From positions 310,001 to 374,000 of the forward strand of contig JAFPWY010000004.1 in the NCBI GenBank assembly GCA_017412605.1: a stretch of DNA of 64,000 bases, read 5' to 3'. Every line of letters starts with the position of its first letter. Position 1 is the first letter of the stretch. This stretch comes from Fibrobacter sp. (lineage in GTDB: Bacteria > Fibrobacterota > Fibrobacteria > Fibrobacterales > Fibrobacteraceae). Of this stretch, positions 1-64,000 are shown piece by piece. The position numbers and the translations under genes were made by a program. The notes under the pieces are model-generated. The model searched no databases. It had not been told where the DNA came from and saw nothing but the letters and a program-made list of their open reading frames with translations.

Positions 1-1
1 C

Positions 2-232
2 CTTTACATAAAAGACTATTCTGCGGTGTATGCCTTTTTATTTAACGAAAGAACCCATTGTGATGGACCTGCCGAAATGTACGCCACTGGCGAATACTTC
101 GTCACCCCTACAGACGAAACACTGTCAGCATCAAATGTACGTGTGTTAATAGTTGAAAAGCCCAAAATTCACAACCGCGATGCCGGCGGCCGCTGCGTGA
201 ACGACAAGAAAAGGAATGTCATCAAGTACTAG
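2..232 (+). CDS. C-terminal end of an unrecognised protein (5' end outside the window)
   Basis: The reading frame is open to the left edge of the window and stops at TAG 230-232, so this is the last 76 or so residues of a longer protein. A GTG at 26 could be read as an internal start, but nothing favours it. The fragment has two Cys and a charged tail ending Asn-Val-Ile-Lys-Tyr. I recognise no family. It lies 35 nt upstream of bioB on the same strand, with no clear terminator between them, so co-transcription with bioB is possible. It could also be the tail of an unrelated secreted protein. Confidence 0.45.
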   Translation, partial: LYIKDYSAVYAFLFNERTHCDGPAEMYATGEYFVTPTDETLSASNVRVLIVEKPKIHNRDAGGRCVNDKKRNVIKY

Positions 233-267
233 TTTTTCTAAATTTGCTCCCGCAAAAAGGAGTAAAG

Positions 268-1239
268 ATGTCTTTTATCCAGGAACTCAAGGAAAAGGTT
301 TTGGGCGGTTACGAGATCAACCGCGAAGAGGCGGTAAAGCTGCTCGATGAAGACCTCGAAGAACTTTGCAACGCGGCGAACGAAATCCGCGAAAAGTTCC
401 ACGGCAACAACTTTGACTTCTGCTCCATCGTGAACGCCCGTAGCGGGCGCTGCTCCGAAAACTGCAAGTACTGCGCACAGAGCAGCTACTACCACACGGG
501 AGCCCCCGAATACAAGCTCCTCAGCGCCGACGAAATCGTCGAAGACGCGAAAAAGAAGGAAGCCGCAGGCATTCCGCGCTATTCCATCGTCACCTCGGGC
601 CGCACACTCTCAAACCACGACGTGGAACAGATTGGCGAGACCATTCGCCGGCTCAAGAAAGAGACCAAGCTTTCCGTATGCCTTTCGGCAGGACTCCTGA
701 ACCGCGAGCAATTCGACAAGCTGAAAGAGGCCGGCCTCACCCGCTTCCACAACAACCTGGAAACTTACCGCAGGCACTTCCCCGACGTGTGCACCACGCA
801 CACCTACGACGACAAGATTGGGGCTTTGCAGAACGCCCTTGCCGCCGGTCTCGAGATTTGCAGCGGTGGCATCATGGGCCTCGGTGAAACCATGGAAGAC
901 CGCATCGACATGTGCCTAGACCTCCGCAAGCTCGGCGTCAAGTCCACGCCGGTCAACGTGCTGAACGCAATTCCCGGCACCCCCTACGAGAACTTGCCCA
1001 AGCTCACCAACGACGAATTCTGCCGCATCGTGGCGATTTACCGCTTTATCAACCCGAAGGCGTTCATCCGCCTTGCGGGCGGGCGCGGCGTGCTGGGCGA
1101 CGATGGCAAGCGGGCCTTCAAAAGCGGGGCGAACGCGGCCATCACCGACGACATGCTCACAACCGCAGGCGTCAACAGCTGCAAGGATTTCGAGCTCGTG
1201 AAGGGACTCGGATTTAATCCGCACGGATTTTTAGAATAA
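268..1239 (+). CDS. bioB: Biotin synthase
   Basis: Radical-SAM enzyme that inserts sulfur into dethiobiotin, the last step of biotin synthesis, in the cytoplasm. The start is ATG 268, with AAGGAG at 256-261; an in-frame TTG at 244 has no such site. The product is 323 residues, normal for the family. The [4Fe-4S] motif C-x3-C-x2-C is at Cys62, Cys66 and Cys69 (GRCSENCKYCAQ). Downstream are the family signatures HNNLET, CTTHTYDD, CSGGIMGLGET and RLAGGRGVLG, which carries the Arg that binds the [2Fe-2S] cluster. No other bio gene is visible, so biotin genes are scattered here. A hairpin lies 55 nt after the stop. Confidence 0.97.
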   Translation: MSFIQELKEKVLGGYEINREEAVKLLDEDLEELCNAANEIREKFHGNNFDFCSIVNARSGRCSENCKYCAQSSYYHTGAPEYKLLSADEIVEDAKKKEAAGIPRYSIVTSGRTLSNHDVEQIGETIRRLKKETKLSVCLSAGLLNREQFDKLKEAGLTRFHNNLETYRRHFPDVCTTHTYDDKIGALQNALAAGLEICSGGIMGLGETMEDRIDMCLDLRKLGVKSTPVNVLNAIPGTPYENLPKLTNDEFCRIVAIYRFINPKAFIRLAGGRGVLGDDGKRAFKSGANAAITDDMLTTAGVNSCKDFELVKGLGFNPHGFLE

Positions 1240-1294
1240 AATCACCATACAATAGGATTCCGATTCCCAAAACATTGCATTTTTATATAACATA

Positions 1295-1325
1295 ACGCAC
1301 TACTTTTTGCAAAAAAGCAGTGCGT
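1295..1325. other. Strong inverted repeat downstream of bioB
   Basis: The arms ACGCACT (1295-1301) and AGTGCGT (1319-1325) flank a CTTTTT/AAAAAAG inner stem. There is no T-run directly after it on either strand, so it is not a standard terminator. It may be a processed 3' end for bioB or a regulatory site for the lipoprotein gene starting at 1422. Confidence 0.5.
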
Positions 1326-1421
1326 ATTTCCTCATTATCACGAATAACATATATTAACAACAAAAGAATATGCAAGGGATGTGTCCATAAAAATTTATGG
1401 ATTTTCGTCGGAGGAATTAAA

Positions 1422-1907
1422 ATGAACAAGATATGCTTCTTCTTATTTCTTTCCCTATTTTTCATAGCCTGTTCGAACGACAGCTCCAGCAGCATGCGAG
1501 CAGACAATCAGAATCAAGCAGGTAGCGAGCAGCCTCCAATCGGAAACTGGCCGGCAATGGTAACAAGCAAGACCGAGGTCCATTTTAACCAAGACGGGGG
1601 CTCCGATACGATTTCCGTGAAGAATTACGGCCACTGGTGGATCAACTCCGGATGTGACGGGGAATGCGCCGCCGAGAAATACATTTACCCGAATACCACC
1701 GAAACCGGAGAAGAGGTCTACAACAGCATCGATGGGGGCTGGTGGTCCGCCAAAGTCCTGAAAAACACACCGAACAAGATCGTGATTACGGCAAAGGCTG
1801 TAGAGGAATGCCAATTCGAAGAATGCAGCAAAGAAATTCCGAGAAGGGCATCCATCGGCATGACCGCAGGCGACGTTTTCGCCCACATTAAAATCTACCA
1901 GGAATAA
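1422..1907 (+). CDS. Small secreted lipoprotein, function unknown
   Basis: The start is ATG 1422, preceded by GGAGGAATTAAA, an excellent ribosome site. The longer frame from 1320 has none. The 161-residue product opens with a type II signal peptide (Met-Asn-Lys, then a Phe/Leu-rich core) and a lipobox Phe-Ile-Ala-Cys at Cys17. A Ser-Asn-Asp-Ser-Ser-Ser stretch follows, the usual tether in this genome's lipoproteins. The body has two Trp-Trp/Trp pairs and three Cys-rich spots that could form disulfides (CDGEC and CQFEEC). No enzyme motif is recognised. Expected location is the periplasmic face of a membrane or the cell surface. Confidence 0.75.
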   Translation: MNKICFFLFLSLFFIACSNDSSSSMRADNQNQAGSEQPPIGNWPAMVTSKTEVHFNQDGGSDTISVKNYGHWWINSGCDGECAAEKYIYPNTTETGEEVYNSIDGGWWSAKVLKNTPNKIVITAKAVEECQFEECSKEIPRRASIGMTAGDVFAHIKIYQE

Positions 1908-1910
1908 AAG

Positions 1911-2390
1911 TTACCGGGCAGCCAGTTTATCCAACATGGCGTCGCAGCCCTCGTTGACATCGTCCCAGGTCGCCTGGAAATCTCCAGTATACCAGGGATC
2001 GGCAACATCGCGCGATTTTCCGGCCCAGTCCATGAGCAACGACACCTTACCGGGTTTAGTCGATTCCTTTTCGTAAATATCGCGAGGCAGAATCCAGCGC
2101 AGGTTCCGCAGGTTGTTCCTGTCCATGAGCACGATGTAGTCATAATATTCGTAGTCACGCGGGGTCATCTGGCGGGCATGTTTGCCGCTACAATCGATGC
2201 CGTGGGAATTCAGCATACGCCTTGCCGGCGGATACACGGGATTCCCGATTTCTTCTGTACTCGTCGCGGCACTTGCAACTTCAAAGCCTTCGATTCCGGC
2301 ACTCGCGAGCTTATACTTCATGACGAATTCCGCCATGGGGCTTCGACAGATGTTGCCGTGACAAACGAAGAGAATTTTCACCTTTTCCAT
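1911..2390 (-). CDS. Low-molecular-weight protein-tyrosine phosphatase
   Basis: Cytoplasmic phosphatase of the arsenate-reductase-like fold that removes phosphate from phosphotyrosine proteins. The product is 159 residues, the usual size. The catalytic P-loop C-x5-R-S is CHGNICRS, Cys10 to Ser17, at the extreme N-terminus. The general acid is Asp131 in DPWYTGD. I chose ATG 2390 over an upstream TTG at 2408 because the P-loop should begin about ten residues in. There is no Shine-Dalgarno: TATATT lies exactly 7 nt before the ATG, which suggests a leaderless mRNA. It is divergent from the lipoprotein gene at 2453. No partner tyrosine kinase is nearby, so the substrate is unknown. Confidence 0.93.
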   Translation of the reverse strand: MEKVKILFVCHGNICRSPMAEFVMKYKLASAGIEGFEVASAATSTEEIGNPVYPPARRMLNSHGIDCSGKHARQMTPRDYEYYDYIVLMDRNNLRNLRWILPRDIYEKESTKPGKVSLLMDWAGKSRDVADPWYTGDFQATWDDVNEGCDAMLDKLAAR

Positions 2391-2397
2391 GGGGGCA

Positions 2398-2403
2398 AAT
2401 ATA
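2398..2403 (-). promoter_or_regulatory. Probable -10 element of a leaderless promoter
   Basis: TATATT (minus strand) ends exactly 7 nt before ATG 2390 of the phosphatase. No purine-rich ribosome site fits in the gap, which reads TGCCCCC. The same geometry occurs at 3793, 8249 and 36830. Confidence 0.55.
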
Positions 2404-2452
2404 GCCAAACCCGCTTGACGTTTTATTAAATTTCATAAAAAAAGGAGTTCCC

Positions 2453-2848
2453 ATGAAAAGAATCTTTTGGACGATGGCGCTTGCAGCTTCTTTCTGTCTG
2501 ACAGCCTGCGATAACGACAGCTCCAGCGGCGGCGATCCAACATTTAACGTCATCAACTCTGGCGACAACGGGAACAGCGGAAACAGCACAAACAAAAAAG
2601 ACAACGGAATAGAACCGGGCTGCAACTTTTCCAAGGAGGACAATACTTGGAAATACCTTATGAACGAGAGCTGGGGATACATCGAAGTCTACATCTGGAC
2701 CGACGAGACCACAGTCAGGCACGAGACCCATGTGAATTCCTTCCACGACGAAGATAGGGACGAGATCCTCACCGACTTGAACCGCGATGAATTCTACGAC
2801 CAGATCATGGCGGAATGCCAATTAATGACCGCCCCCGACAAAGAGTAA
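2453..2848 (+). CDS. Small secreted lipoprotein, function unknown
   Basis: This 131-residue product starts at ATG 2453 behind AAAGGAG. It has a type II signal peptide with lipobox Leu-Thr-Ala-Cys (Cys19), then the acidic/Ser tether DNDSSSGGD and a low-complexity Asn/Gly/Ser linker (GDNGNSGNSTN) to about residue 50. The remaining 80 residues are charged and contain no recognised motif. Its N-terminal style matches the lipoprotein at 1422, but the bodies do not obviously align. The NlpC/P60 gene follows 33 nt later on the same strand, so the two may be co-transcribed. Confidence 0.75.
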   Translation: MKRIFWTMALAASFCLTACDNDSSSGGDPTFNVINSGDNGNSGNSTNKKDNGIEPGCNFSKEDNTWKYLMNESWGYIEVYIWTDETTVRHETHVNSFHDEDRDEILTDLNRDEFYDQIMAECQLMTAPDKE

Positions 2849-2881
2849 TCCGCCCACCACCACCTTAATCAGTCTCATTCG

Positions 2882-3556
2882 ATGGCCGCCTTTTCCAAAC
2901 CAATCTGCCTCCTTGTTCTCGCAGGTCTTTGCCTGTGGAACATAGGATGCGGCGTTCCGGTACGAACCGGCTATGACCGCAAGATTGGCGCATACAAGCC
3001 CGTGCCCGCCAGCGAGCCTGCAGAAGAAACAAACCAGGAAAAAGCAACAACTACGGACAACGCGGCAACAACGGCGCAAGAGTCCGCTGCGGCCGCCCCT
3101 GATTCCAGCAAGCACGAAAATTCCGCCAGCAGAGTTCGCCAAGCGGCGACAAGGAAAGAAGCGGCCAGGGCAGCACAACGGCCAGAACCCCGCGGAAGCC
3201 TCGAGAACTACGCACGTAAATGGATGGGCGCGAAATACGTTTACGGACAAGCCAGCAGGACAAAAACGGACTGTTCCGGCTTCGTGATGCAGGTCTACAA
3301 GGGTTTTTACAACATCGCGCTGGACCACAGTTCCTCCGGGATGTACAAGGACAGCCGAGGACTGAAAGTCAACCGGGGAAGCCTTCGTGAAGGGGACCTC
3401 GTGTTCTTCGGCAGCTTCTGGAAAATTGACCACGTAGGCATTTACCTGAAGGGGGACAGGTTCATTCACGCCAGCACCAGCAAGGGCGTCATCATCTCCC
3501 CCATGAGCGACAAGTACTGGAGCCATAAGTACCAAGGCGGACGAAGGTTTAGGTAG
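2882..3556 (+). CDS. NlpC/P60 family cell-wall hydrolase, probably exported
   Basis: Likely a periplasmic peptidoglycan endopeptidase cutting stem peptides. The product is 224 residues. An N-terminal hydrophobic segment ends Asn-Ile-Gly-Cys (Cys23), a lipobox with an unusual -3 residue. Residues 30-105 are an Ala/Glu/Thr-rich linker. The C40 peptidase domain runs from about 106 to 222: catalytic Cys131 in TDCSGFV, His184 in DHVGIY and a third polar residue, His196, in FIHAST. The GDLVFF motif typical of the family is at 171-176. The start is ATG 2882, with no clear ribosome site, possibly translated from the upstream lipoprotein mRNA. Membrane anchoring is plausible, but the lipobox is imperfect. 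Confidence 0.9.
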   Translation: MAAFSKPICLLVLAGLCLWNIGCGVPVRTGYDRKIGAYKPVPASEPAEETNQEKATTTDNAATTAQESAAAAPDSSKHENSASRVRQAATRKEAARAAQRPEPRGSLENYARKWMGAKYVYGQASRTKTDCSGFVMQVYKGFYNIALDHSSSGMYKDSRGLKVNRGSLREGDLVFFGSFWKIDHVGIYLKGDRFIHASTSKGVIISPMSDKYWSHKYQGGRRFR

Positions 3557-3805
3557 GCTCGAGGCGCGAGGCACGAGCGATGAGCTATGAGGCTTCGAGA
3601 GACTAGAGAATAGAGAATAGTGAAAAGAATCACGCACTTCGTGCGTCAATAACAGACGGCGAAGCCGTGATATTTCTCCCTAGCCTCTAGATCCTAGCCT
3701 CTAGATCCTCTAATGGAGATTGCTTCAGGGCTTCGCCCTTCGCAATGACAAATCCCTAGATTCTAGCCCCTAGATCCTATCCCCTCTTTTTCTATCTTTC
3801 CCATC
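3557..3805. repeat. Intergenic composite of dispersed repeats
   Basis: This 249-nt gap has no gene. It holds a run of GAGGCACGAG/GATGAGCTATGAG-type words. Two perfect hairpins follow, ACGCAC-TTC-GTGCGT (3632-3646) and ACGGC-GAA-GCCGT (3656-3668). Next come tandem CTAGATCCTAGCCT units. An inverted copy of the ATTGC...GCAAT hairpin seen after pgk lies near 3716-3750. The block 3630-3684 is nearly identical to 10180-10234. Confidence 0.7.
3793..3798 (+). promoter_or_regulatory. Probable -10 element of a leaderless pheA promoter
   Basis: TATCTT ends exactly 7 nt before ATG 3806. The intervening TCCCATC contains no Shine-Dalgarno sequence. Confidence 0.45.
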
Positions 3806-4657
3806 ATGAAGAAAATCGCATTTCAGGGCCGTCGCGGGGCCTACAGCGAAAGCGCCGCCTATCACTTGTTCGGAAACGATATCGAAGTCATCCCGATGGA
3901 TACCTTCGAACAGATTTTCCAGGGCATCGAGACCGGCGCCGTGGACGGCGGGGCCATTCCCATCGAAAATTCCACCGCAGGTTCCATCTACGACAACTAC
4001 GATTTGCTGTACAAGTGGCGTCACCCCATCGTGGGCGAAGTCAAGTTGCAGATTTCGCACAGCCTTTGTGCACTCCCCGGAACTAAACTCGAGGACATCA
4101 AGGAAGTGCTGAGCCACCCGCAGGGCCTTGCTCAATGCAGCCGCTTTTTCGGGCGCAACCCGAACATCAAGAGCACAGCGTTCTACGACACCGCAGGCAG
4201 TGCCGAAGAAATCGCCAAGCGTGGCGATAAAACCGTAGGCGCGATTGCGAGCGCCTACGCCGGCAAGTTCTATGGCCTCGACATTTTGGCCGAGGGCATC
4301 GAGAACTTGCCGGGGGTGAACTTCACCCGGTTTTACGCCATCCAGAAGATGGCGAACCCCCTCCCCGAAACAGGAAAGATCAAGACGACTCTGCTCTTCA
4401 TGCTCAGCGATTCCGGCAGGTCCGGCGCATTGCATGCTGCGCTCGGCTGCTTTGCCAAGCGCGACCTGAACCTCACCCGCATCGAGAGCCGCCCGCATCC
4501 CGACCGCCCGTGGGAATACATTTTCCACCTTTCCTTCGAAGGCAACCCGAAAGACGAAGCCGTCGTCGAGGCGCTGCAAGAACTCCAGAGCTACTGTGAC
4601 TTCGTGTACCGTCTTGGAAGTTTCCGCGAAGGAACGACGGAGAAGTTGAGTTATTAA
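3806..4657 (+). CDS. pheA: Prephenate dehydratase
   Basis: Converts prephenate to phenylpyruvate in phenylalanine synthesis (cytoplasm). The 283-residue product has a catalytic domain at 1-180 with FQGRRGAYSE, PIENSTAGS and the essential Thr-Arg-Phe at 174-176. A C-terminal ACT domain at about 193-275 carries the phenylalanine-binding GALH (207-210) and ESRP (227-230) motifs. This predicts feedback inhibition by phenylalanine. There is no chorismate-mutase domain, so it is the monofunctional form. It is preceded by a repeat-filled gap and followed, after a short AT-rich repeat, by rph. Translation probably starts on a leaderless mRNA. Confidence 0.96.
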   Translation: MKKIAFQGRRGAYSESAAYHLFGNDIEVIPMDTFEQIFQGIETGAVDGGAIPIENSTAGSIYDNYDLLYKWRHPIVGEVKLQISHSLCALPGTKLEDIKEVLSHPQGLAQCSRFFGRNPNIKSTAFYDTAGSAEEIAKRGDKTVGAIASAYAGKFYGLDILAEGIENLPGVNFTRFYAIQKMANPLPETGKIKTTLLFMLSDSGRSGALHAALGCFAKRDLNLTRIESRPHPDRPWEYIFHLSFEGNPKDEAVVEALQELQSYCDFVYRLGSFREGTTEKLSY

Positions 4658-4690
4658 TTGATAATTGATGATGGATGATTGATAATTGGA
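4655..4690. repeat. AT-rich short tandem repeat between pheA and rph
   Basis: Imperfect iterations of TTGATAATTGATGATGGATGA fill the gap between the pheA stop and the rph ribosome site. Words of this kind look like a dispersed low-complexity element rather than a coding remnant. Confidence 0.5.
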
Positions 4691-4696
4691 GCAATT

Positions 4697-5422
4697 ATGG
4701 CTTACGAACGTACTGACCGCAAATTTGACGAATACCGCAACCTCAAGATGACCACCGGCTTCATCTCCAGCGCCGACGGTTCCGTGCTCATTGAGATGGG
4801 ACGCACCCGCGTCATCTGCAACGCCACCCTCCTCCCGAAAGTCCCCGACTGGCTCGCCGGCCGCGGCACGGGCTGGATTACCGCCGAATACTCCCTGCTC
4901 CCGCAGAGCACGGGCAAGCGCGTGGAACGCGAACGCAAGGGTGCCAGTGGCCGCACGCAAGAAATCCAGCGCCTAGTAGGCCGTTCCCTCCGCGGTGCCG
5001 CCGATCTCGCCGCCCTCGGCGAGAACGCAATCGTCGTCGATTGCGACGTCATCGAAGCTGACGGCGGCACTCGTACCGCAAGCATCATCGGCGGTTTTGT
5101 CGCCCTCGCCATCGCGCTCAAGAAAATCAAGGAACGTCTGGGCATCACTCAGCAAATCCTGAAGCACGGCATCACCGCCATTTCCGTGGGTGTCGTCGAT
5201 GGCAAGCCGCTCTGCGACTTGTGCTATGTAGAAGACTCCGCTGCCGATGTCGACATGAACGTCGTGATGCAAGACGCCAAGAACTTCATCGAAGTGCAGG
5301 GCACGGGCGAACACGCGAGCTTCGACCGCAATATGCTCAACACACTCCTCGACTTGGGCGAGAACGCATGCAAGGACATCTTCAAAAAGCAGATGGAATT
5401 GATTGGCGGCGAACTGCCTTAG
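4697..5422 (+). CDS. rph: Ribonuclease PH
   Basis: Phosphorolytic 3'-5' exoribonuclease that trims tRNA 3' ends, using phosphate and releasing nucleoside diphosphates. The 241-residue product is full length and starts at ATG 4697 behind TTGGAGCAATT. The upstream in-frame TTG at 4679 lies inside the repeat. Signature motifs are present: TGFISSADGSVL near the N-terminus, RGTGWITAEYSLLP around residue 60, RTQEIQRLVGRSLR (substrate tRNA site) and the DCDVIEADGGTRTASI block with catalytic Asp residues. It ends one base before the convergent lipoprotein gene at 5424. No terminator separates the two, so their transcripts probably overlap. Confidence 0.96.
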   Translation: MAYERTDRKFDEYRNLKMTTGFISSADGSVLIEMGRTRVICNATLLPKVPDWLAGRGTGWITAEYSLLPQSTGKRVERERKGASGRTQEIQRLVGRSLRGAADLAALGENAIVVDCDVIEADGGTRTASIIGGFVALAIALKKIKERLGITQQILKHGITAISVGVVDGKPLCDLCYVEDSAADVDMNVVMQDAKNFIEVQGTGEHASFDRNMLNTLLDLGENACKDIFKKQMELIGGELP

Positions 5423-5423
5423 T

Positions 5424-7421
5424 TCAGTAATTATCCGCCAAGGTTCCAAGCCCCACGATATTGAAATCGCCTTCGGTCCCCTCATCGCCCTGAAATACAA
5501 ACAGGAGCGATGTCGTTTTGGACGGCGCATCCGCTCCAAATTCTTCCCATTCCACGCACCTTGTCGTCAAGCTATCGCTTTTCGGCAAAGTCACCATGGG
5601 AGATTGAAGAAGGACGGACGGATCTTCGTGTGCGGCAGTATTCATTACAATATCAAGGTCAAACGAAGACGAGTACTTCACACACAGGCCTTCCCAACCC
5701 GTGATATCGCCCGCTTTCATCGATTCGCCATCTGCATCCCTATTGACAATACTAAAGCCAACACCGGCAAATCCCTCGCTTTCAAAATTCAACGAGCCAC
5801 AGAGAGCGCCACAGTAATCGATAATCGGGCCAAGGGACGTCGAATCATAAGCATCACCCTTTGTCACAGGCCAAGTAATCCTCGACGGTTCTCCGTCGCT
5901 CGTATCTTCAACAGAATACCAGTACCCGCATGTCTTGGTTTCATCGCACAGATGCGTGTCAACATTATAGGTATAATCTGATCCAAGCCAAAGATTGTCT
6001 GCCGAGCCTACGCGATTACCCTGACTTCTAGAATTCATGACGGGCTTTTCAATTTTGTCCAAGTTCACCTCGCATGTTCCGTTAGCGGAATACATTCCGA
6101 CGGCAACTATTCCGAAATTCACATCTATCCACTTATCACTTTTCATTACAAACTTCACGAAAGAAATCTCTTCCGCAATTTCGGCGGGAGTAGCCTTGGC
6201 ATTTAACGATACATTGGCGAATTCATCCCAGGCAATGCATTTTTCAACAATTTCGTCACTCCCTTCAAGATCTGCTTGAAGAACGGTATTTTTCCCCCTA
6301 TCCAATTCTAAACTCATGTCAAGGTCAGAGAAATAGGTGACACAGAGCCCACCCCAATCACGGACATTGGAATTATCAACAACAAAGCCAATGCCGGCAT
6401 AGCCCATATCGGACGACCCACTATTTAAGGAGGCCATTCCCGCGATACACCCATAATTACTCGAAAGTATCGAGGACCAGGGATCATCATTAGAATTGCT
6501 CAATTTAACAGGCCAACTGATTGCAGACTTGCCCCCATTCTCGCTATCATCAAAGATACTCCACTCTCCGTCAATCCCATCCATAAAGCCTGCGTTGACT
6601 TGGACCTGCCCATTCCAAAGGCATACGCTCGAGTCCTTCTCCGCAGACGAAGAAGACGATTTCTTCATGGACGAAGATGACGATTTCTTCGTAGACGAAG
6701 AAGATGGCGGATTTTCCTGTTGCCGAACAATATCCGTATAGGAACCGACACCCTTGATGTTAAAAGAGCCATTCTGCTTTTCTTCATTCCTGAATTCAAA
6801 AAGGATGGCACCGAGTTTTTTCACTGCAGATGCACCGGAAGCGCCTTTCTTGTGCGCTTGCTTGAAATCATCCCATTTCGCGCAATGCGTGCTAAACTGT
6901 TTTAGCTTGGGGAATTGCACGAAAGATTCGTCATCGGTATCGTTTTCCGCATCGCTCCTGATTTTCAAATGCATGGCCAGTTCGGACTTGTAAGTCACAC
7001 AAAGTCCGTTCCACGCCGAAACATCCAGCGTAGAGCTATCTGTCCCGAGAGTGAAACCAATACCCGCGCTCATAGGCTTCGAGGATTTGCCAAACTCCAC
7101 CGTTCCGCACAGGCCCTTGCAAGAATCTATAACCGTCGCCATGTCGTCCGAAGAAAGTTCCGTGTTCGCCGTTCCCGCGAATAACACGCGAGCGCCATCA
7201 CCTTCTTCTGTATTGCCATAGCTGAACCAGTGTCCCAGATTTTCATTCCCTACAACCAGCTGAGAATCGGCAAAAGACCACAAATCGTAACTATTCGGAG
7301 TATCCACTTCAAACGCAATGGCATTTTCTTGTTCCGTAACTCCAGCAACCCCGTCGTCAGAACACGCAAAGAAAACATACAAGCAAGCACCCATCAAAAG
7401 CCCGAAAGACTTTTTCAGCAT
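5424..7421 (-). CDS. Large surface lipoprotein with three repeated beta-rich modules
   Basis: This 665-residue product has a type II signal peptide and a lipobox Phe-Phe-Ala-Cys (Cys20). Three homologous modules follow, at roughly 45-230, 265-440 and 465-663. Each carries a core of the type W-S/G-x-L-C-V-T-Y, a C-x-A-W/C-V-E-W turn, and a final hydrophobic strand ending Gly-Val/Leu-Gly. A Ser/Lys linker (SSSSTKKSSSSSMKKSSSSS) separates modules 1 and 2, as is common between domains of fibre-degrading proteins. The module pattern resembles beta-sandwich carbohydrate-binding modules, but I cannot assign a CBM family. The gene starts one nucleotide after the TIGR02147 regulator stop, with its ribosome site inside the regulator's end, so the two form an operon. 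Confidence 0.75.
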   Translation of the reverse strand: MLKKSFGLLMGACLYVFFACSDDGVAGVTEQENAIAFEVDTPNSYDLWSFADSQLVVGNENLGHWFSYGNTEEGDGARVLFAGTANTELSSDDMATVIDSCKGLCGTVEFGKSSKPMSAGIGFTLGTDSSTLDVSAWNGLCVTYKSELAMHLKIRSDAENDTDDESFVQFPKLKQFSTHCAKWDDFKQAHKKGASGASAVKKLGAILFEFRNEEKQNGSFNIKGVGSYTDIVRQQENPPSSSSTKKSSSSSMKKSSSSSAEKDSSVCLWNGQVQVNAGFMDGIDGEWSIFDDSENGGKSAISWPVKLSNSNDDPWSSILSSNYGCIAGMASLNSGSSDMGYAGIGFVVDNSNVRDWGGLCVTYFSDLDMSLELDRGKNTVLQADLEGSDEIVEKCIAWDEFANVSLNAKATPAEIAEEISFVKFVMKSDKWIDVNFGIVAVGMYSANGTCEVNLDKIEKPVMNSRSQGNRVGSADNLWLGSDYTYNVDTHLCDETKTCGYWYSVEDTSDGEPSRITWPVTKGDAYDSTSLGPIIDYCGALCGSLNFESEGFAGVGFSIVNRDADGESMKAGDITGWEGLCVKYSSSFDLDIVMNTAAHEDPSVLLQSPMVTLPKSDSLTTRCVEWEEFGADAPSKTTSLLFVFQGDEGTEGDFNIVGLGTLADNY

Positions 7422-7422
7422 C

Positions 7423-8241
7423 TTATTCGTCCTCCTCCCACGTCAGCGGGAACAACTGTAAATTCAGTCTATAAACACGTTCCGTGCCCCGACTATTCAA
7501 GGCTATACGGGCAATCTTTTTCCGGCATATATCCAATTCCTGCAAAATCTTTTTATAGTCTCCATCAGAAATGCCCATGATAAGGCCCGAAAAATTTCTT
7601 TCGGATGGCGGGAATTTATCTATAGCATCCTTGGCAAATTCAGCCATTTCCCTATGCATGGAACGCAAAGCTACCGGCATTACCGCCGACGTTCCCTTCA
7701 AGTGCCGGTCTACCTGGACGTAGGCTTCGCCTTCCTTTCTGAGGAGGCCATTTTTCACCATAAAGTCAAGCGATTCGCGAACCTCGGCTGCAGTCACTTC
7801 GTGGCAGCATCGTCTTGCGATATCGAGAGGTTTTGCACCGCGCATAACCGGAGCCAGTTCTCTCACGACAGAATGTACCCAGGATTCAAAATACTTGAAG
7901 GCTTCGCCATCGACAACTTTTACCTTGTTGTTCCTTGCCAGTTCCAGCATGGTCTCGAAGGCTTTCTTCTTTTCCAAATCCGTTTCTGCATGGCAATAAG
8001 CAACCATGGACTTGAAATAGTCCAACTCAAAGCCTGCCAAATGGAGTGCGGCCCCCACATTTTCGGCCCCAGCCAAAGAAAGGCGGGTCTTACCTTCACA
8101 AACCAATTTCAAATACGTCGGCGACGAAAAGCCTGCAGAACGAGCGAATTCACGCCACGAAAACGACGAGACACGCTTGCGCTCGTCATAATAATCTTGC
8201 ATATAACGCCGATAGTCCTGATATTCAGTAATCGGTTTCAT
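7423..8241 (-). CDS. TIGR02147 family regulator (DUF4423-like)
   Basis: Member of a paralogous family known from Fibrobacter and some other bacteria, thought to be transcription regulators. The N-terminal half contains a helix-turn-helix-like stretch, SWREFARSAGFSSPTYLKLV (about residues 26-45), and the C-terminal half is the family's conserved domain. I prefer ATG 8241 (272 residues) over ATG 8247, because TATATT lies exactly 7 nt before 8241 and no ribosome site is present. The gene is directly followed by the lipoprotein gene at 7421. The promoter carries the same TGTATCA motif as the paralogous lipoprotein at 9897, so autoregulation and control of both lipoproteins is a reasonable inference. 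Confidence 0.88.
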   Translation of the reverse strand: MKPITEYQDYRRYMQDYYDERKRVSSFSWREFARSAGFSSPTYLKLVCEGKTRLSLAGAENVGAALHLAGFELDYFKSMVAYCHAETDLEKKKAFETMLELARNNKVKVVDGEAFKYFESWVHSVVRELAPVMRGAKPLDIARRCCHEVTAAEVRESLDFMVKNGLLRKEGEAYVQVDRHLKGTSAVMPVALRSMHREMAEFAKDAIDKFPPSERNFSGLIMGISDGDYKKILQELDICRKKIARIALNSRGTERVYRLNLQLFPLTWEEDE

Positions 8242-8248
8242 GAGCATG

Positions 8249-8361
8249 AATATACCATTTTTCCATCATAAAAAAATCATAACGTGATACATTTTGTTTC
8301 AAATTTTACAAACAATCTCAAAAAACAGAAATTCTTAATTTTTTCCTTTTTTTATGATACA
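8249..8361 (-). promoter_or_regulatory. Promoter of the regulator operon with two TGTATCA sites
   Basis: On the minus strand: TATATT at 8249-8254 preceded by TGG, TGTATCA at 8285-8291 exactly 30 nt upstream of the -10, and a second TGTATCA at 8355-8361. The near site also reads TGATACA-TTT-TGTTTCA on the plus strand, an imperfect inverted repeat. The same layout with the same 30-nt spacing is found at 9990-10103. Confidence 0.65.
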
Positions 8362-8386
8362 GTCGATTATTTTATCCAGAGCCTCT

Positions 8387-8427
8387 AAAAAAGAATCGGC
8401 AAGGGACAAAGACATCCCTTACCGATT
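8387..8427 (-). terminator. Rho-independent terminator of the lipoprotein gene 8464-9897
   Basis: The minus-strand stem AATCGGTAAGGGA / TCCCTTGCCGATT has an 8-nt loop and is followed by CTTTTTTA. It lies 37 nt past the stop of the lipoprotein gene and upstream of the regulator promoter. Confidence 0.85.
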
Positions 8428-8463
8428 CACCTCCTACTCCCCGCTATCATTCAGGCGGTTCGA

Positions 8464-9897
8464 TTAATTATTCGCCAAGGTTCCAAGCCCAACGATATTG
8501 AAATTGCCTTCGGTTCCCACACCACCCTCAGCTACAAACAGCAGCGATGTCACATGGGACGAGGCGCCCGCCCCAAATTCATCCCATTCTACACACTTTG
8601 TCGTCAAGCTGTCGCTGCTCGGCAAAGTCACCATAGGAGACTGAAGAAGGGTGGGGGAATTCTCGTATGCGGCACCGTTCATCACGACATCGATGTTCAG
8701 CGAGGATGTGTATTTCACGCACAGGCCTCCCCAACTCGTAATATCGGCCGGTTTCATCGATCCGTCAATTTCATCCTTGTTGACAATGCTAAAGCCAACG
8801 CCGGCAAAGCCCTTGTTTTCGAAATTCAACGCACCACAGAGTCCACCGCAGTAATCGATAATCGGGCTAAGGGATTCACTGTCGTATTCATCGCCCTTGG
8901 ACACCGGCCAAGTAATCCTTGACGGTTCTCCGCTTTCCGTATTTTCAACAGGGAACCAGTAGCCGCATGTTGCAGATTCGTCGCACAGGCGCGTGTCAAC
9001 ACGATAGAGATCATCTGATCCAAGCCAGAGGTCAAATTCCGAGCCAGCGGAATTACCCTGACCAATAGGAATCATGCCGGCATTTTCAATTCGGGACAAG
9101 TCCACGTGACACGAGCCACCAGCGGAATACGTTCCGACTGCGGCTATCCTGAAATTCACGTCTGTGTCTGTAGTGCTCTTCATTACGAACTTCACAGCGG
9201 AAATTTCTCCGGCAATCGCACGGTTGGAAGCATTTGCATTCGACGAAACGTTGATGAAATCATCCCAAGCAATACATTTTTCGACCATCTTGACGTCGCT
9301 TTCCAAGTTGGCAACAAGCACAGTCTCGTTGCCGTTGTCCAATTCCAAGAACATTTCGTGGTCAGAGGCGTAAGTGACGCAAAGTCCGTTCCAGCCGCTA
9401 ATATCGGCAGCAACAGGAGCAGAACCATTACCCACGGGCTGTTCAGCAACAACAAAGCCAACGCCGGCATAGCCCATATTGGACAATTCACCATGTAATG
9501 AGGCCGTTCCCGCGATACACCCATAATTATTCGAAAGAACCAAGGACCATGGGTCATCATAAGGGTTTTCCAGTTCCATAGGCCAGATTATATTGGACGT
9601 TCCCCCAACCTCGCTATCATTAAAGTTCCACCACAGCCCGGCATTCGCGCCACTAAAACCTGTTGCAACAAAGACCTGCTTCGCGCCTCCGTCCCAAAGG
9701 CATATGCCCGGACCATCCAATGCAGACGAAGAAGACGGTGGGTTCCACCCTTGCAATGCAGCGTTCCCGTTGGACCCCGTTCCATCGATATTGATAGACC
9801 CTTCCGGCACAGCATTTGCGGTATCAAACATTTCGTTACACCCGACAAGTCCAAACAGAATCGCACCCATCGGCAGTATATGTTTCGCTTTCAACAT
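8464..9897 (-). CDS. Surface lipoprotein with two repeated beta-rich modules (paralogue of 5424-7421)
   Basis: This 477-residue product has a lipobox Gly-Leu-Val-Gly-Cys (Cys20), then a short Asn/Gly/Ser linker with PPSSSS. Two modules follow (about 65-260 and 285-475) that align closely with modules 2 and 3 of the lipoprotein at 5424. Shared strings include WPMELENPYDDPWS against WPVKLSNSNDDPWS, and both proteins end FNIVGLGTLA. It lacks module 1 of its paralogue. The start is ATG 9897 with AGGAGG at 9907-9912. The gene is monocistronic with its own terminator. Function is unknown; a surface carbohydrate-binding or scaffold role is the most natural guess. Confidence 0.75.
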   Translation of the reverse strand: MLKAKHILPMGAILFGLVGCNEMFDTANAVPEGSINIDGTGSNGNAALQGWNPPSSSSALDGPGICLWDGGAKQVFVATGFSGANAGLWWNFNDSEVGGTSNIIWPMELENPYDDPWSLVLSNNYGCIAGTASLHGELSNMGYAGVGFVVAEQPVGNGSAPVAADISGWNGLCVTYASDHEMFLELDNGNETVLVANLESDVKMVEKCIAWDDFINVSSNANASNRAIAGEISAVKFVMKSTTDTDVNFRIAAVGTYSAGGSCHVDLSRIENAGMIPIGQGNSAGSEFDLWLGSDDLYRVDTRLCDESATCGYWFPVENTESGEPSRITWPVSKGDEYDSESLSPIIDYCGGLCGALNFENKGFAGVGFSIVNKDEIDGSMKPADITSWGGLCVKYTSSLNIDVVMNGAAYENSPTLLQSPMVTLPSSDSLTTKCVEWDEFGAGASSHVTSLLFVAEGGVGTEGNFNIVGLGTLANN

Positions 9898-9906
9898 TAT
9901 TTTATT

Positions 9907-9926
9907 CCTCCTATCACTCTCGTGAT
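9907..9926 (-). promoter_or_regulatory. GNRA hairpin abutting the Shine-Dalgarno of the 9897 lipoprotein
   Basis: On the minus strand ATCAC-GAGA-GTGAT (9913-9926) is a 5-bp stem with a GNRA tetraloop. AGGAGG (9907-9912) follows it immediately. The hairpin leaves the ribosome site free but adjacent, so it may modulate initiation or protect the 5' end. Confidence 0.4.
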
Positions 9927-9989
9927 CTAGTTTGTTTTAACGCTCAGACAATTTTTTAAACAACTTAACCAATTGTCTTTGCACCAACA

Positions 9990-10103
9990 AATATACCACT
10001 CATTTATTCAAAAAATCGAATTTTATGATACATTTTTTACGATTTTACACAAAAATATAAACCAAAATACACTTTATAAAAAATCTGTATTTTCATGATA
10101 CAG
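9990..10103 (-). promoter_or_regulatory. Promoter of the 9897 lipoprotein with two TGTATCA sites
   Basis: On the minus strand TATATT is at 9990-9995 preceded by TGG. TGTATCA at 10026-10032 is exactly 30 nt upstream of it. A second TGTATCA, in the context GACTGTATCAT, is at 10097-10103. The predicted transcript start is near 9982, giving an 85-nt leader. Confidence 0.65.
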
Positions 10104-10279
10104 TCTTGAGCAGAAAGCCATGAGCGATGAGGTATGAGTAATGAGATTGAGGCTCGAGGCACGAGGCTAGTGAATAAGTATCACGCACTTCGTGCGTTTA
10201 TAACAGACGGCGAAGCCGTGATATTTCTCCCTAGTCCCTAGATCCTAGTCTCTAGATCCTAGTCTCTAGATTCTAACCT
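10104..10279. repeat. Intergenic composite of dispersed repeats
   Basis: The gap between the lipoprotein promoter and hisH holds no gene. It contains GATGAGGTATGAG-type words, a 55-nt block (10180-10234) differing at only about two positions from 3630-3684, and tandem CTAGATCCTAGTCT units up to the hisH stop. The paired hairpins CGCAC-TTC-GTGCG and ACGGC-GAA-GCCGT are conserved. Confidence 0.7.
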
Positions 10280-10903
10280 CTACACTTTCCAATCGCAGAA
10301 ATTCTTGAGCATGGCGAGTCCGACGTCGCCGCTCTTTTCCTGGTGGAACTGTGTCGCGATAAGGTTGTCCTTACCCACGATTCCCTGGAATGTCTGCGTG
10401 CCGTAAGTCGTCTCGGCAAAAGCATATTCCGCCGGAACCTGCGGGTGATAGGAGTGTACGTAATAGAAGTCGCAACCGCTGCGGATGCCCTTCATGATGG
10501 GGTGTTCGCGGGTGAAGTCCACCTGGTTCCAGCCCATGTGCGGAATCTTGAGGCCCGGTTCGTCCTTGAAGCGCACCGCCTTGCCCGGAATGAGTCCGAG
10601 AGTCTTCACGCCACCGTCCTCCTCGCTTTCTTCGAGGATAATCTGGCAGCCGATGCAGATGCCAAGCACCGGGTTTCCGGCCTTCACCACCATCTTGATG
10701 GCTTCGCCGATTCCAGTTTTCGTCAAGGTTTCCATGGCAGAAGCCGCGGCGCCCACACCCGGGAAAATCAACCGCGTCGCCTTTGCGATTTCGTCGGCGT
10801 CCCGGCTGGACTTCGCATCCACGCCGATGTGCGCAAGCGCATTCATCACGGACGTCAAGTTACCGGCATTGTAGTCGACCACGATTATGGGATTAGCGGA
10901 CAT
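10280..10903 (-). CDS. hisH: Imidazole glycerol phosphate synthase, glutaminase subunit
   Basis: Releases ammonia from glutamine and passes it to HisF to close the imidazole ring in histidine synthesis. The start is ATG 10903, with AGAGAGG just upstream; the longer frame to 10969 adds 22 unlikely residues. The product is 207 residues, normal. The class I glutamine amidotransferase nucleophile is Cys83 in GICIGCQ, where a second Cys replaces the more usual Met. The catalytic His187 and Glu189 lie in FHQEKSG (usually HPEKSG). No hisF or other his gene is in the window, so the partner is elsewhere. Confidence 0.95.
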   Translation of the reverse strand: MSANPIIVVDYNAGNLTSVMNALAHIGVDAKSSRDADEIAKATRLIFPGVGAAASAMETLTKTGIGEAIKMVVKAGNPVLGICIGCQIILEESEEDGGVKTLGLIPGKAVRFKDEPGLKIPHMGWNQVDFTREHPIMKGIRSGCDFYYVHSYHPQVPAEYAFAETTYGTQTFQGIVGKDNLIATQFHQEKSGDVGLAMLKNFCDWKV

Positions 10904-10980
10904 TGGAACCTCTCTTTGCAAGCGCAAAGATAGAAACTTTTTCAAGGCACAAACGTGGCCAGGTTGCAAGCACGTCCCAA

Positions 10981-11026
10981 GTGATTAAAAAGTGATTAAT
11001 CACTGATTAATCACTTTTTTAATCAC
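10981..11026. promoter_or_regulatory. 46-bp near-perfect palindrome, probable activator site
   Basis: The arms GTGATTAAAAAGTGATTAATCA and its complement (one extra T) meet at a single central C. The palindrome itself contains nested GTGATTAATCAC dyads. It lies between two divergent genes, where no terminator is needed. Its centre is about 100 nt upstream of the start predicted from the sigma-54 promoter at 11080, a usual distance for an enhancer-binding protein. Confidence 0.6.
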
Positions 11027-11079
11027 CGACACATTCCATAAATTGCCCCTTATTTGCAAATTTCGACGTTTCGCATTAT

Positions 11080-11094
11080 TGGCACGGCTTTTGC
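11080..11094 (+). promoter_or_regulatory. Sigma-54 (RpoN) promoter upstream of the spoVG homologue
   Basis: TGGCAC-N5-TTGC is a full match to the -24/-12 consensus. The GG (11081-11082) and GC (11093-11094) are separated by exactly 10 nt. The predicted start is near 11106, leaving a 37-nt leader with AAAGGAGG before ATG 11143. Confidence 0.75.
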
Positions 11095-11142
11095 ATAATT
11101 GCAAACAGCAAGAAATACAAAACCCAACAGAAAGGAGGATTC

Positions 11143-11481
11143 ATGTCCGAAAACACGGATGAAAAAAGCACCGACAACATCGCCCAAAAAGAATCAACGA
11201 CGTTTGACTGTCTCGCAGTGACCAACGTACAAATTTTCCCCTTCAAGGAAGGCATGTCCCTCGGCAAGATCAAGGCGATGGCTTCGGTCGTCCTTAACGA
11301 CCAGTTCCAGATTCGCGGGCTCCGCGTCGTCGACGGATTAAACGGTTATTTCGTCGGCTATCCGTGCGACCCGTTCTTCAAGGGCGAGGAATCCCGTTAC
11401 GTATGCGCACCGATTACGCGCCAACTCCGCGAACATATCGAGAACTGCGTACTCGAACGTTATCAGCAATGCATGAACTGA
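11143..11481 (+). CDS. spoVG: SpoVG family nucleic-acid-binding regulator
   Basis: Small regulator of the SpoVG family, whose members bind DNA or RNA and act in sporulation, envelope or virulence control in other bacteria. The product is 112 residues. The SpoVG core is at about 24-105: VTNVQIFPF, KIKAMASVVLNDQFQIRGLR, VVDGLNGYFVGYP and a final Tyr-containing helix. The first 20 residues are a polar extension absent from many homologues. The start is ATG 11143 behind AAAGGAGG. It lies 11 nt upstream of comM and is probably co-transcribed with it from a sigma-54 promoter. There is no sign of sporulation genes here, so its target is unknown. Confidence 0.88.
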   Translation: MSENTDEKSTDNIAQKESTTFDCLAVTNVQIFPFKEGMSLGKIKAMASVVLNDQFQIRGLRVVDGLNGYFVGYPCDPFFKGEESRYVCAPITRQLREHIENCVLERYQQCMN

Positions 11482-11492
11482 ACGGGTAAAAA

Positions 11493-13019
11493 TTGTTTCG
11501 GCGAATCCGTTCTTACTGCTTGTTTGGGATTAAGGCCGTCCCGGTCAGTGTGGAAGTCGACGCTTCACAGGGATTGCCGGGATTTACCTTAGTTGGGCTT
11601 CCGGACAACGCAGTAAGGGAATCCCGCGAGCGGGTCGTTTCAGCCATCCGTTCCGTGGGAAAGGTGGTGACGGGTTTCCGCACGACGGTAAACCTGTCAC
11701 CCGCGGATTTGCGCAAGGAAGGGTCCGCTCTCGACCTGCCCCTTGCCATCGGGATGCTCGTCTCCACAGGCGAAATCGAAATCCCGAAACTTGACCGATA
11801 CGTTTTTGTTGGAGAACTTTCCCTTGACGGTCTCCTAAAACCAGTCAGGGGCGTGCTTTCGGTAGCGATGAGTTTGCCGAGGGGAGTTGAAAGCATTCTC
11901 GTCATACCGAAAGCCAATTCCGCAGAGGCTTCGCTTGTCGAAGGCTTGCGGTATATATGCGCAGGCACTTTATCCGAGTGCATTGAAATCCTGGAAGGCG
12001 GGGCGGAAAATTCCATATCAGTAGCTAAAGGGTTGACACAAAAAACCGTCCCGCCTTCTACTTCTATTCCCGACTTCAAGAACGTTGTCGGGATGTCCGG
12101 CGTCAAGCGGGCGCTGGAAGTGGCCGCGGCCGGAGCTCACAACTTTCTGCTAGTGGGCTCACCCGGTGCCGGCAAGACGCTTTGCGCACGCTGCCTTCCC
12201 GGAATACTCCCCGAAATGACCGACGAGGAAATCCTCGAGACCACAAGAATACACTCATGCGCAAGGCGTGCCGGCGACTCCGAAAGCTTCAGGCCGATTC
12301 TCTCCCGGCCTTTCCGTACGCCGCACCATTCCGCATCAATGGTCTCCCTTGTCGGCGGAGGCACACGCCTCCTGCCCGGCGAGGCGAGCCTAGCGCACAA
12401 CGGGGTCCTCTTCCTGGACGAGCTGCCGGAATTCAACCGCAGCGTACTGGAAGCCCTGCGCGAACCTATGGAAGACGGAGCCATCTCGGTAAGTCGCGCA
12501 AGCGGCACGGTCATATGGCCGGCACGTTTCATGATGGGCGCAGCGATGAATCCCTGCCCCTGCGGTTTCGCGATGGACCCCAAGCGAACTTGCACCTGCC
12601 TACCCGATGCGCGCAAACGCTACCGGGAACGCATCTCCGGCCCGCTACTCGACCGTATCGACATCCAGGTGAGCGTTCCACCCGTAGACGCAAGCATGTT
12701 TGCCGGCAAGCCCGGTGGAGAATCGTCGGCGACTATACGCAAACGCGTCTGCGCGGCACGCGACATCCAGCACCGGCGCTTTGCCGGAACACATTTCAAG
12801 TCGAACGCCGAAATGTCGTCGGAATGCGCCCACCAGTTCGCCATGATGTCGCAGGCCACGGAACGCTTCGCCATTTCCGCTGCAGAAAAGATGAACCTGA
12901 GTGCACGCGGGTACTACCGCCTGCTGAAGGTTGCACGGACTATTGCGGACTTGCGCAAAAACGAATCTGTAGAAATTATCGATTTATCGGAAGCACTGCG
13001 GTACAAGACCTACAGCTAG
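11493..13019 (+). CDS. comM: ComM/YifB family Mg-chelatase-like AAA+ ATPase
   Basis: Hexameric helicase-like ATPase of the YifB/ComM family, which in transformable bacteria promotes branch migration during DNA integration. The product is 508 residues, standard length. The N-terminal ChlI-type domain includes GLPGFTLVGLPDNAVRESRE and NLSPADLRKEGSALDLPLA. Walker A GSPGAGKT is near residue 221 and Walker B GVLFLDELPEF near 305. A Cys cluster NPCPCG...CTC near 352-369 is typical of the family. The only start in the open frame is TTG 11493, 11 nt after the spoVG stop, and the N-terminus aligns with the family from there. It ends directly against the convergent folB stop. Confidence 0.93.
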   Translation: MFRRIRSYCLFGIKAVPVSVEVDASQGLPGFTLVGLPDNAVRESRERVVSAIRSVGKVVTGFRTTVNLSPADLRKEGSALDLPLAIGMLVSTGEIEIPKLDRYVFVGELSLDGLLKPVRGVLSVAMSLPRGVESILVIPKANSAEASLVEGLRYICAGTLSECIEILEGGAENSISVAKGLTQKTVPPSTSIPDFKNVVGMSGVKRALEVAAAGAHNFLLVGSPGAGKTLCARCLPGILPEMTDEEILETTRIHSCARRAGDSESFRPILSRPFRTPHHSASMVSLVGGGTRLLPGEASLAHNGVLFLDELPEFNRSVLEALREPMEDGAISVSRASGTVIWPARFMMGAAMNPCPCGFAMDPKRTCTCLPDARKRYRERISGPLLDRIDIQVSVPPVDASMFAGKPGGESSATIRKRVCAARDIQHRRFAGTHFKSNAEMSSECAHQFAMMSQATERFAISAAEKMNLSARGYYRLLKVARTIADLRKNESVEIIDLSEALRYKTYS

Positions 13020-13385
13020 CTAGCGCCTGACAACGACGCTCGATTCGGCTCCTGCAGCACCAGGAATCGCATTAGGCTTGCATACGCGGACCTCGGCCGC
13101 CAGAGCCTTGGGATAATGCTCCAGAATGTACTTGGCCGTCTCCACGACCAAAGTCTCTTCCAGCTGGAAACACGAAAGGCGGATGAACCCTTGAAGGTCT
13201 TCCGCCAATTGTGCATAATCTATTGAATGGGCCAAATCCTCGTTACGGGCGGCCTGGGTAAAATCCACTATTATCGAAACATTGAGAACTATGGGCTGCT
13301 CGTTTTCCCTTTCGTAAGGAAGGGTCCCGATAATGCAGTTGAACTCAAGGTCCTTGAGTGAGATCTTGCCCGGATTTATTACCAT
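13020..13385 (-). CDS. folB: Dihydroneopterin aldolase
   Basis: Folate-pathway enzyme that splits 7,8-dihydroneopterin to 6-hydroxymethyl-dihydropterin and glycolaldehyde. The 121-residue product matches the family: KDLEFNCIIGTLPYERENEQ at the N-terminus (catalytic Glu region), SIDYAQLAEDL in the middle, and VRVCKPNAIPGA near the end (substrate-lining residues). The start is ATG 13385, overlapping the last 7 nt of the upstream gene, which implies translational coupling. No folK or folP is adjacent, so the pairing with a membrane protein is unusual. Confidence 0.93.
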   Translation of the reverse strand: MVINPGKISLKDLEFNCIIGTLPYERENEQPIVLNVSIIVDFTQAARNEDLAHSIDYAQLAEDLQGFIRLSCFQLEETLVVETAKYILEHYPKALAAEVRVCKPNAIPGAAGAESSVVVRR

Positions 13386-14440
13386 ACGAACAGGACGATT
13401 GCCGCAGTCAGGGACACGCCTGTCACGGCAAACCAGATGTTACGGGACGTAGCATAGGAATCATGCGTCTTCTGGTTCGTGTCCATACGCTTCTGCAAAT
13501 CGGCCATTGTCCAATCGCCATTTTTGCCAAACTTGCTTACGGCCGTCTCGCAGTTCTTGTTGCCTTCGCAGCCCTTGAGGAGCTTGTCGTTCAATTCCTC
13601 GAGCTTGTCGTAAGCGTCCTGGGCCTCGTTGGCCTTCATGTGCTGATACACACCCATGACGGCGCTACCCACAGCAACAGCAGAAAGGGCGACAGCGGAC
13701 CAGAAACGAACTTCGTCGGCGATACCGAAACGGTCAGTGGCATTTTCAGAGGCTTCGCTAGCCGCATAGTCACGGTCGTCGGCTTCTCTGTTGGTACGGT
13801 CTACGTTACCCCTGACATCGTATTCATCTTCGTCATCGTCGCAATCCGGGTCGTACTCGTCGCATTCTTCTTCGTCTTCTTCGACACGAGACTTCTTGGC
13901 GACCGGAGCAGGAGCTTCCTCCTCCTCTTCCTCATCGTCTTCGACCGCGGGTGCCGGAACGGCTGCAACGGATTCATCTTCGGAACCCTTGAGTTCGACC
14001 GGAGCGTCGTTCACGTAGGCAACAGCGCTGCTCATGCCGGGCACATAGATGAACTTACCGTCGAAGTATACCTTCTCGGCATCTTCCTCGGCAGCCATGC
14101 CCTTGCGCTGGTAAATCTTCGCCGAAACGATGTCGCTATAGTCGGCACCGTCAGCAGTCAACGGGACAAGCGAGGAAAGGTCCCCGGCACGACCCTGGTA
14201 AAGCTGGTATGTCGTTTCGGATTCGCCGAACGGATCCTCGAACTTCTGACGAACAACAAGACGGCCGGACTGCAGCGACCCGACCTCGGAGGCCGGAGCC
14301 TTCTTCAACTGACCACCAAATTCAGCCGTAATATACTGGTCTGGCGAACCGACATCCGTCGCATCGAAGCCATCGATATCATAGGGACCGGCGAAAGCGG
14401 TAAGTGCTGTGCAAAGAACTATAAAAGATAAACGTTTCAT
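13379..14440 (-). CDS. Secreted or membrane protein with an acidic linker, function unknown
   Basis: The start is ATG 14440 behind GGAGCAGAAG, giving 353 residues; the longer frame to 14503 has no ribosome site. A signal peptide (MKRLSFIVLCTALTAFA) is followed by about 150 residues of beta-rich character with an FDGKFIYVPG motif. A very acidic Glu/Asp linker is mixed with Pro/Ala (residues 165-220, including DDEEEEEEAP). Two hydrophobic helices near the C-terminus flank a helical, Lys/Asn-rich loop with two Cys. This suggests a protein tethered by its C-terminal region. No family recognised. It overlaps folB by 7 nt. Confidence 0.75.
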   Translation of the reverse strand: MKRLSFIVLCTALTAFAGPYDIDGFDATDVGSPDQYITAEFGGQLKKAPASEVGSLQSGRLVVRQKFEDPFGESETTYQLYQGRAGDLSSLVPLTADGADYSDIVSAKIYQRKGMAAEEDAEKVYFDGKFIYVPGMSSAVAYVNDAPVELKGSEDESVAAVPAPAVEDDEEEEEEAPAPVAKKSRVEEDEEECDEYDPDCDDDEDEYDVRGNVDRTNREADDRDYAASEASENATDRFGIADEVRFWSAVALSAVAVGSAVMGVYQHMKANEAQDAYDKLEELNDKLLKGCEGNKNCETAVSKFGKNGDWTMADLQKRMDTNQKTHDSYATSRNIWFAVTGVSLTAAIVLFVW

Positions 14441-14654
14441 CTTCTGCTCCAATAAGCTCAAATTTCTAGTGAAATATATAAAAAAAAAGCCAATTGTTCT
14501 CAAAATTCATAAAAATGACAACTATTATATGATTATTTTGAAAATAAATGATTTACAGCACTAGTTATTGCACTTTTTTTACGAAACGGCATTGTAAAAA
14601 ATTCTACATTTTGACCGGAAATTTTAACTCTAAACCCCAAAAGAAGGTGCTACA

Positions 14655-15911
14655 ATGGCAAAGCTTTCTATTGAAGATCTCGAACTCGCCGGCAAGCGCG
14701 TGTTCATCCGTGTCGACTTCAACGTTCCGCAGGACAAGGTGACTGGCGAAATCACCAACACCAAGCGTATCGAAGCCGCTCTCCCGACCATCCAGTACGC
14801 TCTCGACAAGGGTGCAGCCGTCGTGCTCGCCTCCCACCTGGGACGCCCGAATGGCGAAAAGAACATGAAGTACACGCTCGCTCCGGTCGCCAAGAAGCTC
14901 GAAGAACTCATCAAGAAGCCGGTGAAGTTCCTCGCCGACTGCGTGGGTCCGGAAGTCGAAGCCGCCTGCGCCGCTATCAAGCCGGGTGAAATCATCCTCC
15001 TCGAAAACCTCCGCTTCCACATCGAAGAAGAAGGCAAGAGGAAGATCAAGAACGCCGATGGCACCGAGACCAAGGAAAAGGCCGACAAGGAAGCCGTCAA
15101 GGCCTTCCGCGCAAGCCTCACCAAGCTCGCTGACGTCTACGTGAACGACGCTTTCGGTACCGCTCACCGCGACCACTCTTCCATGACGGGTGTTGAACTT
15201 CCGCAGCGTGCCGCCGGTTTCCTCATGAACAAGGAACTCAAGGCATTCGACCAGGTGCTCAACAATCCTCCGCGTCCGTTCCTCGCCATCCTCGGCGGTG
15301 CCAAGGTCGCTGACAAGATCCAGCTCATCAACAACCTCCTCGACAAGGCCGACAAGATCATCATCGGCGGTGGCATGGCTTTCACCTTCAAGAAGGTTTT
15401 GAACAACATCGAAATCGGTTCTTCTCTGTTTGACGAAGAAGGTGCCAAGCTCGTTCCGGATCTGATGGCCAAGGCCAAGGCTGCTGGCAAGGAAATCATC
15501 CTCCCGGTTGACTACATCGCTGCCGACAAGTTCGCTGCCGACGCTGCCACGAAGGCTGTCTCTGACGCCGAAGGCATTCCGGCTGGCTGGATGGGCCTCG
15601 ATGTGGGTGCCGAGTCCACCAAGCTCTTCGTGAACGCTATCAAGTCCGCCAAGACCATCGTTTGGAACGGTCCTGCAGGCGTGTTCGAATTCGAAGCTTT
15701 CGAAAAGGCTACCAAGGCTATGGCCGACGCTATCGTCGAAGCTACCGCTGCTGGCGCAATCACCGTGATCGGTGGTGGCGATACCGCTACGGCTGCCAAG
15801 AAGTACGGCGCTGACAAGAAGGTGACCCACACCTCTACGGGTGGTGGCGCTTCCCTCGAATTGCTCGAAGGAAAGGTGCTTCCGGGCGTCGCTGTCCTTA
15901 CTGATAAGTAA
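14655..15911 (+). CDS. pgk: Phosphoglycerate kinase
   Basis: Glycolytic enzyme that makes ATP from 1,3-bisphosphoglycerate and ADP. The product is 418 residues, slightly longer than the common 390-400. Conserved blocks are present: RVDFNVPQD with catalytic Arg, [49 protein letters not shown] and [10 protein letters not shown] near the end. The start is ATG 14655 with AAGAAGGTG upstream. Codon use is strongly biased to C-ending and GGT/GCT codons, as expected for a highly expressed gene. It stands alone, followed by three stacked terminators. Confidence 0.98.
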
Positions 15912-16024
15912 TTTTTCCATTTGCTTCGCATAGCGGCGTTCTCGACCTCTCGCCGTACGACTTGTACGGCTTCGGGTCTGCGGCCTTGCTCTGCTCGCAA
16001 CTGAAAAAATTCCTGATTTTAAAG

Positions 16025-16055
16025 ACTCCGCAACATCGTTTGCGGAGTTTTTTTT
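16025..16055 (+). terminator. Rho-independent terminator 1 after pgk
   Basis: The stem ACTCCGCAA / TTGCGGAGT has a 6-nt loop and is followed by eight T. Confidence 0.9.
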
Positions 16056-16257
16056 CTCGCTCGTAACTGAAAATGCATTGTCATTGCGAACCCCGTAGGG
16101 GTGAAGCAATCTCCATCCGGAATTTTATAGGAACTCCCGTTTGCGGGAGTTCTTTTTTTTCTCGCTCGTAACTGAAAAGGCGTTGTCATTGCGAGCCCCG
16201 TAGGGGTGAAGCAATCTCCATCCGGAATTTTATAGGAACTCCCGTTTGCGGGAGTTC
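16048..16257. repeat. 105-bp tandem duplication carrying terminators and an ATTGC...GCAAT hairpin
   Basis: Copy 1 is about 16048-16152 and copy 2 about 16153-16257, offset by exactly 105 bp with only a few differences. Each unit contains CTCGCTCGTAACTGAAAA, a hairpin of the type ATTGCGA-CCCC-GTA-GGGG-GAAGCAAT, and a terminator stem GAACTCCCG/CGGGAGTTC with a T-run. Confidence 0.85.
16131..16160 (+). terminator. Rho-independent terminator 2 after pgk
   Basis: The stem GAACTCCCG / CGGGAGTTC has loop TTTG and is followed by eight T. An identical copy lies 105 bp downstream. Confidence 0.85.
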
Positions 16258-16265
16258 TTTTTTTT
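16236..16265 (+). terminator. Rho-independent terminator 3 after pgk
   Basis: Second copy of the GAACTCCCG / CGGGAGTTC hairpin with its T-run, part of the tandem duplication. Confidence 0.85.
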
Positions 16266-16411
16266 GCAAAAAAAATTTGCCATTTTTTACGGAAAAATGC
16301 AATATTGACGCTTTTTTATTGTCGCAGAGTTTTTCCGCGAATTTTGATTTATTTTTTTATATGTAATTTGTTACAAAGTCTCTAGCATGAACCTGATTGG
16401 AGTTTTAGGCA

Positions 16412-16912
16412 ATGGCGATGCGTTCTATATTCATTGCATTATTTTTGACCTTGGCGGCCTATGCCCAGGAACCTCCTGCTTACTACAGCACACAGCAAGA
16501 CACCGTTCCTGTCGAATACGTAAAGAAGATTGATTCCTATACAAAATCGGGAGAACGTCTAAGCAACGCAGGGACAGGATTTTTCATTGGCGGCGGGGCC
16601 TTAATTGTCTTGGCGGCTGCCGAAGTTATTCACTATTCGGTAAAAACGGAAAAAAAGAAAGACACCGAAGAGTATGACGTCGTTGAAGGGGATCACGGTG
16701 CTCTCGCTCTTATCGCCCTAGCAGGGGTCGGATGCATTCTTGGTGGAACCATTTTTAAAGTATCTAGCTACAAGAAAAAGAATCGTGCGGAATACTACAA
16801 AGAGCAACTTAAAAAGCACCAAAAAGCGAATCAATCCGTAAGTCTGGAAATCTTGCCGACCTACAATCCCATCCGCCAGGCTTTCGGCGGGAATCTGTTG
16901 TTCGATTTCTAG
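16412..16912 (+). CDS. Tandem membrane-protein family, copy 1 (divergent)
   Basis: This 166-residue product starts at ATG 16412 with GGAG nine nt upstream. It has a signal peptide ending Ala-Tyr-Ala-Gln and a short polar region. Two hydrophobic segments (about 55-72 and 98-115) flank a charged loop, and the C-terminal Lys-rich part ends NLLFDF. It lacks the ATG-to-linker block Met-Asp-Thr-Thr-Phe and the Gln/Pro linker of copies 2-5, yet keeps Asp-Ser-Tyr-Thr-Lys-Ser-Gly and the final aromatic-x-Phe. The aromatic last residue is typical of outer-membrane insertion signals, but a barrel is not evident. Function unknown. Confidence 0.7.
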   Translation: MAMRSIFIALFLTLAAYAQEPPAYYSTQQDTVPVEYVKKIDSYTKSGERLSNAGTGFFIGGGALIVLAAAEVIHYSVKTEKKKDTEEYDVVEGDHGALALIALAGVGCILGGTIFKVSSYKKKNRAEYYKEQLKKHQKANQSVSLEILPTYNPIRQAFGGNLLFDF

Positions 16913-17088
16913 TTTTTTGGAATTTCACGGAGACGCAAGCCGTCTTTAATGCATTTTTTTATTGAAGGAATCACAAAAAAACAACTTTTCATTCCGAAAT
17001 AAACCATTTTTGTGAATTTCGGTTTATTTTTCCATATGTAATTTGTTTCAAATTCTTTGGCGGGAATCTGTTATTGGAGTTTTAGGCT

Positions 17089-17700
17089 ATGGCGATGCGT
17101 TCTATATTCATTGCATTATTTTTGACCTTGACCGTTTTTGCCCAGGAAATGGACACGACGTTTTTCGTGAACGAGCAGGGACAGACCATCGGGATTATCC
17201 ACGCAAAAGGAACGGCACCTACGTTACCCCAAGCAGCGCCGACCACGGCTCCCGCCACAAATCCATTTGCCATCGACAGCACAACCTATTATCAGAACCT
17301 AATCGAAAAGAACACGAAACAAGGCGATTCTAGAAGAAACATCGGAAAAAAAATGATGCTCAGCGGTGGAATTGGATCTGCGATAGGAGGATTCATCATG
17401 CTTGCGGGGCTGATGCAAATACCACTTTGCGATGACGATGATGACGGGTGTGAAGCCAGCAACACAGCCACTGCGCTTTTCTCTGTAGGTTATATATTGG
17501 CGTTAGACGGCGTAATTGCATTTACCACAGGCTTGGTACTCAAAATAAATGGCAACTCTAAACTGCGCTGGGCAAACCGTTATAGAAATTTCCTCAATCA
17601 ATATAACCTCAGGAAACAATATTCCCTAAAAATGCAGATTTCCCCCATAGTCAACCCTTACAACGGGTCTCTCGGCAGTAGGTTATCCCTGAATTTTTAA
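17089..17700 (+). CDS. Tandem membrane-protein family, copy 2
   Basis: This 203-residue product has a signal peptide nearly identical to that of copy 1 (MAMRSIFIALFLTL), including the DNA upstream. From residue 22 it matches copies 3-5: QEMDTTFFVNEQGQTIGI, then an Ala/Pro/Thr linker in place of the Gln/Pro one. A Ser/Tyr-Tyr-Gln helix follows, then two hydrophobic segments with a Gly-rich GGIGSAIGG and an acidic Cys-containing loop (CDDDDDGC). The conserved tail YSLKMQISPIVNPYN ends in Phe. This copy looks like a mosaic of the copy 1 leader and the copy 3-5 body. Confidence 0.75.
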   Translation: MAMRSIFIALFLTLTVFAQEMDTTFFVNEQGQTIGIIHAKGTAPTLPQAAPTTAPATNPFAIDSTTYYQNLIEKNTKQGDSRRNIGKKMMLSGGIGSAIGGFIMLAGLMQIPLCDDDDDGCEASNTATALFSVGYILALDGVIAFTTGLVLKINGNSKLRWANRYRNFLNQYNLRKQYSLKMQISPIVNPYNGSLGSRLSLNF

Positions 17701-17803
17701 CCTTTAATCTATTCGTCAATCGCAGCGGGCTTTTCTTACCGATATGTTATTTTTTCCATATTCGACATTCCCATTTTCAAGAAAATAATTTAATTTTTCT
17801 TAC

Positions 17804-18439
17804 ATGAAACAAATTATTCTTTCTATCGTGTTTTTTGGAGTACTCTTGGCAAACGCCCAGGAAATGGATACAACCTTCGTGGTAAATGAACAAGGACAGA
17901 CCATCGGAGTTATCCACGAAAAAGGAACCGTTCCCGTCATTCCCCAGCAGCAACAGACAAACGATCAAATACAGGTTCCCCCTGCACAGCAAGCTAATCC
18001 GGCTTTCGGTTACGACAGTACAGAATTCTACATGGGCATGATCAACAAATATACTGAATCCGGAAACAAAACCCGCAGAATCGGTAAAGGCATGATGCTC
18101 GGCGGCGGAATCGGAGCCGGGCTCGGTCTCATCTTATTTGCCATTGGAGCACAAGAAGGAAGTTGCGATACGGACGCCTATGGAAATGAAACGTGCCAGG
18201 TAAAAAGCGACGGTCTTGCCGCTACAGGCGTAATCGTTATGATCACGGGTGCCTCAGTATTCGGTGCCGGCACCATCGTCAAACTTATCGGCAGTTCCAA
18301 AATACGCAGGGCCATCCGCTATGAAGACAGACTCCAGAAGTACAAAATGAAGCAGCAGTACTCTATGAAGTTGCGTTTCGATCCGCTTATTGACCCCATC
18401 AACAAGAAAGCCGGTGCAAACCTGGCCATGGAATTCTAG
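17804..18439 (+). CDS. Tandem membrane-protein family, copy 3
   Basis: 211 residues. The signal peptide MKQIILSIVFFGVLLANA precedes the family block QEMDTTFVVNEQGQTIGVIH and EKGTVPVIPQQQ. A Gln-rich linker to about residue 65 and the segment YDSTEFYMGMINKYTESGNK follow. Two hydrophobic segments then flank a loop with a Cys pair (GSCDTDAYGNETCQ). The ending KAGANLAMEF is shared with copy 4. There is no Shine-Dalgarno before ATG 17804; TAATTT-N7-ATG could be a leaderless start, or the gene may be read from an upstream transcript. Confidence 0.75.
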   Translation: MKQIILSIVFFGVLLANAQEMDTTFVVNEQGQTIGVIHEKGTVPVIPQQQQTNDQIQVPPAQQANPAFGYDSTEFYMGMINKYTESGNKTRRIGKGMMLGGGIGAGLGLILFAIGAQEGSCDTDAYGNETCQVKSDGLAATGVIVMITGASVFGAGTIVKLIGSSKIRRAIRYEDRLQKYKMKQQYSMKLRFDPLIDPINKKAGANLAMEF

Positions 18440-18468
18440 ACTCCCCACACAAAAAAAGAAGGCTTCCT

Positions 18469-19119
18469 ATGAAACACCTCATTCTTTTTCTCGCAATTTT
18501 CGGAGTGATCCTGGCTAATGCCCAGGAGATGGACACGACGTTTGTCGTGAACGAACAGGGCCAGACCATCGGGGTTATCCACGAAAAGGGTACCGTCCCC
18601 GTCATTCCCCAGCAACAGCCCATGCCGCAACCGCAGATGCAGCCGCAGATGCAGCCGCAGCCGCAAATGCAATACCAGGCGAACCCCGCATTTGACATCG
18701 ACAGCACCAGCTTCTACCAGAGCCAAATCGAAAGATATACGCATTCTGGGAACAAGCTCAACAGGGCAGGTATCGGCATGATGATTGGTGGCGGCATCGG
18801 TACGGCAGTCGGCCTTGGCATGTTTATCGTAGGAATGGATGATGCCAATTGCGAAGAAACATACGCAAACAACTACGAATGTGACGGCAACGCCTTGAAC
18901 GTGGGGGGCTATATCCTCATGACAGCAGGAGTCGCCGTATTCACCACCGGTTTAGTTCTCAAGATTGTCGGCGGTTCTAAAATTCGCAGGGCAAACCGCT
19001 ACCAGGAAAGCCTGACAAATTACCAGATGAGACGGCAATATTCCTTGAAAATGCGTCTTGACCCGACAATCAACCTTGTTAAGAACAAGGTCGGTGCTAG
19101 ACTGGCCATGGAATTCTAA
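18469..19119 (+). CDS. Tandem membrane-protein family, copy 4
   Basis: 216 residues, starting at ATG 18469 with AAGAAGG upstream and 29 nt after copy 3. The linker is the longest of the family, with a Met-Gln-Pro-Gln repeat (PQPQMQPQMQPQPQMQ) at about 47-64. It keeps the DSTSFYQSQIERYTHSGNK block, the Gly-rich GGGIGTAVGLGMFIVGM first hydrophobic segment, a Cys pair in the loop, GLVLKIVGGSKIRRANRYQ, and the ending RLAMEF. Copies 3 and 4 are the closest pair. Confidence 0.75.
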   Translation: MKHLILFLAIFGVILANAQEMDTTFVVNEQGQTIGVIHEKGTVPVIPQQQPMPQPQMQPQMQPQPQMQYQANPAFDIDSTSFYQSQIERYTHSGNKLNRAGIGMMIGGGIGTAVGLGMFIVGMDDANCEETYANNYECDGNALNVGGYILMTAGVAVFTTGLVLKIVGGSKIRRANRYQESLTNYQMRRQYSLKMRLDPTINLVKNKVGARLAMEF

Positions 19120-19140
19120 AAAAAAGTTATTTTTCTTTGT

Positions 19141-19776
19141 ATGAAAAACATAATTCTTTTTCTTGCATTCTTTGGAGTACTCCTGGCAAACGCCCAGGAG
19201 ATGGACACAACCTTTGTTATCAATGAACAGGGGCAGACCGTCGGGATTATCCACGAAAAGGGAACCGTCCCCGTAATCCCGCAGCAACAATACCCTGCAC
19301 AGCAAATGCAACCGCAGCAATTGCCGCCTCAAATGAACCCGGCATTCGCCTTCGACAGTACTGTATACTACCAGAGCATCATCGACAACTACATCACCTC
19401 CGGCAACAAGCTTCGCAAAGCCGGTAACGGCATGATGATTGGTGGCGGTATCGGTACCGGTGTCGGTTTATTCATGTTCCTCATCGGCATGTCTCAAATA
19501 GAAACCTGCGACGATTATGATGACAATGGCTGCGACGATGACGGAGCCGTAATGCTCGTAGCCGGTTACCTCGGAATGCTTGTTGGTATTCCCGTATTCG
19601 CCACAGGCCTCACGCTCAAGATTTTCGGTGGAGCGAAACTCCGCAAGGCTGACCGCTACAATGGCATTCTCGCAAGGTACCAGATGCGCCGTCAATACTC
19701 CCTGAAGTTGCGTGCGGCACCGCAATTCAACCCCGTCAACAATAGTCTTGGCGGAAAACTGGCATTAGACTTCTAA
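19141..19776 (+). CDS. Tandem membrane-protein family, copy 5
   Basis: This 211-residue product begins at ATG 19141, 21 nt after copy 4, without a Shine-Dalgarno; the sequence TATTTT lies 7 nt before the ATG. The block is QEMDTTFVINEQGQTVGIIH, followed by a linker rich in Gln and Pro. The loop between the hydrophobic segments is very acidic (CDDYDDNGCDDDG) with a Cys pair, and the ending is KLALDF. Copies 2-5 share the Gly-x-Ile-His-Glu/Ala-Lys-Gly-Thr string. The next gene starts 5 nt later. Confidence 0.75.
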   Translation: MKNIILFLAFFGVLLANAQEMDTTFVINEQGQTVGIIHEKGTVPVIPQQQYPAQQMQPQQLPPQMNPAFAFDSTVYYQSIIDNYITSGNKLRKAGNGMMIGGGIGTGVGLFMFLIGMSQIETCDDYDDNGCDDDGAVMLVAGYLGMLVGIPVFATGLTLKIFGGAKLRKADRYNGILARYQMRRQYSLKLRAAPQFNPVNNSLGGKLALDF

Positions 19777-19781
19777 AGACT

Positions 19782-20129
19782 ATGTCCATCGCAGAACTGG
19801 CAAAAAGCTTTCATGCCGAACATCGCGGAAACTGCGCGATGTCGGTGGCTTTTGCCTTTGCCCGTGCAAGCGGGAAGTCCGAAAAGGAAGCACTGGAATC
19901 TGCCGAGATGTTCCGCAACTTTGGTGGAGGTCGCGCCCCCAACGGAACCTGCGGTGCGCTCTACGCCGCCAAGATGATGCAGCCGGACCATTCCGAAGCA
20001 CTAGAAGATTATTTCAGGCGCGGAGCCAAGAACTGCACCCTTTGCAAGGAAATCCGCCCCAATGCGGTAATTCCCTGCAACCGTTGCGTCGAGATCGCCG
20101 GCGAGGCGCTCGATTTCCTGTCAAAATAG
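19782..20129 (+). CDS. C_GCAxxG_C_C family putative redox protein
   Basis: Member of a small-protein family with conserved Cys residues, thought to be redox active or to bind a metal. The product is 115 residues. The signature GRAPNGTCGALYAA carries the C-G-A/C-x-x motif, and CTLCKEIRPN...CNRC supplies the trailing Cys pairs. The N-terminal half is helical (SVAFAFARASG). It starts 5 nt after the last membrane-protein copy, so it is probably on the same transcript, but a functional link is unproven. Confidence 0.82.
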   Translation: MSIAELAKSFHAEHRGNCAMSVAFAFARASGKSEKEALESAEMFRNFGGGRAPNGTCGALYAAKMMQPDHSEALEDYFRRGAKNCTLCKEIRPNAVIPCNRCVEIAGEALDFLSK

Positions 20130-20154
20130 GAACCCGCCAGAAGGCATCCAGCCC

Positions 20155-20703
20155 ATGATTCTGAAACCGAACCCCGTATGGACAAAAGGCCAGACAGCCC
20201 CCCTGCCGGCCGTACTTGCAAACACCGCAATCAGCAAGGAATATTTCCTTGTAGAATTCACTGTCGAAGAACCCATCGAATGCTTCAGGGCCGAAGTCAC
20301 CGAAAACAACGGACGCAGCTGGGAAGACTCCTGCGTCGAAGTGTTCGTACAAGACCCGAGCGGTTCCGGCGAATACTTTAACTTCGAAACCACAAGTCGC
20401 GGTTTTATGCTTGCAGCGCGCGGCATGGACCGCGAGCACAGGCAACAGCTCCCGACAGCAACCATCGACAAGATCCGCCGTACAAAGCAGACGGCCAGCG
20501 TCGTGGGAAACCTGGTTTGCTGGGGTATGTCCATAGAGATTCCCGCCGAAATTTTCGGCATTCCCAGTTTTGACGGAATCCGGCTTCGCGGAAACCTCTA
20601 CAAGTGCGCCGACAAGGCAAAAATGCCGCACTACTTGAGCGCCTTCCCCATAGAAACGGAAAGGCCGGATTTTCACCGGCCTGAATTCTTCCAAGAATTT
20701 TAG
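20155..20703 (+). CDS. Carbohydrate-binding family 9-like protein
   Basis: This 182-residue single-domain protein matches the CBM9-like/DOMON-type family. The conserved order is GRSWEDSCVEVFVQD, then YFNFETTSRGFML, RLRGNLYKCADK, and a closing PDFHRPEFFQ. There is no signal peptide, so it may act in the cytoplasm, or export may be by another route. The family is often found beside sugar-processing genes, but the neighbour here is the redox protein 25 nt upstream. It ends 8 nt before the convergent giant gene. The last 50 nt hold a GGCCGGATTTTCACCGGCC hairpin inside the coding region that may also end transcription. Confidence 0.85.
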   Translation: MILKPNPVWTKGQTAPLPAVLANTAISKEYFLVEFTVEEPIECFRAEVTENNGRSWEDSCVEVFVQDPSGSGEYFNFETTSRGFMLAARGMDREHRQQLPTATIDKIRRTKQTASVVGNLVCWGMSIEIPAEIFGIPSFDGIRLRGNLYKCADKAKMPHYLSAFPIETERPDFHRPEFFQEF

Positions 20704-20711
20704 AAAGGGTC

Positions 20712-23700
20712 CTATTCTTCCCTTCTCATATATCCTGTCTTCAGGATCCGATATTCGGTGTGGCCGTCCTTGAACGTAAAGTCGATGCGCCAGATATACA
20801 CACCGGTACCGACTTTCCTGTCCTTGTCGGAGCGGTGATTCCAGCTCAGGTAGCCGACTTTTGCACGATTCTTGTCGTTGCCGCGAATCTTCGACTCCAT
20901 CTCGCCATCATAGCCGAACTTCTGTTTCATGTTCGTGACGACGTTGGCCAGGTTGTCGTAGATATAGATGTTCGCCTCGTACGGTGCGACCGACGCAATC
21001 TTGATGACCGTTAGGCTGTCCGGCACCTCTTCCCAGGAATCACCACCCTTTGGAATCCACTTCGGATTCTTGCCGATACCATGCACCGGCTGCAGAGCCG
21101 CAACTTCGTAAAGATAGACGGTCTCGTCACGACCTTCGACCTTCACGCCACCGCGGCCCATGGAATTGCCTTCGCTGTCGACGTAGGAGGCCTTGGGGTT
21201 AGTCATGATGCAATTGTCCTTCATGATGGCGTAATCCGCCAACACGAACTTCCAGACAAGACCGGCAGAATCGACAACCGGGGCGAAGTTCGTACGGATC
21301 GGATAAGTCACCGTATCGCCGCACTGCTTAGAATAGCGGAACAGGTCCTTCCAGGCAGAAGCCTTGCCGACATTCTTGATGCTTTCCGACATCGTAATTT
21401 CCAGCGTATCCGGTGCAACGTCATCCGAGGCGTCCAGGTATTCCTCCATCGAAATCTGACCGGGGCGCTTTACCGCCTTCACCGGAACGGCACCCACCCT
21501 GTCGACAAGCAAAGCCTTCTGCGAGAATTCGGACTCGTCCTTGGTCACGCGCAGGTACGGCGGCGCCGAGGTATCCGGGGCAGTCAGGCCGTACTTGAAC
21601 GCCTTGCGGACGCGGGCCTCGACCCAGGTGGAATCCCCGACAACACGGATCTTCTTCGAATCAACATCGGTCCAGGCGCCCTGAGCGACATTCCAGAACA
21701 CCGTATCGATGCTTGCGATTTTCTTCTTCAGAGCTTTCTTGAAGTGGATGCGGACGGAATCGGCCTTGCCATCCAAATCCCTGTCGTAGATTTCGGCGAT
21801 GTCGGCAGGAACGTATTTCGTATAGACCACAAGCGAGTCGCGCTTCTTGAGCTTGGACTTGTCCGACTTGATTCCGCCCTGAATGACCACGCGGTTGAAT
21901 GTCGTATCCAGGTTAAGTACGGCATCTAGATGGGAGTCTACCAAGGATGCGGAATCTTCCACAAAATAGAAACTGCCCTTGTAAACATACTGCTTGGAGT
22001 AAACACCTGATTCAACAACTTTCACGCGGAGTGTGTCGCCCTGGTCCGTAAACAGATTCAACTTCAGCGTATCTGCGACATACAGAGACGGGCTGGGCGC
22101 CTGTATCTTGAGGCAGAATTTCGTCGAGGTAGAAGTCTGCACGGAATCCAGATCCGTCTTGCAATTGGCATCCATGAACCGGTATTCGGTCTTGACGTCG
22201 TCCGCAAAAATCACCGTATCGCGAACGGTAGTGCCGTATAGCGGATCCTTGTATGTCGCCACCATCGTATCGGCCGCTGCACAAGAGATCTTTCCGTCGT
22301 TCTTCTTCACACCGTACTCGTTCTTCTCCAGAGCCTTCTTCGATTCATAGTAACCATTACTCACTTCCAGCAGTTTCAGGTTGTTTTCTACGTCGCCGGA
22401 GACAAGGCAGGAAAGGCTTGCCGTTACCGTATCGGTATCCATCGAGAAACTTTCCGTTATGACGGCGAGCTTAATTTTGCTCGTCAGGCGTGTAATCTGT
22501 TCGCCATCCTTTTCGCCATTCTTTATCCAGATGCTGTCCGGCACATCCTCGGCAGCCAAGCTGGTGTCCCTACAGGCAAGGGCCGTGTTGTTCGAGAAGG
22601 TTTCCCAGCGGACAGAAACACCCTTGCCATCGATGGCGCGCACATAGAACTCGACTCCATCCGGCCTCATAACCGACGGCTGGATAGAAACGCTCCAGAC
22701 GTTGCCCTTCTTGGATTCGCGGGACATCTTCTTCTCCTTGAAGACGACCGAGCCAACAGGCCTGTAGTACAGCTTTGCACTGGCAATGTCGTCGGCATCC
22801 TTGATTTCGAACGAGAACAAGCCCTCCCCTTCGAGCGTATCGACGCAGTCCACTTCTTTATACTTGACCTTGGGGGCCTCGTTGCCAATCGGAATCGTAT
22901 ACGGTTCGTTGGAAGGCGTCGGAACCTGTGGCGACTTTCCGACCATGCCGGACGCGTTCATTGCGATTACATAGAAATCAAGACCCGGATATACGACATT
23001 CGAATCTGTCACCACAAATTTCCACAAGCTGTCCTTCACATGGACCATCGGGTGAGCAGTATAGGTCTTGGACGTATTCGGGGAGGAAGTGCGCGAATAG
23101 AGCGTTACCGAGGCGATGGAATCCTGGGAAGTCACATACACGCTAATGGTGATAGAATCCCCCTCACGCTGCTTCACGCCAATCAGCTTCTTGGTGTCCT
23201 TGGTCAGCGTAATCACGGGAGGCATTGCGTCTTCGTTCCAGTACGCCGTGTCGGAAGCCGTCTTGTTGAGGAACTTCGTCTTGACGATAACCTGGTGTTC
23301 GTCCCCATCAATAGTCGTATCCGGAGATTCGTAGCAGATGGTGTACTTCGACTGGATATTGTTCCTGATCGATATGTAGATGGCTGCCAACTGGTCTGCC
23401 GAAGGAGCAAAGGTATAAGAACCGCCCGTAGCATCCGACATGGTCTTGAGCGGATCCGTGTTATTTGCACCAACAGCAACCGAGTGAATCACCGTATTCA
23501 AACTCTTTGCATAATCGATGACATTCTGCGAAGTGAACGCGTTGCCACCATCGGCACCGTCCGAGAACACGATGACCGCAGTCGGATTCGTTTCGCCTAC
23601 AATCTGCTCCAAGCCAGTATAGGTACCATCACGAATGTTTGTATTGCCGTAAGCACCCAACCGTTCAACCGCTGCGAGTAACGAATCCTTGTCCGAGGTC

Positions 23701-26700
23701 ATCGTCTGGTGAATATTCGTCTTGCCGTCACCGATAAAACCGACAATCGCCGCCCGGTCAAACTGAGACATTTCGTAGATGAACTGCCGTATAGATTGCT
23801 TCGCCTGATTTATACGGATCTGGCCATACGATTCCGCGCCCATGGAACCGCTTTCGTCCACAACAATGGCAACCGAGACGCCAGTGGTGTTCTCTACAGA
23901 CGACACTTGGAGGGGAAGCCCCTTCTTGTCTTGGAACAGCACGAAGTCGGAAGAATCAAGACCAGCGATGGACCTGTCCGTATTCTTGTCCTTCACGGTT
24001 ACGTCAACGCAAATTCCCGGGAAACTGCCCAAATCCAGATTCGTAATACTCACTTCCGGTTCCGTCGAAAGGTCAAGCGTATAGGTCGCCATGATTTCGC
24101 AAGCGGAAGTAATCGGTTTGACTCGTATGTTTTTGCTTGTCGAATCGCTGATTGTCATTTTACCGGAAACCTTGACCCACCTGTCAAAGACATATCCGCC
24201 ATAGGGAATGACGCTTATCGCGGTATCCGAGCCCGGGAAAACACCCACATTACCAATCGGGTTGACACGGCCCTTCGCATCCGAAGTAACCGTCAGCACA
24301 TACGGGGTTACAATCTGGATTGTAAAATCCTTGTCCAAAATTTCTGTCTTGACGGAATCAACTAGAGCCCAGTAGAGTTTCTTTTTCGGCTCGCCCCTGA
24401 ACAAGAAAATCGAAGAGGTTCCCTGCACCGGAGATGGCGCAACAGAATCAACTCCCACAGAAAGGAAAGACGTATCCGTTCCGAATTCATACCATTTCGC
24501 AGACATTCCGTCAGTGGATTCTATATGAATCATATACCACGCCGTATCGGGAGGAGTCCACGTAAAGTACACCGTATTTCCGGTCACGTCACTATAATAA
24601 TGTGTAACGTAGTTGAACGTCTTTTTCGACTTCGACAGCGAATGGATAGAGCCTTTCTTGAAATGGGCTATAACCCCGGACTGTTTCTTTATCGAAGCCA
24701 TGGTGAAAGGCGCGTTCTTGTCGTCTATTGTCGCCGAACCAGAAATCAAATCCCAGGAATCGAAACGGTAACCAGAATCGGCAACAGCCTTGATTGGATA
24801 TTTCGGCCCAATCCAGGCAGGATCGTACACAACAGGCGACACGGTACCGTTGGTATCCGCAGTCAAGGTAAGAGTAGCCCTCGACTGCGCATAGCTTATC
24901 CAGAACGTTCTTGAAGTATCCGCAGAATTTGCCGGGAAAACCCACACGTATATGGTTGAATCTTTTGCCAGCCACGCCGAATCCGCAGCCACATTCCCGT
25001 TCCGATAAGCTTGGTAAGTAGAGAACGCACTATCGGCAGACCTGTAATAGGAGAAATTCCTAGTATTTACCCACGACGTGACAAAGACATAGGCACCCGT
25101 ATCCGGAGCGACAAACTTGAACTTCACTCCCTTTGTCGGATTTTCCACATAATAGTATTCTTCTGCCGTATACGCCGTCGGGGTTGCCGTAATCGGATAG
25201 AACGTCCCCGAACGGAACACAGCACGAACCTTGCAATCTCCGCCCAAAACAACCCGCGTCGTCCTCTGGGTGGAATCGATAAAGGTGCATTTTCCGGAAG
25301 CCTTCTCCCAGTGATCAAACCTCTGGTCTGCATTCGCGGTAGCGGCAATCGTTAGCGTATCCCCGGCGATATGGGTTGAATCATAATTGGCAGTGGTCCC
25401 GTTCACGTAGACATAGCCACCACCCAAGGTATCCGAACGGAGCTTGGCCGTCTTTTCGACCTTGACTCGGATGGAATCCTTCAAGTACATATTGTCATAG
25501 GGCAAGAACAGGTAATAGCGAGAAGTGTTCGCAGCCGCCACATCAAAAAGGACACGCACTTCGGTTTTCCCTTCATAGGACGTAATGGTATGAGAAACAA
25601 GCGTGCCACCAGTGAAGGTTGAATCATCCAAGAAGTCCACATGATACCAGGGTTTGTCCGACTGCATCACGAGCATGTACAAACCAGCACTCTTCGCCGT
25701 ATGCACGCCCCTGATGCCATAACGCCCTGTCAACTGCGTACCGTTTCCAAAGTACGAGAATTCGGAGAACTTATCCGTCAGCGTGTAAACCTTCCCCTTC
25801 CTTTTTTTCACAACGACATTCACCGAATCGGACGACGGAACGAATATGGTAGAAATCAAGGAGGAATCCTTAAACTTGCCTTTGCCATAATCCAGTTTCC
25901 AGCAGACAAAGGCATAACCGGTATCTATAGTCGTCGTCACAGGGAGAGAATCCCCGTAGGCAATGGTATCGGGCTTTGTCTTCCCCTCGACATTTACGAT
26001 AGACGCACGGACCGCAAATACGGCAATCGAATCGTCATAGGAATTGGCGTTCGACGCATTAATCCGGAAGAAGTGCTCCTCGCCCTTTTTGGAAGGATCC
26101 ACGACAAAATTCCGAATTTGGGCATTGTTCCCAATCCCCAAATTATACGGGGCCTTGGCGAGTACGGAATCTAGGCCATAATTGTAGGTGGAAAAGAAGG
26201 AATCCAATCCATAGTTATAATAATTACCATTAAAGTAAGAACCATTCGCCAACTTGGTCTTGGCTCGGATGAGGTAAAGTGCCGTATTCGGAGCGACGTA
26301 GCGGAAACGGAGTCCGGCAGAAGGGCCCATTTCGTAATAGTCCTTGTTTGCCGAGTAGTACTTTTCCTTCGTGGTAATGTCAATCAAGTTCGCAGAATCG
26401 CACCGCAGTTTAAGCTTGAGGTCACTATTTACCTTGAGGGTTATGGAACTCGGATAGTCCTGAGTAATCGTCCCATTGCCCTTCGTTATCTTGAAGCCCG
26501 CCGGCCTGTATCCCGGAACGGAATAGCCCAAGTATGTCACGGTTAGCCCCGCAGGTACGCTTTCGCTGGTGACCGCCGTGGAACACTGGGGCGATGCACT
26601 CGTAAGGGTCACCGTGTAGGACTTGAGCTTGGAATAAACCGCAGAGAACTCAAGAATCGAATCCTCATTGACCGTGGGCCTTACGATATAGAACATCGTA

Positions 26701-28166
26701 TCGCCCTTGCTCAAGTAGAGCGAATCCGTCTTCGTTTCCAAAAATTTATCGTTCCATGAAGCCGAATTGAATGCAGATGTCGGATACTGAGCGACGTAAA
26801 AAGACTTCGAGGAATCCTTCAACGTAAATCGGACAGCAAAGGAGCCATCGCTCGGAGCGACAAACATGAACCGCACACCTTCGCTCGGATTTCGGGAGTA
26901 GTAATGTTTGGCCATCGTATAATTTTTCTCCTTGGTCGTCACCGAATAAATGACTCCAGGGACAAACGTGGCCCTCACATGACATTCCGAATTGACAGCC
27001 ACATTCGTAAATCTGCTAGTGGAATCTACAATCGTGCAATTACCGGAAATCTTTTCCCAATGGCTGAATTTCGACCCGAGATTATCCGTTGCGGTAATTA
27101 GAACCGTATCACCGGCGACATAGCCAAGGTTGTAGTTCGTGTTTCCTCCCACTCGGACGATACCGGATCCCACCGTATCTGCATACACCCCGGCAGCCTT
27201 TTCGACACTCACCGTTACCGTATCACTCATATACGCCGGAGCCAATTGGACCATTTCGAAATAGTTTGTTTCTCCGGCCTTTGATACAAAGGGTATTTTG
27301 CAAACAATCGTACCACAGCTCTGCGAAGCAGGGTTCGATGAAACATCCGTTCCGTACCTGTAAATGGTGTTCGAGTTGGCTTTCTTCACAACCAAGACGT
27401 AATCACCAGAATCCGTAGCACTGAAATAGGTGCGGACCGCATAACCCGAAGAAGAATTTTCGTACCCATCGACATCGTAGACAAAACTTGAAGGAGTACT
27501 CGTAAGCGGATAGTTCTGGATCGTTTTCTTGTCGATAGAAATTTCAGCATCAGCGGACGGGGTAAATGTCGTAGTCATCGCTTTATTGTTGGCAAACGTC
27601 CCTGCAGTGGAATCCGGACCAACCTTCCATCCCATAAAAGCCTCGTCCGGGCCAAGCAAACCGACTGCGCTTACCGAAAGCGAGCTACCGGCAGTGACAG
27701 CAGTATCCCTGGCGTTGAAAGTCACGACATAAGAAGCGATATCTTCATAAACCACAGAAAACGGCAGTGCAGGATCCGCCGAATTATATCCCTTTATCAA
27801 ATAATAAACGGCTTGTCCATTGCCTGCAAAAAACGATTCAGACCAAGCCGACGTACCGGAAAGGACCCTTAAAATGGAACCGCACGAAGTAAACGTGTTG
27901 TCTGGGCACTTATATAAATAGTAAGAGCTGTTAGCCGGAGTAAACGTTACCTTGAAAATACCCGTCTTTGGGGCTTCAAACGACAGCCGGACACCCGTTG
28001 TCGTATCGCCATCGGTATAGGAGTTGTCTACGAGCGTGTAGGAGGTTTCAGTCGTCGTTATCGGCAGAACGCCATGCTGCTGAGCGAAAGCACTGTGCAT
28101 CAGAGCAGCGAAAAACAAAAATAAAGCACACTGTTTGAATAGACGCGAATATTCCATCCTAACCAC
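20712..28166 (-). CDS. Giant secreted multidomain protein with VWA domain and sorting tail, copy A
   Basis: 2484 residues. Signal peptide 1-29. Residues about 30-1330 alternate a beta-sandwich unit (core T-x-Y-x-x-A-x-x-Y-Y, then F-x-F-V-A-P-x-x-G-x-Y) with InlB-type B-repeats carrying G-x-x-F-x-H/S-W-E (for example RFDHWEKASG). A VWA domain follows at about 1430-1620. It has an intact MIDAS: DESGS in VAIVVDESGSMG, a Thr in NIRDGTYTG and Asp in VIVFSDGADG. Two Ig-like units and a large C-terminal part with a Ca-type loop DRDLDGKAD come next. The last 70 residues (GVYIWRIDF, then GYMRREE) look like a type IX-style sorting tail. The start is GTG 28166, conserved with copy B (TTG). Probably an adhesin or surface scaffold. 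Confidence 0.85.
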   Translation of the reverse strand: MVRMEYSRLFKQCALFLFFAALMHSAFAQQHGVLPITTTETSYTLVDNSYTDGDTTTGVRLSFEAPKTGIFKVTFTPANSSYYLYKCPDNTFTSCGSILRVLSGTSAWSESFFAGNGQAVYYLIKGYNSADPALPFSVVYEDIASYVVTFNARDTAVTAGSSLSVSAVGLLGPDEAFMGWKVGPDSTAGTFANNKAMTTTFTPSADAEISIDKKTIQNYPLTSTPSSFVYDVDGYENSSSGYAVRTYFSATDSGDYVLVVKKANSNTIYRYGTDVSSNPASQSCGTIVCKIPFVSKAGETNYFEMVQLAPAYMSDTVTVSVEKAAGVYADTVGSGIVRVGGNTNYNLGYVAGDTVLITATDNLGSKFSHWEKISGNCTIVDSTSRFTNVAVNSECHVRATFVPGVIYSVTTKEKNYTMAKHYYSRNPSEGVRFMFVAPSDGSFAVRFTLKDSSKSFYVAQYPTSAFNSASWNDKFLETKTDSLYLSKGDTMFYIVRPTVNEDSILEFSAVYSKLKSYTVTLTSASPQCSTAVTSESVPAGLTVTYLGYSVPGYRPAGFKITKGNGTITQDYPSSITLKVNSDLKLKLRCDSANLIDITTKEKYYSANKDYYEMGPSAGLRFRYVAPNTALYLIRAKTKLANGSYFNGNYYNYGLDSFFSTYNYGLDSVLAKAPYNLGIGNNAQIRNFVVDPSKKGEEHFFRINASNANSYDDSIAVFAVRASIVNVEGKTKPDTIAYGDSLPVTTTIDTGYAFVCWKLDYGKGKFKDSSLISTIFVPSSDSVNVVVKKRKGKVYTLTDKFSEFSYFGNGTQLTGRYGIRGVHTAKSAGLYMLVMQSDKPWYHVDFLDDSTFTGGTLVSHTITSYEGKTEVRVLFDVAAANTSRYYLFLPYDNMYLKDSIRVKVEKTAKLRSDTLGGGYVYVNGTTANYDSTHIAGDTLTIAATANADQRFDHWEKASGKCTFIDSTQRTTRVVLGGDCKVRAVFRSGTFYPITATPTAYTAEEYYYVENPTKGVKFKFVAPDTGAYVFVTSWVNTRNFSYYRSADSAFSTYQAYRNGNVAADSAWLAKDSTIYVWVFPANSADTSRTFWISYAQSRATLTLTADTNGTVSPVVYDPAWIGPKYPIKAVADSGYRFDSWDLISGSATIDDKNAPFTMASIKKQSGVIAHFKKGSIHSLSKSKKTFNYVTHYYSDVTGNTVYFTWTPPDTAWYMIHIESTDGMSAKWYEFGTDTSFLSVGVDSVAPSPVQGTSSIFLFRGEPKKKLYWALVDSVKTEILDKDFTIQIVTPYVLTVTSDAKGRVNPIGNVGVFPGSDTAISVIPYGGYVFDRWVKVSGKMTISDSTSKNIRVKPITSACEIMATYTLDLSTEPEVSITNLDLGSFPGICVDVTVKDKNTDRSIAGLDSSDFVLFQDKKGLPLQVSSVENTTGVSVAIVVDESGSMGAESYGQIRINQAKQSIRQFIYEMSQFDRAAIVGFIGDGKTNIHQTMTSDKDSLLAAVERLGAYGNTNIRDGTYTGLEQIVGETNPTAVIVFSDGADGGNAFTSQNVIDYAKSLNTVIHSVAVGANNTDPLKTMSDATGGSYTFAPSADQLAAIYISIRNNIQSKYTICYESPDTTIDGDEHQVIVKTKFLNKTASDTAYWNEDAMPPVITLTKDTKKLIGVKQREGDSITISVYVTSQDSIASVTLYSRTSSPNTSKTYTAHPMVHVKDSLWKFVVTDSNVVYPGLDFYVIAMNASGMVGKSPQVPTPSNEPYTIPIGNEAPKVKYKEVDCVDTLEGEGLFSFEIKDADDIASAKLYYRPVGSVVFKEKKMSRESKKGNVWSVSIQPSVMRPDGVEFYVRAIDGKGVSVRWETFSNNTALACRDTSLAAEDVPDSIWIKNGEKDGEQITRLTSKIKLAVITESFSMDTDTVTASLSCLVSGDVENNLKLLEVSNGYYESKKALEKNEYGVKKNDGKISCAAADTMVATYKDPLYGTTVRDTVIFADDVKTEYRFMDANCKTDLDSVQTSTSTKFCLKIQAPSPSLYVADTLKLNLFTDQGDTLRVKVVESGVYSKQYVYKGSFYFVEDSASLVDSHLDAVLNLDTTFNRVVIQGGIKSDKSKLKKRDSLVVYTKYVPADIAEIYDRDLDGKADSVRIHFKKALKKKIASIDTVFWNVAQGAWTDVDSKKIRVVGDSTWVEARVRKAFKYGLTAPDTSAPPYLRVTKDESEFSQKALLVDRVGAVPVKAVKRPGQISMEEYLDASDDVAPDTLEITMSESIKNVGKASAWKDLFRYSKQCGDTVTYPIRTNFAPVVDSAGLVWKFVLADYAIMKDNCIMTNPKASYVDSEGNSMGRGGVKVEGRDETVYLYEVAALQPVHGIGKNPKWIPKGGDSWEEVPDSLTVIKIASVAPYEANIYIYDNLANVVTNMKQKFGYDGEMESKIRGNDKNRAKVGYLSWNHRSDKDRKVGTGVYIWRIDFTFKDGHTEYRILKTGYMRREE

Positions 28167-28212
28167 AAAGTCCTATTTTTTAGGGAGATTTTGGCAAAAA
28201 ATACAAAATGAG

Positions 28213-28239
28213 AAGGGGCCAGATTACTTCTGGCCCCTT
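28213..28239 (-). terminator. Hairpin between the two giant genes
   Basis: A perfect 11-bp stem AAGGGGCCAGA / TCTGGCCCCTT with loop TTACT. It lies upstream of copy A and beyond the stop of copy B, so it most likely ends the copy B transcript. T-runs are short (TTT then ATTTC on one side, CTCATTTTG on the other), so strength is moderate. Confidence 0.7.
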
Positions 28240-28294
28240 TATTTCGAAAATATTACAAAGTGCTTATTTTACTTTAAAAAAGGCAAATTAACTT

Positions 28295-31200
28295 CTATTC
28301 TCTTCTCATATAACCGGTCTTCAGGATTCTATATTCGGTATGGCCATCCTTGAACGTAAAGTCGATGCGCCAGATATACACACCGGTACCGACTTTTCGG
28401 TCTTCGTTGGAGCGGTGGTTCCAGACCAAATACCCAGTTTTCGCACGGTTCTTGTCGTTGCTGCGAATCTTCGATTCCATCTCGCCATCATAGCCGAACT
28501 TCTGCTTCATGTTTGCGACGACGTTGGCCAAGTTGTCGTAGATGTAGATGTTCGCCTCGTACGGTGCAACCGATGCAATCTTGATAACCGTCAGGCTGTC
28601 CGGCACTTCTTCCCAGGAATCGCCGCCCTGCGGAATCCATTTCTGCTTCTTGTGCTTCTTGCTGGAACCATGCACCGGCTCAACAGCAGAGACTTCGTAG
28701 AGGTAGACCGTTTCGTCGCGACCCTCGACCTTCACACCACCGCGACCCATAGAGTTGCCTTCGCTGTCGACGTAGGTGGCCTTGGGGTTGGTCATGATGC
28801 AGTTGTCCTTCATGATGGCGTAGTCCGCCAACACAAATTTCCAGACAAGACCGGCAGAATCGACAATCGGGGCGAAGTTCGTACGGATCGGATAGACCGT
28901 CGTATCGCCACACTTCTTAGAATAGCGGAACAGGTCCTTCCAGGCGGAGGTCTTACCGACATTCTTGATGCTTTCCGACATCGTGATTTCCAGCGTATCC
29001 GGAGCGACGTCATCCGAGGCATCCAGGTATTCTTCCATCGAAATCTGGCCGGGGCGCTTTACCGCCTTCGCGGGAACGGCACCTACCCTGTCAACAAGCA
29101 TCGTCTTCTGCGAGAATTCGGACTTTTCCTTGGTCACGCGCAGGTACGGCGGCGCCGAGGTATCCGGAGCTGTCAGGCCGTACTTGAACGCCTTGCGGAC
29201 GCGGGCTTCGGCCCAGGTAGAGTCTTCGACAATACGGATCTTCTTCGGATCGACATCAGTCCAGGAGCCCTTTGCAGCATTCCAGAACACCGTATCGATG
29301 CTCGCAATCTTCTTCTTCAAGGCCTTCTTGAAGTGGATGCGGATAGAATCGGCCTTGCCGTCCAAATCTCTGTCATAGATTTCGGCGACGTCGGCAGGGA
29401 CATACTTCGTATAGATAACGAGCGAGTCACGCTTCCTGAGCTTGGACTTGTCCGACTTTGTCCCGCCCTGGATCACGACGCGGTTGAATGTCGTATCCAA
29501 GTCAAGCACGGCATCCAGCAGCGAATCGTTGAGGGATGCGGAATCTTCCACGAAGGAGAAGCTGCCCTTGTACACGAATTCCTTAGTGTAATCACCCGTT
29601 TCGATGGCTTCCACGCGGATAGAGTCTCCCTGATCCGTGAATACGGTCAGCTTGAGCGTATCCTCGACATACAGCGACGGGCTGGGAGCGAAGACCTTGA
29701 GGCAGAAGTTTGTCGAAGTCGAAGTTTGCACGGAGTCCAAATCCGACTTGCACTTTGCATCCATGTACTGGTACGAAATGCTGACATCATCACCCAGAAT
29801 CACGGTGTCGCGAGCGTAAGTGCCATAGAGCGGATCCTTGTACGTAGCCACCATCGTATCGGCCGCTGCGCACGAGATTTTTCCGTCGTTCTTCTTGACG
29901 CTGTACTCGTTCTTCTCAATGGGATTCTTCATCTCATAGAAGCCGTCGCGGGTTTCCATCAGCTTGATGTTGTTTTCCACGTCGCCGGAGACAAGGCATG
30001 CGAGGCTCACCGTCACGGAATCCTTCTTGAGCGAGAAATTTTCCGTCACAAGCGAGAGTTTTATCGATTCCGTTTCGCGCGTAATCTGCATGGTATCCTT
30101 TTCACCATTCTTAATCCAGATGGTGTCCGGCACATCAGGAATCAGCGGAACATTGCCGTCACAGGCTCCGACAAAGCTATTGCTGAACTTTTCCCAACGA
30201 GAAGAGACGCCCTTCTTGTCTATAGCTCGTACGTAGAATTCGATGCTATCCGCATGGAAAACCGTAGTCGGGAGGACTGCAGTCCAGTCATCACTCTTCT
30301 TGGATTCACGGGACATCTTCTTCTGTTTGAATTCGACCGATCCCGGAACTCTGTAGTAAAGCCTTGCACTGCTAATTCCGTCGCTATCCTTAATTTCGAA
30401 CAACAAGGAACCCTCGCCGCTGGTAGTATCCACGCAAGCGGTCTCCAGATATTCGATTGCAGGAGCATCGGTGCCTATCGGGATCGTGTAAGGCTCCTTA
30501 GCCGGCTTTGCCACCTGAGGAGACTTGCCCACCATGCCAGAAGCATCCGTCGCAATCACGTAGAAATCCAAGCCCGGATATACGGCGGGAGCACCGCGGA
30601 CGACGTAGCGCCACAAGCTGTCCTTGACATGGACCATCTGGTAGGCTACATAGGTCAAGGTGGTATCCGTGGTGGACGTACGCATATACAGCTTCACCGA
30701 CGCAATGGAATCCTGGGATATGACATACACCTTGATATCGATAGAATCCCCTGCGTTCTGCTTTACACCAATCAGCTTCTTGGTATTCTTGGTCAACTTG
30801 ACAACCGGAGGCATAGACGATTCGTTCCAATAAGCCGTATCCGAAGCGGGTTTGTTGATGAACTTCGTCTTGATGACAACCTGGTGATCGTCCCCGTTAA
30901 TCGTCGTATCCGGAGATTCGTAGCAAATGGTGTACTTGGCCTGAAGTTCGTTCCTGATCGAAAGATAAACCGCAGACAATTCTTCAGCCGTGGGAGCGTA
31001 GGTGAAAGTTCCACCAGTACCATCAGCAATGAGCTTGAGCGGATTCTCGATGTTGGAGCCAACGGCAACCGAGTAAATCACCGTATTTTTGCTCTTCGCA
31101 TAATCAATAACTTCCTGGAGAGAAACAGAATTGCTACCATCGCTACCATCGGAGAACACGATGACCGCCGTCGAATTCATCTCGCCCACAACTTGCTGAA

Positions 31201-34200
31201 TACCAGTATAGGTGCCATCAAGAATATTCGTACCACCTGTAGCGGACAAATGGTCAACAGCAGCCAGCAACAAACTCTTGTCCGAAGTCATCGTCTGGTG
31301 AACAGTCGTTGAATAACCACCGTCGAAACCGACAATCGCGGCCTTGTCAATCACAGTCATTTCGCTAATAAATTGCCGTATGGATTCCTTGGCCTGCGTA
31401 ATTCTCGTTCCGCTCATAGATCCACTTTCATCGACAACAATCGCAACCGAGACACCGCCAACGCCCCCTGTTGACGACACGTGGATGGGAAGCGCCTTCT
31501 TGTCTTGGTAAAGAACGAAATCAGAAGAATCAAGACCGCCAATGAACTTTTGGGTATTCTTGTCAATAAAAAGGACATTGGCACATACGCCGGGGTATTC
31601 GGTCAAATCCAAATTCGTTATATACAATTCCGGATCCGTGGCCAAGTCAAGTGAATAAGTCGCCTTGATTTCACAAGCGGTGGATTTCGGCTTGACACGC
31701 GTTGTCGTATTGCTCGGATCATCAATGTCCACCTTGCCAGAAACCTTGACCCACTTGTCAAAAATGTAGCCACCATAAGAAATGGCGGTAACCACAGTAT
31801 CCTCACCAGGGTAAAGTCCCACTTCACCCTTTGGACGAACAATTCCCTTCGATTCCGTAGAGACGGTCAACACGTAAGGACTTGTAATCTGGATAGAGAA
31901 GTCCTTATCCGGGATAAGGCTCGTAATCGAATCGACCAAAGCCCAGTAACGAGCCTTTTTAGCTTCTCCCTTGAAAAGGAATACCGTAGATTTTCCTTTC
32001 ACGGCACGAGGTAACACGCCGCTATAAGTAGACGTATAAAGGGCAGTCGTATCGGTCCCGAAATCGTACCATGTCGCAGCCATTTTTTCCGAGGATGTAA
32101 TTTCCACCATATACCACGACGTATCGGGAGGAGTCCACGTAAAGAGAACAGCAGATCCAGTCGCATCGCTGTAATAATGCGAGACATAATTGTACGTCTT
32201 CTTTGTCGTTGAAAGTTTCTGGACAGCACCCTTCCGGAAGTGGGCCATGACTTCGGACTGTTTCTTAATGACCACAAGCGTCGAACGATCCTTCTTGTTG
32301 TCTATCGAAGCCGATCCGGCAACCAGCTCCCACGAATCAAAGCGATAGCCATAACTTGCAGTTGCCTTTATAGTGTACTTGGGGCCAATCCACGCCGGGT
32401 TGTATTGAGAAGGAGATACTGTACCATTCGAATCAGCCGACACCGTAAGGAACGCCTTCTTGTCCGCCTCCGCATAGCTAATCCAGAACGAAATCGAGGA
32501 ATCCAAATACGAAGAAGGATTGACCAGTAAAAACACCGAATCACCCGCACTCATAGCCACAGAGTCGACAGATGTTCCCGAAAAAATATTATATGTACTA
32601 TAGGAAGAGAAGGTGTTATCAGGGTACCTATAATAACGCAAATTGTTATTTCCCGTCCACGAGGTGACAAAAACATAGGATCCTGTTGACGGTGCAACGA
32701 ACTTGAACCGGACACCATTGGAAGGATCTACCTCATAATAGTCCTTGGCCGATGTATATGCGGTCGGCTTATCCGTAACCGGGTATATGATTCCATCCCG
32801 GAAATAAGCTCTCACCTTGCAATCGCCCTTCAAGACAACACGCGTGAAGCGATCCGTAGAATCGAGAATGGAGCATTTTCCGGAAGCCTTTGCCCAATGG
32901 TCAAATCTCTGGCCTGAATTGGCATAAGCATTAATAGCAACAGTATCTCCAGCAACGTGGGTAGAGTCATAAGTATAAGAAGTTCCATTTACATAAACAT
33001 AACCATAACCCACAGTATCCGCACTCAGCATGGACGTCTTGACCACTTTGGCATAGATAGAATCCTTCATGTACACATTTGTGTAAGGCAAAAGCAAGAA
33101 GTAGTAAGAAGAATCCACCTCTGCATTGAAGGAATACCGCTCTTCATTTTTCTTCTGCGGATCTGCCGAAGAATTAAGATAGCCAGTTGTGTAATAAGAA
33201 CTGAACGTGGAATCATGCATATTAATGTAATACCGCCAAGGGCGATCAGTCTGCATTATCAGCACATAAGAGCCTCCGGTCTTTGCCGTATACTCGGTCC
33301 GAACACCATAGCCCAAATTCGTCTGAGAGCCATTGGCATAATACGTGAAGCCGGAGAACTGGTCAGTCAACGTATAAATCTGGCCCTTCTTCTTATTCAC
33401 GATAACCTTCGCCGAATCAGACGACGGGAAGAAGTCAGTGGACATGGCTGTGGAATCCGCAAACCTCCCGGAGCCATAGGACAATTTCCAACCGACAAAA
33501 TTATAACCCGTGTCAAGAGCAATGCTGATCGGGAGCGCATCTCCTATAGCAACGGTATCGCGATAAGCCTTTCCATCAACATCCACAAAGGCGCCCTTGA
33601 TTGCATACACGGCAACTAAATCATCGTAATAGTTGGAACCATAAGGAACTATCTTAAAGAAGAATTCCTCCCCTTTCTTGGAAGGGGACACCACAAACGA
33701 CCGGGTCAGATAAGAACTGGAAATATACAAAGAACTCTGATACGAAGAGAACGCAGAATCTAAGCCATAGTTGTAATAATACCCCTCAAAAAAGGAGCCA
33801 TTCGACGATTTTGTTTTAGCACGAATGAAATAGACGGATGTCGTCGGAGCGACGTAACGGTAACGGAGGCCATACGATGCATCGATTTCGTAAAAATCCT
33901 TATCCGCAGAGTGGTATACCTCATTTGCGGTGATATCGATCAGATTTGAAGAACCGCACTGCAGCTGGAGTGTAATATCTCCGCTAACCTTGACAGTGAT
34001 GGAATTCGGAAGGCTATCGGAAACCGTTGCAGTTCCCTTAGTCACTTTAAAGCCTTCCGGCCTGTAGCCCGAAACGGAATAGCCAAAGTACGTTCTAGCC
34101 ACTCCATCAGGAACATATTCGCTCTTAACCGACGTAGAACACTGCGACGACTTGCTGGTAAGGGTTATCTTATGGGATTTGAGCGTGGAATAGACCGCAG

Positions 34201-35734
34201 AAAACACCTTAAGTGAATCATAGTAGTTATAGTTGTTCACGAGATAGAACGCCGTATCGCCCTTGTTCAGGTAAACGGAGTCCGACACCGACGAACTAAA
34301 GGTCAAGCTAGAGATCAACGAGCTGAACGCAGAATTCAAGTACTTGTAATAATAAAATGACGTCGATTCCTTTGACTTGAACGTTATTGCGTAGGCGCCG
34401 TCGCTCGGAGCGACAAACATGAACCGGACACCATTGGAAGCATACTGCGAATAATAATGTTCCGCAGTGGTATAATCCTTTGACTTGTTTGTAATGGAGT
34501 AAACCTTTCCGGGAGCAAATACAGCCTTTACATGGCATTCCGTATCAATAATCACCTTCGCGTTGACTTTGGCGGAATCAAGAATCGTGCACTTGCCGGA
34601 AGCCTTTTCCCAATGATTGAACCTGTACCCCGAGTTCGCAGAAGCACTCAAAGTAACCGTATCTCCCTTCACATGGGTAAAATCAGAACTATACGAAGAT
34701 CCTCCCACATAGGCATAACCCTTGCCCACTGAATCCGGCTCCGCATAGACTCCAATGGTCTTTTCGACTCGGACGCTCACCGAATCGCTATAGTGTGCGG
34801 AGTAATATTGATACAGTTCAAAATACGTTTTCGCACCGGCATTCAAAGAAAAAGAGATTCGGCATGGGTAGTAATAGCAACTTAGCGAGGAATAGCTACT
34901 GAACGAGGAATCCGTTCCAAACCTAAAAACATAGCTGTCATAGTCCGTATTAACGAACAAAACGTAATTGCCCGAATCCTGCGCAGTGTACGAAGTACGG
35001 ACTGCATAGCCGGATCCATTCTTTTGGTAGCCATTGCCATTGTAAGTATAGGACTTAAACTTGTCCGTAAGCGCATAAACTGAAACAGCCTTTGTATCGA
35101 CACCAAGTTCAGCATCTGAGCTCGGATAGAAATACGTGGAAATATCTAAAGAATCACCAAATGTTCCTGTTCCCGATATAATTTTCCAGTTCAAAAATGC
35201 CTTGGTCGAGCTCAACAGGCTGCTGGCATTGATAACGGCGTAGTTACCCGAAAGAACAGAAGTGTCTTTACCGTTAACAGTCACAGTGTAGGACTGAAGT
35301 TCCTCATAACTGACTTCAATAGGGAGCGAATTATAAGATGAATTATACTGCCCCACCATATAGAAAACAGAATCGCCCTTTGCAGCAGATATGGTCGTAC
35401 TCTTACTACTCCCGGTTCCCCATACTTCGAAAATGTAAGATCCACAAGAGGTATACGCATCACTAGGACACTTGTACACATAATAATCGGCGCCAGAAGG
35501 CGTCGTAAACGTCACACTAAACACCCCAGTCTTGGGAGCCACAAAGACAAGCCGAATTCCGCTAGAGGCATTGCCATCAACAAACGAGTTATCCGTGAGA
35601 GTATACGAAGCCGGAGTCGTTGTTATAGGAAACACCTTGTCATGCTCTTGAGCAAAAGCGCTTTGCACCAAGGCCGTAAGTAAAAAAACTATTGCACAAT
35701 GTTTAAGAAAATGAGTCAAATTCGTCCTAACCAA
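28295..35734 (-). CDS. Giant secreted multidomain protein with VWA domain and sorting tail, copy B
   Basis: 2479 residues with the same domain order as copy A and near-identity over the last 450 residues. It differs more in the N-terminal repeat region, which is richer in Tyr/Ser (KESTSFYYYKYL). The VWA domain is at about 1430-1620 with MIDAS DESGSMSG and VIVFSDGSDG. The Ca-type loop DRDLDGKAD and sorting tail are the same. The start is TTG 35734; no ATG is available in frame at that position, and TTG-GTT-AGG aligns with GTG-GTT-AGG of copy A, so both use non-ATG starts. The ribosome site is GGGGG, 5 nt before. A tandem duplication with divergence of the repeats is the simplest history. Confidence 0.85.
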   Translation of the reverse strand: MVRTNLTHFLKHCAIVFLLTALVQSAFAQEHDKVFPITTTPASYTLTDNSFVDGNASSGIRLVFVAPKTGVFSVTFTTPSGADYYVYKCPSDAYTSCGSYIFEVWGTGSSKSTTISAAKGDSVFYMVGQYNSSYNSLPIEVSYEELQSYTVTVNGKDTSVLSGNYAVINASSLLSSTKAFLNWKIISGTGTFGDSLDISTYFYPSSDAELGVDTKAVSVYALTDKFKSYTYNGNGYQKNGSGYAVRTSYTAQDSGNYVLFVNTDYDSYVFRFGTDSSFSSYSSLSCYYYPCRISFSLNAGAKTYFELYQYYSAHYSDSVSVRVEKTIGVYAEPDSVGKGYAYVGGSSYSSDFTHVKGDTVTLSASANSGYRFNHWEKASGKCTILDSAKVNAKVIIDTECHVKAVFAPGKVYSITNKSKDYTTAEHYYSQYASNGVRFMFVAPSDGAYAITFKSKESTSFYYYKYLNSAFSSLISSLTFSSSVSDSVYLNKGDTAFYLVNNYNYYDSLKVFSAVYSTLKSHKITLTSKSSQCSTSVKSEYVPDGVARTYFGYSVSGYRPEGFKVTKGTATVSDSLPNSITVKVSGDITLQLQCGSSNLIDITANEVYHSADKDFYEIDASYGLRYRYVAPTTSVYFIRAKTKSSNGSFFEGYYYNYGLDSAFSSYQSSLYISSSYLTRSFVVSPSKKGEEFFFKIVPYGSNYYDDLVAVYAIKGAFVDVDGKAYRDTVAIGDALPISIALDTGYNFVGWKLSYGSGRFADSTAMSTDFFPSSDSAKVIVNKKKGQIYTLTDQFSGFTYYANGSQTNLGYGVRTEYTAKTGGSYVLIMQTDRPWRYYINMHDSTFSSYYTTGYLNSSADPQKKNEERYSFNAEVDSSYYFLLLPYTNVYMKDSIYAKVVKTSMLSADTVGYGYVYVNGTSYTYDSTHVAGDTVAINAYANSGQRFDHWAKASGKCSILDSTDRFTRVVLKGDCKVRAYFRDGIIYPVTDKPTAYTSAKDYYEVDPSNGVRFKFVAPSTGSYVFVTSWTGNNNLRYYRYPDNTFSSYSTYNIFSGTSVDSVAMSAGDSVFLLVNPSSYLDSSISFWISYAEADKKAFLTVSADSNGTVSPSQYNPAWIGPKYTIKATASYGYRFDSWELVAGSASIDNKKDRSTLVVIKKQSEVMAHFRKGAVQKLSTTKKTYNYVSHYYSDATGSAVLFTWTPPDTSWYMVEITSSEKMAATWYDFGTDTTALYTSTYSGVLPRAVKGKSTVFLFKGEAKKARYWALVDSITSLIPDKDFSIQITSPYVLTVSTESKGIVRPKGEVGLYPGEDTVVTAISYGGYIFDKWVKVSGKVDIDDPSNTTTRVKPKSTACEIKATYSLDLATDPELYITNLDLTEYPGVCANVLFIDKNTQKFIGGLDSSDFVLYQDKKALPIHVSSTGGVGGVSVAIVVDESGSMSGTRITQAKESIRQFISEMTVIDKAAIVGFDGGYSTTVHQTMTSDKSLLLAAVDHLSATGGTNILDGTYTGIQQVVGEMNSTAVIVFSDGSDGSNSVSLQEVIDYAKSKNTVIYSVAVGSNIENPLKLIADGTGGTFTYAPTAEELSAVYLSIRNELQAKYTICYESPDTTINGDDHQVVIKTKFINKPASDTAYWNESSMPPVVKLTKNTKKLIGVKQNAGDSIDIKVYVISQDSIASVKLYMRTSTTDTTLTYVAYQMVHVKDSLWRYVVRGAPAVYPGLDFYVIATDASGMVGKSPQVAKPAKEPYTIPIGTDAPAIEYLETACVDTTSGEGSLLFEIKDSDGISSARLYYRVPGSVEFKQKKMSRESKKSDDWTAVLPTTVFHADSIEFYVRAIDKKGVSSRWEKFSNSFVGACDGNVPLIPDVPDTIWIKNGEKDTMQITRETESIKLSLVTENFSLKKDSVTVSLACLVSGDVENNIKLMETRDGFYEMKNPIEKNEYSVKKNDGKISCAAADTMVATYKDPLYGTYARDTVILGDDVSISYQYMDAKCKSDLDSVQTSTSTNFCLKVFAPSPSLYVEDTLKLTVFTDQGDSIRVEAIETGDYTKEFVYKGSFSFVEDSASLNDSLLDAVLDLDTTFNRVVIQGGTKSDKSKLRKRDSLVIYTKYVPADVAEIYDRDLDGKADSIRIHFKKALKKKIASIDTVFWNAAKGSWTDVDPKKIRIVEDSTWAEARVRKAFKYGLTAPDTSAPPYLRVTKEKSEFSQKTMLVDRVGAVPAKAVKRPGQISMEEYLDASDDVAPDTLEITMSESIKNVGKTSAWKDLFRYSKKCGDTTVYPIRTNFAPIVDSAGLVWKFVLADYAIMKDNCIMTNPKATYVDSEGNSMGRGGVKVEGRDETVYLYEVSAVEPVHGSSKKHKKQKWIPQGGDSWEEVPDSLTVIKIASVAPYEANIYIYDNLANVVANMKQKFGYDGEMESKIRSNDKNRAKTGYLVWNHRSNEDRKVGTGVYIWRIDFTFKDGHTEYRILKTGYMRRE

Positions 35735-35843
35735 GAGAACCCCCTTTTTCAGAGCAACTTTTTACCAAATTTACAAAAATGCACTTGTTTTTCAATGGTA
35801 TTAATCTATCTTTGGCCATGAACACACGCGTAGGTGGGAAACA

Positions 35844-36791
35844 ATGAACAGATTATTTTTTTGTGTTATTTTCGTTGTATTTGCTTTTTTTAGCAATGCT
35901 TTCTCACTTGAATTGCGCCCGTTGGTACAAGTTCAATACGCCCCGTTTAAAATCAACGTGAATAAAAACCTGGACGGCGTTTTGTCCGAAAGAAGGACAG
36001 AAACCGATTTGGTCTTCGAAGGGGGTACAGAACTCTATTTTTCGGCCGAATTCGCAACAATGCGCTACGGTCTCGGTGTAGCATATAAGACCCCCCAAAA
36101 ATACGGGGACGAAGAATTTGTCCCTGCATCCATTCCGTTCTGGGGCGTAGTCACATTCGGAAACATCAGGATTGACCGCTTTTTCTCGCCCTATTTGGCA
36201 ATCAGACTAGGTTCCATCGCCCCCATTACGTCTAACGGAAACTGGTGGGAACGTCCCTTCAACTTTATCATCAACCCGGGTCTTGGTGTCATTTTCCCTT
36301 ATGGAATCGGTCTTGAATTCAACTATGAATATTGCTCCATGCAAAAATCGTTTGTAGACAAAAAACTGCAATTCCGTGTCAATTCTCACCGCATCGGCGT
36401 CCAGCTTTCCATCGGCTTCGAGCTCATCCGCGACAGAATCTACAGGACCGAGGAACAGAGCCAGCGCAAGAGGGTCTTCGAGGAATCCTACGAATTCGAA
36501 TCGGATACCGACGACGACATCATCGACTACAGCAAGGAAACGGCGCCCGAGCCAGAACAAGCTCCCGCACCCGCCCCAGTCGAGGAGCCGGATCCGCTCA
36601 TGTCCAGCTATCCGGAACCCACTCCCGAGCCGGCCGTTTCTAGCGAACCCGAAGAAGATGTGACCATCGTCCCGATAGAACAGGTGCAGAAGAAAAAGGC
36701 GACAAAGACCACGAAGAAACCGGCCGCCAAGAAGGCACCGGCGAAAAAGGCAGCACCCAAGAAAACCAAGCGCACAACGAAAAAGCGCTAA
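35844..36791 (+). CDS. Probable outer-membrane beta-barrel with a Lys/Ala/Pro-rich C-terminal tail
   Basis: This 315-residue product has a signal peptide MNRLFFCVIFVVFAFFSNAFS and the start ATG 35844 behind GGTGGG. Residues 20-195 alternate short aromatic/hydrophobic strands and turns, ending in strand RIGVQLSIGFEL, as in small outer-membrane barrels. Residues 235-275 form an acidic Pro/Ala/Glu linker (PEPEQAPAPAPVEEPDP). The last 38 residues are histone-H1-like (KKATKTTKKPAAKKAPAKKA). A barrel with a strongly basic periplasmic or surface tail could bind peptidoglycan, DNA or anionic polysaccharide; this is a guess. It is divergent from the giant copy B and 110 nt from it. Confidence 0.75.
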   Translation: MNRLFFCVIFVVFAFFSNAFSLELRPLVQVQYAPFKINVNKNLDGVLSERRTETDLVFEGGTELYFSAEFATMRYGLGVAYKTPQKYGDEEFVPASIPFWGVVTFGNIRIDRFFSPYLAIRLGSIAPITSNGNWWERPFNFIINPGLGVIFPYGIGLEFNYEYCSMQKSFVDKKLQFRVNSHRIGVQLSIGFELIRDRIYRTEEQSQRKRVFEESYEFESDTDDDIIDYSKETAPEPEQAPAPAPVEEPDPLMSSYPEPTPEPAVSSEPEEDVTIVPIEQVQKKKATKTTKKPAAKKAPAKKAAPKKTKRTTKKR

Positions 36792-36801
36792 CACCGAAAT
36801 C

Positions 36802-36822
36802 GCCCGGGCCGAAACCCCGGGC
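36802..36822 (+). terminator. Probable terminator after the barrel gene
   Basis: The stem GCCCGGG / CCCGGGC has a 7-nt loop and is followed by TTCATTC. The T-run is broken, so efficiency is uncertain. It lies just before the rluE -10 element. Confidence 0.55.
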
Positions 36823-36829
36823 TTCATTC

Positions 36830-36835
36830 TATATT
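36830..36835 (+). promoter_or_regulatory. Probable -10 element of a leaderless rluE promoter
   Basis: TATATT ends 7 nt before ATG 36843. The gap TGACTTG has no Shine-Dalgarno. Confidence 0.5.
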
Positions 36836-36842
36836 TGACTTG

Positions 36843-37394
36843 ATGTCCACGGTCATTCTATTCAACAAGCCGTTCGGCGTACTCAGCCAGTTTACGCCCG
36901 AAGCGGGCCACAAGGCCCTCGACGAGTTCGGTTTCCCCGCCGGAGTCTATGCCGCAGGCCGCCTCGACCACGACAGCGAAGGAGCTTTACTCCTCACGGA
37001 CAACGGGCCACTTATCAAAAAACTGCTCGACCCCAAATTCGGCCACCCGCGCACATACCTTGCGCAGGTTGACGGACAAATCACCGAGGAAGCCGTAAAA
37101 AGGCTCGCTGCGGGAGTCGACATCAAGGGTTACCGCACCAAGCCCTGCATAGCAGAAATTGCGGAAGCTCCGGACAATCTATGGCCGCGTACCCCGCCCG
37201 TAAGGTTCCGGGCCAACATTCCCACCAGCTGGGTGCGTCTCACGCTCACCGAGGGCAAGAACCGCCAGGTCCGCCACATGACAGCCGCGGTCGGCTTCCC
37301 CACCTTGCGCCTCATACGCATAAAAATCGGCAATATCCCTCTTGGGAATCTCCAGCCCGGGGAATGGTGTATCATTACAGAAAAGGTCATTTAA
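36843..37394 (+). CDS. rluE: RluE-type pseudouridine synthase (RsuA family)
   Basis: Cytoplasmic enzyme that converts uridine to pseudouridine in rRNA. The 183-residue product lacks the N-terminal S4 domain of larger RsuA members, as RluE does. Catalytic Asp is in AGRLDHDSEG, and the conserved LFNKPFGVLSQF opening, HPRTYLAQV and EGKNRQVRHM motifs are present. It would target 23S rRNA by analogy with E. coli RluE. The start is ATG 36843, not the TTG at 36840, and the mRNA is probably leaderless. Confidence 0.93.
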   Translation: MSTVILFNKPFGVLSQFTPEAGHKALDEFGFPAGVYAAGRLDHDSEGALLLTDNGPLIKKLLDPKFGHPRTYLAQVDGQITEEAVKRLAAGVDIKGYRTKPCIAEIAEAPDNLWPRTPPVRFRANIPTSWVRLTLTEGKNRQVRHMTAAVGFPTLRLIRIKIGNIPLGNLQPGEWCIITEKVI

Positions 37395-37478
37395 AATAAT
37401 TTAACATTAACAGGGAAACTCATTTGCCTAGTTTCCTTTGTATATTATTAGGACAAGCGACTTCATTTGGAGGAATTC

Positions 37479-38069
37479 ATGAAAAAAGCGGCTGCACTTT
37501 TACTTCTCACCGGCGCCATCCTCATGTCCGGCTGTTCCACTCCGAAGGGAATCAACATCAACACGCATACCGTGTCCAGCGTCAAGTACGTGACCACGGA
37601 CCTTCCTGAACCGGCCGAAATCGATCTCGCCATCCTGAGCAGCAAGCCCATCCAGTACCACTACGACGTCTATTCCAAGGAATTCAATATTTCCTCCATC
37701 ACCATTGAGCAAAAGGAACCCGTCGACAAGAAGGTTACGTTCCGTGGAGTCCCCTTCTCCGTCATGTCCAAGGACAAGGAATACGCCGTTCCCGTCACGG
37801 CACCGGATTCCGTGCGCATCATGACTTATCTTGACTTCGTCTATAAATCCGGTTCCCGCAAAATGGAAATGCAGGCCAAGGAATACGATGCCGCAAAACG
37901 TTACGGCTACGTGTACTGGAGCAAGGACGGCTACGACGAATGTAGCGCAGCCACCATCACCAACCAGAACAACATATTCCTCGTGACCATCGCCAGCAAG
38001 AAGATGGGCAGCGATGTCATGGCGTGGGCAAAGCACGCCATCGAGAGCCTAAAGACGAAAGGCGAATAG
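37479..38069 (+). CDS. Lipoprotein, function unknown
   Basis: This 196-residue product begins at ATG 37479 with TTTGGAGGAATTC upstream. It has a clean type II signal peptide with lipobox Met-Ser-Gly-Cys (Cys19). The mature protein is mostly beta with an Arg/Lys-rich region and a C-terminal helix. No motif is recognised. A TATATT at about 37440-37445 with a 33-nt leader fits its promoter. It is convergent with the FadL-type porin, with only 6 nt between the stop codons. Confidence 0.72.
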   Translation: MKKAAALLLLTGAILMSGCSTPKGININTHTVSSVKYVTTDLPEPAEIDLAILSSKPIQYHYDVYSKEFNISSITIEQKEPVDKKVTFRGVPFSVMSKDKEYAVPVTAPDSVRIMTYLDFVYKSGSRKMEMQAKEYDAAKRYGYVYWSKDGYDECSAATITNQNNIFLVTIASKKMGSDVMAWAKHAIESLKTKGE

Positions 38070-38075
38070 AAACCG

Positions 38076-39497
38076 TTAAAGCTTGAAATCGAGACCGACG
38101 CCGAATCCGCGGCTGTCGCGTTTATACACGTCTACACCGTATTCGACCTTCTCGTCGTAATCCTGGTAGAGCGTGTGAAGGTAGCTCAAATTCACGCGCA
38201 TCCAGTCCGTCGCCCAGTAAGCGAGACCGAACCCGAAACTCGTCGATGAGATATTGATGTTCATGTCGCTGATGTATTCGTCCTTGATGCCGAAGCGAGT
38301 CACCTGCAAGCCGCCACTCAAGGTAAAGCGCTTCAGGATATCCACCTCGACGCCGTAGAGGAACTCGTTGGTGTCATCCACATGGTTTTCCAGATCGCCG
38401 CTGAAATTGGCCTTGCTGTCGAACCAGTGATGGTAACCGAGGGCAATGCGCACGTTGTCGAGCAAGGCGTAGTTCAGGCCCACCGCCAACAGGGACGGGA
38501 TATCGTTGTGATCCTTCTTGCCATCGTTGAACTGTTCCAGCGGAGTATCGTTCTTCTTGGTATCGTTCTCCATTTCGATGGAAGTCTTGTACTCGAATTT
38601 TGCGCCGACCGTGAGGCGCTTGTACTGAAAACCGAGACCCACGATAGGAGTGATTCCCCAACCCGTCTGGTCTAGCTCCAGATCCATGGTCATCTTGTCG
38701 TCCATCGTCTTGAACGTCTCCGCGAGCGTCGCGTACTGCACCTTTTCTTCCTTGGTCTTGGCTTTCTCCGCCAAGGCCTCAAAAGTTTCGGCAAGGACGG
38801 ATGCCTCCACCATCTTGCCGTCGGGATTCACGCCAGGCATCGTTGTATTCAGCTGGAGATTCCCGACAGAGCCGTCGTAGCTGTTCATCGCATAGTTGAA
38901 GCGGGCACCCGCGTAAACAGAGAACATCTTGTTGAACTCGTAAGCCGCACCGACCGTCGCCCCAAAAATATACGAGCTCGCTTCGAGCGAAATATCTACG
39001 GAACTCGCATCCGTCTTGAGTCCCTTTTCTGTCAGGCCAGCCTCCATCTGCTTGAGCGGAGAAGTTGTCAGCGCGAAAAAGCTCGGAATGCCGTCGTCAA
39101 AGTTCACCTTGCCACCGCCGCCAATCACGCCAACATGGCCGGAAAGCGCAAAGTTGCCCTTGTGCCATGTCACAAGCGCGCTGGGCAAAAACGGAACGAA
39201 CGCATCGCCCTTGAATTCTTCGCCATCCTTGAAGATCGGGGACTTTTCGACCGTCACACTGCGATTCTGCCAGAATGTCTGGTTGTTGATGGAGACATAG
39301 AGACCGTCATCCATGAATGCCGTTCCCGACGGGTTCGCGTAAGGGGCGTCTACATCGGTGCTCGCATCGCGCGCGATGCTGCGCTGGAAAAGCACGGACT
39401 GGTTGGTGTTTGTGTTGAGGCCTCCGGCAAAAGCCATCATCGGGACGACAGCCAAGGCCAGGACACGGGAGACTATCCCTTCTACGCGATATTTCAT
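38076..39497 (-). CDS. FadL/OmpP1/TodX family outer-membrane porin
   Basis: Outer-membrane channel for hydrophobic compounds such as long-chain fatty acids or aromatic substrates, by family. The start is ATG 39497 with GGAGAGCG upstream, giving 473 residues; the longer frame to 39518 is unlikely. After the signal peptide comes the typical GLNTNTNQSVLFQRSIARDAS and DAPYANPSGT opening (hatch region). Barrel strands rich in alternating aromatics follow, and the C-terminus ends GVGLDFKL. The helical insert at about 225-265 (ALAEKAKTKEEK) is larger than usual. The substrate cannot be read from the sequence. Confidence 0.88.
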   Translation of the reverse strand: MKYRVEGIVSRVLALAVVPMMAFAGGLNTNTNQSVLFQRSIARDASTDVDAPYANPSGTAFMDDGLYVSINNQTFWQNRSVTVEKSPIFKDGEEFKGDAFVPFLPSALVTWHKGNFALSGHVGVIGGGGKVNFDDGIPSFFALTTSPLKQMEAGLTEKGLKTDASSVDISLEASSYIFGATVGAAYEFNKMFSVYAGARFNYAMNSYDGSVGNLQLNTTMPGVNPDGKMVEASVLAETFEALAEKAKTKEEKVQYATLAETFKTMDDKMTMDLELDQTGWGITPIVGLGFQYKRLTVGAKFEYKTSIEMENDTKKNDTPLEQFNDGKKDHNDIPSLLAVGLNYALLDNVRIALGYHHWFDSKANFSGDLENHVDDTNEFLYGVEVDILKRFTLSGGLQVTRFGIKDEYISDMNINISSTSFGFGLAYWATDWMRVNLSYLHTLYQDYDEKVEYGVDVYKRDSRGFGVGLDFKL

Positions 39498-39757
39498 AAT
39501 CGCTCTCCTATCAGACAAAAAATTTATGGCCGATAAGGTAGAAAAGGTTTTTCGTCATTTTACTATAATCCGCTTACTTAATTCTGCCGGTACGAAACAT
39601 ATATTATTCTTGTAATTATTGGCATTTTGTTATTATTTATAGTGAATTGATAACAAGAAGTGATTGTTTCAGAAAAAATTATCTATTAGTCCGCAAAAAA
39701 TTATAATTCTACATTAACGCCGTAACCGCAAAAAACCATAATAAAAGGAGATTGGTT

Positions 39758-40456
39758 ATGTCTAGAATTAGAGAAGCAGTCATATTAGCACTGGCCATTG
39801 TTGGGCTTGGGGCGTTTCTCTATAATGCAATCATAGATGTCAAGGACAGAGACCGAGTTGTCAACGTACGCGGGTTCGCCGAACGCGAAGTCAACGCGGA
39901 CTATGTAATATGGCCTATCGTATTCAAGGAAGCAGGCAACAACCTTGTCTCACTCTACGAGACTGTGCAGAGCAAAACAGAAACGCTCGAAAAGTTCTTG
40001 CTCGAGAACGGCATCGCCAAAGAAGATATCAGCAAGGCATCGCCGGATATCACAGACACCGACAGCGAGCTGTACAACTCCACCAAGCACCCCTACCGCT
40101 ACCTGGTGGCGATGGTTGTGACAGTCGCGACCAAGGACGTCGACAAAGTCCGCGAACTCATGGGTAAATACGGAGAATTGCTGAAACAGGGAATTGCCAT
40201 CAGCGAAAGCGACTATCGCTACCGTAAAATCTACAGTTTTAACGGGCTCAAGGAAATCAAGCCCGAAATGATTGAAGAAGCGAACAAGAACGCACACATC
40301 GCTGCACAAAAATTCGCAAAAGATTCCGAGAGCAAGCTCGGAAAAATCAAGACGGCAACGCAGGGCCAGTTCTCCATCGAAGATCGTGACGAGAACACGC
40401 CCTTCGTCAAGAAAGTCCGCGTAGTCACCAGCGTCCAATATTACCTGAAAGACTAA
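39758..40456 (+). CDS. SIMPL (DUF541) family membrane-anchored protein
   Basis: 232 residues, ATG 39758 behind AAAGGAG. One N-terminal membrane helix (about 6-25, EAVILALAIVGLGAFLYNAI) anchors a periplasmic SIMPL domain. The domain opens with VVNVRGFAEREVNADY and has the family pattern of paired beta strands and helices. The family is linked to outer-membrane and stress functions in some bacteria, but its role is not established. It is transcribed alone, with a strong terminator after it. Confidence 0.85.
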   Translation: MSRIREAVILALAIVGLGAFLYNAIIDVKDRDRVVNVRGFAEREVNADYVIWPIVFKEAGNNLVSLYETVQSKTETLEKFLLENGIAKEDISKASPDITDTDSELYNSTKHPYRYLVAMVVTVATKDVDKVRELMGKYGELLKQGIAISESDYRYRKIYSFNGLKEIKPEMIEEANKNAHIAAQKFAKDSESKLGKIKTATQGQFSIEDRDENTPFVKKVRVVTSVQYYLKD

Positions 40457-40483
40457 TAATCAAATATACGCCGCTAGATCGGC

Positions 40484-40530
40484 CCGGCCATATCCATAAG
40501 GGGAGGGATGAGGATATGGCCGGTTTTTTA
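40484..40530 (+). terminator. Rho-independent terminator after the SIMPL gene
   Basis: The 12-bp stem CCGGCCATATCC / GGATATGGCCGG has a 16-nt loop and is followed by TTTTTTA. Confidence 0.93.
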
Positions 40531-40633
40531 TTTTTTTTACCGGATTCAGCAAACCTCGAAATTGTTATAATCTGACATTTTAAGATTCTATATTAAGGGT
40601 ATATATGAGCCAAAGAAAAAGAGAGGTTTTACA

Positions 40634-40978
40634 ATGGATTACGAAGACCTGCCCGAGAACGTCCGCAAGTTCCGACACTTTTGCTTAGAGGAACTCGACG
40701 CCCCAAGCACTCTCCACATAGAGAACCACGAAATATTGTGGGAACGCCACGTTTCCGAACTCATGGACTGGATGGAGGCACAGGCGGCCAAGAAACTGTT
40801 CGACCTCGAAATTGTCGATGCCGAAGAAATAAACTTCGGTTTTGGTTTCAGGGCAACAAGCCGCGACGGAACCGTTTGGGAAAGCATGCCCCTAGACTGC
40901 CACAAAATCGCCCCCGGCGAAAAAGTCGGAAGGTTCCCCGATGCCAGCGGGCGCCTTGTCATCGTGCGGAAAAAGTAA
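40634..40978 (+). CDS. Small cytoplasmic protein, function unknown
   Basis: 114 residues, ATG 40634 behind GAGAGGTTTTAC. It is acidic and Glu-rich, with one Trp-containing helix (LMDWMEAQAAKKLFDLEI) and a beta hairpin that includes NFGFGFRATSRDG. No signal peptide and no recognised family. A strong promoter for the XRE gene starts 10 nt after its stop, so they are not obviously one operon. A toxin-antitoxin role is possible by position only and is not supported by any motif. Confidence 0.6.
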   Translation: MDYEDLPENVRKFRHFCLEELDAPSTLHIENHEILWERHVSELMDWMEAQAAKKLFDLEIVDAEEINFGFGFRATSRDGTVWESMPLDCHKIAPGEKVGRFPDASGRLVIVRKK

Positions 40979-40988
40979 AGAAAAATTC

Positions 40989-41017
40989 TTGACAACGAGA
41001 AAAAATCTTTATATATT
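40989..41017 (+). promoter_or_regulatory. Consensus vegetative promoter of the XRE gene
   Basis: TTGACA (40989-40994), a 17-nt spacer and TATATT (41012-41017) together nearly match the consensus. Start near 41024 gives a leader of about 22 nt with GAGGTCAC before ATG 41046. Confidence 0.8.
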
Positions 41018-41045
41018 ATGAGTAGAATTAGACTCGAGGTCACAT

Positions 41046-41438
41046 ATGTTGGAAGCCGTGAAAATGCGCCTTACTAGCAAGGCAAAGAACGGAACGGTCT
41101 TTACTTTCGAAGGAAAGAACATTCCAGATTACCTCGTCATATTCCTAAAGTCGGCATTCCCGAACGTGGAAGAAGTCAAAGAATCCAATGACGAAGAAAG
41201 CATAGAGATTTCGAAATCAGATTGGTACAAAGAAATCGAGACTCAGACAACACCCGCAGAAAGTCTTAAACTCCTACGGACCTCCTTCGGCTATACCCAA
41301 CAAGCACTCGCCGACAAGGCGGGCATTACCAAGCAACAAATTTCTGCCATGGAACGCGGAAAGGAACCCATCGGTCGCAAGATGGCCCACCGCCTTGCCG
41401 ATGCACTCGGAACATCTTACAGGAATTTATTCTGGTAA
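41046..41438 (+). CDS. XRE family helix-turn-helix regulator
   Basis: 130 residues. The C-terminal half holds an XRE DNA-binding domain: LRTSFGYTQQALADKAGITKQ (HTH, about 76-96) then ISAMERGKEPIGRKMAHRLADAL. The N-terminal 65 residues are an acidic sensor-like region with FTFEGKNIPDYLVIF. Such N-terminal extensions are common in antitoxins, but no toxin is recognised next to it. The start is ATG 41046; the internal Met at 41064 is an alternative. It probably regulates itself. Confidence 0.8.
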   Translation: MLEAVKMRLTSKAKNGTVFTFEGKNIPDYLVIFLKSAFPNVEEVKESNDEESIEISKSDWYKEIETQTTPAESLKLLRTSFGYTQQALADKAGITKQQISAMERGKEPIGRKMAHRLADALGTSYRNLFW

Positions 41439-41548
41439 TTTGGGAAACTCTTACCATATTTTAGCCTTCTGTGATTTCCCGCACCTATTTTTTTCGACTC
41501 GCAAAAAATAGGGTATATTGATAAAGATTATGTCTTACAGGAGGGCCA

Positions 41549-42496
41549 ATGAAAATCCAATCTATTTTCAGCACCTGCTTGGCGTGTTATTTAGCATCCT
41601 TGTTCTGGGCATGTGCGCAGACGGTATCAAGCCCCGAAGAAAGTTCCGACAAGGATGAAATTTCTCAAGAAGAAGATTCCCAAGAAAAAGACGTCGACGA
41701 AGAAGAATTCTCCGGCGAAGTGACAGCTCCGCCTCTCAAGGAGCCCAGCGTTGAAAACGACAGTTCCAGTGAAGCCAAAAAATTCTTTGACGGGCTAGAG
41801 AAGATTGAATTCCTGAGTCAATACGATTTGCACGGCTCCGACAGCCAGATAAAAACACAACTAAAAGAAATGAAGGACACCCTTCAAAAAGGCGAACAAC
41901 TTTTCGATAAGGCCGCCAAGAACGAGAAGTGGTTTATCGCGGCAACAATCCAAAAAGGGAATCTGTATTTCGCGATGGCAAATAGCATTAAGAATCAGAA
42001 GGTCAATGAAAAAAGCGATTTAGATTCCTTCGCAACTGCTTTCAACAATACGAAGCAACTCCCCTCCTACTACGAACAGGCAAGGACGATTTTTCAAGAA
42101 GGTCTAGACAAAGCCCGCAGCAAAAAAATCAGTGACGAAAACCTCAAAATTTTAGAAGAATACTTCATCTACACATACTACGAAAGCTGCAATACATACA
42201 GAGAGATCTCTTTCATTTATCCCGATTCCCCACTGCCCGATAGCGCTGCAATAGTCGAAGAATACATCCGGTATATGCACACTACTAAAGAAGACGCCAT
42301 AGAAATGACCCACGAGGACCTTGGGGCTTACCGGGAAGCGTTAGACTCTAAATTTAACGAAGCCACAGAAGAAGCCATTTCTCATTGCGAGGATGGCATC
42401 TTAGCCGCACAGGAATACAATCTGAAAAACGAACAAGTTGAGGCAACACGAAAAATGCTTCGTTTACTAGACCCCAACAATTCTGTTCTACAATGA
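41549..42496 (+). CDS. Lipoprotein with helical-repeat-like body, function unknown
   Basis: 315 residues, ATG 41549 behind ACAGGAGGG. The lipobox Phe-Trp-Ala-Cys (Cys22) is followed by a Ser/Glu/Asp-rich tether to about residue 70 (DEISQEEDSQEKDVDEEEF). The rest is mainly alpha-helical with TPR-like spacing of Tyr/Ala residues (FIAATIQKGNLYFAMANSI), but I cannot confirm a repeat family. It ends just before a bidirectional terminator shared with ettA. Confidence 0.7.
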   Translation: MKIQSIFSTCLACYLASLFWACAQTVSSPEESSDKDEISQEEDSQEKDVDEEEFSGEVTAPPLKEPSVENDSSSEAKKFFDGLEKIEFLSQYDLHGSDSQIKTQLKEMKDTLQKGEQLFDKAAKNEKWFIAATIQKGNLYFAMANSIKNQKVNEKSDLDSFATAFNNTKQLPSYYEQARTIFQEGLDKARSKKISDENLKILEEYFIYTYYESCNTYREISFIYPDSPLPDSAAIVEEYIRYMHTTKEDAIEMTHEDLGAYREALDSKFNEATEEAISHCEDGILAAQEYNLKNEQVEATRKMLRLLDPNNSVLQ

Positions 42497-42509
42497 CAAA
42501 TAAAAAATA

Positions 42510-42531
42510 GCGGCTCAAGGCCGCCTTTTTT
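42510..42531. terminator. Bidirectional terminator between the lipoprotein and ettA
   Basis: The stem GCGGC / GCCGC with loop TCAAG is flanked by AAAAAATA and CTTTTTTAT, serving both convergent genes. Confidence 0.8.
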
Positions 42532-42532
42532 A

Positions 42533-44224
42533 TTACTGTCTTGTGAGCGTCTTGTACTTGATGGGCTTCGGGTTGTCGGCATCTTCGCCGAGACGCTTGC
42601 GGCGGTCGGCTTCGTATTCGCTCCAGTTGCCTTCGAACCACACCACCTTCGAATCGCCTTCGTAAGCGAGGATGTGCGTAGCGATGCGGTCCAGGAACCA
42701 GCGGTCATGCGAGATAATCACTGCACAGCCTGCGAACTTGAGGATTGCCTGTTCCAAGGCCTGCAGCGTTTCGATGTCCAAGTCGTTCGTCGGTTCGTCG
42801 AGGAACAAGAGGTTGCCCGGCTTCTGCAGGTTCTTCGCCATGAGCACGCGGTTGCGTTCACCGCCCGAAAGCGTCGTAAGCTTTTTCTGCTGGGCAGCAC
42901 CCGTGAAGTTGAAGAGTCCGCAGTAAGCGCGGCCGTTCATCTTGCGGTCACCCACCATAATCTCGTCGTTCCCGCCAGTGATTTCTTCCCACACGGTCTT
43001 GGAATCGTCAAGGCTGTCGCGGCCCTGTTCCATGCTGATGATTTCGACAGTCTCGCCAATCTTGAGCGTACCGCCATCGGGCTTTTCCTGGCCCATAATC
43101 ATCTTGAACAAAGTCGTCTTACCTGCACCGTTCGGGCCGATAATGCCCACGATGCCGGAGCGCGGCAGGTTGAAGTTCAAGTCGTCGAACAGCACCTTGT
43201 CGCCAAAGGCCTTCTGCAAATGTTCCGCCTGGATGACGATATCGCCCAAGCGCTTGCCGTTCGCGATGTGGATCTGCGCCACCTTGATCTGCTCGCGGGA
43301 ATCTTCGGCAAGCAATTCTTCGTAAGCCTTGAGACGGGCCTTGCTCTTGGCCTGGCGCGCCTTCGGGCTCTGCTTGACCCATTCCTGTTCGCGAGCCAAA
43401 CGCTTCTGCCTGTCGGATTCGCCCTTTTCTTCACCGCGGAGGCGTTCGAGTTTCTGATCAAGCCACTGGGCGTAATTGCCTTCCCAAGGAATGCCGCGGC
43501 CGCGGTCAATTTCCAGAATCCAGTTCGTCACGTTGTCGAGGAAGTAACGGTCGTGCGTCACGAGAATCACGGAGCCCTTGTATTCGCGGAGGTGGCGTTC
43601 GAGCCAGGCAACCGTTTCGGCATCCAGGTGGTTCGTCGGTTCGTCCAAGAGCAACAAATCCGGTTCTTCGAGGAGCAAGCGGCAAAGGGCCACACGGCGC
43701 TTTTCACCGCCGGAGAGGTTCGTCACCGGCCAGTCGCCCGGCGGACAGCGAAGAGCGTCCATCGCGATTTCAATATTGCGGTCAAGGCTCCACAAGTCCT
43801 GAGCGTCGATGATGTCCTGGAGTTTCGCCTGTTCGTCGAGGAGCTTGTTCATCTCGTCGTCTTCCATGGGTTCGGCGAACTTCATGGAAATCTCGTTGAA
43901 GCGGTCGAGCACGGCCTGCTTCTTGGCCACAGCCTGCATCACGTTTTCCTTGACGGTCAAGTTCGGGTCAAGTTGCGGTTCCTGCGGCAGATAGCCCGCG
44001 GTGCGGCCCGGCTCAATCCAGGCTTCGCCCTGAAATTCCTTGTCGATGCCCGCCATGATGCGCAGCAGCGTCGACTTACCGGCACCATTCTGGCCGATGA
44101 TGCCAATCTTTGCGCCGTAGTAGAAGCTCAAGGAAATGTCCTTCAGCACCTCCTTGTTAGGCGGGTACGACTTGGTCATCTTGTACATGTAGAAAACGAA
44201 TTTTTCTGCTTTATTTTCGGCCAT
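42533..44224 (-). CDS. ettA: Energy-dependent translational throttle protein EttA (ABC-F ATPase)
   Basis: Ribosome-associated ABC-F ATPase that in E. coli gates the first peptide-bond step according to ATP level. The product is 563 residues. Two ABC modules are present: Walker A GQNGAGKST near 38-46 with LSGGEKRRVAL and LLLLDEPTNHLD, and a second Walker A GPNGAGKTT near 365 with TLSGGERNRV and LLFLDEPTND. The arm insertion of EttA (EFQGEAWIEPGRTAGYLPQE) and the charged linker (SPKARQAKSKARLKAYEELL) are present. There are no membrane segments, as expected. The gene begins next to a repeat-rich gap. Confidence 0.95.
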   Translation of the reverse strand: MAENKAEKFVFYMYKMTKSYPPNKEVLKDISLSFYYGAKIGIIGQNGAGKSTLLRIMAGIDKEFQGEAWIEPGRTAGYLPQEPQLDPNLTVKENVMQAVAKKQAVLDRFNEISMKFAEPMEDDEMNKLLDEQAKLQDIIDAQDLWSLDRNIEIAMDALRCPPGDWPVTNLSGGEKRRVALCRLLLEEPDLLLLDEPTNHLDAETVAWLERHLREYKGSVILVTHDRYFLDNVTNWILEIDRGRGIPWEGNYAQWLDQKLERLRGEEKGESDRQKRLAREQEWVKQSPKARQAKSKARLKAYEELLAEDSREQIKVAQIHIANGKRLGDIVIQAEHLQKAFGDKVLFDDLNFNLPRSGIVGIIGPNGAGKTTLFKMIMGQEKPDGGTLKIGETVEIISMEQGRDSLDDSKTVWEEITGGNDEIMVGDRKMNGRAYCGLFNFTGAAQQKKLTTLSGGERNRVLMAKNLQKPGNLLFLDEPTNDLDIETLQALEQAILKFAGCAVIISHDRWFLDRIATHILAYEGDSKVVWFEGNWSEYEADRRKRLGEDADNPKPIKYKTLTRQ

Positions 44225-44395
44225 AAATAGTGGTTTGTGGTTAGTGGTTGGTGGTTAGGATCTAGAGCCTAGAGGTTAGGATCTAGGGGATTTTCAATGG
44301 AAATTTAATTCTTTCGCGTTTTAGCGCGGAGGATGCAAAGTTGTTTATAGGGGTTTTTAGGAGGCCCGAGCCTCGAGCCTGGGGCCCCGAGCCGG
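44225..44395. repeat. Intergenic composite of dispersed repeats
   Basis: This 171-nt gap contains GGTTAGTGGTTGGTGGTTAGG, GGATCTAGAGCCTAGAGGTTAGG words and a CGCGTTTTAGCGCGG hairpin like the one at 56044. CCCGAGCCTCGAGCC words near 44365 abut the RND pump stop. Confidence 0.55.
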
Positions 44396-47300
44396 CTATG
44401 CCATTTTGCTCGCGTCGATGGTGGTCGTAGCCTCGACCTTGCCGGCAAAGAAGCTGTACGCCGCAGGCACGATGAACAGCGAGAGGAACGTTGCAAACGT
44501 AAGGCCACCGGCGATGGCGATGCCCATCGCGATGCGGCTCGGGGTGCCGGTCATGATGAGCGGCACCGCGCCCAATACTGTTGACAGGCTTGTCATCAGG
44601 ATTGGGCGGAAGCGGCGTTCCGCCGCTTGGCGAGCCGCCTCCAGCTTGCTGCAGCCCGTATTCGCTGCAATCTGGTTCGCAAATTCCACAATCAAGATAC
44701 CGTTCTTCGTCACAAGCGCAATCAAGAGAATCAGCGCAATCTCGCTGAAAATATTGAGCGTCTGGCCCGTAATGAACAAGAAGGCAAGTGCACCCGCCAA
44801 GGCGAGCGGCACCGTAAAGAAGATGACGAACGGTGCACGGAAACTTTCGAACTGCCCGGCAAGCACGAGGAACACAAGTGCAAGCGCCAGGAGGAACACG
44901 ATATAGAGGCCGCTGGAGCTTTCCTCGAATTCCTTCGAAGACCCGCTCAATGCGGTACTCACGTTCGGGTAATCCTTCAACAGGTGCTTTGCAATACGAC
45001 GCATTTCTTCCACGCCGTCGCCAATCGTCTTGCCCGGCACAAGGCCCGCCTGGATAGTCGCCGCGGAGAATCGATTGAAACGCGGGAGCGACGGCGATGC
45101 GGACTGTTCGCTGAACGTGATGAAGTTATCGAGGCTCACGAGTTCGCCCTTGCCGTTCTTGACAGTAAGCATCGAAATGTTCTCGGGCATGCTGCGGTAC
45201 TGGTACCCCACCGCACCGATGATATCGTACTGGCGGCCGTCCTTATAGAACTCGCCGTAACTCTGGTCGCTAATCGCAAGCTGCACCGCCTGGGCAATGT
45301 CGTTCACCGACACGCCTTCTTCGTTCGCCTTGTCGCGCAAAATCTCAATATGCAGTTCCGGCTTGGTAAAGCGCAAGTTCGTATTCACCACGCTGAACAC
45401 AGGGCTCTTGCTCGCCTCTTCTTCGAACTTGGGCACAAGCGTGCGCAAGATTTCGATGTTCGGAGCCTGCAGCACGAACTGCACCGGAAGGCCGCCGCGC
45501 TGCGTACTGATGCTCTGCGGTTCAAACACCATCACGCGCAAGTCAGGATATTCGTTACCGAGCACCTGAATGGCGCGTGCAATCTCGCTCTGCGGGCGAC
45601 GCGCCTTCTTGTCGTCGTTCAAGAAGATTCGCATTCTCGAGTTGCCCGCATTCCACGCACCTGCCTGGATTTCGGAATACTCGTTGGTATCCATGAGCGC
45701 AATGACTTCTTCGGCAAAGGCATCGGCCATGCGCTTGGTGCGCGTCAGCGTCACGCCCTCGGGCATGTTCATGTTCACCATGACCGCATTGGAATCTTCG
45801 GTCGGAGCCATTTCGCTACTCATGTTGTTGAAGCAGAAATACGCCGCAGCGAGGAGGCCTGCCACAATTGGGAAAAGCAAGAAGCGCAACTTGAGGAACA
45901 ATCCGAGAAGCACTGCGTAAACGCGGTTAATCCAGTCAAAGAACGGCTCGGTGATGCGGTAGAACCAGCCTTGCTTCTGGCGGCTGAGGAACTTGGAGCA
46001 GAGCATCGGTGAAAGCGTGAGTGCGCACAATGTCGAAAGGAATACCGTCCCGATCATCACCGCTACGAACTCGCGGAACAAGAGGCCCGTGGTACCGCCA
46101 AGGGCCAGCACCGGCACGAACACCGCCATCAACACGACCGAAGTCGCAATCACGGCAAAAAAGATTTCGTTTGTGCCCGCGACAGCCGCCTGCTTGGGCG
46201 TCATGCCGTTTTCAATCTTGTGGTAGATATTCTCCACAATCACGATGGCATCGTCCACGACAAGGCCAATCGCCAAAACCATCGCAAGCAAGGTCAGCAC
46301 ATTGATAGAGAACCCGCACAAGTAAAGCACAAAGAAGCTACCGATAACGGCGACAGGCACCACCACCATCGGGATAAGCGTCGTACGCGCCTGGCGCAGG
46401 AACGCGAAGATAATCGCAATCACCAACAAGAACGCGATGAAGATGGTCTGCACCACTTCCTTGATGGATGCGCGGATGTTAATCGAGGTATCGCGGCCAT
46501 AGAGGACTTGCACGCCTTCGGGAATTTCGCGGCGGATATCTTCCACGCGCTTGTAAAATTCGTTGGCGATTTCCACATGGTTAGAACCGGGCTGCGCCAT
46601 CAATGCGAGCGTGATGGAGTTCTTGCCATTGCGCCTAAAGCCCGTGCGCGTATCCTTCGGTTCGTAATGGATGTCGGCTACATCCGAAATGCGAATGACC
46701 GTACCATCGGCAGCCGTCTTTACTGCAATGTTTTCGAATGATTTCGGGTCCAAAATGCGACCCAGCGTGCGGATAGAAAGCGTCGTCTCGCTTCCTTCGA
46801 TAGAACCGGAGGGCAGTTCCAGGTTGCCCTTCTTGAGCGCAGCCGACATCTCGGCACCGGAAACACCCAACGCCTGCAAGCGTACCGGATCAATCCACAA
46901 GCGAACCGTCGGACGTTTCTCGCCCCAAATAGCAACTTCGGACACGCCATTGATTGTCTGCAGGCGTTCCTTCACAAAGTTATTGGCGATTTCGGAGACT
47001 TCCATCGGGTCGAGCTTGTCGCTCACAAGGCTCACCATCAGAATCGGGTCGTTGTCGCTATCGGACTTGTAGACCGTCGGCTCGTCCACGTCGTCGGGGA
47101 GCCTGCGGCGCACACGGCTCACGCGGTCGCGGATTTCATTCGCGGCCGCTTCCAAATCCATGCCGGTTTCAAATTCAATGTTGATGAAGGAGAAACCATC
47201 GCGGCTCGTAGACGTAAGCGCCTTGATTCCGGAAGCACTGTTGATGGACGCTTCCAAAATTTCGGTCACTTCGGCTTCCACCACCGCAGCGTTCGCACCA

Positions 47301-47455
47301 GGGTAAGATGTACGCACCTGGATAAGCGGGTAGTCCACATTCGGGTATTCACGCACGCCCAAGTTGGAGGCACCAAAAGCACCGAGCAAGATGATGACCA
47401 GCGCCATCACCGTCATGAGCACCGGACGACGTACGGATAGGTTCGCTACACTCAT
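44396..47455 (-). CDS. RND family efflux pump inner-membrane transporter (HAE1/AcrB type)
   Basis: 1019 residues with the AcrB layout: N-terminal helix (VLMTVMALVIILLGAFGA), a first periplasmic loop of about 300 residues, six helices, a second loop, and five more helices to the C-terminus. Typical motifs are REYPNVDYPLIQVRTSYPGA, the proton-relay VVDDAIVIVENI in TM4 and ALVTKNGILIVEFANQIA in TM10. It pumps toxic compounds or metabolites out using the proton gradient and needs an adaptor and a TolC-like channel. The adaptor lies 7 nt upstream; no outer-membrane channel is in the window. Confidence 0.95.
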   Translation of the reverse strand: MSVANLSVRRPVLMTVMALVIILLGAFGASNLGVREYPNVDYPLIQVRTSYPGANAAVVEAEVTEILEASINSASGIKALTSTSRDGFSFINIEFETGMDLEAAANEIRDRVSRVRRRLPDDVDEPTVYKSDSDNDPILMVSLVSDKLDPMEVSEIANNFVKERLQTINGVSEVAIWGEKRPTVRLWIDPVRLQALGVSGAEMSAALKKGNLELPSGSIEGSETTLSIRTLGRILDPKSFENIAVKTAADGTVIRISDVADIHYEPKDTRTGFRRNGKNSITLALMAQPGSNHVEIANEFYKRVEDIRREIPEGVQVLYGRDTSINIRASIKEVVQTIFIAFLLVIAIIFAFLRQARTTLIPMVVVPVAVIGSFFVLYLCGFSINVLTLLAMVLAIGLVVDDAIVIVENIYHKIENGMTPKQAAVAGTNEIFFAVIATSVVLMAVFVPVLALGGTTGLLFREFVAVMIGTVFLSTLCALTLSPMLCSKFLSRQKQGWFYRITEPFFDWINRVYAVLLGLFLKLRFLLFPIVAGLLAAAYFCFNNMSSEMAPTEDSNAVMVNMNMPEGVTLTRTKRMADAFAEEVIALMDTNEYSEIQAGAWNAGNSRMRIFLNDDKKARRPQSEIARAIQVLGNEYPDLRVMVFEPQSISTQRGGLPVQFVLQAPNIEILRTLVPKFEEEASKSPVFSVVNTNLRFTKPELHIEILRDKANEEGVSVNDIAQAVQLAISDQSYGEFYKDGRQYDIIGAVGYQYRSMPENISMLTVKNGKGELVSLDNFITFSEQSASPSLPRFNRFSAATIQAGLVPGKTIGDGVEEMRRIAKHLLKDYPNVSTALSGSSKEFEESSSGLYIVFLLALALVFLVLAGQFESFRAPFVIFFTVPLALAGALAFLFITGQTLNIFSEIALILLIALVTKNGILIVEFANQIAANTGCSKLEAARQAAERRFRPILMTSLSTVLGAVPLIMTGTPSRIAMGIAIAGGLTFATFLSLFIVPAAYSFFAGKVEATTTIDASKMA

Positions 47456-47462
47456 CGCTCCC

Positions 47463-48575
47463 CTACTCCACTTCGTAATCGGTATTGTGGCGGATTTCGC
47501 GGATACGCACGGAAATTCCCTCGCGCAAGCTGATCAGGCCGGAAGTAATCACGGTATCACCCTCGTCGAGGCCGGCAGTCACATCGACTGCAATCGGAGT
47601 GCGGAGGCCTGTTTCGACATGCTTGATTTTTGCCTTGCCGCCAGTCGCCACGAACACATAAGCACCATCTTTATCCAGCGTAAAAGCTTCTGCCGGAATC
47701 GGGATGCTCTTGGCCATTCCCGACTGCATCGACACATTCACTTTCGCATAGGAACCTGCCAAAAGTTCGCCATTCGCATTGTCGACCTCCACCATCACCC
47801 GGCGGGTACGGCTGCTTTCGGAAAGCGAAGCCTCGAGCGCCTTCACCACGCCCGACTTGGAAATATTGCGTTCCTCGTCCTTGACATCGACCGCATCGCC
47901 CACATTGAGGCTGGACGCATAGCGCTGCGGGAGAGCAAACTTGGCCTTGAGATATTCCACATCGCTGAGGGTAGCAATCGAAGTTCCCGTCGTAAGCCAG
48001 GCCCCTACCGACACGTTCACGAATCCGAGCCGGCCCGCAAACGGAGCTCGGACTTCGGTCTTTGCAATTTGCGCCTTGATAAGTTCCACAGATGCTTCGG
48101 TCGACTTGAGCGAGGCCTCGGCACTTTCCATGTCGGCCTTGGTAGCTCCGTCCTTTTCGAAAAGCGTCTTTACACGGTCGAATTTCTGCTGTGCGAGTTG
48201 CTGGTTCGATTCGGCCTGCTTGAGTTGCGCCTTGAGTTCGGAATCGTCAATCTTTGCAAGGAGAGCACCCTTCTGCACCTGGGCCCCGTCCTTCGCATAA
48301 AGGTTCATGAGCCTGCCAGACGTAGCCGCCGTAAGTTCCACGCTGTTCTTGGGTTCAAGCGTCGCCATCGCAGAGAATGTCTTGTTTGCCGAATGCGCCT
48401 CGGCGATATAGCCTTCCACCGCAATTTCACGAGCCGGTTTGCCGCCAGGGCCACCCTTTCCACCAGGACCGCCCTTGCCCTGGGGAGCACCGCCCGGAGC
48501 GCCGGAATCACCACCGGAACACGCAACAAGAGCTATAATCGTCAAAGAAAAAAGGGTTTTCAAGAGATGTCGCAT
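47463..48575 (-). CDS. RND efflux periplasmic adaptor lipoprotein
   Basis: Membrane-fusion protein that links the pump at 44396 to an outer-membrane channel. The start is ATG 48575; the frame to 48653 adds residues with no ribosome site. The product is 370 residues. The lipobox is Leu-Val-Ala-Cys, and next to the Cys is a Gly/Lys/Pro linker (GGPGGKGGPGGK). Then come the biotinyl-lipoyl-like half motif (VELTAATSGRLMNLYAKDGA), a long coiled coil (LKAQLKQAESNQQLAQQKF), a second half motif (VRAPFAGRLGFVNVSVGAWL) and a beta-barrel. The gene order adaptor-pump is standard. Confidence 0.94.
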   Translation of the reverse strand: MRHLLKTLFSLTIIALVACSGGDSGAPGGAPQGKGGPGGKGGPGGKPAREIAVEGYIAEAHSANKTFSAMATLEPKNSVELTAATSGRLMNLYAKDGAQVQKGALLAKIDDSELKAQLKQAESNQQLAQQKFDRVKTLFEKDGATKADMESAEASLKSTEASVELIKAQIAKTEVRAPFAGRLGFVNVSVGAWLTTGTSIATLSDVEYLKAKFALPQRYASSLNVGDAVDVKDEERNISKSGVVKALEASLSESSRTRRVMVEVDNANGELLAGSYAKVNVSMQSGMAKSIPIPAEAFTLDKDGAYVFVATGGKAKIKHVETGLRTPIAVDVTAGLDEGDTVITSGLISLREGISVRIREIRHNTDYEVE

Positions 48576-48671
48576 ACGGAATAACTTTTGTCCAGATTTT
48601 TGTTTCCTGTTTAGATGCCCAACCCAGTCTATACGTTGCAAAAAAAAGTCCAATCGTAAAAAAACTTGGAG

Positions 48672-48688
48672 TTTGCTAATTTAGCAAA
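48672..48688. other. 17-bp palindrome between the esterase and adaptor genes
   Basis: TTTGCTAATTTAGCAAA is a perfect dyad. It follows the SGNH stop codon by about 17 nt on the minus strand but lacks a T-run in the right place, so an operator for the adaptor promoter or a weak terminator are both possible. Confidence 0.35.
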
Positions 48689-48704
48689 AAAAAGGAATGT
48701 TTAT

Positions 48705-49841
48705 TTAGTTCCAGCCGAATTCCGAGCGAATCCACGCACTCAGGTTCTCCGCGTCTTCTGCGGCCTTCTCCTTATTCGGATGACCGACAAAGCCTAGCGG
48801 GGAGTCCCCTCTCGGTTCAAAGGAAAAGCGGTACAAATTCTTCACTCCCCGTTTTTCAAGGATTTTCTTTGCCACATTCAGGAACCGGCGACATTGGGTC
48901 TTGTAATCTCCCACCAGCATCGGGCCATCCAGCAGCACTATTTTTGCCATCGGATGGTACGAACGGATGCTCTTGATAAACCTTACCGTGGCATTCACGA
49001 AGCCGGCCGAATCATTCATGCCACTTGCAAAATCGTTCGTTCCCAGATTCACAACGACTATATCCGGATGCCATTTGTTATGATCCCATTGATCGAACAA
49101 ACTCCAATTCGTTCCAATTTTCTCGTACACAGCAGGCAGAAGATTTGACGTAGTCCCATCGTAATTGAGGAAAATTCCATGCCCTCCACTACAAATGTTA
49201 TGAGCTTCTGCATTGAGGATTTTTGCAGTCTGCCCAGCATAGCCATAATACGAGCTTTCATGAATGAGTCCCGATTCCTCGTCTTGGTCAGTGAGCAGCA
49301 CCTCTGCGCCGCAAGTTATGGAGTTCCCGATAAACTCCATTTTCCGTTTAGGCACCGCAGGCAAAAGACCCTTTTCTGCACGCCCCAACATGCGGAAGCC
49401 ATAGAAATACACTTCTCCAACATTGCTTTCGCTCCTTTTATACAAGGTAATCACGTGCTTGCCATAAGGCAGTTCGGCAACAACCGGCACCATAGGAGTT
49501 TTTTCGTCTTCACCGAGCGACTTCGATTCTATTACCGAAGAAGGATCCTCTTCCCCGTCAACAAATACATCTAGATAAACAAGACCATTTGTCCTGATTT
49601 TCGCTTCTAGCGCCGAGCCAACAAAGGCTATCGTCACTGCAGTAGCCGACCACGACAAAACCGCGGAGTCACCCTCGCCATAACCAATTCGCCCGGAGTA
49701 TTGCAAATCGTCTGAATCATACGGGACCCAGGTCCATTCAATGGCCTGAAAGTCACCTTCATTAATATCAGAATATTGTATGCTGTTACTGCAAGATACA
49801 AAGAAAAAAGCAAGCGTTATAGAGAGAAAAAAAATCTTCAT
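48705..49841 (-). CDS. SGNH/GDSL hydrolase lipoprotein, CE2-like acetyl xylan esterase
   Basis: 378 residues. The lipobox Phe-Val-Ser-Cys is at Cys17. An N-terminal jelly-roll-like domain covers about 25-155. The SGNH hydrolase domain is at about 165-375: Ser174 in IGNSITCGAE, Gly220 in CSGGHG, GTND at 267-270 and His354 in FVGHPN. The two-domain layout matches carbohydrate esterase family 2, which removes acetyl groups from xylan or other plant glycans; this would suit a fibre-degrading organism. It lies 17 nt downstream of the small membrane protein at 49859 and may be part of that operon. Confidence 0.88.
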   Translation of the reverse strand: MKIFFLSITLAFFFVSCSNSIQYSDINEGDFQAIEWTWVPYDSDDLQYSGRIGYGEGDSAVLSWSATAVTIAFVGSALEAKIRTNGLVYLDVFVDGEEDPSSVIESKSLGEDEKTPMVPVVAELPYGKHVITLYKRSESNVGEVYFYGFRMLGRAEKGLLPAVPKRKMEFIGNSITCGAEVLLTDQDEESGLIHESSYYGYAGQTAKILNAEAHNICSGGHGIFLNYDGTTSNLLPAVYEKIGTNWSLFDQWDHNKWHPDIVVVNLGTNDFASGMNDSAGFVNATVRFIKSIRSYHPMAKIVLLDGPMLVGDYKTQCRRFLNVAKKILEKRGVKNLYRFSFEPRGDSPLGFVGHPNKEKAAEDAENLSAWIRSEFGWN

Positions 49842-49858
49842 AACGTCCAGCTTTTTTA

Positions 49859-50569
49859 CTAGAACTTCACGTTCACACTGAGACCGCTTCCATCCTCTGT
49901 GAACTCAGGCAGAAAACGCACCCTTTCCGAGAACGACTTCGATGAAGTCGCACGGTAGACGCGCATGACGTCCAACACGGAAATTACACGGTTGAGAACG
50001 AGCGCACCAATGGACGCCTGGAATACAATGCGGGAAATGCGGTAGTGGCTCAGCCTATTCTTGTATTCGTCAATATGTTCCGTCGTTTCGGGATTGTCGC
50101 TGGAGCCCCAGTCCCACAGGATGCTGGAATCGAACTCGTCATCAATCTTCTTGCCGGAACGAATCATCGCCTGGTTGTAATCCTCGTTCATGTCCGGGGA
50201 CGAATTCTGCCCGTCGACGCCGCCACGGCTGCGGTAATCCCCCACCGTATTGAGGAGCGAGACATCCTTGCTGTTCGTATTCAAGCCAGCATGGCGCACC
50301 GCGTAATCATGAGCAGAAGTTATGTAGCGGTTTCCGATGACATAGGAACCGATAGCCGTAATCCAGAGGGCCGCATCAACCCAGACAAAAGGACGCACCA
50401 TCTTCTGTTCCCCCAGATACAGTTCGCCCATACCCGGAAGAAGCGCCGACGCACCCAGCCCAAGAAAAAGACTCTTGTCGTGATTACGGCTCACATTCTC
50501 GTCAACCGAAATCACGATTTGCGAAAAAGAGGCTGTTACAGCAAACAAAACGAGCAGGATAAGACGCAT
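49859..50569 (-). CDS. DUF5683-like membrane protein (second of a pair)
   Basis: 236 residues, signal peptide then FLGLGASALLPGMGELYLGEQKMVRP, a pattern typical of DUF5683-like proteins (LPG-x-G-x-x-Y). At least three hydrophobic segments (about 34-52, 63-83 and 183-203). The C-terminus ends GLSVNVKF, as in outer-membrane proteins. Its start codon overlaps the stop of the upstream gene by one base (TGATG), so they are translationally coupled. Function unknown. Confidence 0.72.
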   Translation of the reverse strand: MRLILLVLFAVTASFSQIVISVDENVSRNHDKSLFLGLGASALLPGMGELYLGEQKMVRPFVWVDAALWITAIGSYVIGNRYITSAHDYAVRHAGLNTNSKDVSLLNTVGDYRSRGGVDGQNSSPDMNEDYNQAMIRSGKKIDDEFDSSILWDWGSSDNPETTEHIDEYKNRLSHYRISRIVFQASIGALVLNRVISVLDVMRVYRATSSKSFSERVRFLPEFTEDGSGLSVNVKF

Positions 50570-51972
50570 CAGAATCCCCAGGAGGCGCGGACATCCACAC
50601 CAAACCCGTTAAAGAAGGAAAGTCCGCTATCAAAGTGCAACCGGTCGTACCAAGAAAGATCCTCTTCGTACAGGGACTTGTTATGCGAATGCGCCGTAAA
50701 CGCAGCATCTACAGCGGAAATCAAGTGGTTGAGGATCAATCCACCAATAAACCACGCCTGCATGTCGGCCAGGTCATTGGCCTCGTTACGCATGGAGCGG
50801 TACTTGTTGCGGTTGCTGGACTGGCCGAGTTCCACAATCTCGGAGTTCGGGTCTTCCAGGCCAAGCGCATCGACCGTCGCCACGCTGTCCACGTCGTCCC
50901 AGCCGAGTACATACGTTGCACCGCCAATAATCTGGTACACTTCGGAAGCCTCATAGAAGCCAGCCTTACGTTCCTTCTTCAGTTTCTGCGGATTGTCGCC
51001 AAAAGCACGTTTGTGGTCGGTTTCCTTTTCATAAGGGAGTTGCCGGCCAGAATAGCATCCGCGGTTGTTGCCCGTGCCATACAAGGCTTCGCAGAAAGAC
51101 TGACGGCTGCTCATGTAGCGTTCGACAAAGCGGGAATCTTGAGACGCATCGTCCAGGGACGTGAACAGGTCGTACATGGCATTCTCGTAACGGCCAATGG
51201 AATAATGCGCATCTGCAAACTTCTTGTACTTTTTCACTTGCTCGTCGTAGCGGTAGACCGTGTTATAGTACCACCCCGCCCACAAGCCGGCTTCGAGAGC
51301 CAGGTAGATCACGCCACGGGCATAAGTGAACTTGGAGCCGCCCACATAGAGCTGACCGCTGCCCGGAACAACAAGGGACATGAACAAAGCCTTGCGCGGG
51401 CTCTTGTACTTACCCTTCATCTCGTCGATACCGTGAACCTTGGAAACCTTGACCGGACCGAGCAGATCTCGACGGCTCATACTGGAAGAAGAAAGGGCCG
51501 AAGCCTGTTCGGAACTGCTGGAACTGAGAGCAGCAAGGGAATCCTGCTTTTTGGCTCTCTCCATAGCGGCGTTTACCGCAGCAATATATTCCTTCACCTT
51601 TGTGGAATCAACCGCGGCAGAATCGACCTTGGCAGAATCGGCAACTGCGGAGTCCTGAACAGCCAAACTGGAAGAAACCGGAACTTCCATACTACTCGAA
51701 GAAACAACAACAGAGCTTGACACAGGAGTCACACTACTGGAACTGGGCTTTTGAACCAGGATGCTACTGGAACTGACCGCAGCACTGGAAACCGGTGCGG
51801 GGGTCGCTGCGGGAGCCACGCTACTTGAACTCGGGACCGCTTTCACAGAATCAGCAGACTGCTGAGCAGCCTCCGCCTCGAATTCCGCAAACAGGTCGCG
51901 GGTCTGGGCAAAGGACTGCGCCACAAAAACACTAGCCACACAGGCAAAAAGAGAAAAGGCAAAATTGCGCAT
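50569..51972 (-). CDS. DUF5683-like membrane protein with Ser-rich linker (first of a pair)
   Basis: 467 residues. Signal peptide 1-22, then a long low-complexity Ser/Ala/Val/Pro linker to about 170 (SSSSVAPAATPAPVSSAA). The DUF5683-like part is around 195-240 (ALFMSLVVPGSGQLYVGGSK) with two or three hydrophobic segments. The C-terminal 60 residues end SFFNGFGVDVRASWGF, with an aromatic last residue. The pair with the next gene looks like a duplicated module with different lengths. It likely sits in the outer membrane or envelope. Confidence 0.72.
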   Translation of the reverse strand: MRNFAFSLFACVASVFVAQSFAQTRDLFAEFEAEAAQQSADSVKAVPSSSSVAPAATPAPVSSAAVSSSSILVQKPSSSSVTPVSSSVVVSSSSMEVPVSSSLAVQDSAVADSAKVDSAAVDSTKVKEYIAAVNAAMERAKKQDSLAALSSSSSEQASALSSSSMSRRDLLGPVKVSKVHGIDEMKGKYKSPRKALFMSLVVPGSGQLYVGGSKFTYARGVIYLALEAGLWAGWYYNTVYRYDEQVKKYKKFADAHYSIGRYENAMYDLFTSLDDASQDSRFVERYMSSRQSFCEALYGTGNNRGCYSGRQLPYEKETDHKRAFGDNPQKLKKERKAGFYEASEVYQIIGGATYVLGWDDVDSVATVDALGLEDPNSEIVELGQSSNRNKYRSMRNEANDLADMQAWFIGGLILNHLISAVDAAFTAHSHNKSLYEEDLSWYDRLHFDSGLSFFNGFGVDVRASWGF

Positions 51973-52044
51973 ACACCGCTAAAATAGCAAATGTATGCGC
52001 AATCTAGCCAATACAAACGTTCAAATTAGGCCGGAAAGGCTCAA

Positions 52045-53751
52045 CTAACCGGGGAATCGACGGTTCACGTGCGCTTCGACGACGTTCACCACGTAGTCGC
52101 CCAGCTTTTCGCAGTCGTTCACCACGTCCATGTAGTGGACGCCCATCTGGTAGCTGTATTCCTGGTTCTCGATATCGGTGACGTTCTTCTCCTTGAGGAG
52201 CTTGCGGTAGTCGTTGATTTCGTTTTCCAGGTTCAGCGTGCGGTTCGCATCGGCCGATGCATGGTCGCTAATGACATCGATCATGTTCGTAAGCGCACTG
52301 TCGCAAAGCTGCATAATGTGCTTGATATGGCCGTACTGGTTTTCGGTAAAGTCATCCTTGCTGCGGAACTTGCGGTTGATGGCACGGGCCATGTTGTAGC
52401 AGGCATCGCCGATACTCTCGATTTCGGAAATCTCGCGGAGCATCGCCTGGATGATCGTCTTACTTTCAGGACTCAGGCGGCCTTCCGAAACCTTGTTCAG
52501 GTAGTTCGCAATCTCGATTTCCATACTATCGCTGATGCCTTCGCACTTCTCGATACGGGCGAACAGTTTCACGAAATCGTTTTCATCCTTCATCTCGAGC
52601 AGTTCGGGCACCATGCGGAACATCTTCTGCGTGCGGACTGCGAACAAGTTAATTTCCTTGCGGGCTTCAAAGAGCGAAAGTTCTGCAGTGCTCATGAGGC
52701 CAGCGCTGATAAACTTGACCTTGAAATCTTCGCCGTCTTCCTTTTCGCGGATAATCTTGCAGATGAGTTTTTCCATCGGCTTGATGAACCAGATGAGGAT
52801 AAGCACGTTGCAGAGGTTGAATGCCGTATGGAAGGCAGATAGCGCGTAGGTCACACGGACGCTCGCCTGGGCAACTTCTTCTTCGGTATGCGGCACGAAC
52901 GTCGGGTCGAACCCCACGATGCTGCACACCATGTTCACGAACGGGCGGAACACTATCAATACCCACACCACGCCGAACACGTTGAAGAGCATGTGGGCCA
53001 AAGCCGCGCGCCTTGCCTGCGTACTAGCCGAAAGGGCCGCGAGGTTCGATGTCACCGTGGTACCGATGTTTTCGCCCATCACGAGCGCAATGCCCTGGTA
53101 AATCGGGAGCACGCCGCTACTGCAGAGCAAGAGCGTAATCGCCATGATGGCCGCAGACGACTGCACGCACATGGTAAGGATGCTACCCAATAGCAAGAAC
53201 AGGAGCGTGCTGAAGATCCCCCAGCCGCCGGTCGTCGAAAAGAAGTTGATGACGGCCTGGTTGTGAGCCAGGTCCATCGCCACGGCATTCTCGCGCAGCG
53301 TGGTAAGGCCCAGGAACATGAACGCGAAACCGAACACGAATTCGCCGATACTCTTGGTCGAGTTCTTCTTGGTGTAAGAAAGGATGATGCCGAGGGCGAA
53401 GAAGGGCCACACCACCGAGCTCATGTTGAACTGGAACCCGAATATCGACATGATCCACGCCGTGGCTGTGGTACCGATGTTCGCGCCCATAATAACAGGA
53501 ATGGCCTGACTCAACGTGAGCAGGCCAGCATTAACGAAACTTACGGTGAGGACGGTCGTAGCGGTAGAAGACTGCACCGAGGCCGTAACGAACGTGCCTG
53601 TGAGGAGGCCTCCGATACGGTGCTTGGTCATGGTACCAAGGACTGCGCGGAGGTGTCCGCCAGTGAGTTTCTGCAAGCCTTCACTCATCGTCTTCATGCC
53701 GAACATGAGGAGCGCAAGGCAACCAATCATTTTAAGAATTGCAAGAATCAT
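52045..53751 (-). CDS. Na+/Pi cotransporter family protein with PhoU domain (symporter 1)
   Basis: 568 residues. The N-terminal 340 residues are the Na/Pi symporter fold with an inverted pair of QSS motifs: SVQSSTATTVLTVSFVNAGL and VQSSAAIMAITLLLCSSG. About eight membrane helices. The C-terminal 200 residues carry a PhoU-type helical domain (NMARAINRKFRSKDDF). It imports phosphate, or acts in phosphate export or sensing as in other members. The start is ATG 53751, overlapping the kinase stop by four bases (ATGA), so it is the last gene of the response-regulator/kinase operon. A phosphate-dependent role fits. Confidence 0.92.
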   Translation of the reverse strand: MILAILKMIGCLALLMFGMKTMSEGLQKLTGGHLRAVLGTMTKHRIGGLLTGTFVTASVQSSTATTVLTVSFVNAGLLTLSQAIPVIMGANIGTTATAWIMSIFGFQFNMSSVVWPFFALGIILSYTKKNSTKSIGEFVFGFAFMFLGLTTLRENAVAMDLAHNQAVINFFSTTGGWGIFSTLLFLLLGSILTMCVQSSAAIMAITLLLCSSGVLPIYQGIALVMGENIGTTVTSNLAALSASTQARRAALAHMLFNVFGVVWVLIVFRPFVNMVCSIVGFDPTFVPHTEEEVAQASVRVTYALSAFHTAFNLCNVLILIWFIKPMEKLICKIIREKEDGEDFKVKFISAGLMSTAELSLFEARKEINLFAVRTQKMFRMVPELLEMKDENDFVKLFARIEKCEGISDSMEIEIANYLNKVSEGRLSPESKTIIQAMLREISEIESIGDACYNMARAINRKFRSKDDFTENQYGHIKHIMQLCDSALTNMIDVISDHASADANRTLNLENEINDYRKLLKEKNVTDIENQEYSYQMGVHYMDVVNDCEKLGDYVVNVVEAHVNRRFPG

Positions 53752-55115
53752 ACTTTAAATCCAATCCTAATTTCAGTACCGAATCCGACAGCCGAATTCA
53801 GTTGTATTGTTGCGTGGAGAACTTCCGCTATGTGCTTTACGATAGCAAGCCCGAGCCCCGTTCCACCTGTTTCCTTGGAACGGCTCTTGTCTACGCGGTA
53901 AAAGCGCTCAAAGACACGCGACTGGCATTCTTCCGGAATGCCGATGCCGGTATCCTTCACCACGATAGCGCCCGGTTCAACAACAACGGCAACTTTGCCG
54001 CCTTGCTCCGTATAGCGAATGGAGTTATCCACTAGGTTAAAGACCATCTCGTAAAGCAGTTTCGAGTTTCCCTGGATTTCCGCAGCCTTATCGCCATCCA
54101 GCGAGACTGATACGGATTTTTTGCTTGCCTTCAGGCTAAGGTCCTCGACGCAGCCGTGCGCCACGTTCCAGAGGTTGACCTTTTCGTTCAGGTCAAACAG
54201 TTCGCCTTGTTGCCCATCCAGTTTCGAGAGCGTGATGATGTCGTTCGCGATGGACTGCAGGCGGAGCGCTTCCTTGTGGATTTTGCCCGCAAACATCTTG
54301 ACATCTTCAGGTTTTGCCATGTCGTTCTCGATAAGTTCCGCATAGCCCGAAATAGAGGTCAACGGCGTCTTCAGCTCGTGAGAAGCATTCGCCGTAAACT
54401 CGTCCTTCAGGTGCGTTATCTTCTGCTTTTCGTTCGAGAGCTGCTCGATGGTCAACTGCAGCTCAAGATCCTGCTTGCGTATGGTATTGACAAGCGGTGC
54501 GATTTCCTTGTAGACGTTCTCGATTTTCATCCACTCGGGAGTTCCCAACTGGTCCACCAGCTTTTGTAGCGGACTAATGAAGGCTCGGCTAAGCCCGATT
54601 GCAATGAGAATTGCCGCAGCGACAATGGCCGCCAACAAAACAATAAGGTACGGAATCGTCTTGGAAAATACCTGCTGCAAGTTCGCCTGGCGCATTCCGA
54701 GGCGCAGCACCTTGCCATCATTCAGGCGCTTGGCAAAGTAGAACACCTTTGCCTGCAAGGTAGAGGAATAGCGGAGATCTTCGCCAGCCCCTTTCGCAAA
54801 GGCATCTATGACCTCTTCGCGGTCATTGTGATTTTCCATCTTGACCGTTTCGGCATCGCTATCGTAAAGGATTCCTCCCTTCGAATCGATGAGCGTTATG
54901 CGAAGGTCCTTGCTTGCAAACTTTGAAAGCTTTTGAGGCTCGTCGCCAAGGGCTTCCCCGACATACGCTGTCTCTATCAGGCGCAGGTTCTCGCGAAGTT
55001 GGCTCTTGAGCTGGCCCGCCATTTCCCCTTCAAAAACCTGCATTGTAAAGTAAACCGCACACAGGGCTGCAATCACCCCCATATAGATCAAGCTATATCT
55101 TATGCGGTCCTTCAT
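53748..55115 (-). CDS. phoR: PhoR-like sensor histidine kinase
   Basis: 455 residues. TM1 about 8-28 (SLIYMGVIAALCAVYFTMQV) and TM2 about 153-175 enclose a periplasmic domain of about 120 residues. The HisKA box NASHELKTPLTSISGYAE contains the phosphorylated His near 245. HATPase boxes: NLVDNSIRYT near 365, DTGIGIP near 385 and GTGLGLAIVKH near 418. It overlaps the response-regulator stop by ATGA and the symporter start by ATGA. The assignment to phosphate sensing is from operon context; the ligand is not shown. The symbol is tentative. Confidence 0.9.
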   Translation of the reverse strand: MKDRIRYSLIYMGVIAALCAVYFTMQVFEGEMAGQLKSQLRENLRLIETAYVGEALGDEPQKLSKFASKDLRITLIDSKGGILYDSDAETVKMENHNDREEVIDAFAKGAGEDLRYSSTLQAKVFYFAKRLNDGKVLRLGMRQANLQQVFSKTIPYLIVLLAAIVAAAILIAIGLSRAFISPLQKLVDQLGTPEWMKIENVYKEIAPLVNTIRKQDLELQLTIEQLSNEKQKITHLKDEFTANASHELKTPLTSISGYAELIENDMAKPEDVKMFAGKIHKEALRLQSIANDIITLSKLDGQQGELFDLNEKVNLWNVAHGCVEDLSLKASKKSVSVSLDGDKAAEIQGNSKLLYEMVFNLVDNSIRYTEQGGKVAVVVEPGAIVVKDTGIGIPEECQSRVFERFYRVDKSRSKETGGTGLGLAIVKHIAEVLHATIQLNSAVGFGTEIRIGFKV

Positions 55116-55795
55116 TGCGCCTTGTAACCTACATTGCGAACGGTTTGAATGATGGACCCTTGCTCACCCAATTTTTGTCGGAGGGTCTTGATGTGCATAT
55201 CCACCGTTCGAGTGTCCATCTTGAAATCGATGCCCCAAATCTTTTCCAGAATCTGCTGCCTGGAATAGACGAGCCCCGGTTGAGACATGAGAAGTTTCAG
55301 GAGCTCGTATTCCTTATAGGTGAGTTCCACGTTCCCGCCATCGGCGGTAACGATGCGCTTACCCATATCGATGCAAACACCCCCGAGCGATAGCGAAGTC
55401 TGTTCCTCGGAATCGGCTTTCAGCGTGCCCGCACGGCGGAGCAGCGCCTTGACGCGCGAAATGAATTCCAGAATACCGAAAGGCTTTGCAATGTAATCGT
55501 CCGCACCCGCGTCGAGACCCTTGACCTTTTCGATTTCAGAGCCCTTGGCAGTAATCATGATGACAGGGACACTCTTAGTAGCGTCCTGTGCGCGGAGGCG
55601 CCTCAGAATACTTAGGCCATCTTCTCCCGGCAACATGATATCGAGAATAATCAGGTCGGGCACGCATGTCTTGACAGCCTCGTCTAAGCCCTTCCCGCAG
55701 TCGAAAGCGTTCACATCAAAACCGCTACTTTTAAGCGCGTAGGCTTCCATCTCGCGGATTTCGGAATCGTCTTCAACAATGTAGATTGTATTCAT
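55112..55795 (-). CDS. phoB: PhoB-like OmpR/PhoB family response regulator
   Basis: 227 residues, ATG 55795; the longer frame to 55831 is not supported. The receiver domain has acidic pocket Asp9/Asp10, phosphorylated Asp52 in LIILDIMLPGEDG, Thr in IMITAKGS and Lys in DDYIAKPFG. The C-terminal winged helix has ELTYKEYELLKLLMSQPG and VDMHIKTLRQKLGE. It most likely activates its own operon and perhaps symporter 2. The first gene of a three-gene operon: regulator, kinase, symporter. Confidence 0.92.
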   Translation of the reverse strand: MNTIYIVEDDSEIREMEAYALKSSGFDVNAFDCGKGLDEAVKTCVPDLIILDIMLPGEDGLSILRRLRAQDATKSVPVIMITAKGSEIEKVKGLDAGADDYIAKPFGILEFISRVKALLRRAGTLKADSEEQTSLSLGGVCIDMGKRIVTADGGNVELTYKEYELLKLLMSQPGLVYSRQQILEKIWGIDFKMDTRTVDMHIKTLRQKLGEQGSIIQTVRNVGYKAQ

Positions 55796-56148
55796 TTTGC
55801 GGATTTTCCAATCACCAAGATAAAAACACAATACAGTCTATGCAATGTCTAAAACAAAAGCTTCGCAAAGGTTTTATTTATACTTTACATGGATTTTACA
55901 AATCAGAATTTGACTAGAAAAGCCTATCTTCAAAATTCACCTAGAAACGAGCAAGGTCCTAATCTATATCTTGAAACGGAAACAAGTTTCCGACAAGATA
56001 TGATTACGACATCCTTCGACGAACAATGGGCAAAGCCCATTTCCCGCGCTAAAGCGCGGAGTCTCAGTAGCAAAGAGCGCGAACCGAAGCTGTATAAAAA
56101 TACAGCGAGTGCGAGCGCGATGCCGTATGGCGACGTTTATAGGCAAAT
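55796..56148. repeat. 353-nt gap with hairpin elements; doubtful small ORF
   Basis: The gap between the response regulator promoter and the symporter 2 stop holds CCGCGC-TAAA-GCGCGG (56044-56059) and GCTGTAT-AAAA-ATACAGC (56089-56106), both perfect hairpins. A plus-strand frame of 95 codons (55889-56176) crosses both and runs 28 nt into the symporter 3' end. It has no ribosome site and no recognised family, so I treat it as a repeat, not a gene. The regulator promoter must lie at the left end. Confidence 0.5.
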
Positions 56149-57855
56149 TTATGTAGAGAATTTCTTGTTGGCGTGAGCCTCTACCACATTCACCACGTAG
56201 TCGCCCAGCTTTTCGCAGTCGTTCACCACGTCCATGTAGTGCACGCCCATCTGGTAGCTGTACTTCTGGTTTTCGATATCGTCGACATTCTTCTCCTTGA
56301 GGAGCTTGCGGTAGTCGTTAATCTCGTTTTCCAGGTTCAGCGTACGGTTCGCATCCACCTGCTGGCTATCGTCGAGAACAGCTATCATATGCTCGAGCGC
56401 CTTGTCGCACAGGCCCATGATATGCTTGATATGCTCGTACTGCTCCGCGGTAAAATCTTCCTTGCTGCGGAACTTGCGGTTGATGGCGCGCGCCATGTTG
56501 TAGCAGGAATCGCCAATGCTTTCGATTTCGGAAATTTCCCTGAGCATTGCCTGAATGGTCGTCTTGCTCTCGGGGCTCAGGCGGCCTTCGCTCACCTGGT
56601 TCAGGTACTTCGCAATCTCTATTTCCATGTTGTCGCTGATGCCTTCGTACTTCTCAATGCGGGCGAACAACTTCACGAAGTCGTTCTCTTCCTTCATTTC
56701 GAGCAGGTTCGGTACGAAGTTGAACATCTTACGAGTGCGGGTCGCAAACAGGCTGATTTCCTTGCGGGCCTCAAGGAGCGAGAGTTCCGGAGTGCCCATC
56801 AGGCCAGAGCTAATGAAGTGCAGGCGGGGATCTTCCTCTTCATCGGATTTCTTGGGCTTAATGACCCTGCAAACAAATTTTTCGATGTACTTGATGAACC
56901 AAATCTGGATGAATGTGTTCGAGACGTTGAACGCCGAGTGGAACGTGGCGAGCACCACGGAAATCTTCGCAAGGTTCTTTTCGTAACCCGGTTCGCCCAT
57001 GTGGATGGAGAGGTCGAAGCCAACCACGTTACAGACGGCAGCGAGGAACCACTTGAGCACGATGATTACCCAGATAACGCCTATCACGTTAATCGTAAAG
57101 TGAGCAAGGGCCGCGCGGCGAGCCTGCGTATTGGCGGAAAGCGCCACGATGTTCGCGGTAATCGTCGTACCGATGTTTTCGCCAAGCACGAGCATGATGC
57201 CCTGGTCAATATGGAGCACGCCGGTGGAGCAGAGGATCATCGTGATGGCCATGATGGCGGCAGAAGACTGCACGCACAGGGTAAGCACCGTACCCATCAC
57301 GAGGAAGAACAGCGAGTTGAAGAAGTTCGGGTCGCTGAAGCGGGCAAAGAACGAACTGATGGAAGCGCTCGCACCCGGATCCTGTACTACCGCGAAACCA
57401 GTTTCCTTGAGGGTCGTAAGACCGAGGAAGAGAAAACCGACACCGAACAGGAACTCGCCCAGCACGCGCTTCTTGTTCAGGTACACGAGAATGATACCGA
57501 TGAAGAACGCCGGGTAGACGAAGTTCGCGATGTTGAACGAGAACCCGAGGCTCATGATCCATGCCGTTACCGTCGTACCGATGTGGGCGCCGAGGATAAT
57601 CGAGATGGCCTGCATGAGCGTAAGGAGCCCCGCATTAACAAAAGAGACCGTCATCAACGTGGTGGCGGTCGAACTTTGTACTGAGGCTGTAACGAACATG
57701 CCGGTGAGCATTCCCGTGAAACGATTCGTGGTCATGGTTCCGAGCACATGTCTGAGCTGCGGACCGGCCATTTTTTGCAAAGCCTCGCTCATGGACTTCA
57801 TACCGAACATGAGCAGGGCTAGGCACCCTAACATTTTTAACGCCATCCAAGTCAT
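56149..57855 (-). CDS. Na+/Pi cotransporter family protein with PhoU domain (symporter 2)
   Basis: 568 residues, closely related to the gene at 52045 over its full length. The symporter part has QSSTATTLMTVSFVNAGLLT and VQSSAAIMAITMILCSTG, and the C-terminal PhoU-like domain ends NRKFRSKEDF. It has the same length as symporter 1. The start is ATG 57855 with AGGAAGG upstream, and it has its own promoter and leader. Gene conversion may keep the PhoU region similar. It flanks the two-component operon on the other side and is transcribed in the same direction. Confidence 0.92.
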   Translation of the reverse strand: MTWMALKMLGCLALLMFGMKSMSEALQKMAGPQLRHVLGTMTTNRFTGMLTGMFVTASVQSSTATTLMTVSFVNAGLLTLMQAISIILGAHIGTTVTAWIMSLGFSFNIANFVYPAFFIGIILVYLNKKRVLGEFLFGVGFLFLGLTTLKETGFAVVQDPGASASISSFFARFSDPNFFNSLFFLVMGTVLTLCVQSSAAIMAITMILCSTGVLHIDQGIMLVLGENIGTTITANIVALSANTQARRAALAHFTINVIGVIWVIIVLKWFLAAVCNVVGFDLSIHMGEPGYEKNLAKISVVLATFHSAFNVSNTFIQIWFIKYIEKFVCRVIKPKKSDEEEDPRLHFISSGLMGTPELSLLEARKEISLFATRTRKMFNFVPNLLEMKEENDFVKLFARIEKYEGISDNMEIEIAKYLNQVSEGRLSPESKTTIQAMLREISEIESIGDSCYNMARAINRKFRSKEDFTAEQYEHIKHIMGLCDKALEHMIAVLDDSQQVDANRTLNLENEINDYRKLLKEKNVDDIENQKYSYQMGVHYMDVVNDCEKLGDYVVNVVEAHANKKFST

Positions 57856-57878
57856 AATTATAGGACCTTCCTATGAAG

Positions 57879-57930
57879 CGCCACTACCGGATCATCGTCG
57901 CTGCCTTTCAGCTAGTTCGGGCTCATGGCG
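57879..57930 (-). promoter_or_regulatory. Structured 5' leader of symporter 2
   Basis: On the minus strand an outer stem CGCCA / TGGCG (57926-57930 with 57879-57883) and a CCG/CGG stem enclose a hairpin GCTG-AAAGG-CAGC (57900-57912). The element sits in the 97-nt leader, between the TATATT at 57960 and the ribosome site. It may be a cis-acting RNA switch; no known riboswitch class is recognised. Confidence 0.4.
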
Positions 57931-57959
57931 GTGAATTGTTGTTTGTAAAGCTGGCGTAA

Positions 57960-57965
57960 AATATA
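57960..57965 (-). promoter_or_regulatory. Probable -10 element of symporter 2
   Basis: TATATT on the minus strand, predicted start near 57952, giving a 97-nt leader before ATG 57855. Confidence 0.5.
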
Positions 57966-58035
57966 GAAAAAAATAGGTAAAATTTAACCACCAAAAAAAA
58001 ATGGTAAACCAAACTCGTTGAATTAGGGACAACGA

Positions 58036-58166
58036 GGATGGTTAGAGGCTAGAGGTTAGGATCTAGGGGCTAGGGGGAATGAGGGGGCGGCACTTCGTGC
58101 CTTTGAGGTATGAGGCATCTAGCCTCATCGCTCACTGCTCATGGCTCATCGCTCATGCCTTTTTCC
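58036..58166. repeat. Dispersed CTAG/GATGAG-type repeat next to ispF
   Basis: Contains TTAGAGGCTAGAGGTTAGGA, GGATCTAGGGGCTAG, a CGGCACTTCGTGCCT hairpin and CATCGCTCACTGCTCATGGC. Related words occur at 3557, 10104 and 44225. Confidence 0.55.
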
Positions 58167-58652
58167 TTACAGACTTCTTACCATGGCAACGGCCTGGCTC
58201 GCGATGCCTTCGCCCCTGCCGGTAAAGCCGAGTTTTTCGGTCGTGGTGCCCTTGATGCCAATCTGCTTCACGTCGAGGCCGAGCACGCGGGCGATGTTCG
58301 CCTTCATCTGCTCCTTGTGCGGGTTCACCTTCGGGCGCTCGCACATCACGATGCTGTCGATATTCACGATTTCGAAACCGGCCTTGCGGACTTCCTCGCC
58401 CACCTTGCGCAACAGTTCCAGGCTGTCGGCACCCTTGAACGCGGGGTCGGTATCCGGGAAGTACGTGCCGATGTCGCCGAGGCCAGCGGCACCGAGCAAA
58501 GCGTCGCTAATCGCATGCAGAAGCACGTCGGCATCGCTGTGGCCGAGCAGGCCCTTCTCGTAGGGGATGTCTACCCCGCCGATAATGCACTTGCGGCCTT
58601 CCACCAACTTGTGAACGTCGAAACCAATACCAGAACGATAAATTTTGTCCAT
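58167..58652 (-). CDS. ispF: 2-C-methyl-D-erythritol 2,4-cyclodiphosphate synthase
   Basis: MEP-pathway enzyme that cyclises CDP-ME 2-phosphate in isoprenoid precursor synthesis. The 161-residue product is typical. Zinc ligands Asp12 and His14 in GFDVHK and His46 in LLHA; signature [16 protein letters not shown] and [15 protein letters not shown]. Start ATG 58652 with AAAAGGAC upstream. Usually fused to or next to ispD, but ispD is not here. Confidence 0.97.
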
Positions 58653-58679
58653 AAAAAGTCCTTTTCTATTCCTTTAAAA

Positions 58680-58711
58680 AATAAAAAAATAAGGGACTCC
58701 GATGGAGTCCC
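58680..58711 (-). terminator. Rho-independent terminator of the FISUMP lipoprotein gene
   Basis: Minus-strand stem GGGACTCC / GGAGTCCC with loop ATC, followed by TTATTTTTTTATT. It lies 26 nt past the lipoprotein stop, upstream of ispF. Confidence 0.92.
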
Positions 58712-58736
58712 CCATTACGCTACATTCGCCTCACTG

Positions 58737-60179
58737 TTAGTCCTTGAGACAACGAACAGAGAGAGCATTATTCTTGTTACTGTAGCCTCTGGCCCCGGAG
58801 CCTGGGAGCGCTATGTAGGCTTGGAGGTCATCGTACTCAGTGGCACTCCACATGTAGGCATACTCGCCTTTATCGTCAAAGTAACCATTGGGGGCCCTGA
58901 TACCAGCCGGAAGCACAGAGAAGCCCACGCTGTCCGTACCGGCTTCTACATATTCCCAACCTGTTTTCGACCTGAGGACACGTCCACACGTTGATATACC
59001 GCCCAACTCAGTATACAAAATGTCCCATTCTGAATACGACGGAACGTGCCAACCGTCGGGACAGATTCCCTGCACGCGGCCCGTGTCAAGGTGGCATTCG
59101 TGACCATAACCGCACTCGTCCTCAGACTTGTCCACTGCTGCCGCCCAAGTGTACAGGCGTCCGTACATAGCGCAATCACCTTCCGTACCTCCGCTGCCAC
59201 CACCACACCAACTGTTTTCCACTTTGTAGTTCAAGTTCTCCGCCATCCAGGTCTGTGAGCCGATGGTCACTACCCTGTAGAGTTGCTTGTCGCGTGGGTC
59301 AACCATCCAATCGTCCATAAATCCCTTTCCGTCGGCACCATCCTTGCCGTTTGAAATCGTCCCAACGACATTGCCGCCGCAGGTAAGTTCAAAGCCAGAA
59401 CTGTCGCTCAAAGCGGTCGCCGTGCAAGATGTTCCCGGATCCCCCTTCAGCGATTCAAGCCATGAATTGACATCCGTAATGGTCGGATCTTCTTCCTTGG
59501 CAACTTCGTAAGCCGATTTGCCCTCTTTACCATCTGTTCCATTGTGAAGCACACCGGTAAAATCCCTGCCACAAGAAATCTGGATGTCACCATTTTCAAG
59601 AGTCTTGCCCGTGCAACTTTCCCCCTGCGAGTCAATGACGCTTTCACCATCGGAACCATTCGTCACCGTAACGACTTTACCATCACAGGTTAAATCATAC
59701 CCGTTCTTTTCTTCATTTGCTTTCACCGTGCAATTTTCGCCCGATTTACCTTGAACGCCCTGCGCTCCAGAATCGCCCTTGGCTCCATTCAATAGCACTC
59801 CGACCGAATCACCACCACACAGCACTTTGTAACCATTCTCAATAGGCTTTACCGTGCACGAAGCTCCATCTTTTCCATTCTTACCATCGGTACCATTTTT
59901 TCCGTCCTTGCCGTCTACCCCATCCTTACCATCGGAACCTTTCACAACCGCGGCGTTCAAATTAGTCCATTCGCTGGCTGCACACAGGTAAGCCTTTGCG
60001 GAATCCTTCACGTACACCAATTCGCCTTCATTTTCGGCGGTGCACTCGGCCAAATTCTTGAACTTGTCGACAGAAACCAGACCCGTGGTTTCGGTGACGT
60101 TAGTCGTTTCATCACCGCAAGCGGTAAGGAATGCGGCTGCAGCCAATGCAAGAGCCGACGGCCATAGTAATTTATTCAT
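58737..60179 (-). CDS. FISUMP-domain lipoprotein with collagen-like Gly-X-X repeats
   Basis: 480 residues. The start is ATG 60179, with AAGGGGA upstream; the frame continues far into the antisense of the next gene but has no better start. The lipobox Leu-Thr-Ala-Cys (Cys21) leads to a short domain. A Gly-Lys-Asp/Asn collagen-like segment (DGKDGVDGKDGKNGTDGKNG) at about 73-100 is followed by three or four repeats of SCTV...NGYK...CGG...VG-type units, each joined by a short Gly-X-X run. The C-terminal FISUMP domain (about 310-480) opens DPRDKQLYRVVTIGSQTWMA and includes CPDGWHVPSYSEWD. Surface exposed; binding or structural role unknown. Confidence 0.9.
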   Translation of the reverse strand: MNKLLWPSALALAAAAFLTACGDETTNVTETTGLVSVDKFKNLAECTAENEGELVYVKDSAKAYLCAASEWTNLNAAVVKGSDGKDGVDGKDGKNGTDGKNGKDGASCTVKPIENGYKVLCGGDSVGVLLNGAKGDSGAQGVQGKSGENCTVKANEEKNGYDLTCDGKVVTVTNGSDGESVIDSQGESCTGKTLENGDIQISCGRDFTGVLHNGTDGKEGKSAYEVAKEEDPTITDVNSWLESLKGDPGTSCTATALSDSSGFELTCGGNVVGTISNGKDGADGKGFMDDWMVDPRDKQLYRVVTIGSQTWMAENLNYKVENSWCGGGSGGTEGDCAMYGRLYTWAAAVDKSEDECGYGHECHLDTGRVQGICPDGWHVPSYSEWDILYTELGGISTCGRVLRSKTGWEYVEAGTDSVGFSVLPAGIRAPNGYFDDKGEYAYMWSATEYDDLQAYIALPGSGARGYSNKNNALSVRCLKD

Positions 60180-60362
60180 AAGATTCCCCTTATTGATTTG
60201 CTCCCCTTTATACAGGGAAATTTCTCTTTTTAAATATAATTTATCATGTAAATATCCCCTCCCGGCGTTGCACAATTTCACACCTTCAGCCCCTCGCTTC
60301 TTTTTTGTTTTGGGGATGGCGGGACCATAAAATATTATCTTTTTCCAAAAAGAGGATTTGAT

Positions 60363-61520
60363 ATGAAAAACTTTAGCGACAGCATCAAGTACGTCGGCGT
60401 AGACGACAGCGACTTGGACATTTTCGAAGGGCAGTACGACCTCCCGAACGGGGTGACCTACAATTCCTACGTCATCATGGACGAGAAGGTCGCGGTGCTC
60501 GACACCGTAGATTCCCGCAAGGTGGACGACTGGATGGAAAACCTCAAGAAGCAGCTCGACGGCAAGGCGCCCGACTACCTGGTAGTCCACCACATCGAGC
60601 CCGACCACGCCGGCGGCATCCTGGCCTTCGTGAAGGCCTACCCCGATGCAACAATCGTCTCGTCGGCCAAGGCGTTCGCGATGCTCCCGCAATTCGCACC
60701 GCTGCCGCAAGCGCAAAAGACGCTCACCGTCAAGGAAGGCGACACGCTCGCGCTCGGCAAGCACACGCTCCAGTTCATCGGCGCACCGATGGTGCACTGG
60801 CCCGAAGTCCTGTTCAGCTACGAGCAGTCCGAAAAGGTGCTGTTCTCCGCTGATGCGTTCGGCAAGTTCGGCGTGTACGATGCCGACCCGGACGATTGGG
60901 CCTGCGAAGCCCGCCGCTACTACTTCAATATCGTGGGCAAGTACGGCAACCAGGTACAGGCGGTGCTCAAGAAGGCCGCCGCGCTCGACATCAAGACCAT
61001 CTGCCCGCTGCACGGTCCGGTGCTCGCCGAAAATCTCGGCTACTACATCGACAAGTACAACACCTGGAGCAGCTACACTCCCGAAGACAAGGGCGTGCTT
61101 ATCGCGTTTGGCACCATGCACGGGAACACGGCCAAGGCCGCCGAAGTCCTGAAGCAGAAGCTGACCGCCGCCGGAGTGGAAAAGGTCGTCGTTTCCGACC
61201 TCGTCCGCGACGACATGGCCGAAGTCATCGAAGACGCCTTCCGCTACGACCGCATGGTCATCATGGCCCCGACATACGACGCCGGGCTTTTCCCCGCGAT
61301 GGAAGATTTCCTCAACCACCTCAAGGCAAAGAACTACTGCAACCGCAAGGTGGGCATTGTTGAAAACGGCACGTGGGCACCCATGGCCGCAAAGAAGATG
61401 ACCGAAATCGTGTCGACGTTCAAGAACGTGACGCTCACGGAAACTGTAGTAACGATCAAATCCGCGCTGAACGTAGATTCCGAAGCATCACTCGACAAGC
61501 TCGTTGCCGAGCTGGTCTAA
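60363..61520 (+). CDS. Flavodiiron protein (FprA type)
   Basis: Oxygen- or nitric-oxide-reducing enzyme protecting anaerobes. The product is 385 residues. The N-terminal beta-lactamase-like diiron domain has HHIEPDH at 76-82 (iron ligands His77, Glu79, Asp81), His in PMVHWPE near 144, Asp in FSADAFGKFG and His in CPLHGPV. The C-terminal flavodoxin domain (about 253-385) has the FMN-phosphate loop GTMHGNTAK. The start is ATG 60363 with AAGAGG. No rubredoxin is adjacent, so the electron donor is elsewhere. It suits an obligate anaerobe. Confidence 0.95.
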   Translation: MKNFSDSIKYVGVDDSDLDIFEGQYDLPNGVTYNSYVIMDEKVAVLDTVDSRKVDDWMENLKKQLDGKAPDYLVVHHIEPDHAGGILAFVKAYPDATIVSSAKAFAMLPQFAPLPQAQKTLTVKEGDTLALGKHTLQFIGAPMVHWPEVLFSYEQSEKVLFSADAFGKFGVYDADPDDWACEARRYYFNIVGKYGNQVQAVLKKAAALDIKTICPLHGPVLAENLGYYIDKYNTWSSYTPEDKGVLIAFGTMHGNTAKAAEVLKQKLTAAGVEKVVVSDLVRDDMAEVIEDAFRYDRMVIMAPTYDAGLFPAMEDFLNHLKAKNYCNRKVGIVENGTWAPMAAKKMTEIVSTFKNVTLTETVVTIKSALNVDSEASLDKLVAELV

Positions 61521-61552
61521 GAATCTCGAGCCTTAATAACCATTAACAAAAA

Positions 61553-61582
61553 ATCCCCCGCCATCGCGGAGGATTTTTTTCA
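61553..61582. terminator. Terminator between the flavodiiron gene and nuoN
   Basis: The stem ATCCCCCGC / GCGGAGGAT (one mismatch) with loop CATC, followed by seven T and preceded by six A. It serves both convergent genes. Confidence 0.85.
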
Positions 61583-61597
61583 GTCAATGTCTACTGC

Positions 61598-63070
61598 TTA
61601 CGCAATCAAAGCCAAGTTCGGGAAAATTCCGATGACAATCAAGGCAATCGCGGCGACCGTCACGCCAAAGCGGAGCAAGTAGGCGAACGGAGTGGAGCCG
61701 CAGCCGATCTTCTTGCATTCGCACTTGTTCTTGACAGGCATAAAGAGCACGAACGCGACACGCAGATAGTACACCGCAGCCACGAGGGACAGGCCAAAGC
61801 CCGCAATGGCGAGCCAGCCGAGCCCACCGGAGAAGGCTTCGGTGAACAGCGAGAACTTGGCCAAGAAACCGGCAACCGGCGGGAGGCCGGCAAGGCTTGC
61901 AAGGCAGACCGTCACGCCGAGGGCGACATACGGGCGCTTGCGTCCACTGCCCTGGAGGTCTTCCAGATTCTCGTTACGGTCTTCGCGACCGGCCAAGTAG
62001 GCAATACCCGTCAGCGCACCGGCACTGGCCACAGCGTAAGTGACGAGGAAATAGAACATGGCGCCCATCTGCACCGTGCCATCCTTGGCATAGTTCGGGA
62101 GCAAGAGGCCAATGACGATGAAGCCCGCATTCATCACGGCGGAGAACGCGAGGATACGGCGGATAGACTTTTGGGCAAGACCACTAAAGGCGCCGATAAT
62201 CATGGAAAGCAGCGCGACGATAAGCACCATGTAGAACAGCCCCTTGGACTGGCTTGCAATGGTGACCGGCTCGGCGAGGTTCCAGGCCGGAGCCGTTGCA
62301 GCTTTCGTAACGAGGATTCCCAGCCAAACAGAAGCGAGAGCGGCAAGAGCGCCCACCTTCACGACAGCGGCCATGAAACCAGTCACGGCAACGGATGCGC
62401 CCGTGTAAACGTCGGCAACCCAGAAGTGCACCGGAGCGGCACCCGCCTTGAACAGGAGGCCAATCACGGTCAAGAGCACGCCGATACCGTAAAGCGCTTC
62501 ACGGCCATCGAGGCAAGAGGCAAAGAAATGCGTCGTACCGGTAGCGCCGTAAACAAGCGCCACGCCATAGAGGAATATGGCGCTGAAGATGGAGCCCGAG
62601 ACGAAGTACTTGAACACGCCTTCGTTCGCGTTCACGTCTTTGCGGCGAATACCGACCAGGGCGTAAATCGGGAAACTCGCGAGTTCCATGCCAATAAAGA
62701 GCGCAAGGAAATCAATCGCCTGAGTCATGAGGCATGCACCGCACGTCGCAAGCATCAGCAAAGCGTAAGCCTCGCCGCCCTTGTACTTCTCGTGACCAAG
62801 CGTCCACTGGAGGCCGGCAATCCCGAGGAAAGCGCAGAACATGACGGATGCGCCGAGAACCTTGCGGACAGGATCCATGGCGTACAGGTTGAACATCACG
62901 TCTGTCGTGCAAAGGTAGTAGGCGGCCATGCCGGTGATGACAAACAGCGATGCTACCCAAGGGAGAATCTTGTGCTTGTTCTCGTCCTTGATGAACGGTT
63001 CTGCCGCAAGGCATATCAATGCGCCAACGGCAACGATAACAATCGGCAATAAATTGATGTAGTTACTCAT
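61598..63070 (-). CDS. nuoN: NADH-quinone oxidoreductase subunit N
   Basis: Antiporter-like membrane subunit of complex I that pumps protons (or Na+). The start is ATG 63070, giving 490 residues; the longer frame to 63130 is not supported. Up to 14 hydrophobic helices, with conserved Glu in LALFIGMELASFPIYALVG, Lys in LFKAGAAPVHFWVADVYTGA and FSAVMNAGFIVIG. The start codon overlaps the nuoM stop by eight bases (ATGAGTAA), so they are co-translated. It is the last gene of the nuo operon here, ending at a shared terminator. Confidence 0.95.
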   Translation of the reverse strand: MSNYINLLPIVIVAVGALICLAAEPFIKDENKHKILPWVASLFVITGMAAYYLCTTDVMFNLYAMDPVRKVLGASVMFCAFLGIAGLQWTLGHEKYKGGEAYALLMLATCGACLMTQAIDFLALFIGMELASFPIYALVGIRRKDVNANEGVFKYFVSGSIFSAIFLYGVALVYGATGTTHFFASCLDGREALYGIGVLLTVIGLLFKAGAAPVHFWVADVYTGASVAVTGFMAAVVKVGALAALASVWLGILVTKAATAPAWNLAEPVTIASQSKGLFYMVLIVALLSMIIGAFSGLAQKSIRRILAFSAVMNAGFIVIGLLLPNYAKDGTVQMGAMFYFLVTYAVASAGALTGIAYLAGREDRNENLEDLQGSGRKRPYVALGVTVCLASLAGLPPVAGFLAKFSLFTEAFSGGLGWLAIAGFGLSLVAAVYYLRVAFVLFMPVKNKCECKKIGCGSTPFAYLLRFGVTVAAIALIVIGIFPNLALIA

Positions 63071-64000
63071 TTTCTGTAGCCTCCACGTTTGCTTGCGCGG
63101 ATTCATTTGCCTGTGCGGCATCGGCAGCAATCATCTGCTGGATAAGCGCAGCGCGTTCGGATTCGTCAAAACCGGCCTCGGCCAGCGTGGAATCCAGCTG
63201 GGCGATTTCCTTCTCCGTCATCGGGTGATGTTCCTCAGTTGCCTCGACAGCATCGGAAGCCTGCTCGGCAAGCGAATCAGCCGGAATAGCCTCTGCGGGT
63301 TCGCCCTCCTGACCGGAGAGTTTGCTCATTTCCTCGATGGCATCTTCGTCAAAGAGGTGCAGGGAATTGGTGATGAAAGCCGGATGGATACCGAACGTGA
63401 GGAGCAGGGCGACCATGATACCGAATGCGGAGCCTTCGAGCGCAGTCATGCGCTTGCCTTCTTCGTATTCGCGAGCCTGCTTGCCGAAGATGACCTTCTG
63501 GACAAAGCGCAGCATGTAGGCGGCGGAAAGAATCAGGCAGAAGCCAGCCACCACGGCCGGAAGCGGACCCATATCCCAAATGGCGAGAAGCACGGTAAAT
63601 TCACCGACAAAGCCTGCCGTACCGGGAACGGCAAGCGCCATGATGGCGGCAAAACCGAACAAGGTACTGAACACGGGATTCTTGCCGGCAAGGCCGCCCA
63701 TGAGCGTAATGTCGCGCGTACCGGTCATGCGTTCGGCGACACCCGCGAGATAGAACTGAACACCGGCGGAAATACCGTGAGCGACCAAGAGCACGAGCAC
63801 GGCCGGCAACATTGCCTCGGAGAGGCTGAACACGCCAGCGACCGCAAGGCCGAGGTGACCCATGGAACTGTAAGCCAAAAGCTTCTTGGCATCCGTAGCA
63901 CGCAGGGCAAGCAGTGCGCCGTACACAGCCGTCGCAAGTCCGAGCCAAAGCATCACGTTCACGACCGTCATGGAGAGCGGGAAAATCGGAAGAATCCAGG
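63063..64000 (-). CDS. nuoM: NADH-quinone oxidoreductase subunit M, C-terminal part (5' end outside the window)
   Basis: The frame is open to the right edge, so only about 312 C-terminal residues are present. Signature parts: DAKKLLAYSSMGHLGLAVAG and the TM helices with VPGTAGFVGEFTVLLAIWD. Two hydrophobic helices continue to about 200. The last 100 residues are unusual: after the helix FGIHPAFITNSLHLF comes an acidic/Ala/Glu tail (EQASDAVEATEEHHPMTEKE) of about 90 residues that ordinary NuoM lacks. It overlaps nuoN by eight bases. Confidence 0.93.
   Translation of the reverse strand, partial: WILPIFPLSMTVVNVMLWLGLATAVYGALLALRATDAKKLLAYSSMGHLGLAVAGVFSLSEAMLPAVLVLLVAHGISAGVQFYLAGVAERMTGTRDITLMGGLAGKNPVFSTLFGFAAIMALAVPGTAGFVGEFTVLLAIWDMGPLPAVVAGFCLILSAAYMLRFVQKVIFGKQAREYEEGKRMTALEGSAFGIMVALLLTFGIHPAFITNSLHLFDEDAIEEMSKLSGQEGEPAEAIPADSLAEQASDAVEATEEHHPMTEKEIAQLDSTLAEAGFDESERAALIQQMIAADAAQANESAQANVEATENE

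Follow-up and report, generated by a model that had tools for sequence, protein, structure and literature searches.

Candidate autoregulation of TIGR02147 regulator-lipoprotein operons in Fibrobacter through paired, paralog-specific promoter sites

Introduction

The C proteins of type II R-M systems (C.PvuII, C.AhdI, and C.BclI) are XRE-type regulators that exert autogenous control over their operons from sites located just upstream of the promoter, with the controller gene abutting or overlapping the effector gene. For example, C.PvuII is an autogenous activator whose gene overlaps the effector gene and whose activated mRNA is leaderless, starting from the controller initiator codon (PMC2997769). 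Phage repressors of the 434/P22/lambda type share the HTH fold (matching residues 9–84 of the regulator studied here), although their domain architecture and genomic role are different.

Here, we analyzed a 64-kb stretch of a Fibrobacter sp. genome (hereafter, the window) that encodes a TIGR02147/DUF4423 regulator flanked by two paralogous lipoprotein genes, lip1 and lip2. The fold, the position of the sites, the abutting gene layout and, we infer, the autogenous control of the C proteins recur at this locus, and by analogy C.PvuII can be regarded as the closest working analogue of the TIGR02147 regulator. However, C proteins are small and single-domain, whereas the regulator has 274 aa with winged-helix and helical parts; their C-boxes are adjacent, whereas the TIGR02147 sites lie about 71 bp apart; and their partners are R-M genes, whereas the partner here is a lipoprotein. 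The regulator was therefore rejected as a C protein on size, domains, and genomic context. Unlike in the phage repressors, recognition varies here over dozens of co-resident paralogs. A literature search returned no function or DNA target described for TIGR02147/DUF4423; DUF4423 was named once, in passing, in Bdellovibrio proteome work, and TIGR02147 was not named.

Results

The regulator and its family

The genes of the locus are encoded as follows:

5424–7421, minus strand: lipoprotein lip1 (lipobox LYVFFAC), a paralog of lip2 (592 bits)
7423–8247, minus strand: TIGR02147/DUF4423 regulator, 274 aa, with TIGR02147 and PF14394 profile matches
8098–8121, minus strand: codons of recognition-helix residues 43–50 (P T Y L K L V C), assigned from the structure model and covariation
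8464–9897, minus strand: lipoprotein lip2, 477 aa (lipobox FGLVGC)

The regulator matches TIGR02147 (Fsuc_second) over model positions 1–270 of 272 (291.8 bits, cut-off 50), and its C-terminal domain matches DUF4423 (PF14394; 97.9 bits, gathering score 30, 7e-28). The real start is likely the ATG at 8241 (MKPI); counted from there, P43 and L48 of the window ORF are P41 and L46. In the AlphaFold model (pLDDT 88), helices 31–37, 45–50, and 58–67 make up an XRE-type HTH, with P43 opening the recognition helix and L48 inside it (window ORF numbering). Using VIA-align, we matched residues 8–90 to HigA, P22 c2, 434 Cro, and C proteins (Z 6–8.8) and residues 110–190 to ArsR-like winged helices (Z about 6), both middling scores; the fold matches include C.BclI, C.AhdI, and C.Esp1396I. 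By sequence, the regulator gave no match to Pfam HTH_3 and no significant match to solved structures. The model supports an XRE/Cro-type HTH fold in the N-terminal domain and hints weakly at membership of the XRE family itself.

There are 33 TIGR02147 genes in this 3.53-Mb genome. The family is carried by 61/61 Fibrobacter genomes sampled (6 to at least 35 matches each) and by 111/121 genomes sampled across the phylum. TIGR02147/DUF4423 is among the most expanded regulator families of Fibrobacterota.

Lipoproteins and operon layout

The start codon of lip1 lies 1 nt past the regulator stop, and most regulator-lipoprotein junctions in the subfamily overlap or abut. Of the subfamily genes, 211 had sufficient sequence downstream, and a lipoprotein start was found within −60 to +150 nt after at least 195 of these regulators, compared to 53/286 control genes; several of the 16 non-scoring downstream genes resemble lipoproteins by eye. 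A TAGVTEEENSIAFEV segment, possibly a sorting or interaction signal, is conserved behind the lipidated cysteine in most lip1-type lipoproteins (N-termini of lip1 and its orthologs).

The lip2 model (pLDDT 74) contains two predicted beta-jelly-roll domains like CBM11/CIA30, with single-domain matches to CBM11 (1v0a, 6r3m, and 2lro; TMt about 0.5, about 10% identity) and a multidomain match to the surface glycan-binding lipoprotein SGBP-B of B. thetaiotaomicron (about 10% identity). As a lead from these modelled folds, lip2 and the related lipoproteins may perhaps bind glycans. Kinship of lip2 with Vip3, Cry, or EngBF, the top multidomain Foldseek rows (rmsd 17–19), was rejected, the shared parts being generic jelly rolls.

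Paired sites in the two window promoters

The sites of the two promoters, including the candidate operators, are as follows:

8354–8361, minus strand: distal operator TGTATCAT of the regulator operon (TGTATCA at 8355–8361), at −120 from the MKPI ATG; GTATCAT invariant in 9 orthologs
8285–8291, minus strand: proximal half-site TGTATCA of the regulator operon, 70 nt downstream of the distal site, conserved in orthologs
8249–8254, minus strand: −10 box TATATT of the regulator operon, extended, with TGG ahead
10095–10102, minus strand: distal operator TGTATCAT of the lip2 promoter (TGTATCA at 10096–10102), inside TGTATCATGAAAATACA
10025–10032, minus strand: proximal half-site TGTATCAT of the lip2 promoter (TGTATCA at 10026–10032), conserved
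9990–9995, minus strand: −10 box TATATT of the lip2 promoter, extended, with TGG ahead
9907–9912, minus strand: Shine-Dalgarno AGGAGG of lip2, whose predicted transcript has a leader

On the minus strand, the regulator and lip2 promoters alike read TGTATCA, 63 nt, TGTATCA, 30 nt, and TATATT preceded by TGG, with unlike sequence between the sites. An earlier reading of the sequence alone (hereafter, the sequence-only reading) had described this common architecture with differing in-between sequence, which the exact coordinates confirm; of the 70–71 nt that it gave for the distance between the TGTATCA sites, 70 nt is exact in both promoters and 71 nt was found in neither. A good −35 is absent and an extended −10 present in both. 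The MKPI ATG (8241) lies at about +1 of the regulator promoter, and the regulator mRNA starting there is predicted to be leaderless.

Compared across 9 regulator orthologs, essentially only GTATCAT, GTATCA, the TATATT box, and the start codon are invariant. Three close orthologs retain the lip2 promoter, its two sites again 70 nt apart, and GTATCATGAAAATACA at its distal operator is invariant in 4 species.

Other repeats were also observed in the window. Low-complexity intergenic repeats (10228–10275, 3679–3709, 3754–3785, 10128, 58104, and 44228–44258) comprise 14-nt phased CCTAGTCTCTAGAT arrays, TGAGGTATGAG, and TAGTGGTTGGTGGT, and CTAGWYYCTAG was observed 7 times compared to 0.04 expected. 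Similar low-complexity elements lie upstream of other TIGR02147 genes (L024 and L026). At 16048–16265, there is a 105-bp tandem duplication (97% identical) with a hairpin-like GGAACTCCCGTTTGCGGGAGTTC unit.

Genomic distribution of the motif

The half-site by itself is near chance in the window (TGTATCA: 8 observed, 4.4 expected), with 4 of the 8 occurrences in the two promoters. Genome-wide, the 8-mer TGTATCAT shows no enrichment (50 occurrences, compared to 51 for the reversed control), and a genome-wide regulon defined by the single half-site was rejected on this ground. Of the 50 occurrences, 13 are located no more than 150 nt 5' of a TIGR02147 gene, where 0.07 would be expected, and 2 more lie at lip2.

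The combined patterns are far more restricted. A scan for TGTATCA followed by TATATT, as proposed by the sequence-only reading, gave 5 matches to TGTATCAN{29,31}TATATT in the 3.53-Mb genome (control: 0), all upstream of a TIGR02147 gene or lip2, and the exact TGTATCA pair occurs in this genome at the two window promoters only. The pattern TGTATCAN{62,66}TGTATCA has 62 matches in 37/80 Fibrobacter genomes (reversed control: 1). In 30 of these loci that were read, a full TIGR02147 ORF stands right behind the proximal site in 24 and a truncated ORF in 1; the remaining loci are coding repeats, two unrelated places (L077 and L082), and a contig end (L073). The coding repeats (L076 in G055 and L087 in G049) are false positives, in which TGTATCA pairs 72 bp apart lie inside protein-coding tandem repeats, the encoded proteins probably being BspA-like surface proteins. 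The TGTATCA pair as a general promoter element was rejected, the examined matches away from TIGR02147 genes being mainly such 72-bp repeats. Frequent occurrence of the motif in promoters of unrelated genes, which the sequence-only reading had named as refuting its proposal, was looked for and not found: lone half-sites are at background, and the full architecture is restricted to TIGR02147/lipoprotein promoters, barring coding repeats and a few isolated places.

Promoter architecture across the subfamily

Paralogs in the same genome show the same promoter layout with other words (e.g., TGTTTCAT, TGTTGCATA, TGTATAGTATTTTC, and TGTATAATTTAG). The architecture that had been noticed at two promoters is thus real but not special to them, being general to a TIGR02147 subfamily. 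Among 212 distinct Fibrobacter subfamily promoters, the best self-repeat lag is 70–73 in 96 (about 10 expected), and 104 reach a repeat-plus-palindrome score of at least 11 at lags 69–75, compared to 3–8 in each of five control lag ranges. The other 108 fall under this strict repeat threshold; 41 of them have a unique site at −57 to −46.

At the distal site, the half-site is paired with an inverted copy across a gap of 3 nt (mean identity 0.55, compared to about 0.3 background), whereas a half-site partner sought at the proximal site was not found (identity 0.28). The DNA between the two sites contains A/T tracts. The proximal site begins 50–52 nt ahead of the ATG in 62/104 promoters; judged from sequence, it consists of one half-site directly upstream of the −35. 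A −10-like box was found in 64/72 promoters of this geometry, and many subfamily promoters have a good TTGAC −35. The −10 end lies 7 nt from the ATG in 33/64 and 5–9 nt in 61/64, as measured on sequence, and a Shine-Dalgarno was found in only 4/72 promoters of this geometry. Based on this spacing and the scarcity of Shine-Dalgarno sequences, most regulator mRNAs are predicted to be leaderless.

The 71-nt architecture could not be extended to all TIGR02147 genes: the divergent subfamilies mostly lack it, and none was found in the L001-, L003-, L006-, and L036-like subfamilies. Upstream of L002-like genes (L264, L290–L293, and L295), repeated GTGTTCCC words occur with looser spacing, which suggests that this subfamily may have its own autoregulatory array. 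At C6:143–157 kb of the same genome (L046 and L047), four TIGR02147-lipoprotein units are arranged head-to-tail, with a TATTGTGAAA-like word in their promoters and longer leaders with Shine-Dalgarno sequences.

Covariation between site words and recognition helices

Promoters for the covariation analysis were chosen blind to the protein. The half-site words sort by recognition helix:

Helix SP[T/S/I/V]-YLK-L: TGTATCAT
Helix SPNF: TGTATAAT or TGTATAGTA
Helix SSGYLKL: TGTTTCAT
Helix SSSYMKV: TGTTGCATA
Helix SPSYMKV: mostly TGTAGCATA
Helix SSNY: TGTGTTAT
Helix SPSYLK[M/D/T]: TGTACTATA

The window promoters conform to this table, TGTATCA being paired with a Pro41/Leu46 helix as expected. Once the rest of the protein is accounted for, the distance between motifs is correlated with the distance between helices (partial Mantel r 0.487, 0/500 permutations), whereas the distance of the C-terminal domain shows no correlation with the motif (−0.20). 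When all 276 protein columns were scanned without bias, recognition-helix residues 46 and 41 (MKPI numbering) ranked highest, with base 4 following residue 41 (partial r 0.79) and base 5 following residue 46 (partial r 0.69). Anchored on a shared glycine, residues 41, 42, and 46 align with Gln28, Gln29, and Gln33 of 434, the classic specificity residues.

Joint changes were then counted on trees that left out the helix or used the C-terminal domain only. Residue 41 changed jointly with base 4 on 7–8 branches, which 0 of 68–99 columns of similar rate match; residue 46 and base 5 show 2 joint changes, matched by 0/41 and 1/62 columns. A reading of base 6 by residue 42, visible in the helix-group table, was unsupported on the tree.

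The same pairings recur in the 41 below-threshold promoters with a site at the expected place, which include orthologs of training sequences and are not fully independent: Pro41 occurs with A4 in 27/30 and Ser41 with T4/G4 in 9/9, and Leu46 occurs with T5 in 27/29 and Val46 with G5 in 6/9. In five other genera of the family, 12/12 examined subfamily promoters carry a repeated motif (lag 70–75), and the repeated word is the one expected from the helix in nearly all.

Discussion

Our main reading, to which we assign a probability of about 0.8 based on these sequence comparisons, is that TIGR02147 proteins of this subfamily are XRE-type autoregulators with paralog-specific operators, and that the window regulator governs its own operon and lip2. 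The regulator would be a transcription factor with an N-terminal XRE-type HTH followed by a winged helix and then a helical C-terminal part, controlling the regulator-lip1 operon and the neighbouring paralogous lip2. A dimer would bind the distal site at about −120 (an inverted repeat, half-N3-half, in most paralogs) and reach over about 71 bp of A/T-tract DNA to the half-site at about −50, where, just upstream of the −35 region, the regulator would act on RNA polymerase. Each paralog group would have its own half-site word, read mainly by residue 41 (base 4) and residue 46 (base 5), and Fibrobacter would hold about 20 such regulator-lipoprotein operons side by side, each autoregulated and partly insulated from the others in specificity. 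XRE-type autoregulation as such is known; what appears new is the unusual bipartite operator and the co-evolved specificities across the family.

The most likely sign of control is autogenous activation: the half-site is situated outside the core promoter, and a poor −35 is combined with an extended −10 in both window promoters, as is typical of activated promoters. Repression by looping, in which the distal dimer and the proximal half-site would shut the promoter until a signal arrives (negative autoregulation), would suit the two sites, their near-fixed spacing, and the A/T tracts between them, and the good TTGAC −35 of many subfamily promoters suggests that an activator may be unneeded there; the position of the proximal half-site and the −10/−35 composition of the window promoters argue the other way, and we consider repression possible but doubtful. 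A different reading concerns who else uses the sites. A similar helix and a TGTATCA half-site or near variant are found in at least six further paralogs of the same genome, so cross-talk is possible and the insulation of the window regulon is uncertain. The window sites might then be read by, or common to, the SP[T/S/I/V]-helix paralogs (L010, L014, L016, L018, L025, and L028), whose own promoters have such half-sites; however, the flanks after TGTATCAT differ consistently among paralogs (TTCC, TTTA, and GA), and the exact pair is confined to the window promoters. Such cross-wiring is a real prospect, if somewhat short of probable. The small regulon proposed by the sequence-only reading (the regulator, its co-transcribed lipoprotein, and the paralogous lipoprotein) is supported by the covariation of site and helix, with the regulator as the putative binding protein, while TGTATCA is not private to the window pair.

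Two further explanations were considered, and both are very improbable. That the sites belong to another, unlinked regulator, a doubt raised by the sequence-only reading, would fit a motif found upstream of many genes in a common architecture, but a single regulator of all these genes would be expected to have a single site, whereas the paralog sites differ. The site words follow the recognition helix of the neighbouring regulator, and they do so once phylogeny is controlled for, in promoters not used for training, and in further genera. The site of an unrelated regulator would not behave in this way, and the doubt is thus largely answered. The likeness of the two window promoters might also have come only from a tandem duplication that gave rise to reg-lip1 and lip2, with the sites unselected: lip1 and lip2 are paralogs, and related loci carry tandem reg-lip units. 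Yet the sequence between the sites has diverged while the sites are invariant in other species at both promoters, and this conservation largely refutes the explanation, since duplication accounts for origin and not for retention.

We also raise, as a speculation that we think rather unlikely, that each of the approximately 20 paralogous units in a genome works as a positive-feedback switch of its own, behind diverged and largely insulated operators, giving stable on/off states of individual surface lipoproteins, perhaps glycan-binding ones, in single cells. If true, this would be a bistable surface repertoire without DNA rearrangement, built by repeated duplication of a recognition pair.

For TIGR02147, a concrete operator, its geometry, a target operon, and a residue-to-base rule are now proposed. 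The analysis ties these regulators to dozens of surface lipoproteins in a gut lineage that is key to fibre degradation, and the paralogs would provide a set of naturally co-evolving protein-DNA pairs in which to follow how paralogous regulators become insulated from each other.

Follow-up and report, generated by a model that had tools for sequence, protein, structure and literature searches.

Helical outer-membrane proteins are, to our knowledge, rare. The nearest named analogue of the family described here is the group of SlyB and related Gly-zipper outer-membrane lipoproteins (Pfam Rick_17kDa_Anti group), in which, judging by the sequence of Escherichia coli SlyB, a Gly-zipper hairpin is combined with a beta part. 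According to PMC13067283, SlyB assembles into rings that span the outer membrane. The other comparisons are with the outer-membrane beta-barrels and with the alpha-pore formers AhlB, SmhB and MakA.

The window, the 64,000-nucleotide stretch of Fibrobacter sp. DNA that was analysed, had been proposed to encode five tandem paralogues with a signal peptide. A check of ORF coordinates recovered five complete tandem ORFs on the plus strand at 16412–19776, aligning end to end with copy 5 at 63, 53, 50 and 31 % identity over the aligned length for copies 4, 3, 2 and 1, respectively:

16412..16912, plus strand: copy 1, 166 aa; starts with a signal peptide and lacks the MDTTF block; hairpin of two long helices in the AlphaFold model, Cys-free acidic/Lys loop, C-terminal Phe
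17089..17700, plus strand: copy 2, 203 aa; signal peptide of the copy 1 type on a block-bearing body, Cys-DDDDDG-Cys loop
17804..18439, plus strand: copy 3, 211 aa
18469..19119, plus strand: copy 4, 216 aa
19141..19776, plus strand: copy 5, 211 aa

The successive intergenic gaps from copy 1 to copy 5 were 176, 103, 29 and 21 bases, and the downstream neighbour gene begins 5 bases past copy 5, with a further 25 bases between it and the gene after it. Searching the genome of the window with copy 5 (tblastn) returned copies 4, 3, 2 and 1 at E values of 2.6e-79, 3.4e-67, 4.1e-55 and 5.3e-11, which indicates that their relatedness is not due to chance. Two distant paralogues were located elsewhere in the same genome (G000:C6:215081-215596 and C9:338265-338798).

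The original prediction listed a set of features common to all copies. Its signal start, two hydrophobic segments and final Phe were present in all five, whereas the MDTTF...NEQGQ block, the loop Cys pair and the Tyr-Ser-Leu/Met-Lys tail were found in copies 2–5 only, the copy 1 equivalent of the tail being Q-S-V-S-L. The Gln/Pro/Met linker was likewise narrower in distribution than proposed, occurring in copies 3–5 but replaced by an Ala/Pro/Thr linker in copy 2 and missing from copy 1. The description of copy 1 as divergent thus held, as did that of copy 2 as chimeric: its 19 signal codons match those of copy 1 with a synonymous difference of 0.16, against 0.6–1.3 in the other segments.

AlphaFold models were made of copies 5 and 1 as monomers, with 21 aligned sequences each. 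Both predicted a signal helix, a disordered region, a pair of antiparallel helices some 50 residues long with Gly-rich hydrophobic tip halves, and a beta-hairpin. Mean pLDDT was 67.8 and 68.2 (copies 5 and 1), with the helices mostly at 72–91 and the loop and ends low. The layout of copy 5 is as follows:

19141..19197, plus strand: signal peptide, residues 1–19, ending Ala-Asn-Ala-Gln; read from sequence, helix at 2–18 in the AlphaFold model
19198..19281, plus strand: conserved N-terminal block, residues 20–47; copies 3 and 4 identical here in amino acids, with a synonymous difference of 0.72
19282..19353, plus strand: Gln/Pro/Met linker, residues 48–71; predicted disordered, pLDDT <50 over residues 35–71
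19357..19503, plus strand: predicted helix 1, residues 73–121; Gly-rich hydrophobic half ~93–118, pLDDT ~75–90
19504..19539, plus strand: acidic loop with Cys pair, residues 122–133; from the AlphaFold model and loop survey
19540..19695, plus strand: predicted helix 2, residues 134–185; pLDDT ~75–91
19705..19773, plus strand: predicted C-terminal beta-hairpin ending in Phe, residues 189–211; low confidence, pLDDT ~49–62

Like SlyB, the family is exported and has a Gly-rich hairpin of two helices with a beta element after it. It differs in that its helices are much longer, its loop is acidic and bears Cys, its last residue is Phe and it lacks a lipobox; in the window copies the signal ends Ala-x-Ala-Gln-Glu or similar, with no lipobox Cys where cleavage would occur. 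The hhalign probability to E. coli SlyB was 0.3 %, and Pfam models of the SlyB group matched none of 47 family members at E≤0.01 nor, at E≤1, any of the five window copies. SlyB was not among the VIA-align matches listed, which carries no weight. The likeness to outer-membrane beta-barrels is a C-terminal strand ending in Phe; Phe is the last residue in 126 of 137 family ORFs and in 2 of the 34 other tiled window ORFs of at least 150 codons. However, two C-terminal strands and short low-confidence N-terminal ones fall short of the at least eight of a barrel, and the Gly spacing is unlike the GXX-Phi-X-Phi signal given in PMC13067283; in copies 5, 4, 3, 2 and 1, position −6 is occupied by K, R, N, R and N.

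No known family had been recognised from the sequence, and the database searches bore this out. For the five window copies, all Pfam and NCBIfam matches stayed below the model cut-offs, and for the 47 members only scattered weak matches were obtained. PADLOC matched none of the 47, and the best E value of PDB sequences against the family profile was 0.33. SLATT models gave E 0.003 for one of the 47 and, to another model, 0.007 for one that is possibly the same member; the MotA/TolQ/ExbB Pfam models matched none, and the Foldseek rows for that fold stood at E 0.28 and above. PHROGs, run on 21 members, gave matches to two families without a name, with E 0.00018 at best, reached by two members. 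A phage or plasmid origin found no support, as tblastn against plasmids found no relative and none of 79 pattern matches in viral contigs was a relative; the viral fold library gave nothing at E <0.001. The available parts of the Fibrobacter literature consulted (including PMC4619616 and PMC6851124) contained no description of such a family. The putative hairpin family is absent from the libraries searched and, in that sense, undescribed there.

All searched genomes were Fibrobacterota, and the counts of spread hold within that phylum. A profile of the five copies matched 22 of 41 related genomes (E≤0.01). The 47-member profile (E≤0.001) matched at least 98 of 167 Fibrobacterota genomes in at least 17 of 40 genera, including at least 55 of the 89 best-quality genomes, the counts being minima as up to 19 candidates were scored in each genome; ten same-genus genomes among those listed had no match to it. 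The N-terminal block, considered as a possible motif of other proteins, was rejected as such because it was found in family genes only, in 5 of 31 genomes, with a further dispersed block-bearing member in L080.

To describe the locus, 20 neighbourhoods were fetched and the window homologues marked in each. Conserved neighbours were yifB, folB, pgk and a C_GCAxxG_C_C-like gene. Family genes, as single genes or arrays of one to seven copies per locus, adjoined pgk and/or the C_GCAxxG-like gene in 14 of the 20; 12 of these show pgk, and the other two contigs start inside the array but show the C_GCAxxG gene with a CBM9-like gene. The remaining six were dispersed, two of them being the paralogues in the genome of the window, and the dispersed copies adjoin unrelated-looking genes. 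For this reason we take the locus to be a long-standing residence site rather than an operon functionally tied to pgk. The gene downstream of the array had been described as encoding a Cys redox protein. Its product scored 25.5 bits against the Pfam C_GCAxxG model (cut-off 27) and has no signal peptide by eye. The C_GCAxxG_C_C-like gene lies 5′ of the family gene in some genomes and 3′ in others, and in two of the 14 loci (L067 and L075) it separates pgk from a lone family gene. Given the varying order, sub-cut-off score and missing signal peptide, its presence is explained by linkage by descent of the locus.

In a tree of 71 members (two support values per clade), each window copy had its own relatives in other arrays: copy 1 grouped with L044_118 and L042_2101 (100/99), copy 2 with its orthologue L044_795 (100/99), copy 3 with L044_1480, L041_2662 and L042_4874 (99/81), copy 4 with its orthologue L040_5258 (99/99) and copy 5 with L044_2164 (100/91). 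These separate orthologues indicate that the set is old and maintained. The window paralogues are near synonymous saturation (pS ~0.6–0.9), and the N-terminal block has stayed 77 % identical in amino acids among them under strong purifying selection (pN 0.15 and pS 0.70 in window pairs). The loop was the least conserved segment inside arrays, at 23, 22, 19 and 16 % identity in four arrays, but reached 78, 67, 82, 87 and 100 % in five chosen orthologue pairs from arrays. A hypervariable loop under diversifying selection was therefore rejected, and the pattern speaks for copies that have long been retained, each with a loop identity of its own, and not for a hypervariable antigen. In L041, the C-terminal segment is identical in two copies (pS 0.06), with pS of 0.4–0.8 elsewhere, before the base of helix 2. 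Together with the signal mosaic of copy 2, this indicates that exchange between copies occurs at their ends. The family is real, old and constrained.

The location of the family was considered from its ends, loops and charges. A signal-like start was present in 119 of the 137 distinct family ORFs of the fetched set by our own rule, and an envelope location is very likely on this reading of the sequences. The loop survey, which took the loop as the stretch between the two hydrophobic segments, comprised 116 ORFs that reach 150 residues and start with a basic signal; the other 21 of the 137 were too short or lacked that start. Loops with zero, one, two and three Cys numbered 67, 2, 46 and 1, where a Poisson model expects 42 with a single Cys; after thinning to 62 representatives the numbers were 43, 2, 17 and 0, with 20.1 single-Cys loops expected. 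Since the Cys state changes at least seven times on a loop-free tree, the pairing is not one inherited event, the number of events being modest. Net charge was negative in 97 of the 116 loops and positive in 105 of the 116 stretches of 15 residues after helix 2; the 15 residues before helix 1 were positive in 73 and negative in 33. Among 40 distinct stretches between Cys, eight carried DxDxxG-like patterns, where shuffling gives 1.5; as the stretches are mutually related and a few come from outside hairpin loops, this is at most a hint of calcium binding by the loop.

The reversed charge bias, likely disulphide and signal peptide suggest an outer-membrane hairpin with its loop outside, which we regard as possible in its entirety but short of probable. 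Under this model, Sec export and signal-peptide removal would be followed by folding of each copy as a long antiparallel two-helix hairpin. The Gly-rich tip half would cross the outer membrane from the periplasmic side, leaving the acidic loop outside and, in copies 2–5, usually disulphide-closed. The basic lower half, terminal-Phe beta-hairpin, linker and N-terminal block would remain periplasmic, the block perhaps docking onto a partner shared by the copies. The tandem copies would be co-maintained, loop-specialised versions that may assemble together, and the loop might conceivably bind cations or ligands at the cell surface. Several points run against this model. The family has no lipobox, 67 of the 116 loops carry no Cys, and the beta-hairpin and block are of low confidence in the AlphaFold models. 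As given in PMC13067283, the beta-signal (GXX-aromatic-X-aromatic) does not fit the C-terminus, and an acidic exterior opposes the ‘positive-outside’ rule for outer-membrane barrels. A further extension appears rather doubtful, namely that these are non-lipidated, phylum-wide proteins crossing the outer membrane as Gly-rich helical hairpins, with co-expressed, loop-specialised paralogues perhaps forming hetero-oligomeric rings that display disulphide-closed acidic loops.

Helix hydrophobicity is the main point in favour of an inner-membrane hairpin, in which the signal peptide would be cleaved or kept, both helices would lie in the inner membrane, the loop would be cytoplasmic and the termini periplasmic. 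On a simplified scale, the family medians were −0.05 and 0.29, within the range of the inner-membrane YdhK helices (−1.0 to 1.83) and more hydrophobic than SlyB (1.96 and 4.41). Sec could thus release the segments into the inner membrane, which counts against an outer-membrane hairpin. Inner-membrane proteins bear positive charge on their cytoplasmic side (the positive-inside rule). As the signal peptide would put both helix bases outside the cytoplasm, the acidic, Cys-paired loop would come to lie within it and the basic flanks outside, contradicting this rule, so the reversed bias counts against a simple inner-membrane hairpin. Moreover, 46 of the 49 loops with Cys hold them as a pair, which is what a location outside the cytoplasm would predict. 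We consider this alternative unlikely, if still worth weighing; the outer-membrane hairpin avoids the charge-rule conflict.

Somewhat more improbable is a soluble or peripheral periplasmic helical bundle, its hydrophobic halves buried in an oligomer and not spanning a membrane. The Gly-rich helix faces (median Gly of 5 and 3.5 per 19-residue segment) permit close packing, and fold matches include soluble helical hairpins, but two 19-residue segments with a mean Kyte-Doolittle value of ~1.9 are unusual for soluble proteins. A released alpha-helical pore former or contact-dependent antibacterial, inserting its hairpin into other cells, is very unlikely. The family shares with AhlB, SmhB and MakA a long helical hairpin with a hydrophobic tip, and alpha-pore-forming hairpins were the first Foldseek rows for both models; however, the models lack a multi-helix body, and Foldseek against PDB gave no significant match (E 0.13 and 0.37 for these rows). 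VIA-align Z scores reached 10.7, mainly for generic helical hairpins, and values below ~13 are common for long helices. No immunity-like partner is conserved in the neighbourhoods, and the copies persist as old orthologues. Finally, of the suggestion of a surface or gliding component, surface exposure of the loop may reasonably be inferred, but a gliding or type IX secretion component can scarcely be credited: F. succinogenes is reported to use a type IX system (PMC6851124), and the PorU model weakly matched two of 47 members (E 0.00066), yet these matches are scattered and include none of the five window copies, and no such gene was recognised in the 20 neighbourhoods or beside the dispersed paralogues.

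Degradation of cellulose by Fibrobacter requires direct contact with the cell, and for many of its envelope proteins no family has been assigned. As a maintained, loop-specialised set found across the phylum, the putative envelope hairpins are concrete candidates for a role at the surface or in the outer membrane.

Distant members of the two-helix hairpin family from L022, L023 and L025, stretches belonging to another taxonomic family within the phylum, were found to carry D-x-Y-G-N-x-T in the loop between the helices, without cysteines. This loop resembles that of copy 3 in the window, where it is Cys-flanked. The following members and fragments were found in other genomes:

L029, 549-1457, minus strand: family member of 303 aa with two hairpin-like regions in a single chain
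L072, 9643-9837: short fragment with signal and conserved N-terminal block
L050, 3458-3664, minus strand: short fragment with signal and block

Partial copies of family genes were present in L011 and L019; together with the two short fragments, these are apparently family genes in decay.

The surroundings of the array in the window include the following genes:

13379-14473, minus strand: gene for a conserved neighbour protein that carries a signal peptide
14655-15911: pgk
20712-28166, minus strand: gene with an exported-looking product
28298-35761, minus strand: adjoining gene, also with an exported-looking product

The conserved neighbour protein has an acidic C-x6-C stretch resembling the copy 5 loop and two hydrophobic segments close to its C-terminal end. 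Its plan is similar to that of the family; its comparison with the family profile gave no match. The two large products are approximately 2,480 aa each and share 62 % identity.

Between pgk and copy 1, a stretch of approximately 105 bases is tandemly repeated (16129-16259), with two identical terminator-like hairpins. When the pgk DNA itself was compared with that of nine other Fibrobacter stretches, identity was approximately 96 % in most of them and 89 % in two, whereas the adjoining yifB reached just 70–73 % in the same genomes, with 84 % in one. This difference between the two genes could be due to strong constraint on codons or to exchange of genes.
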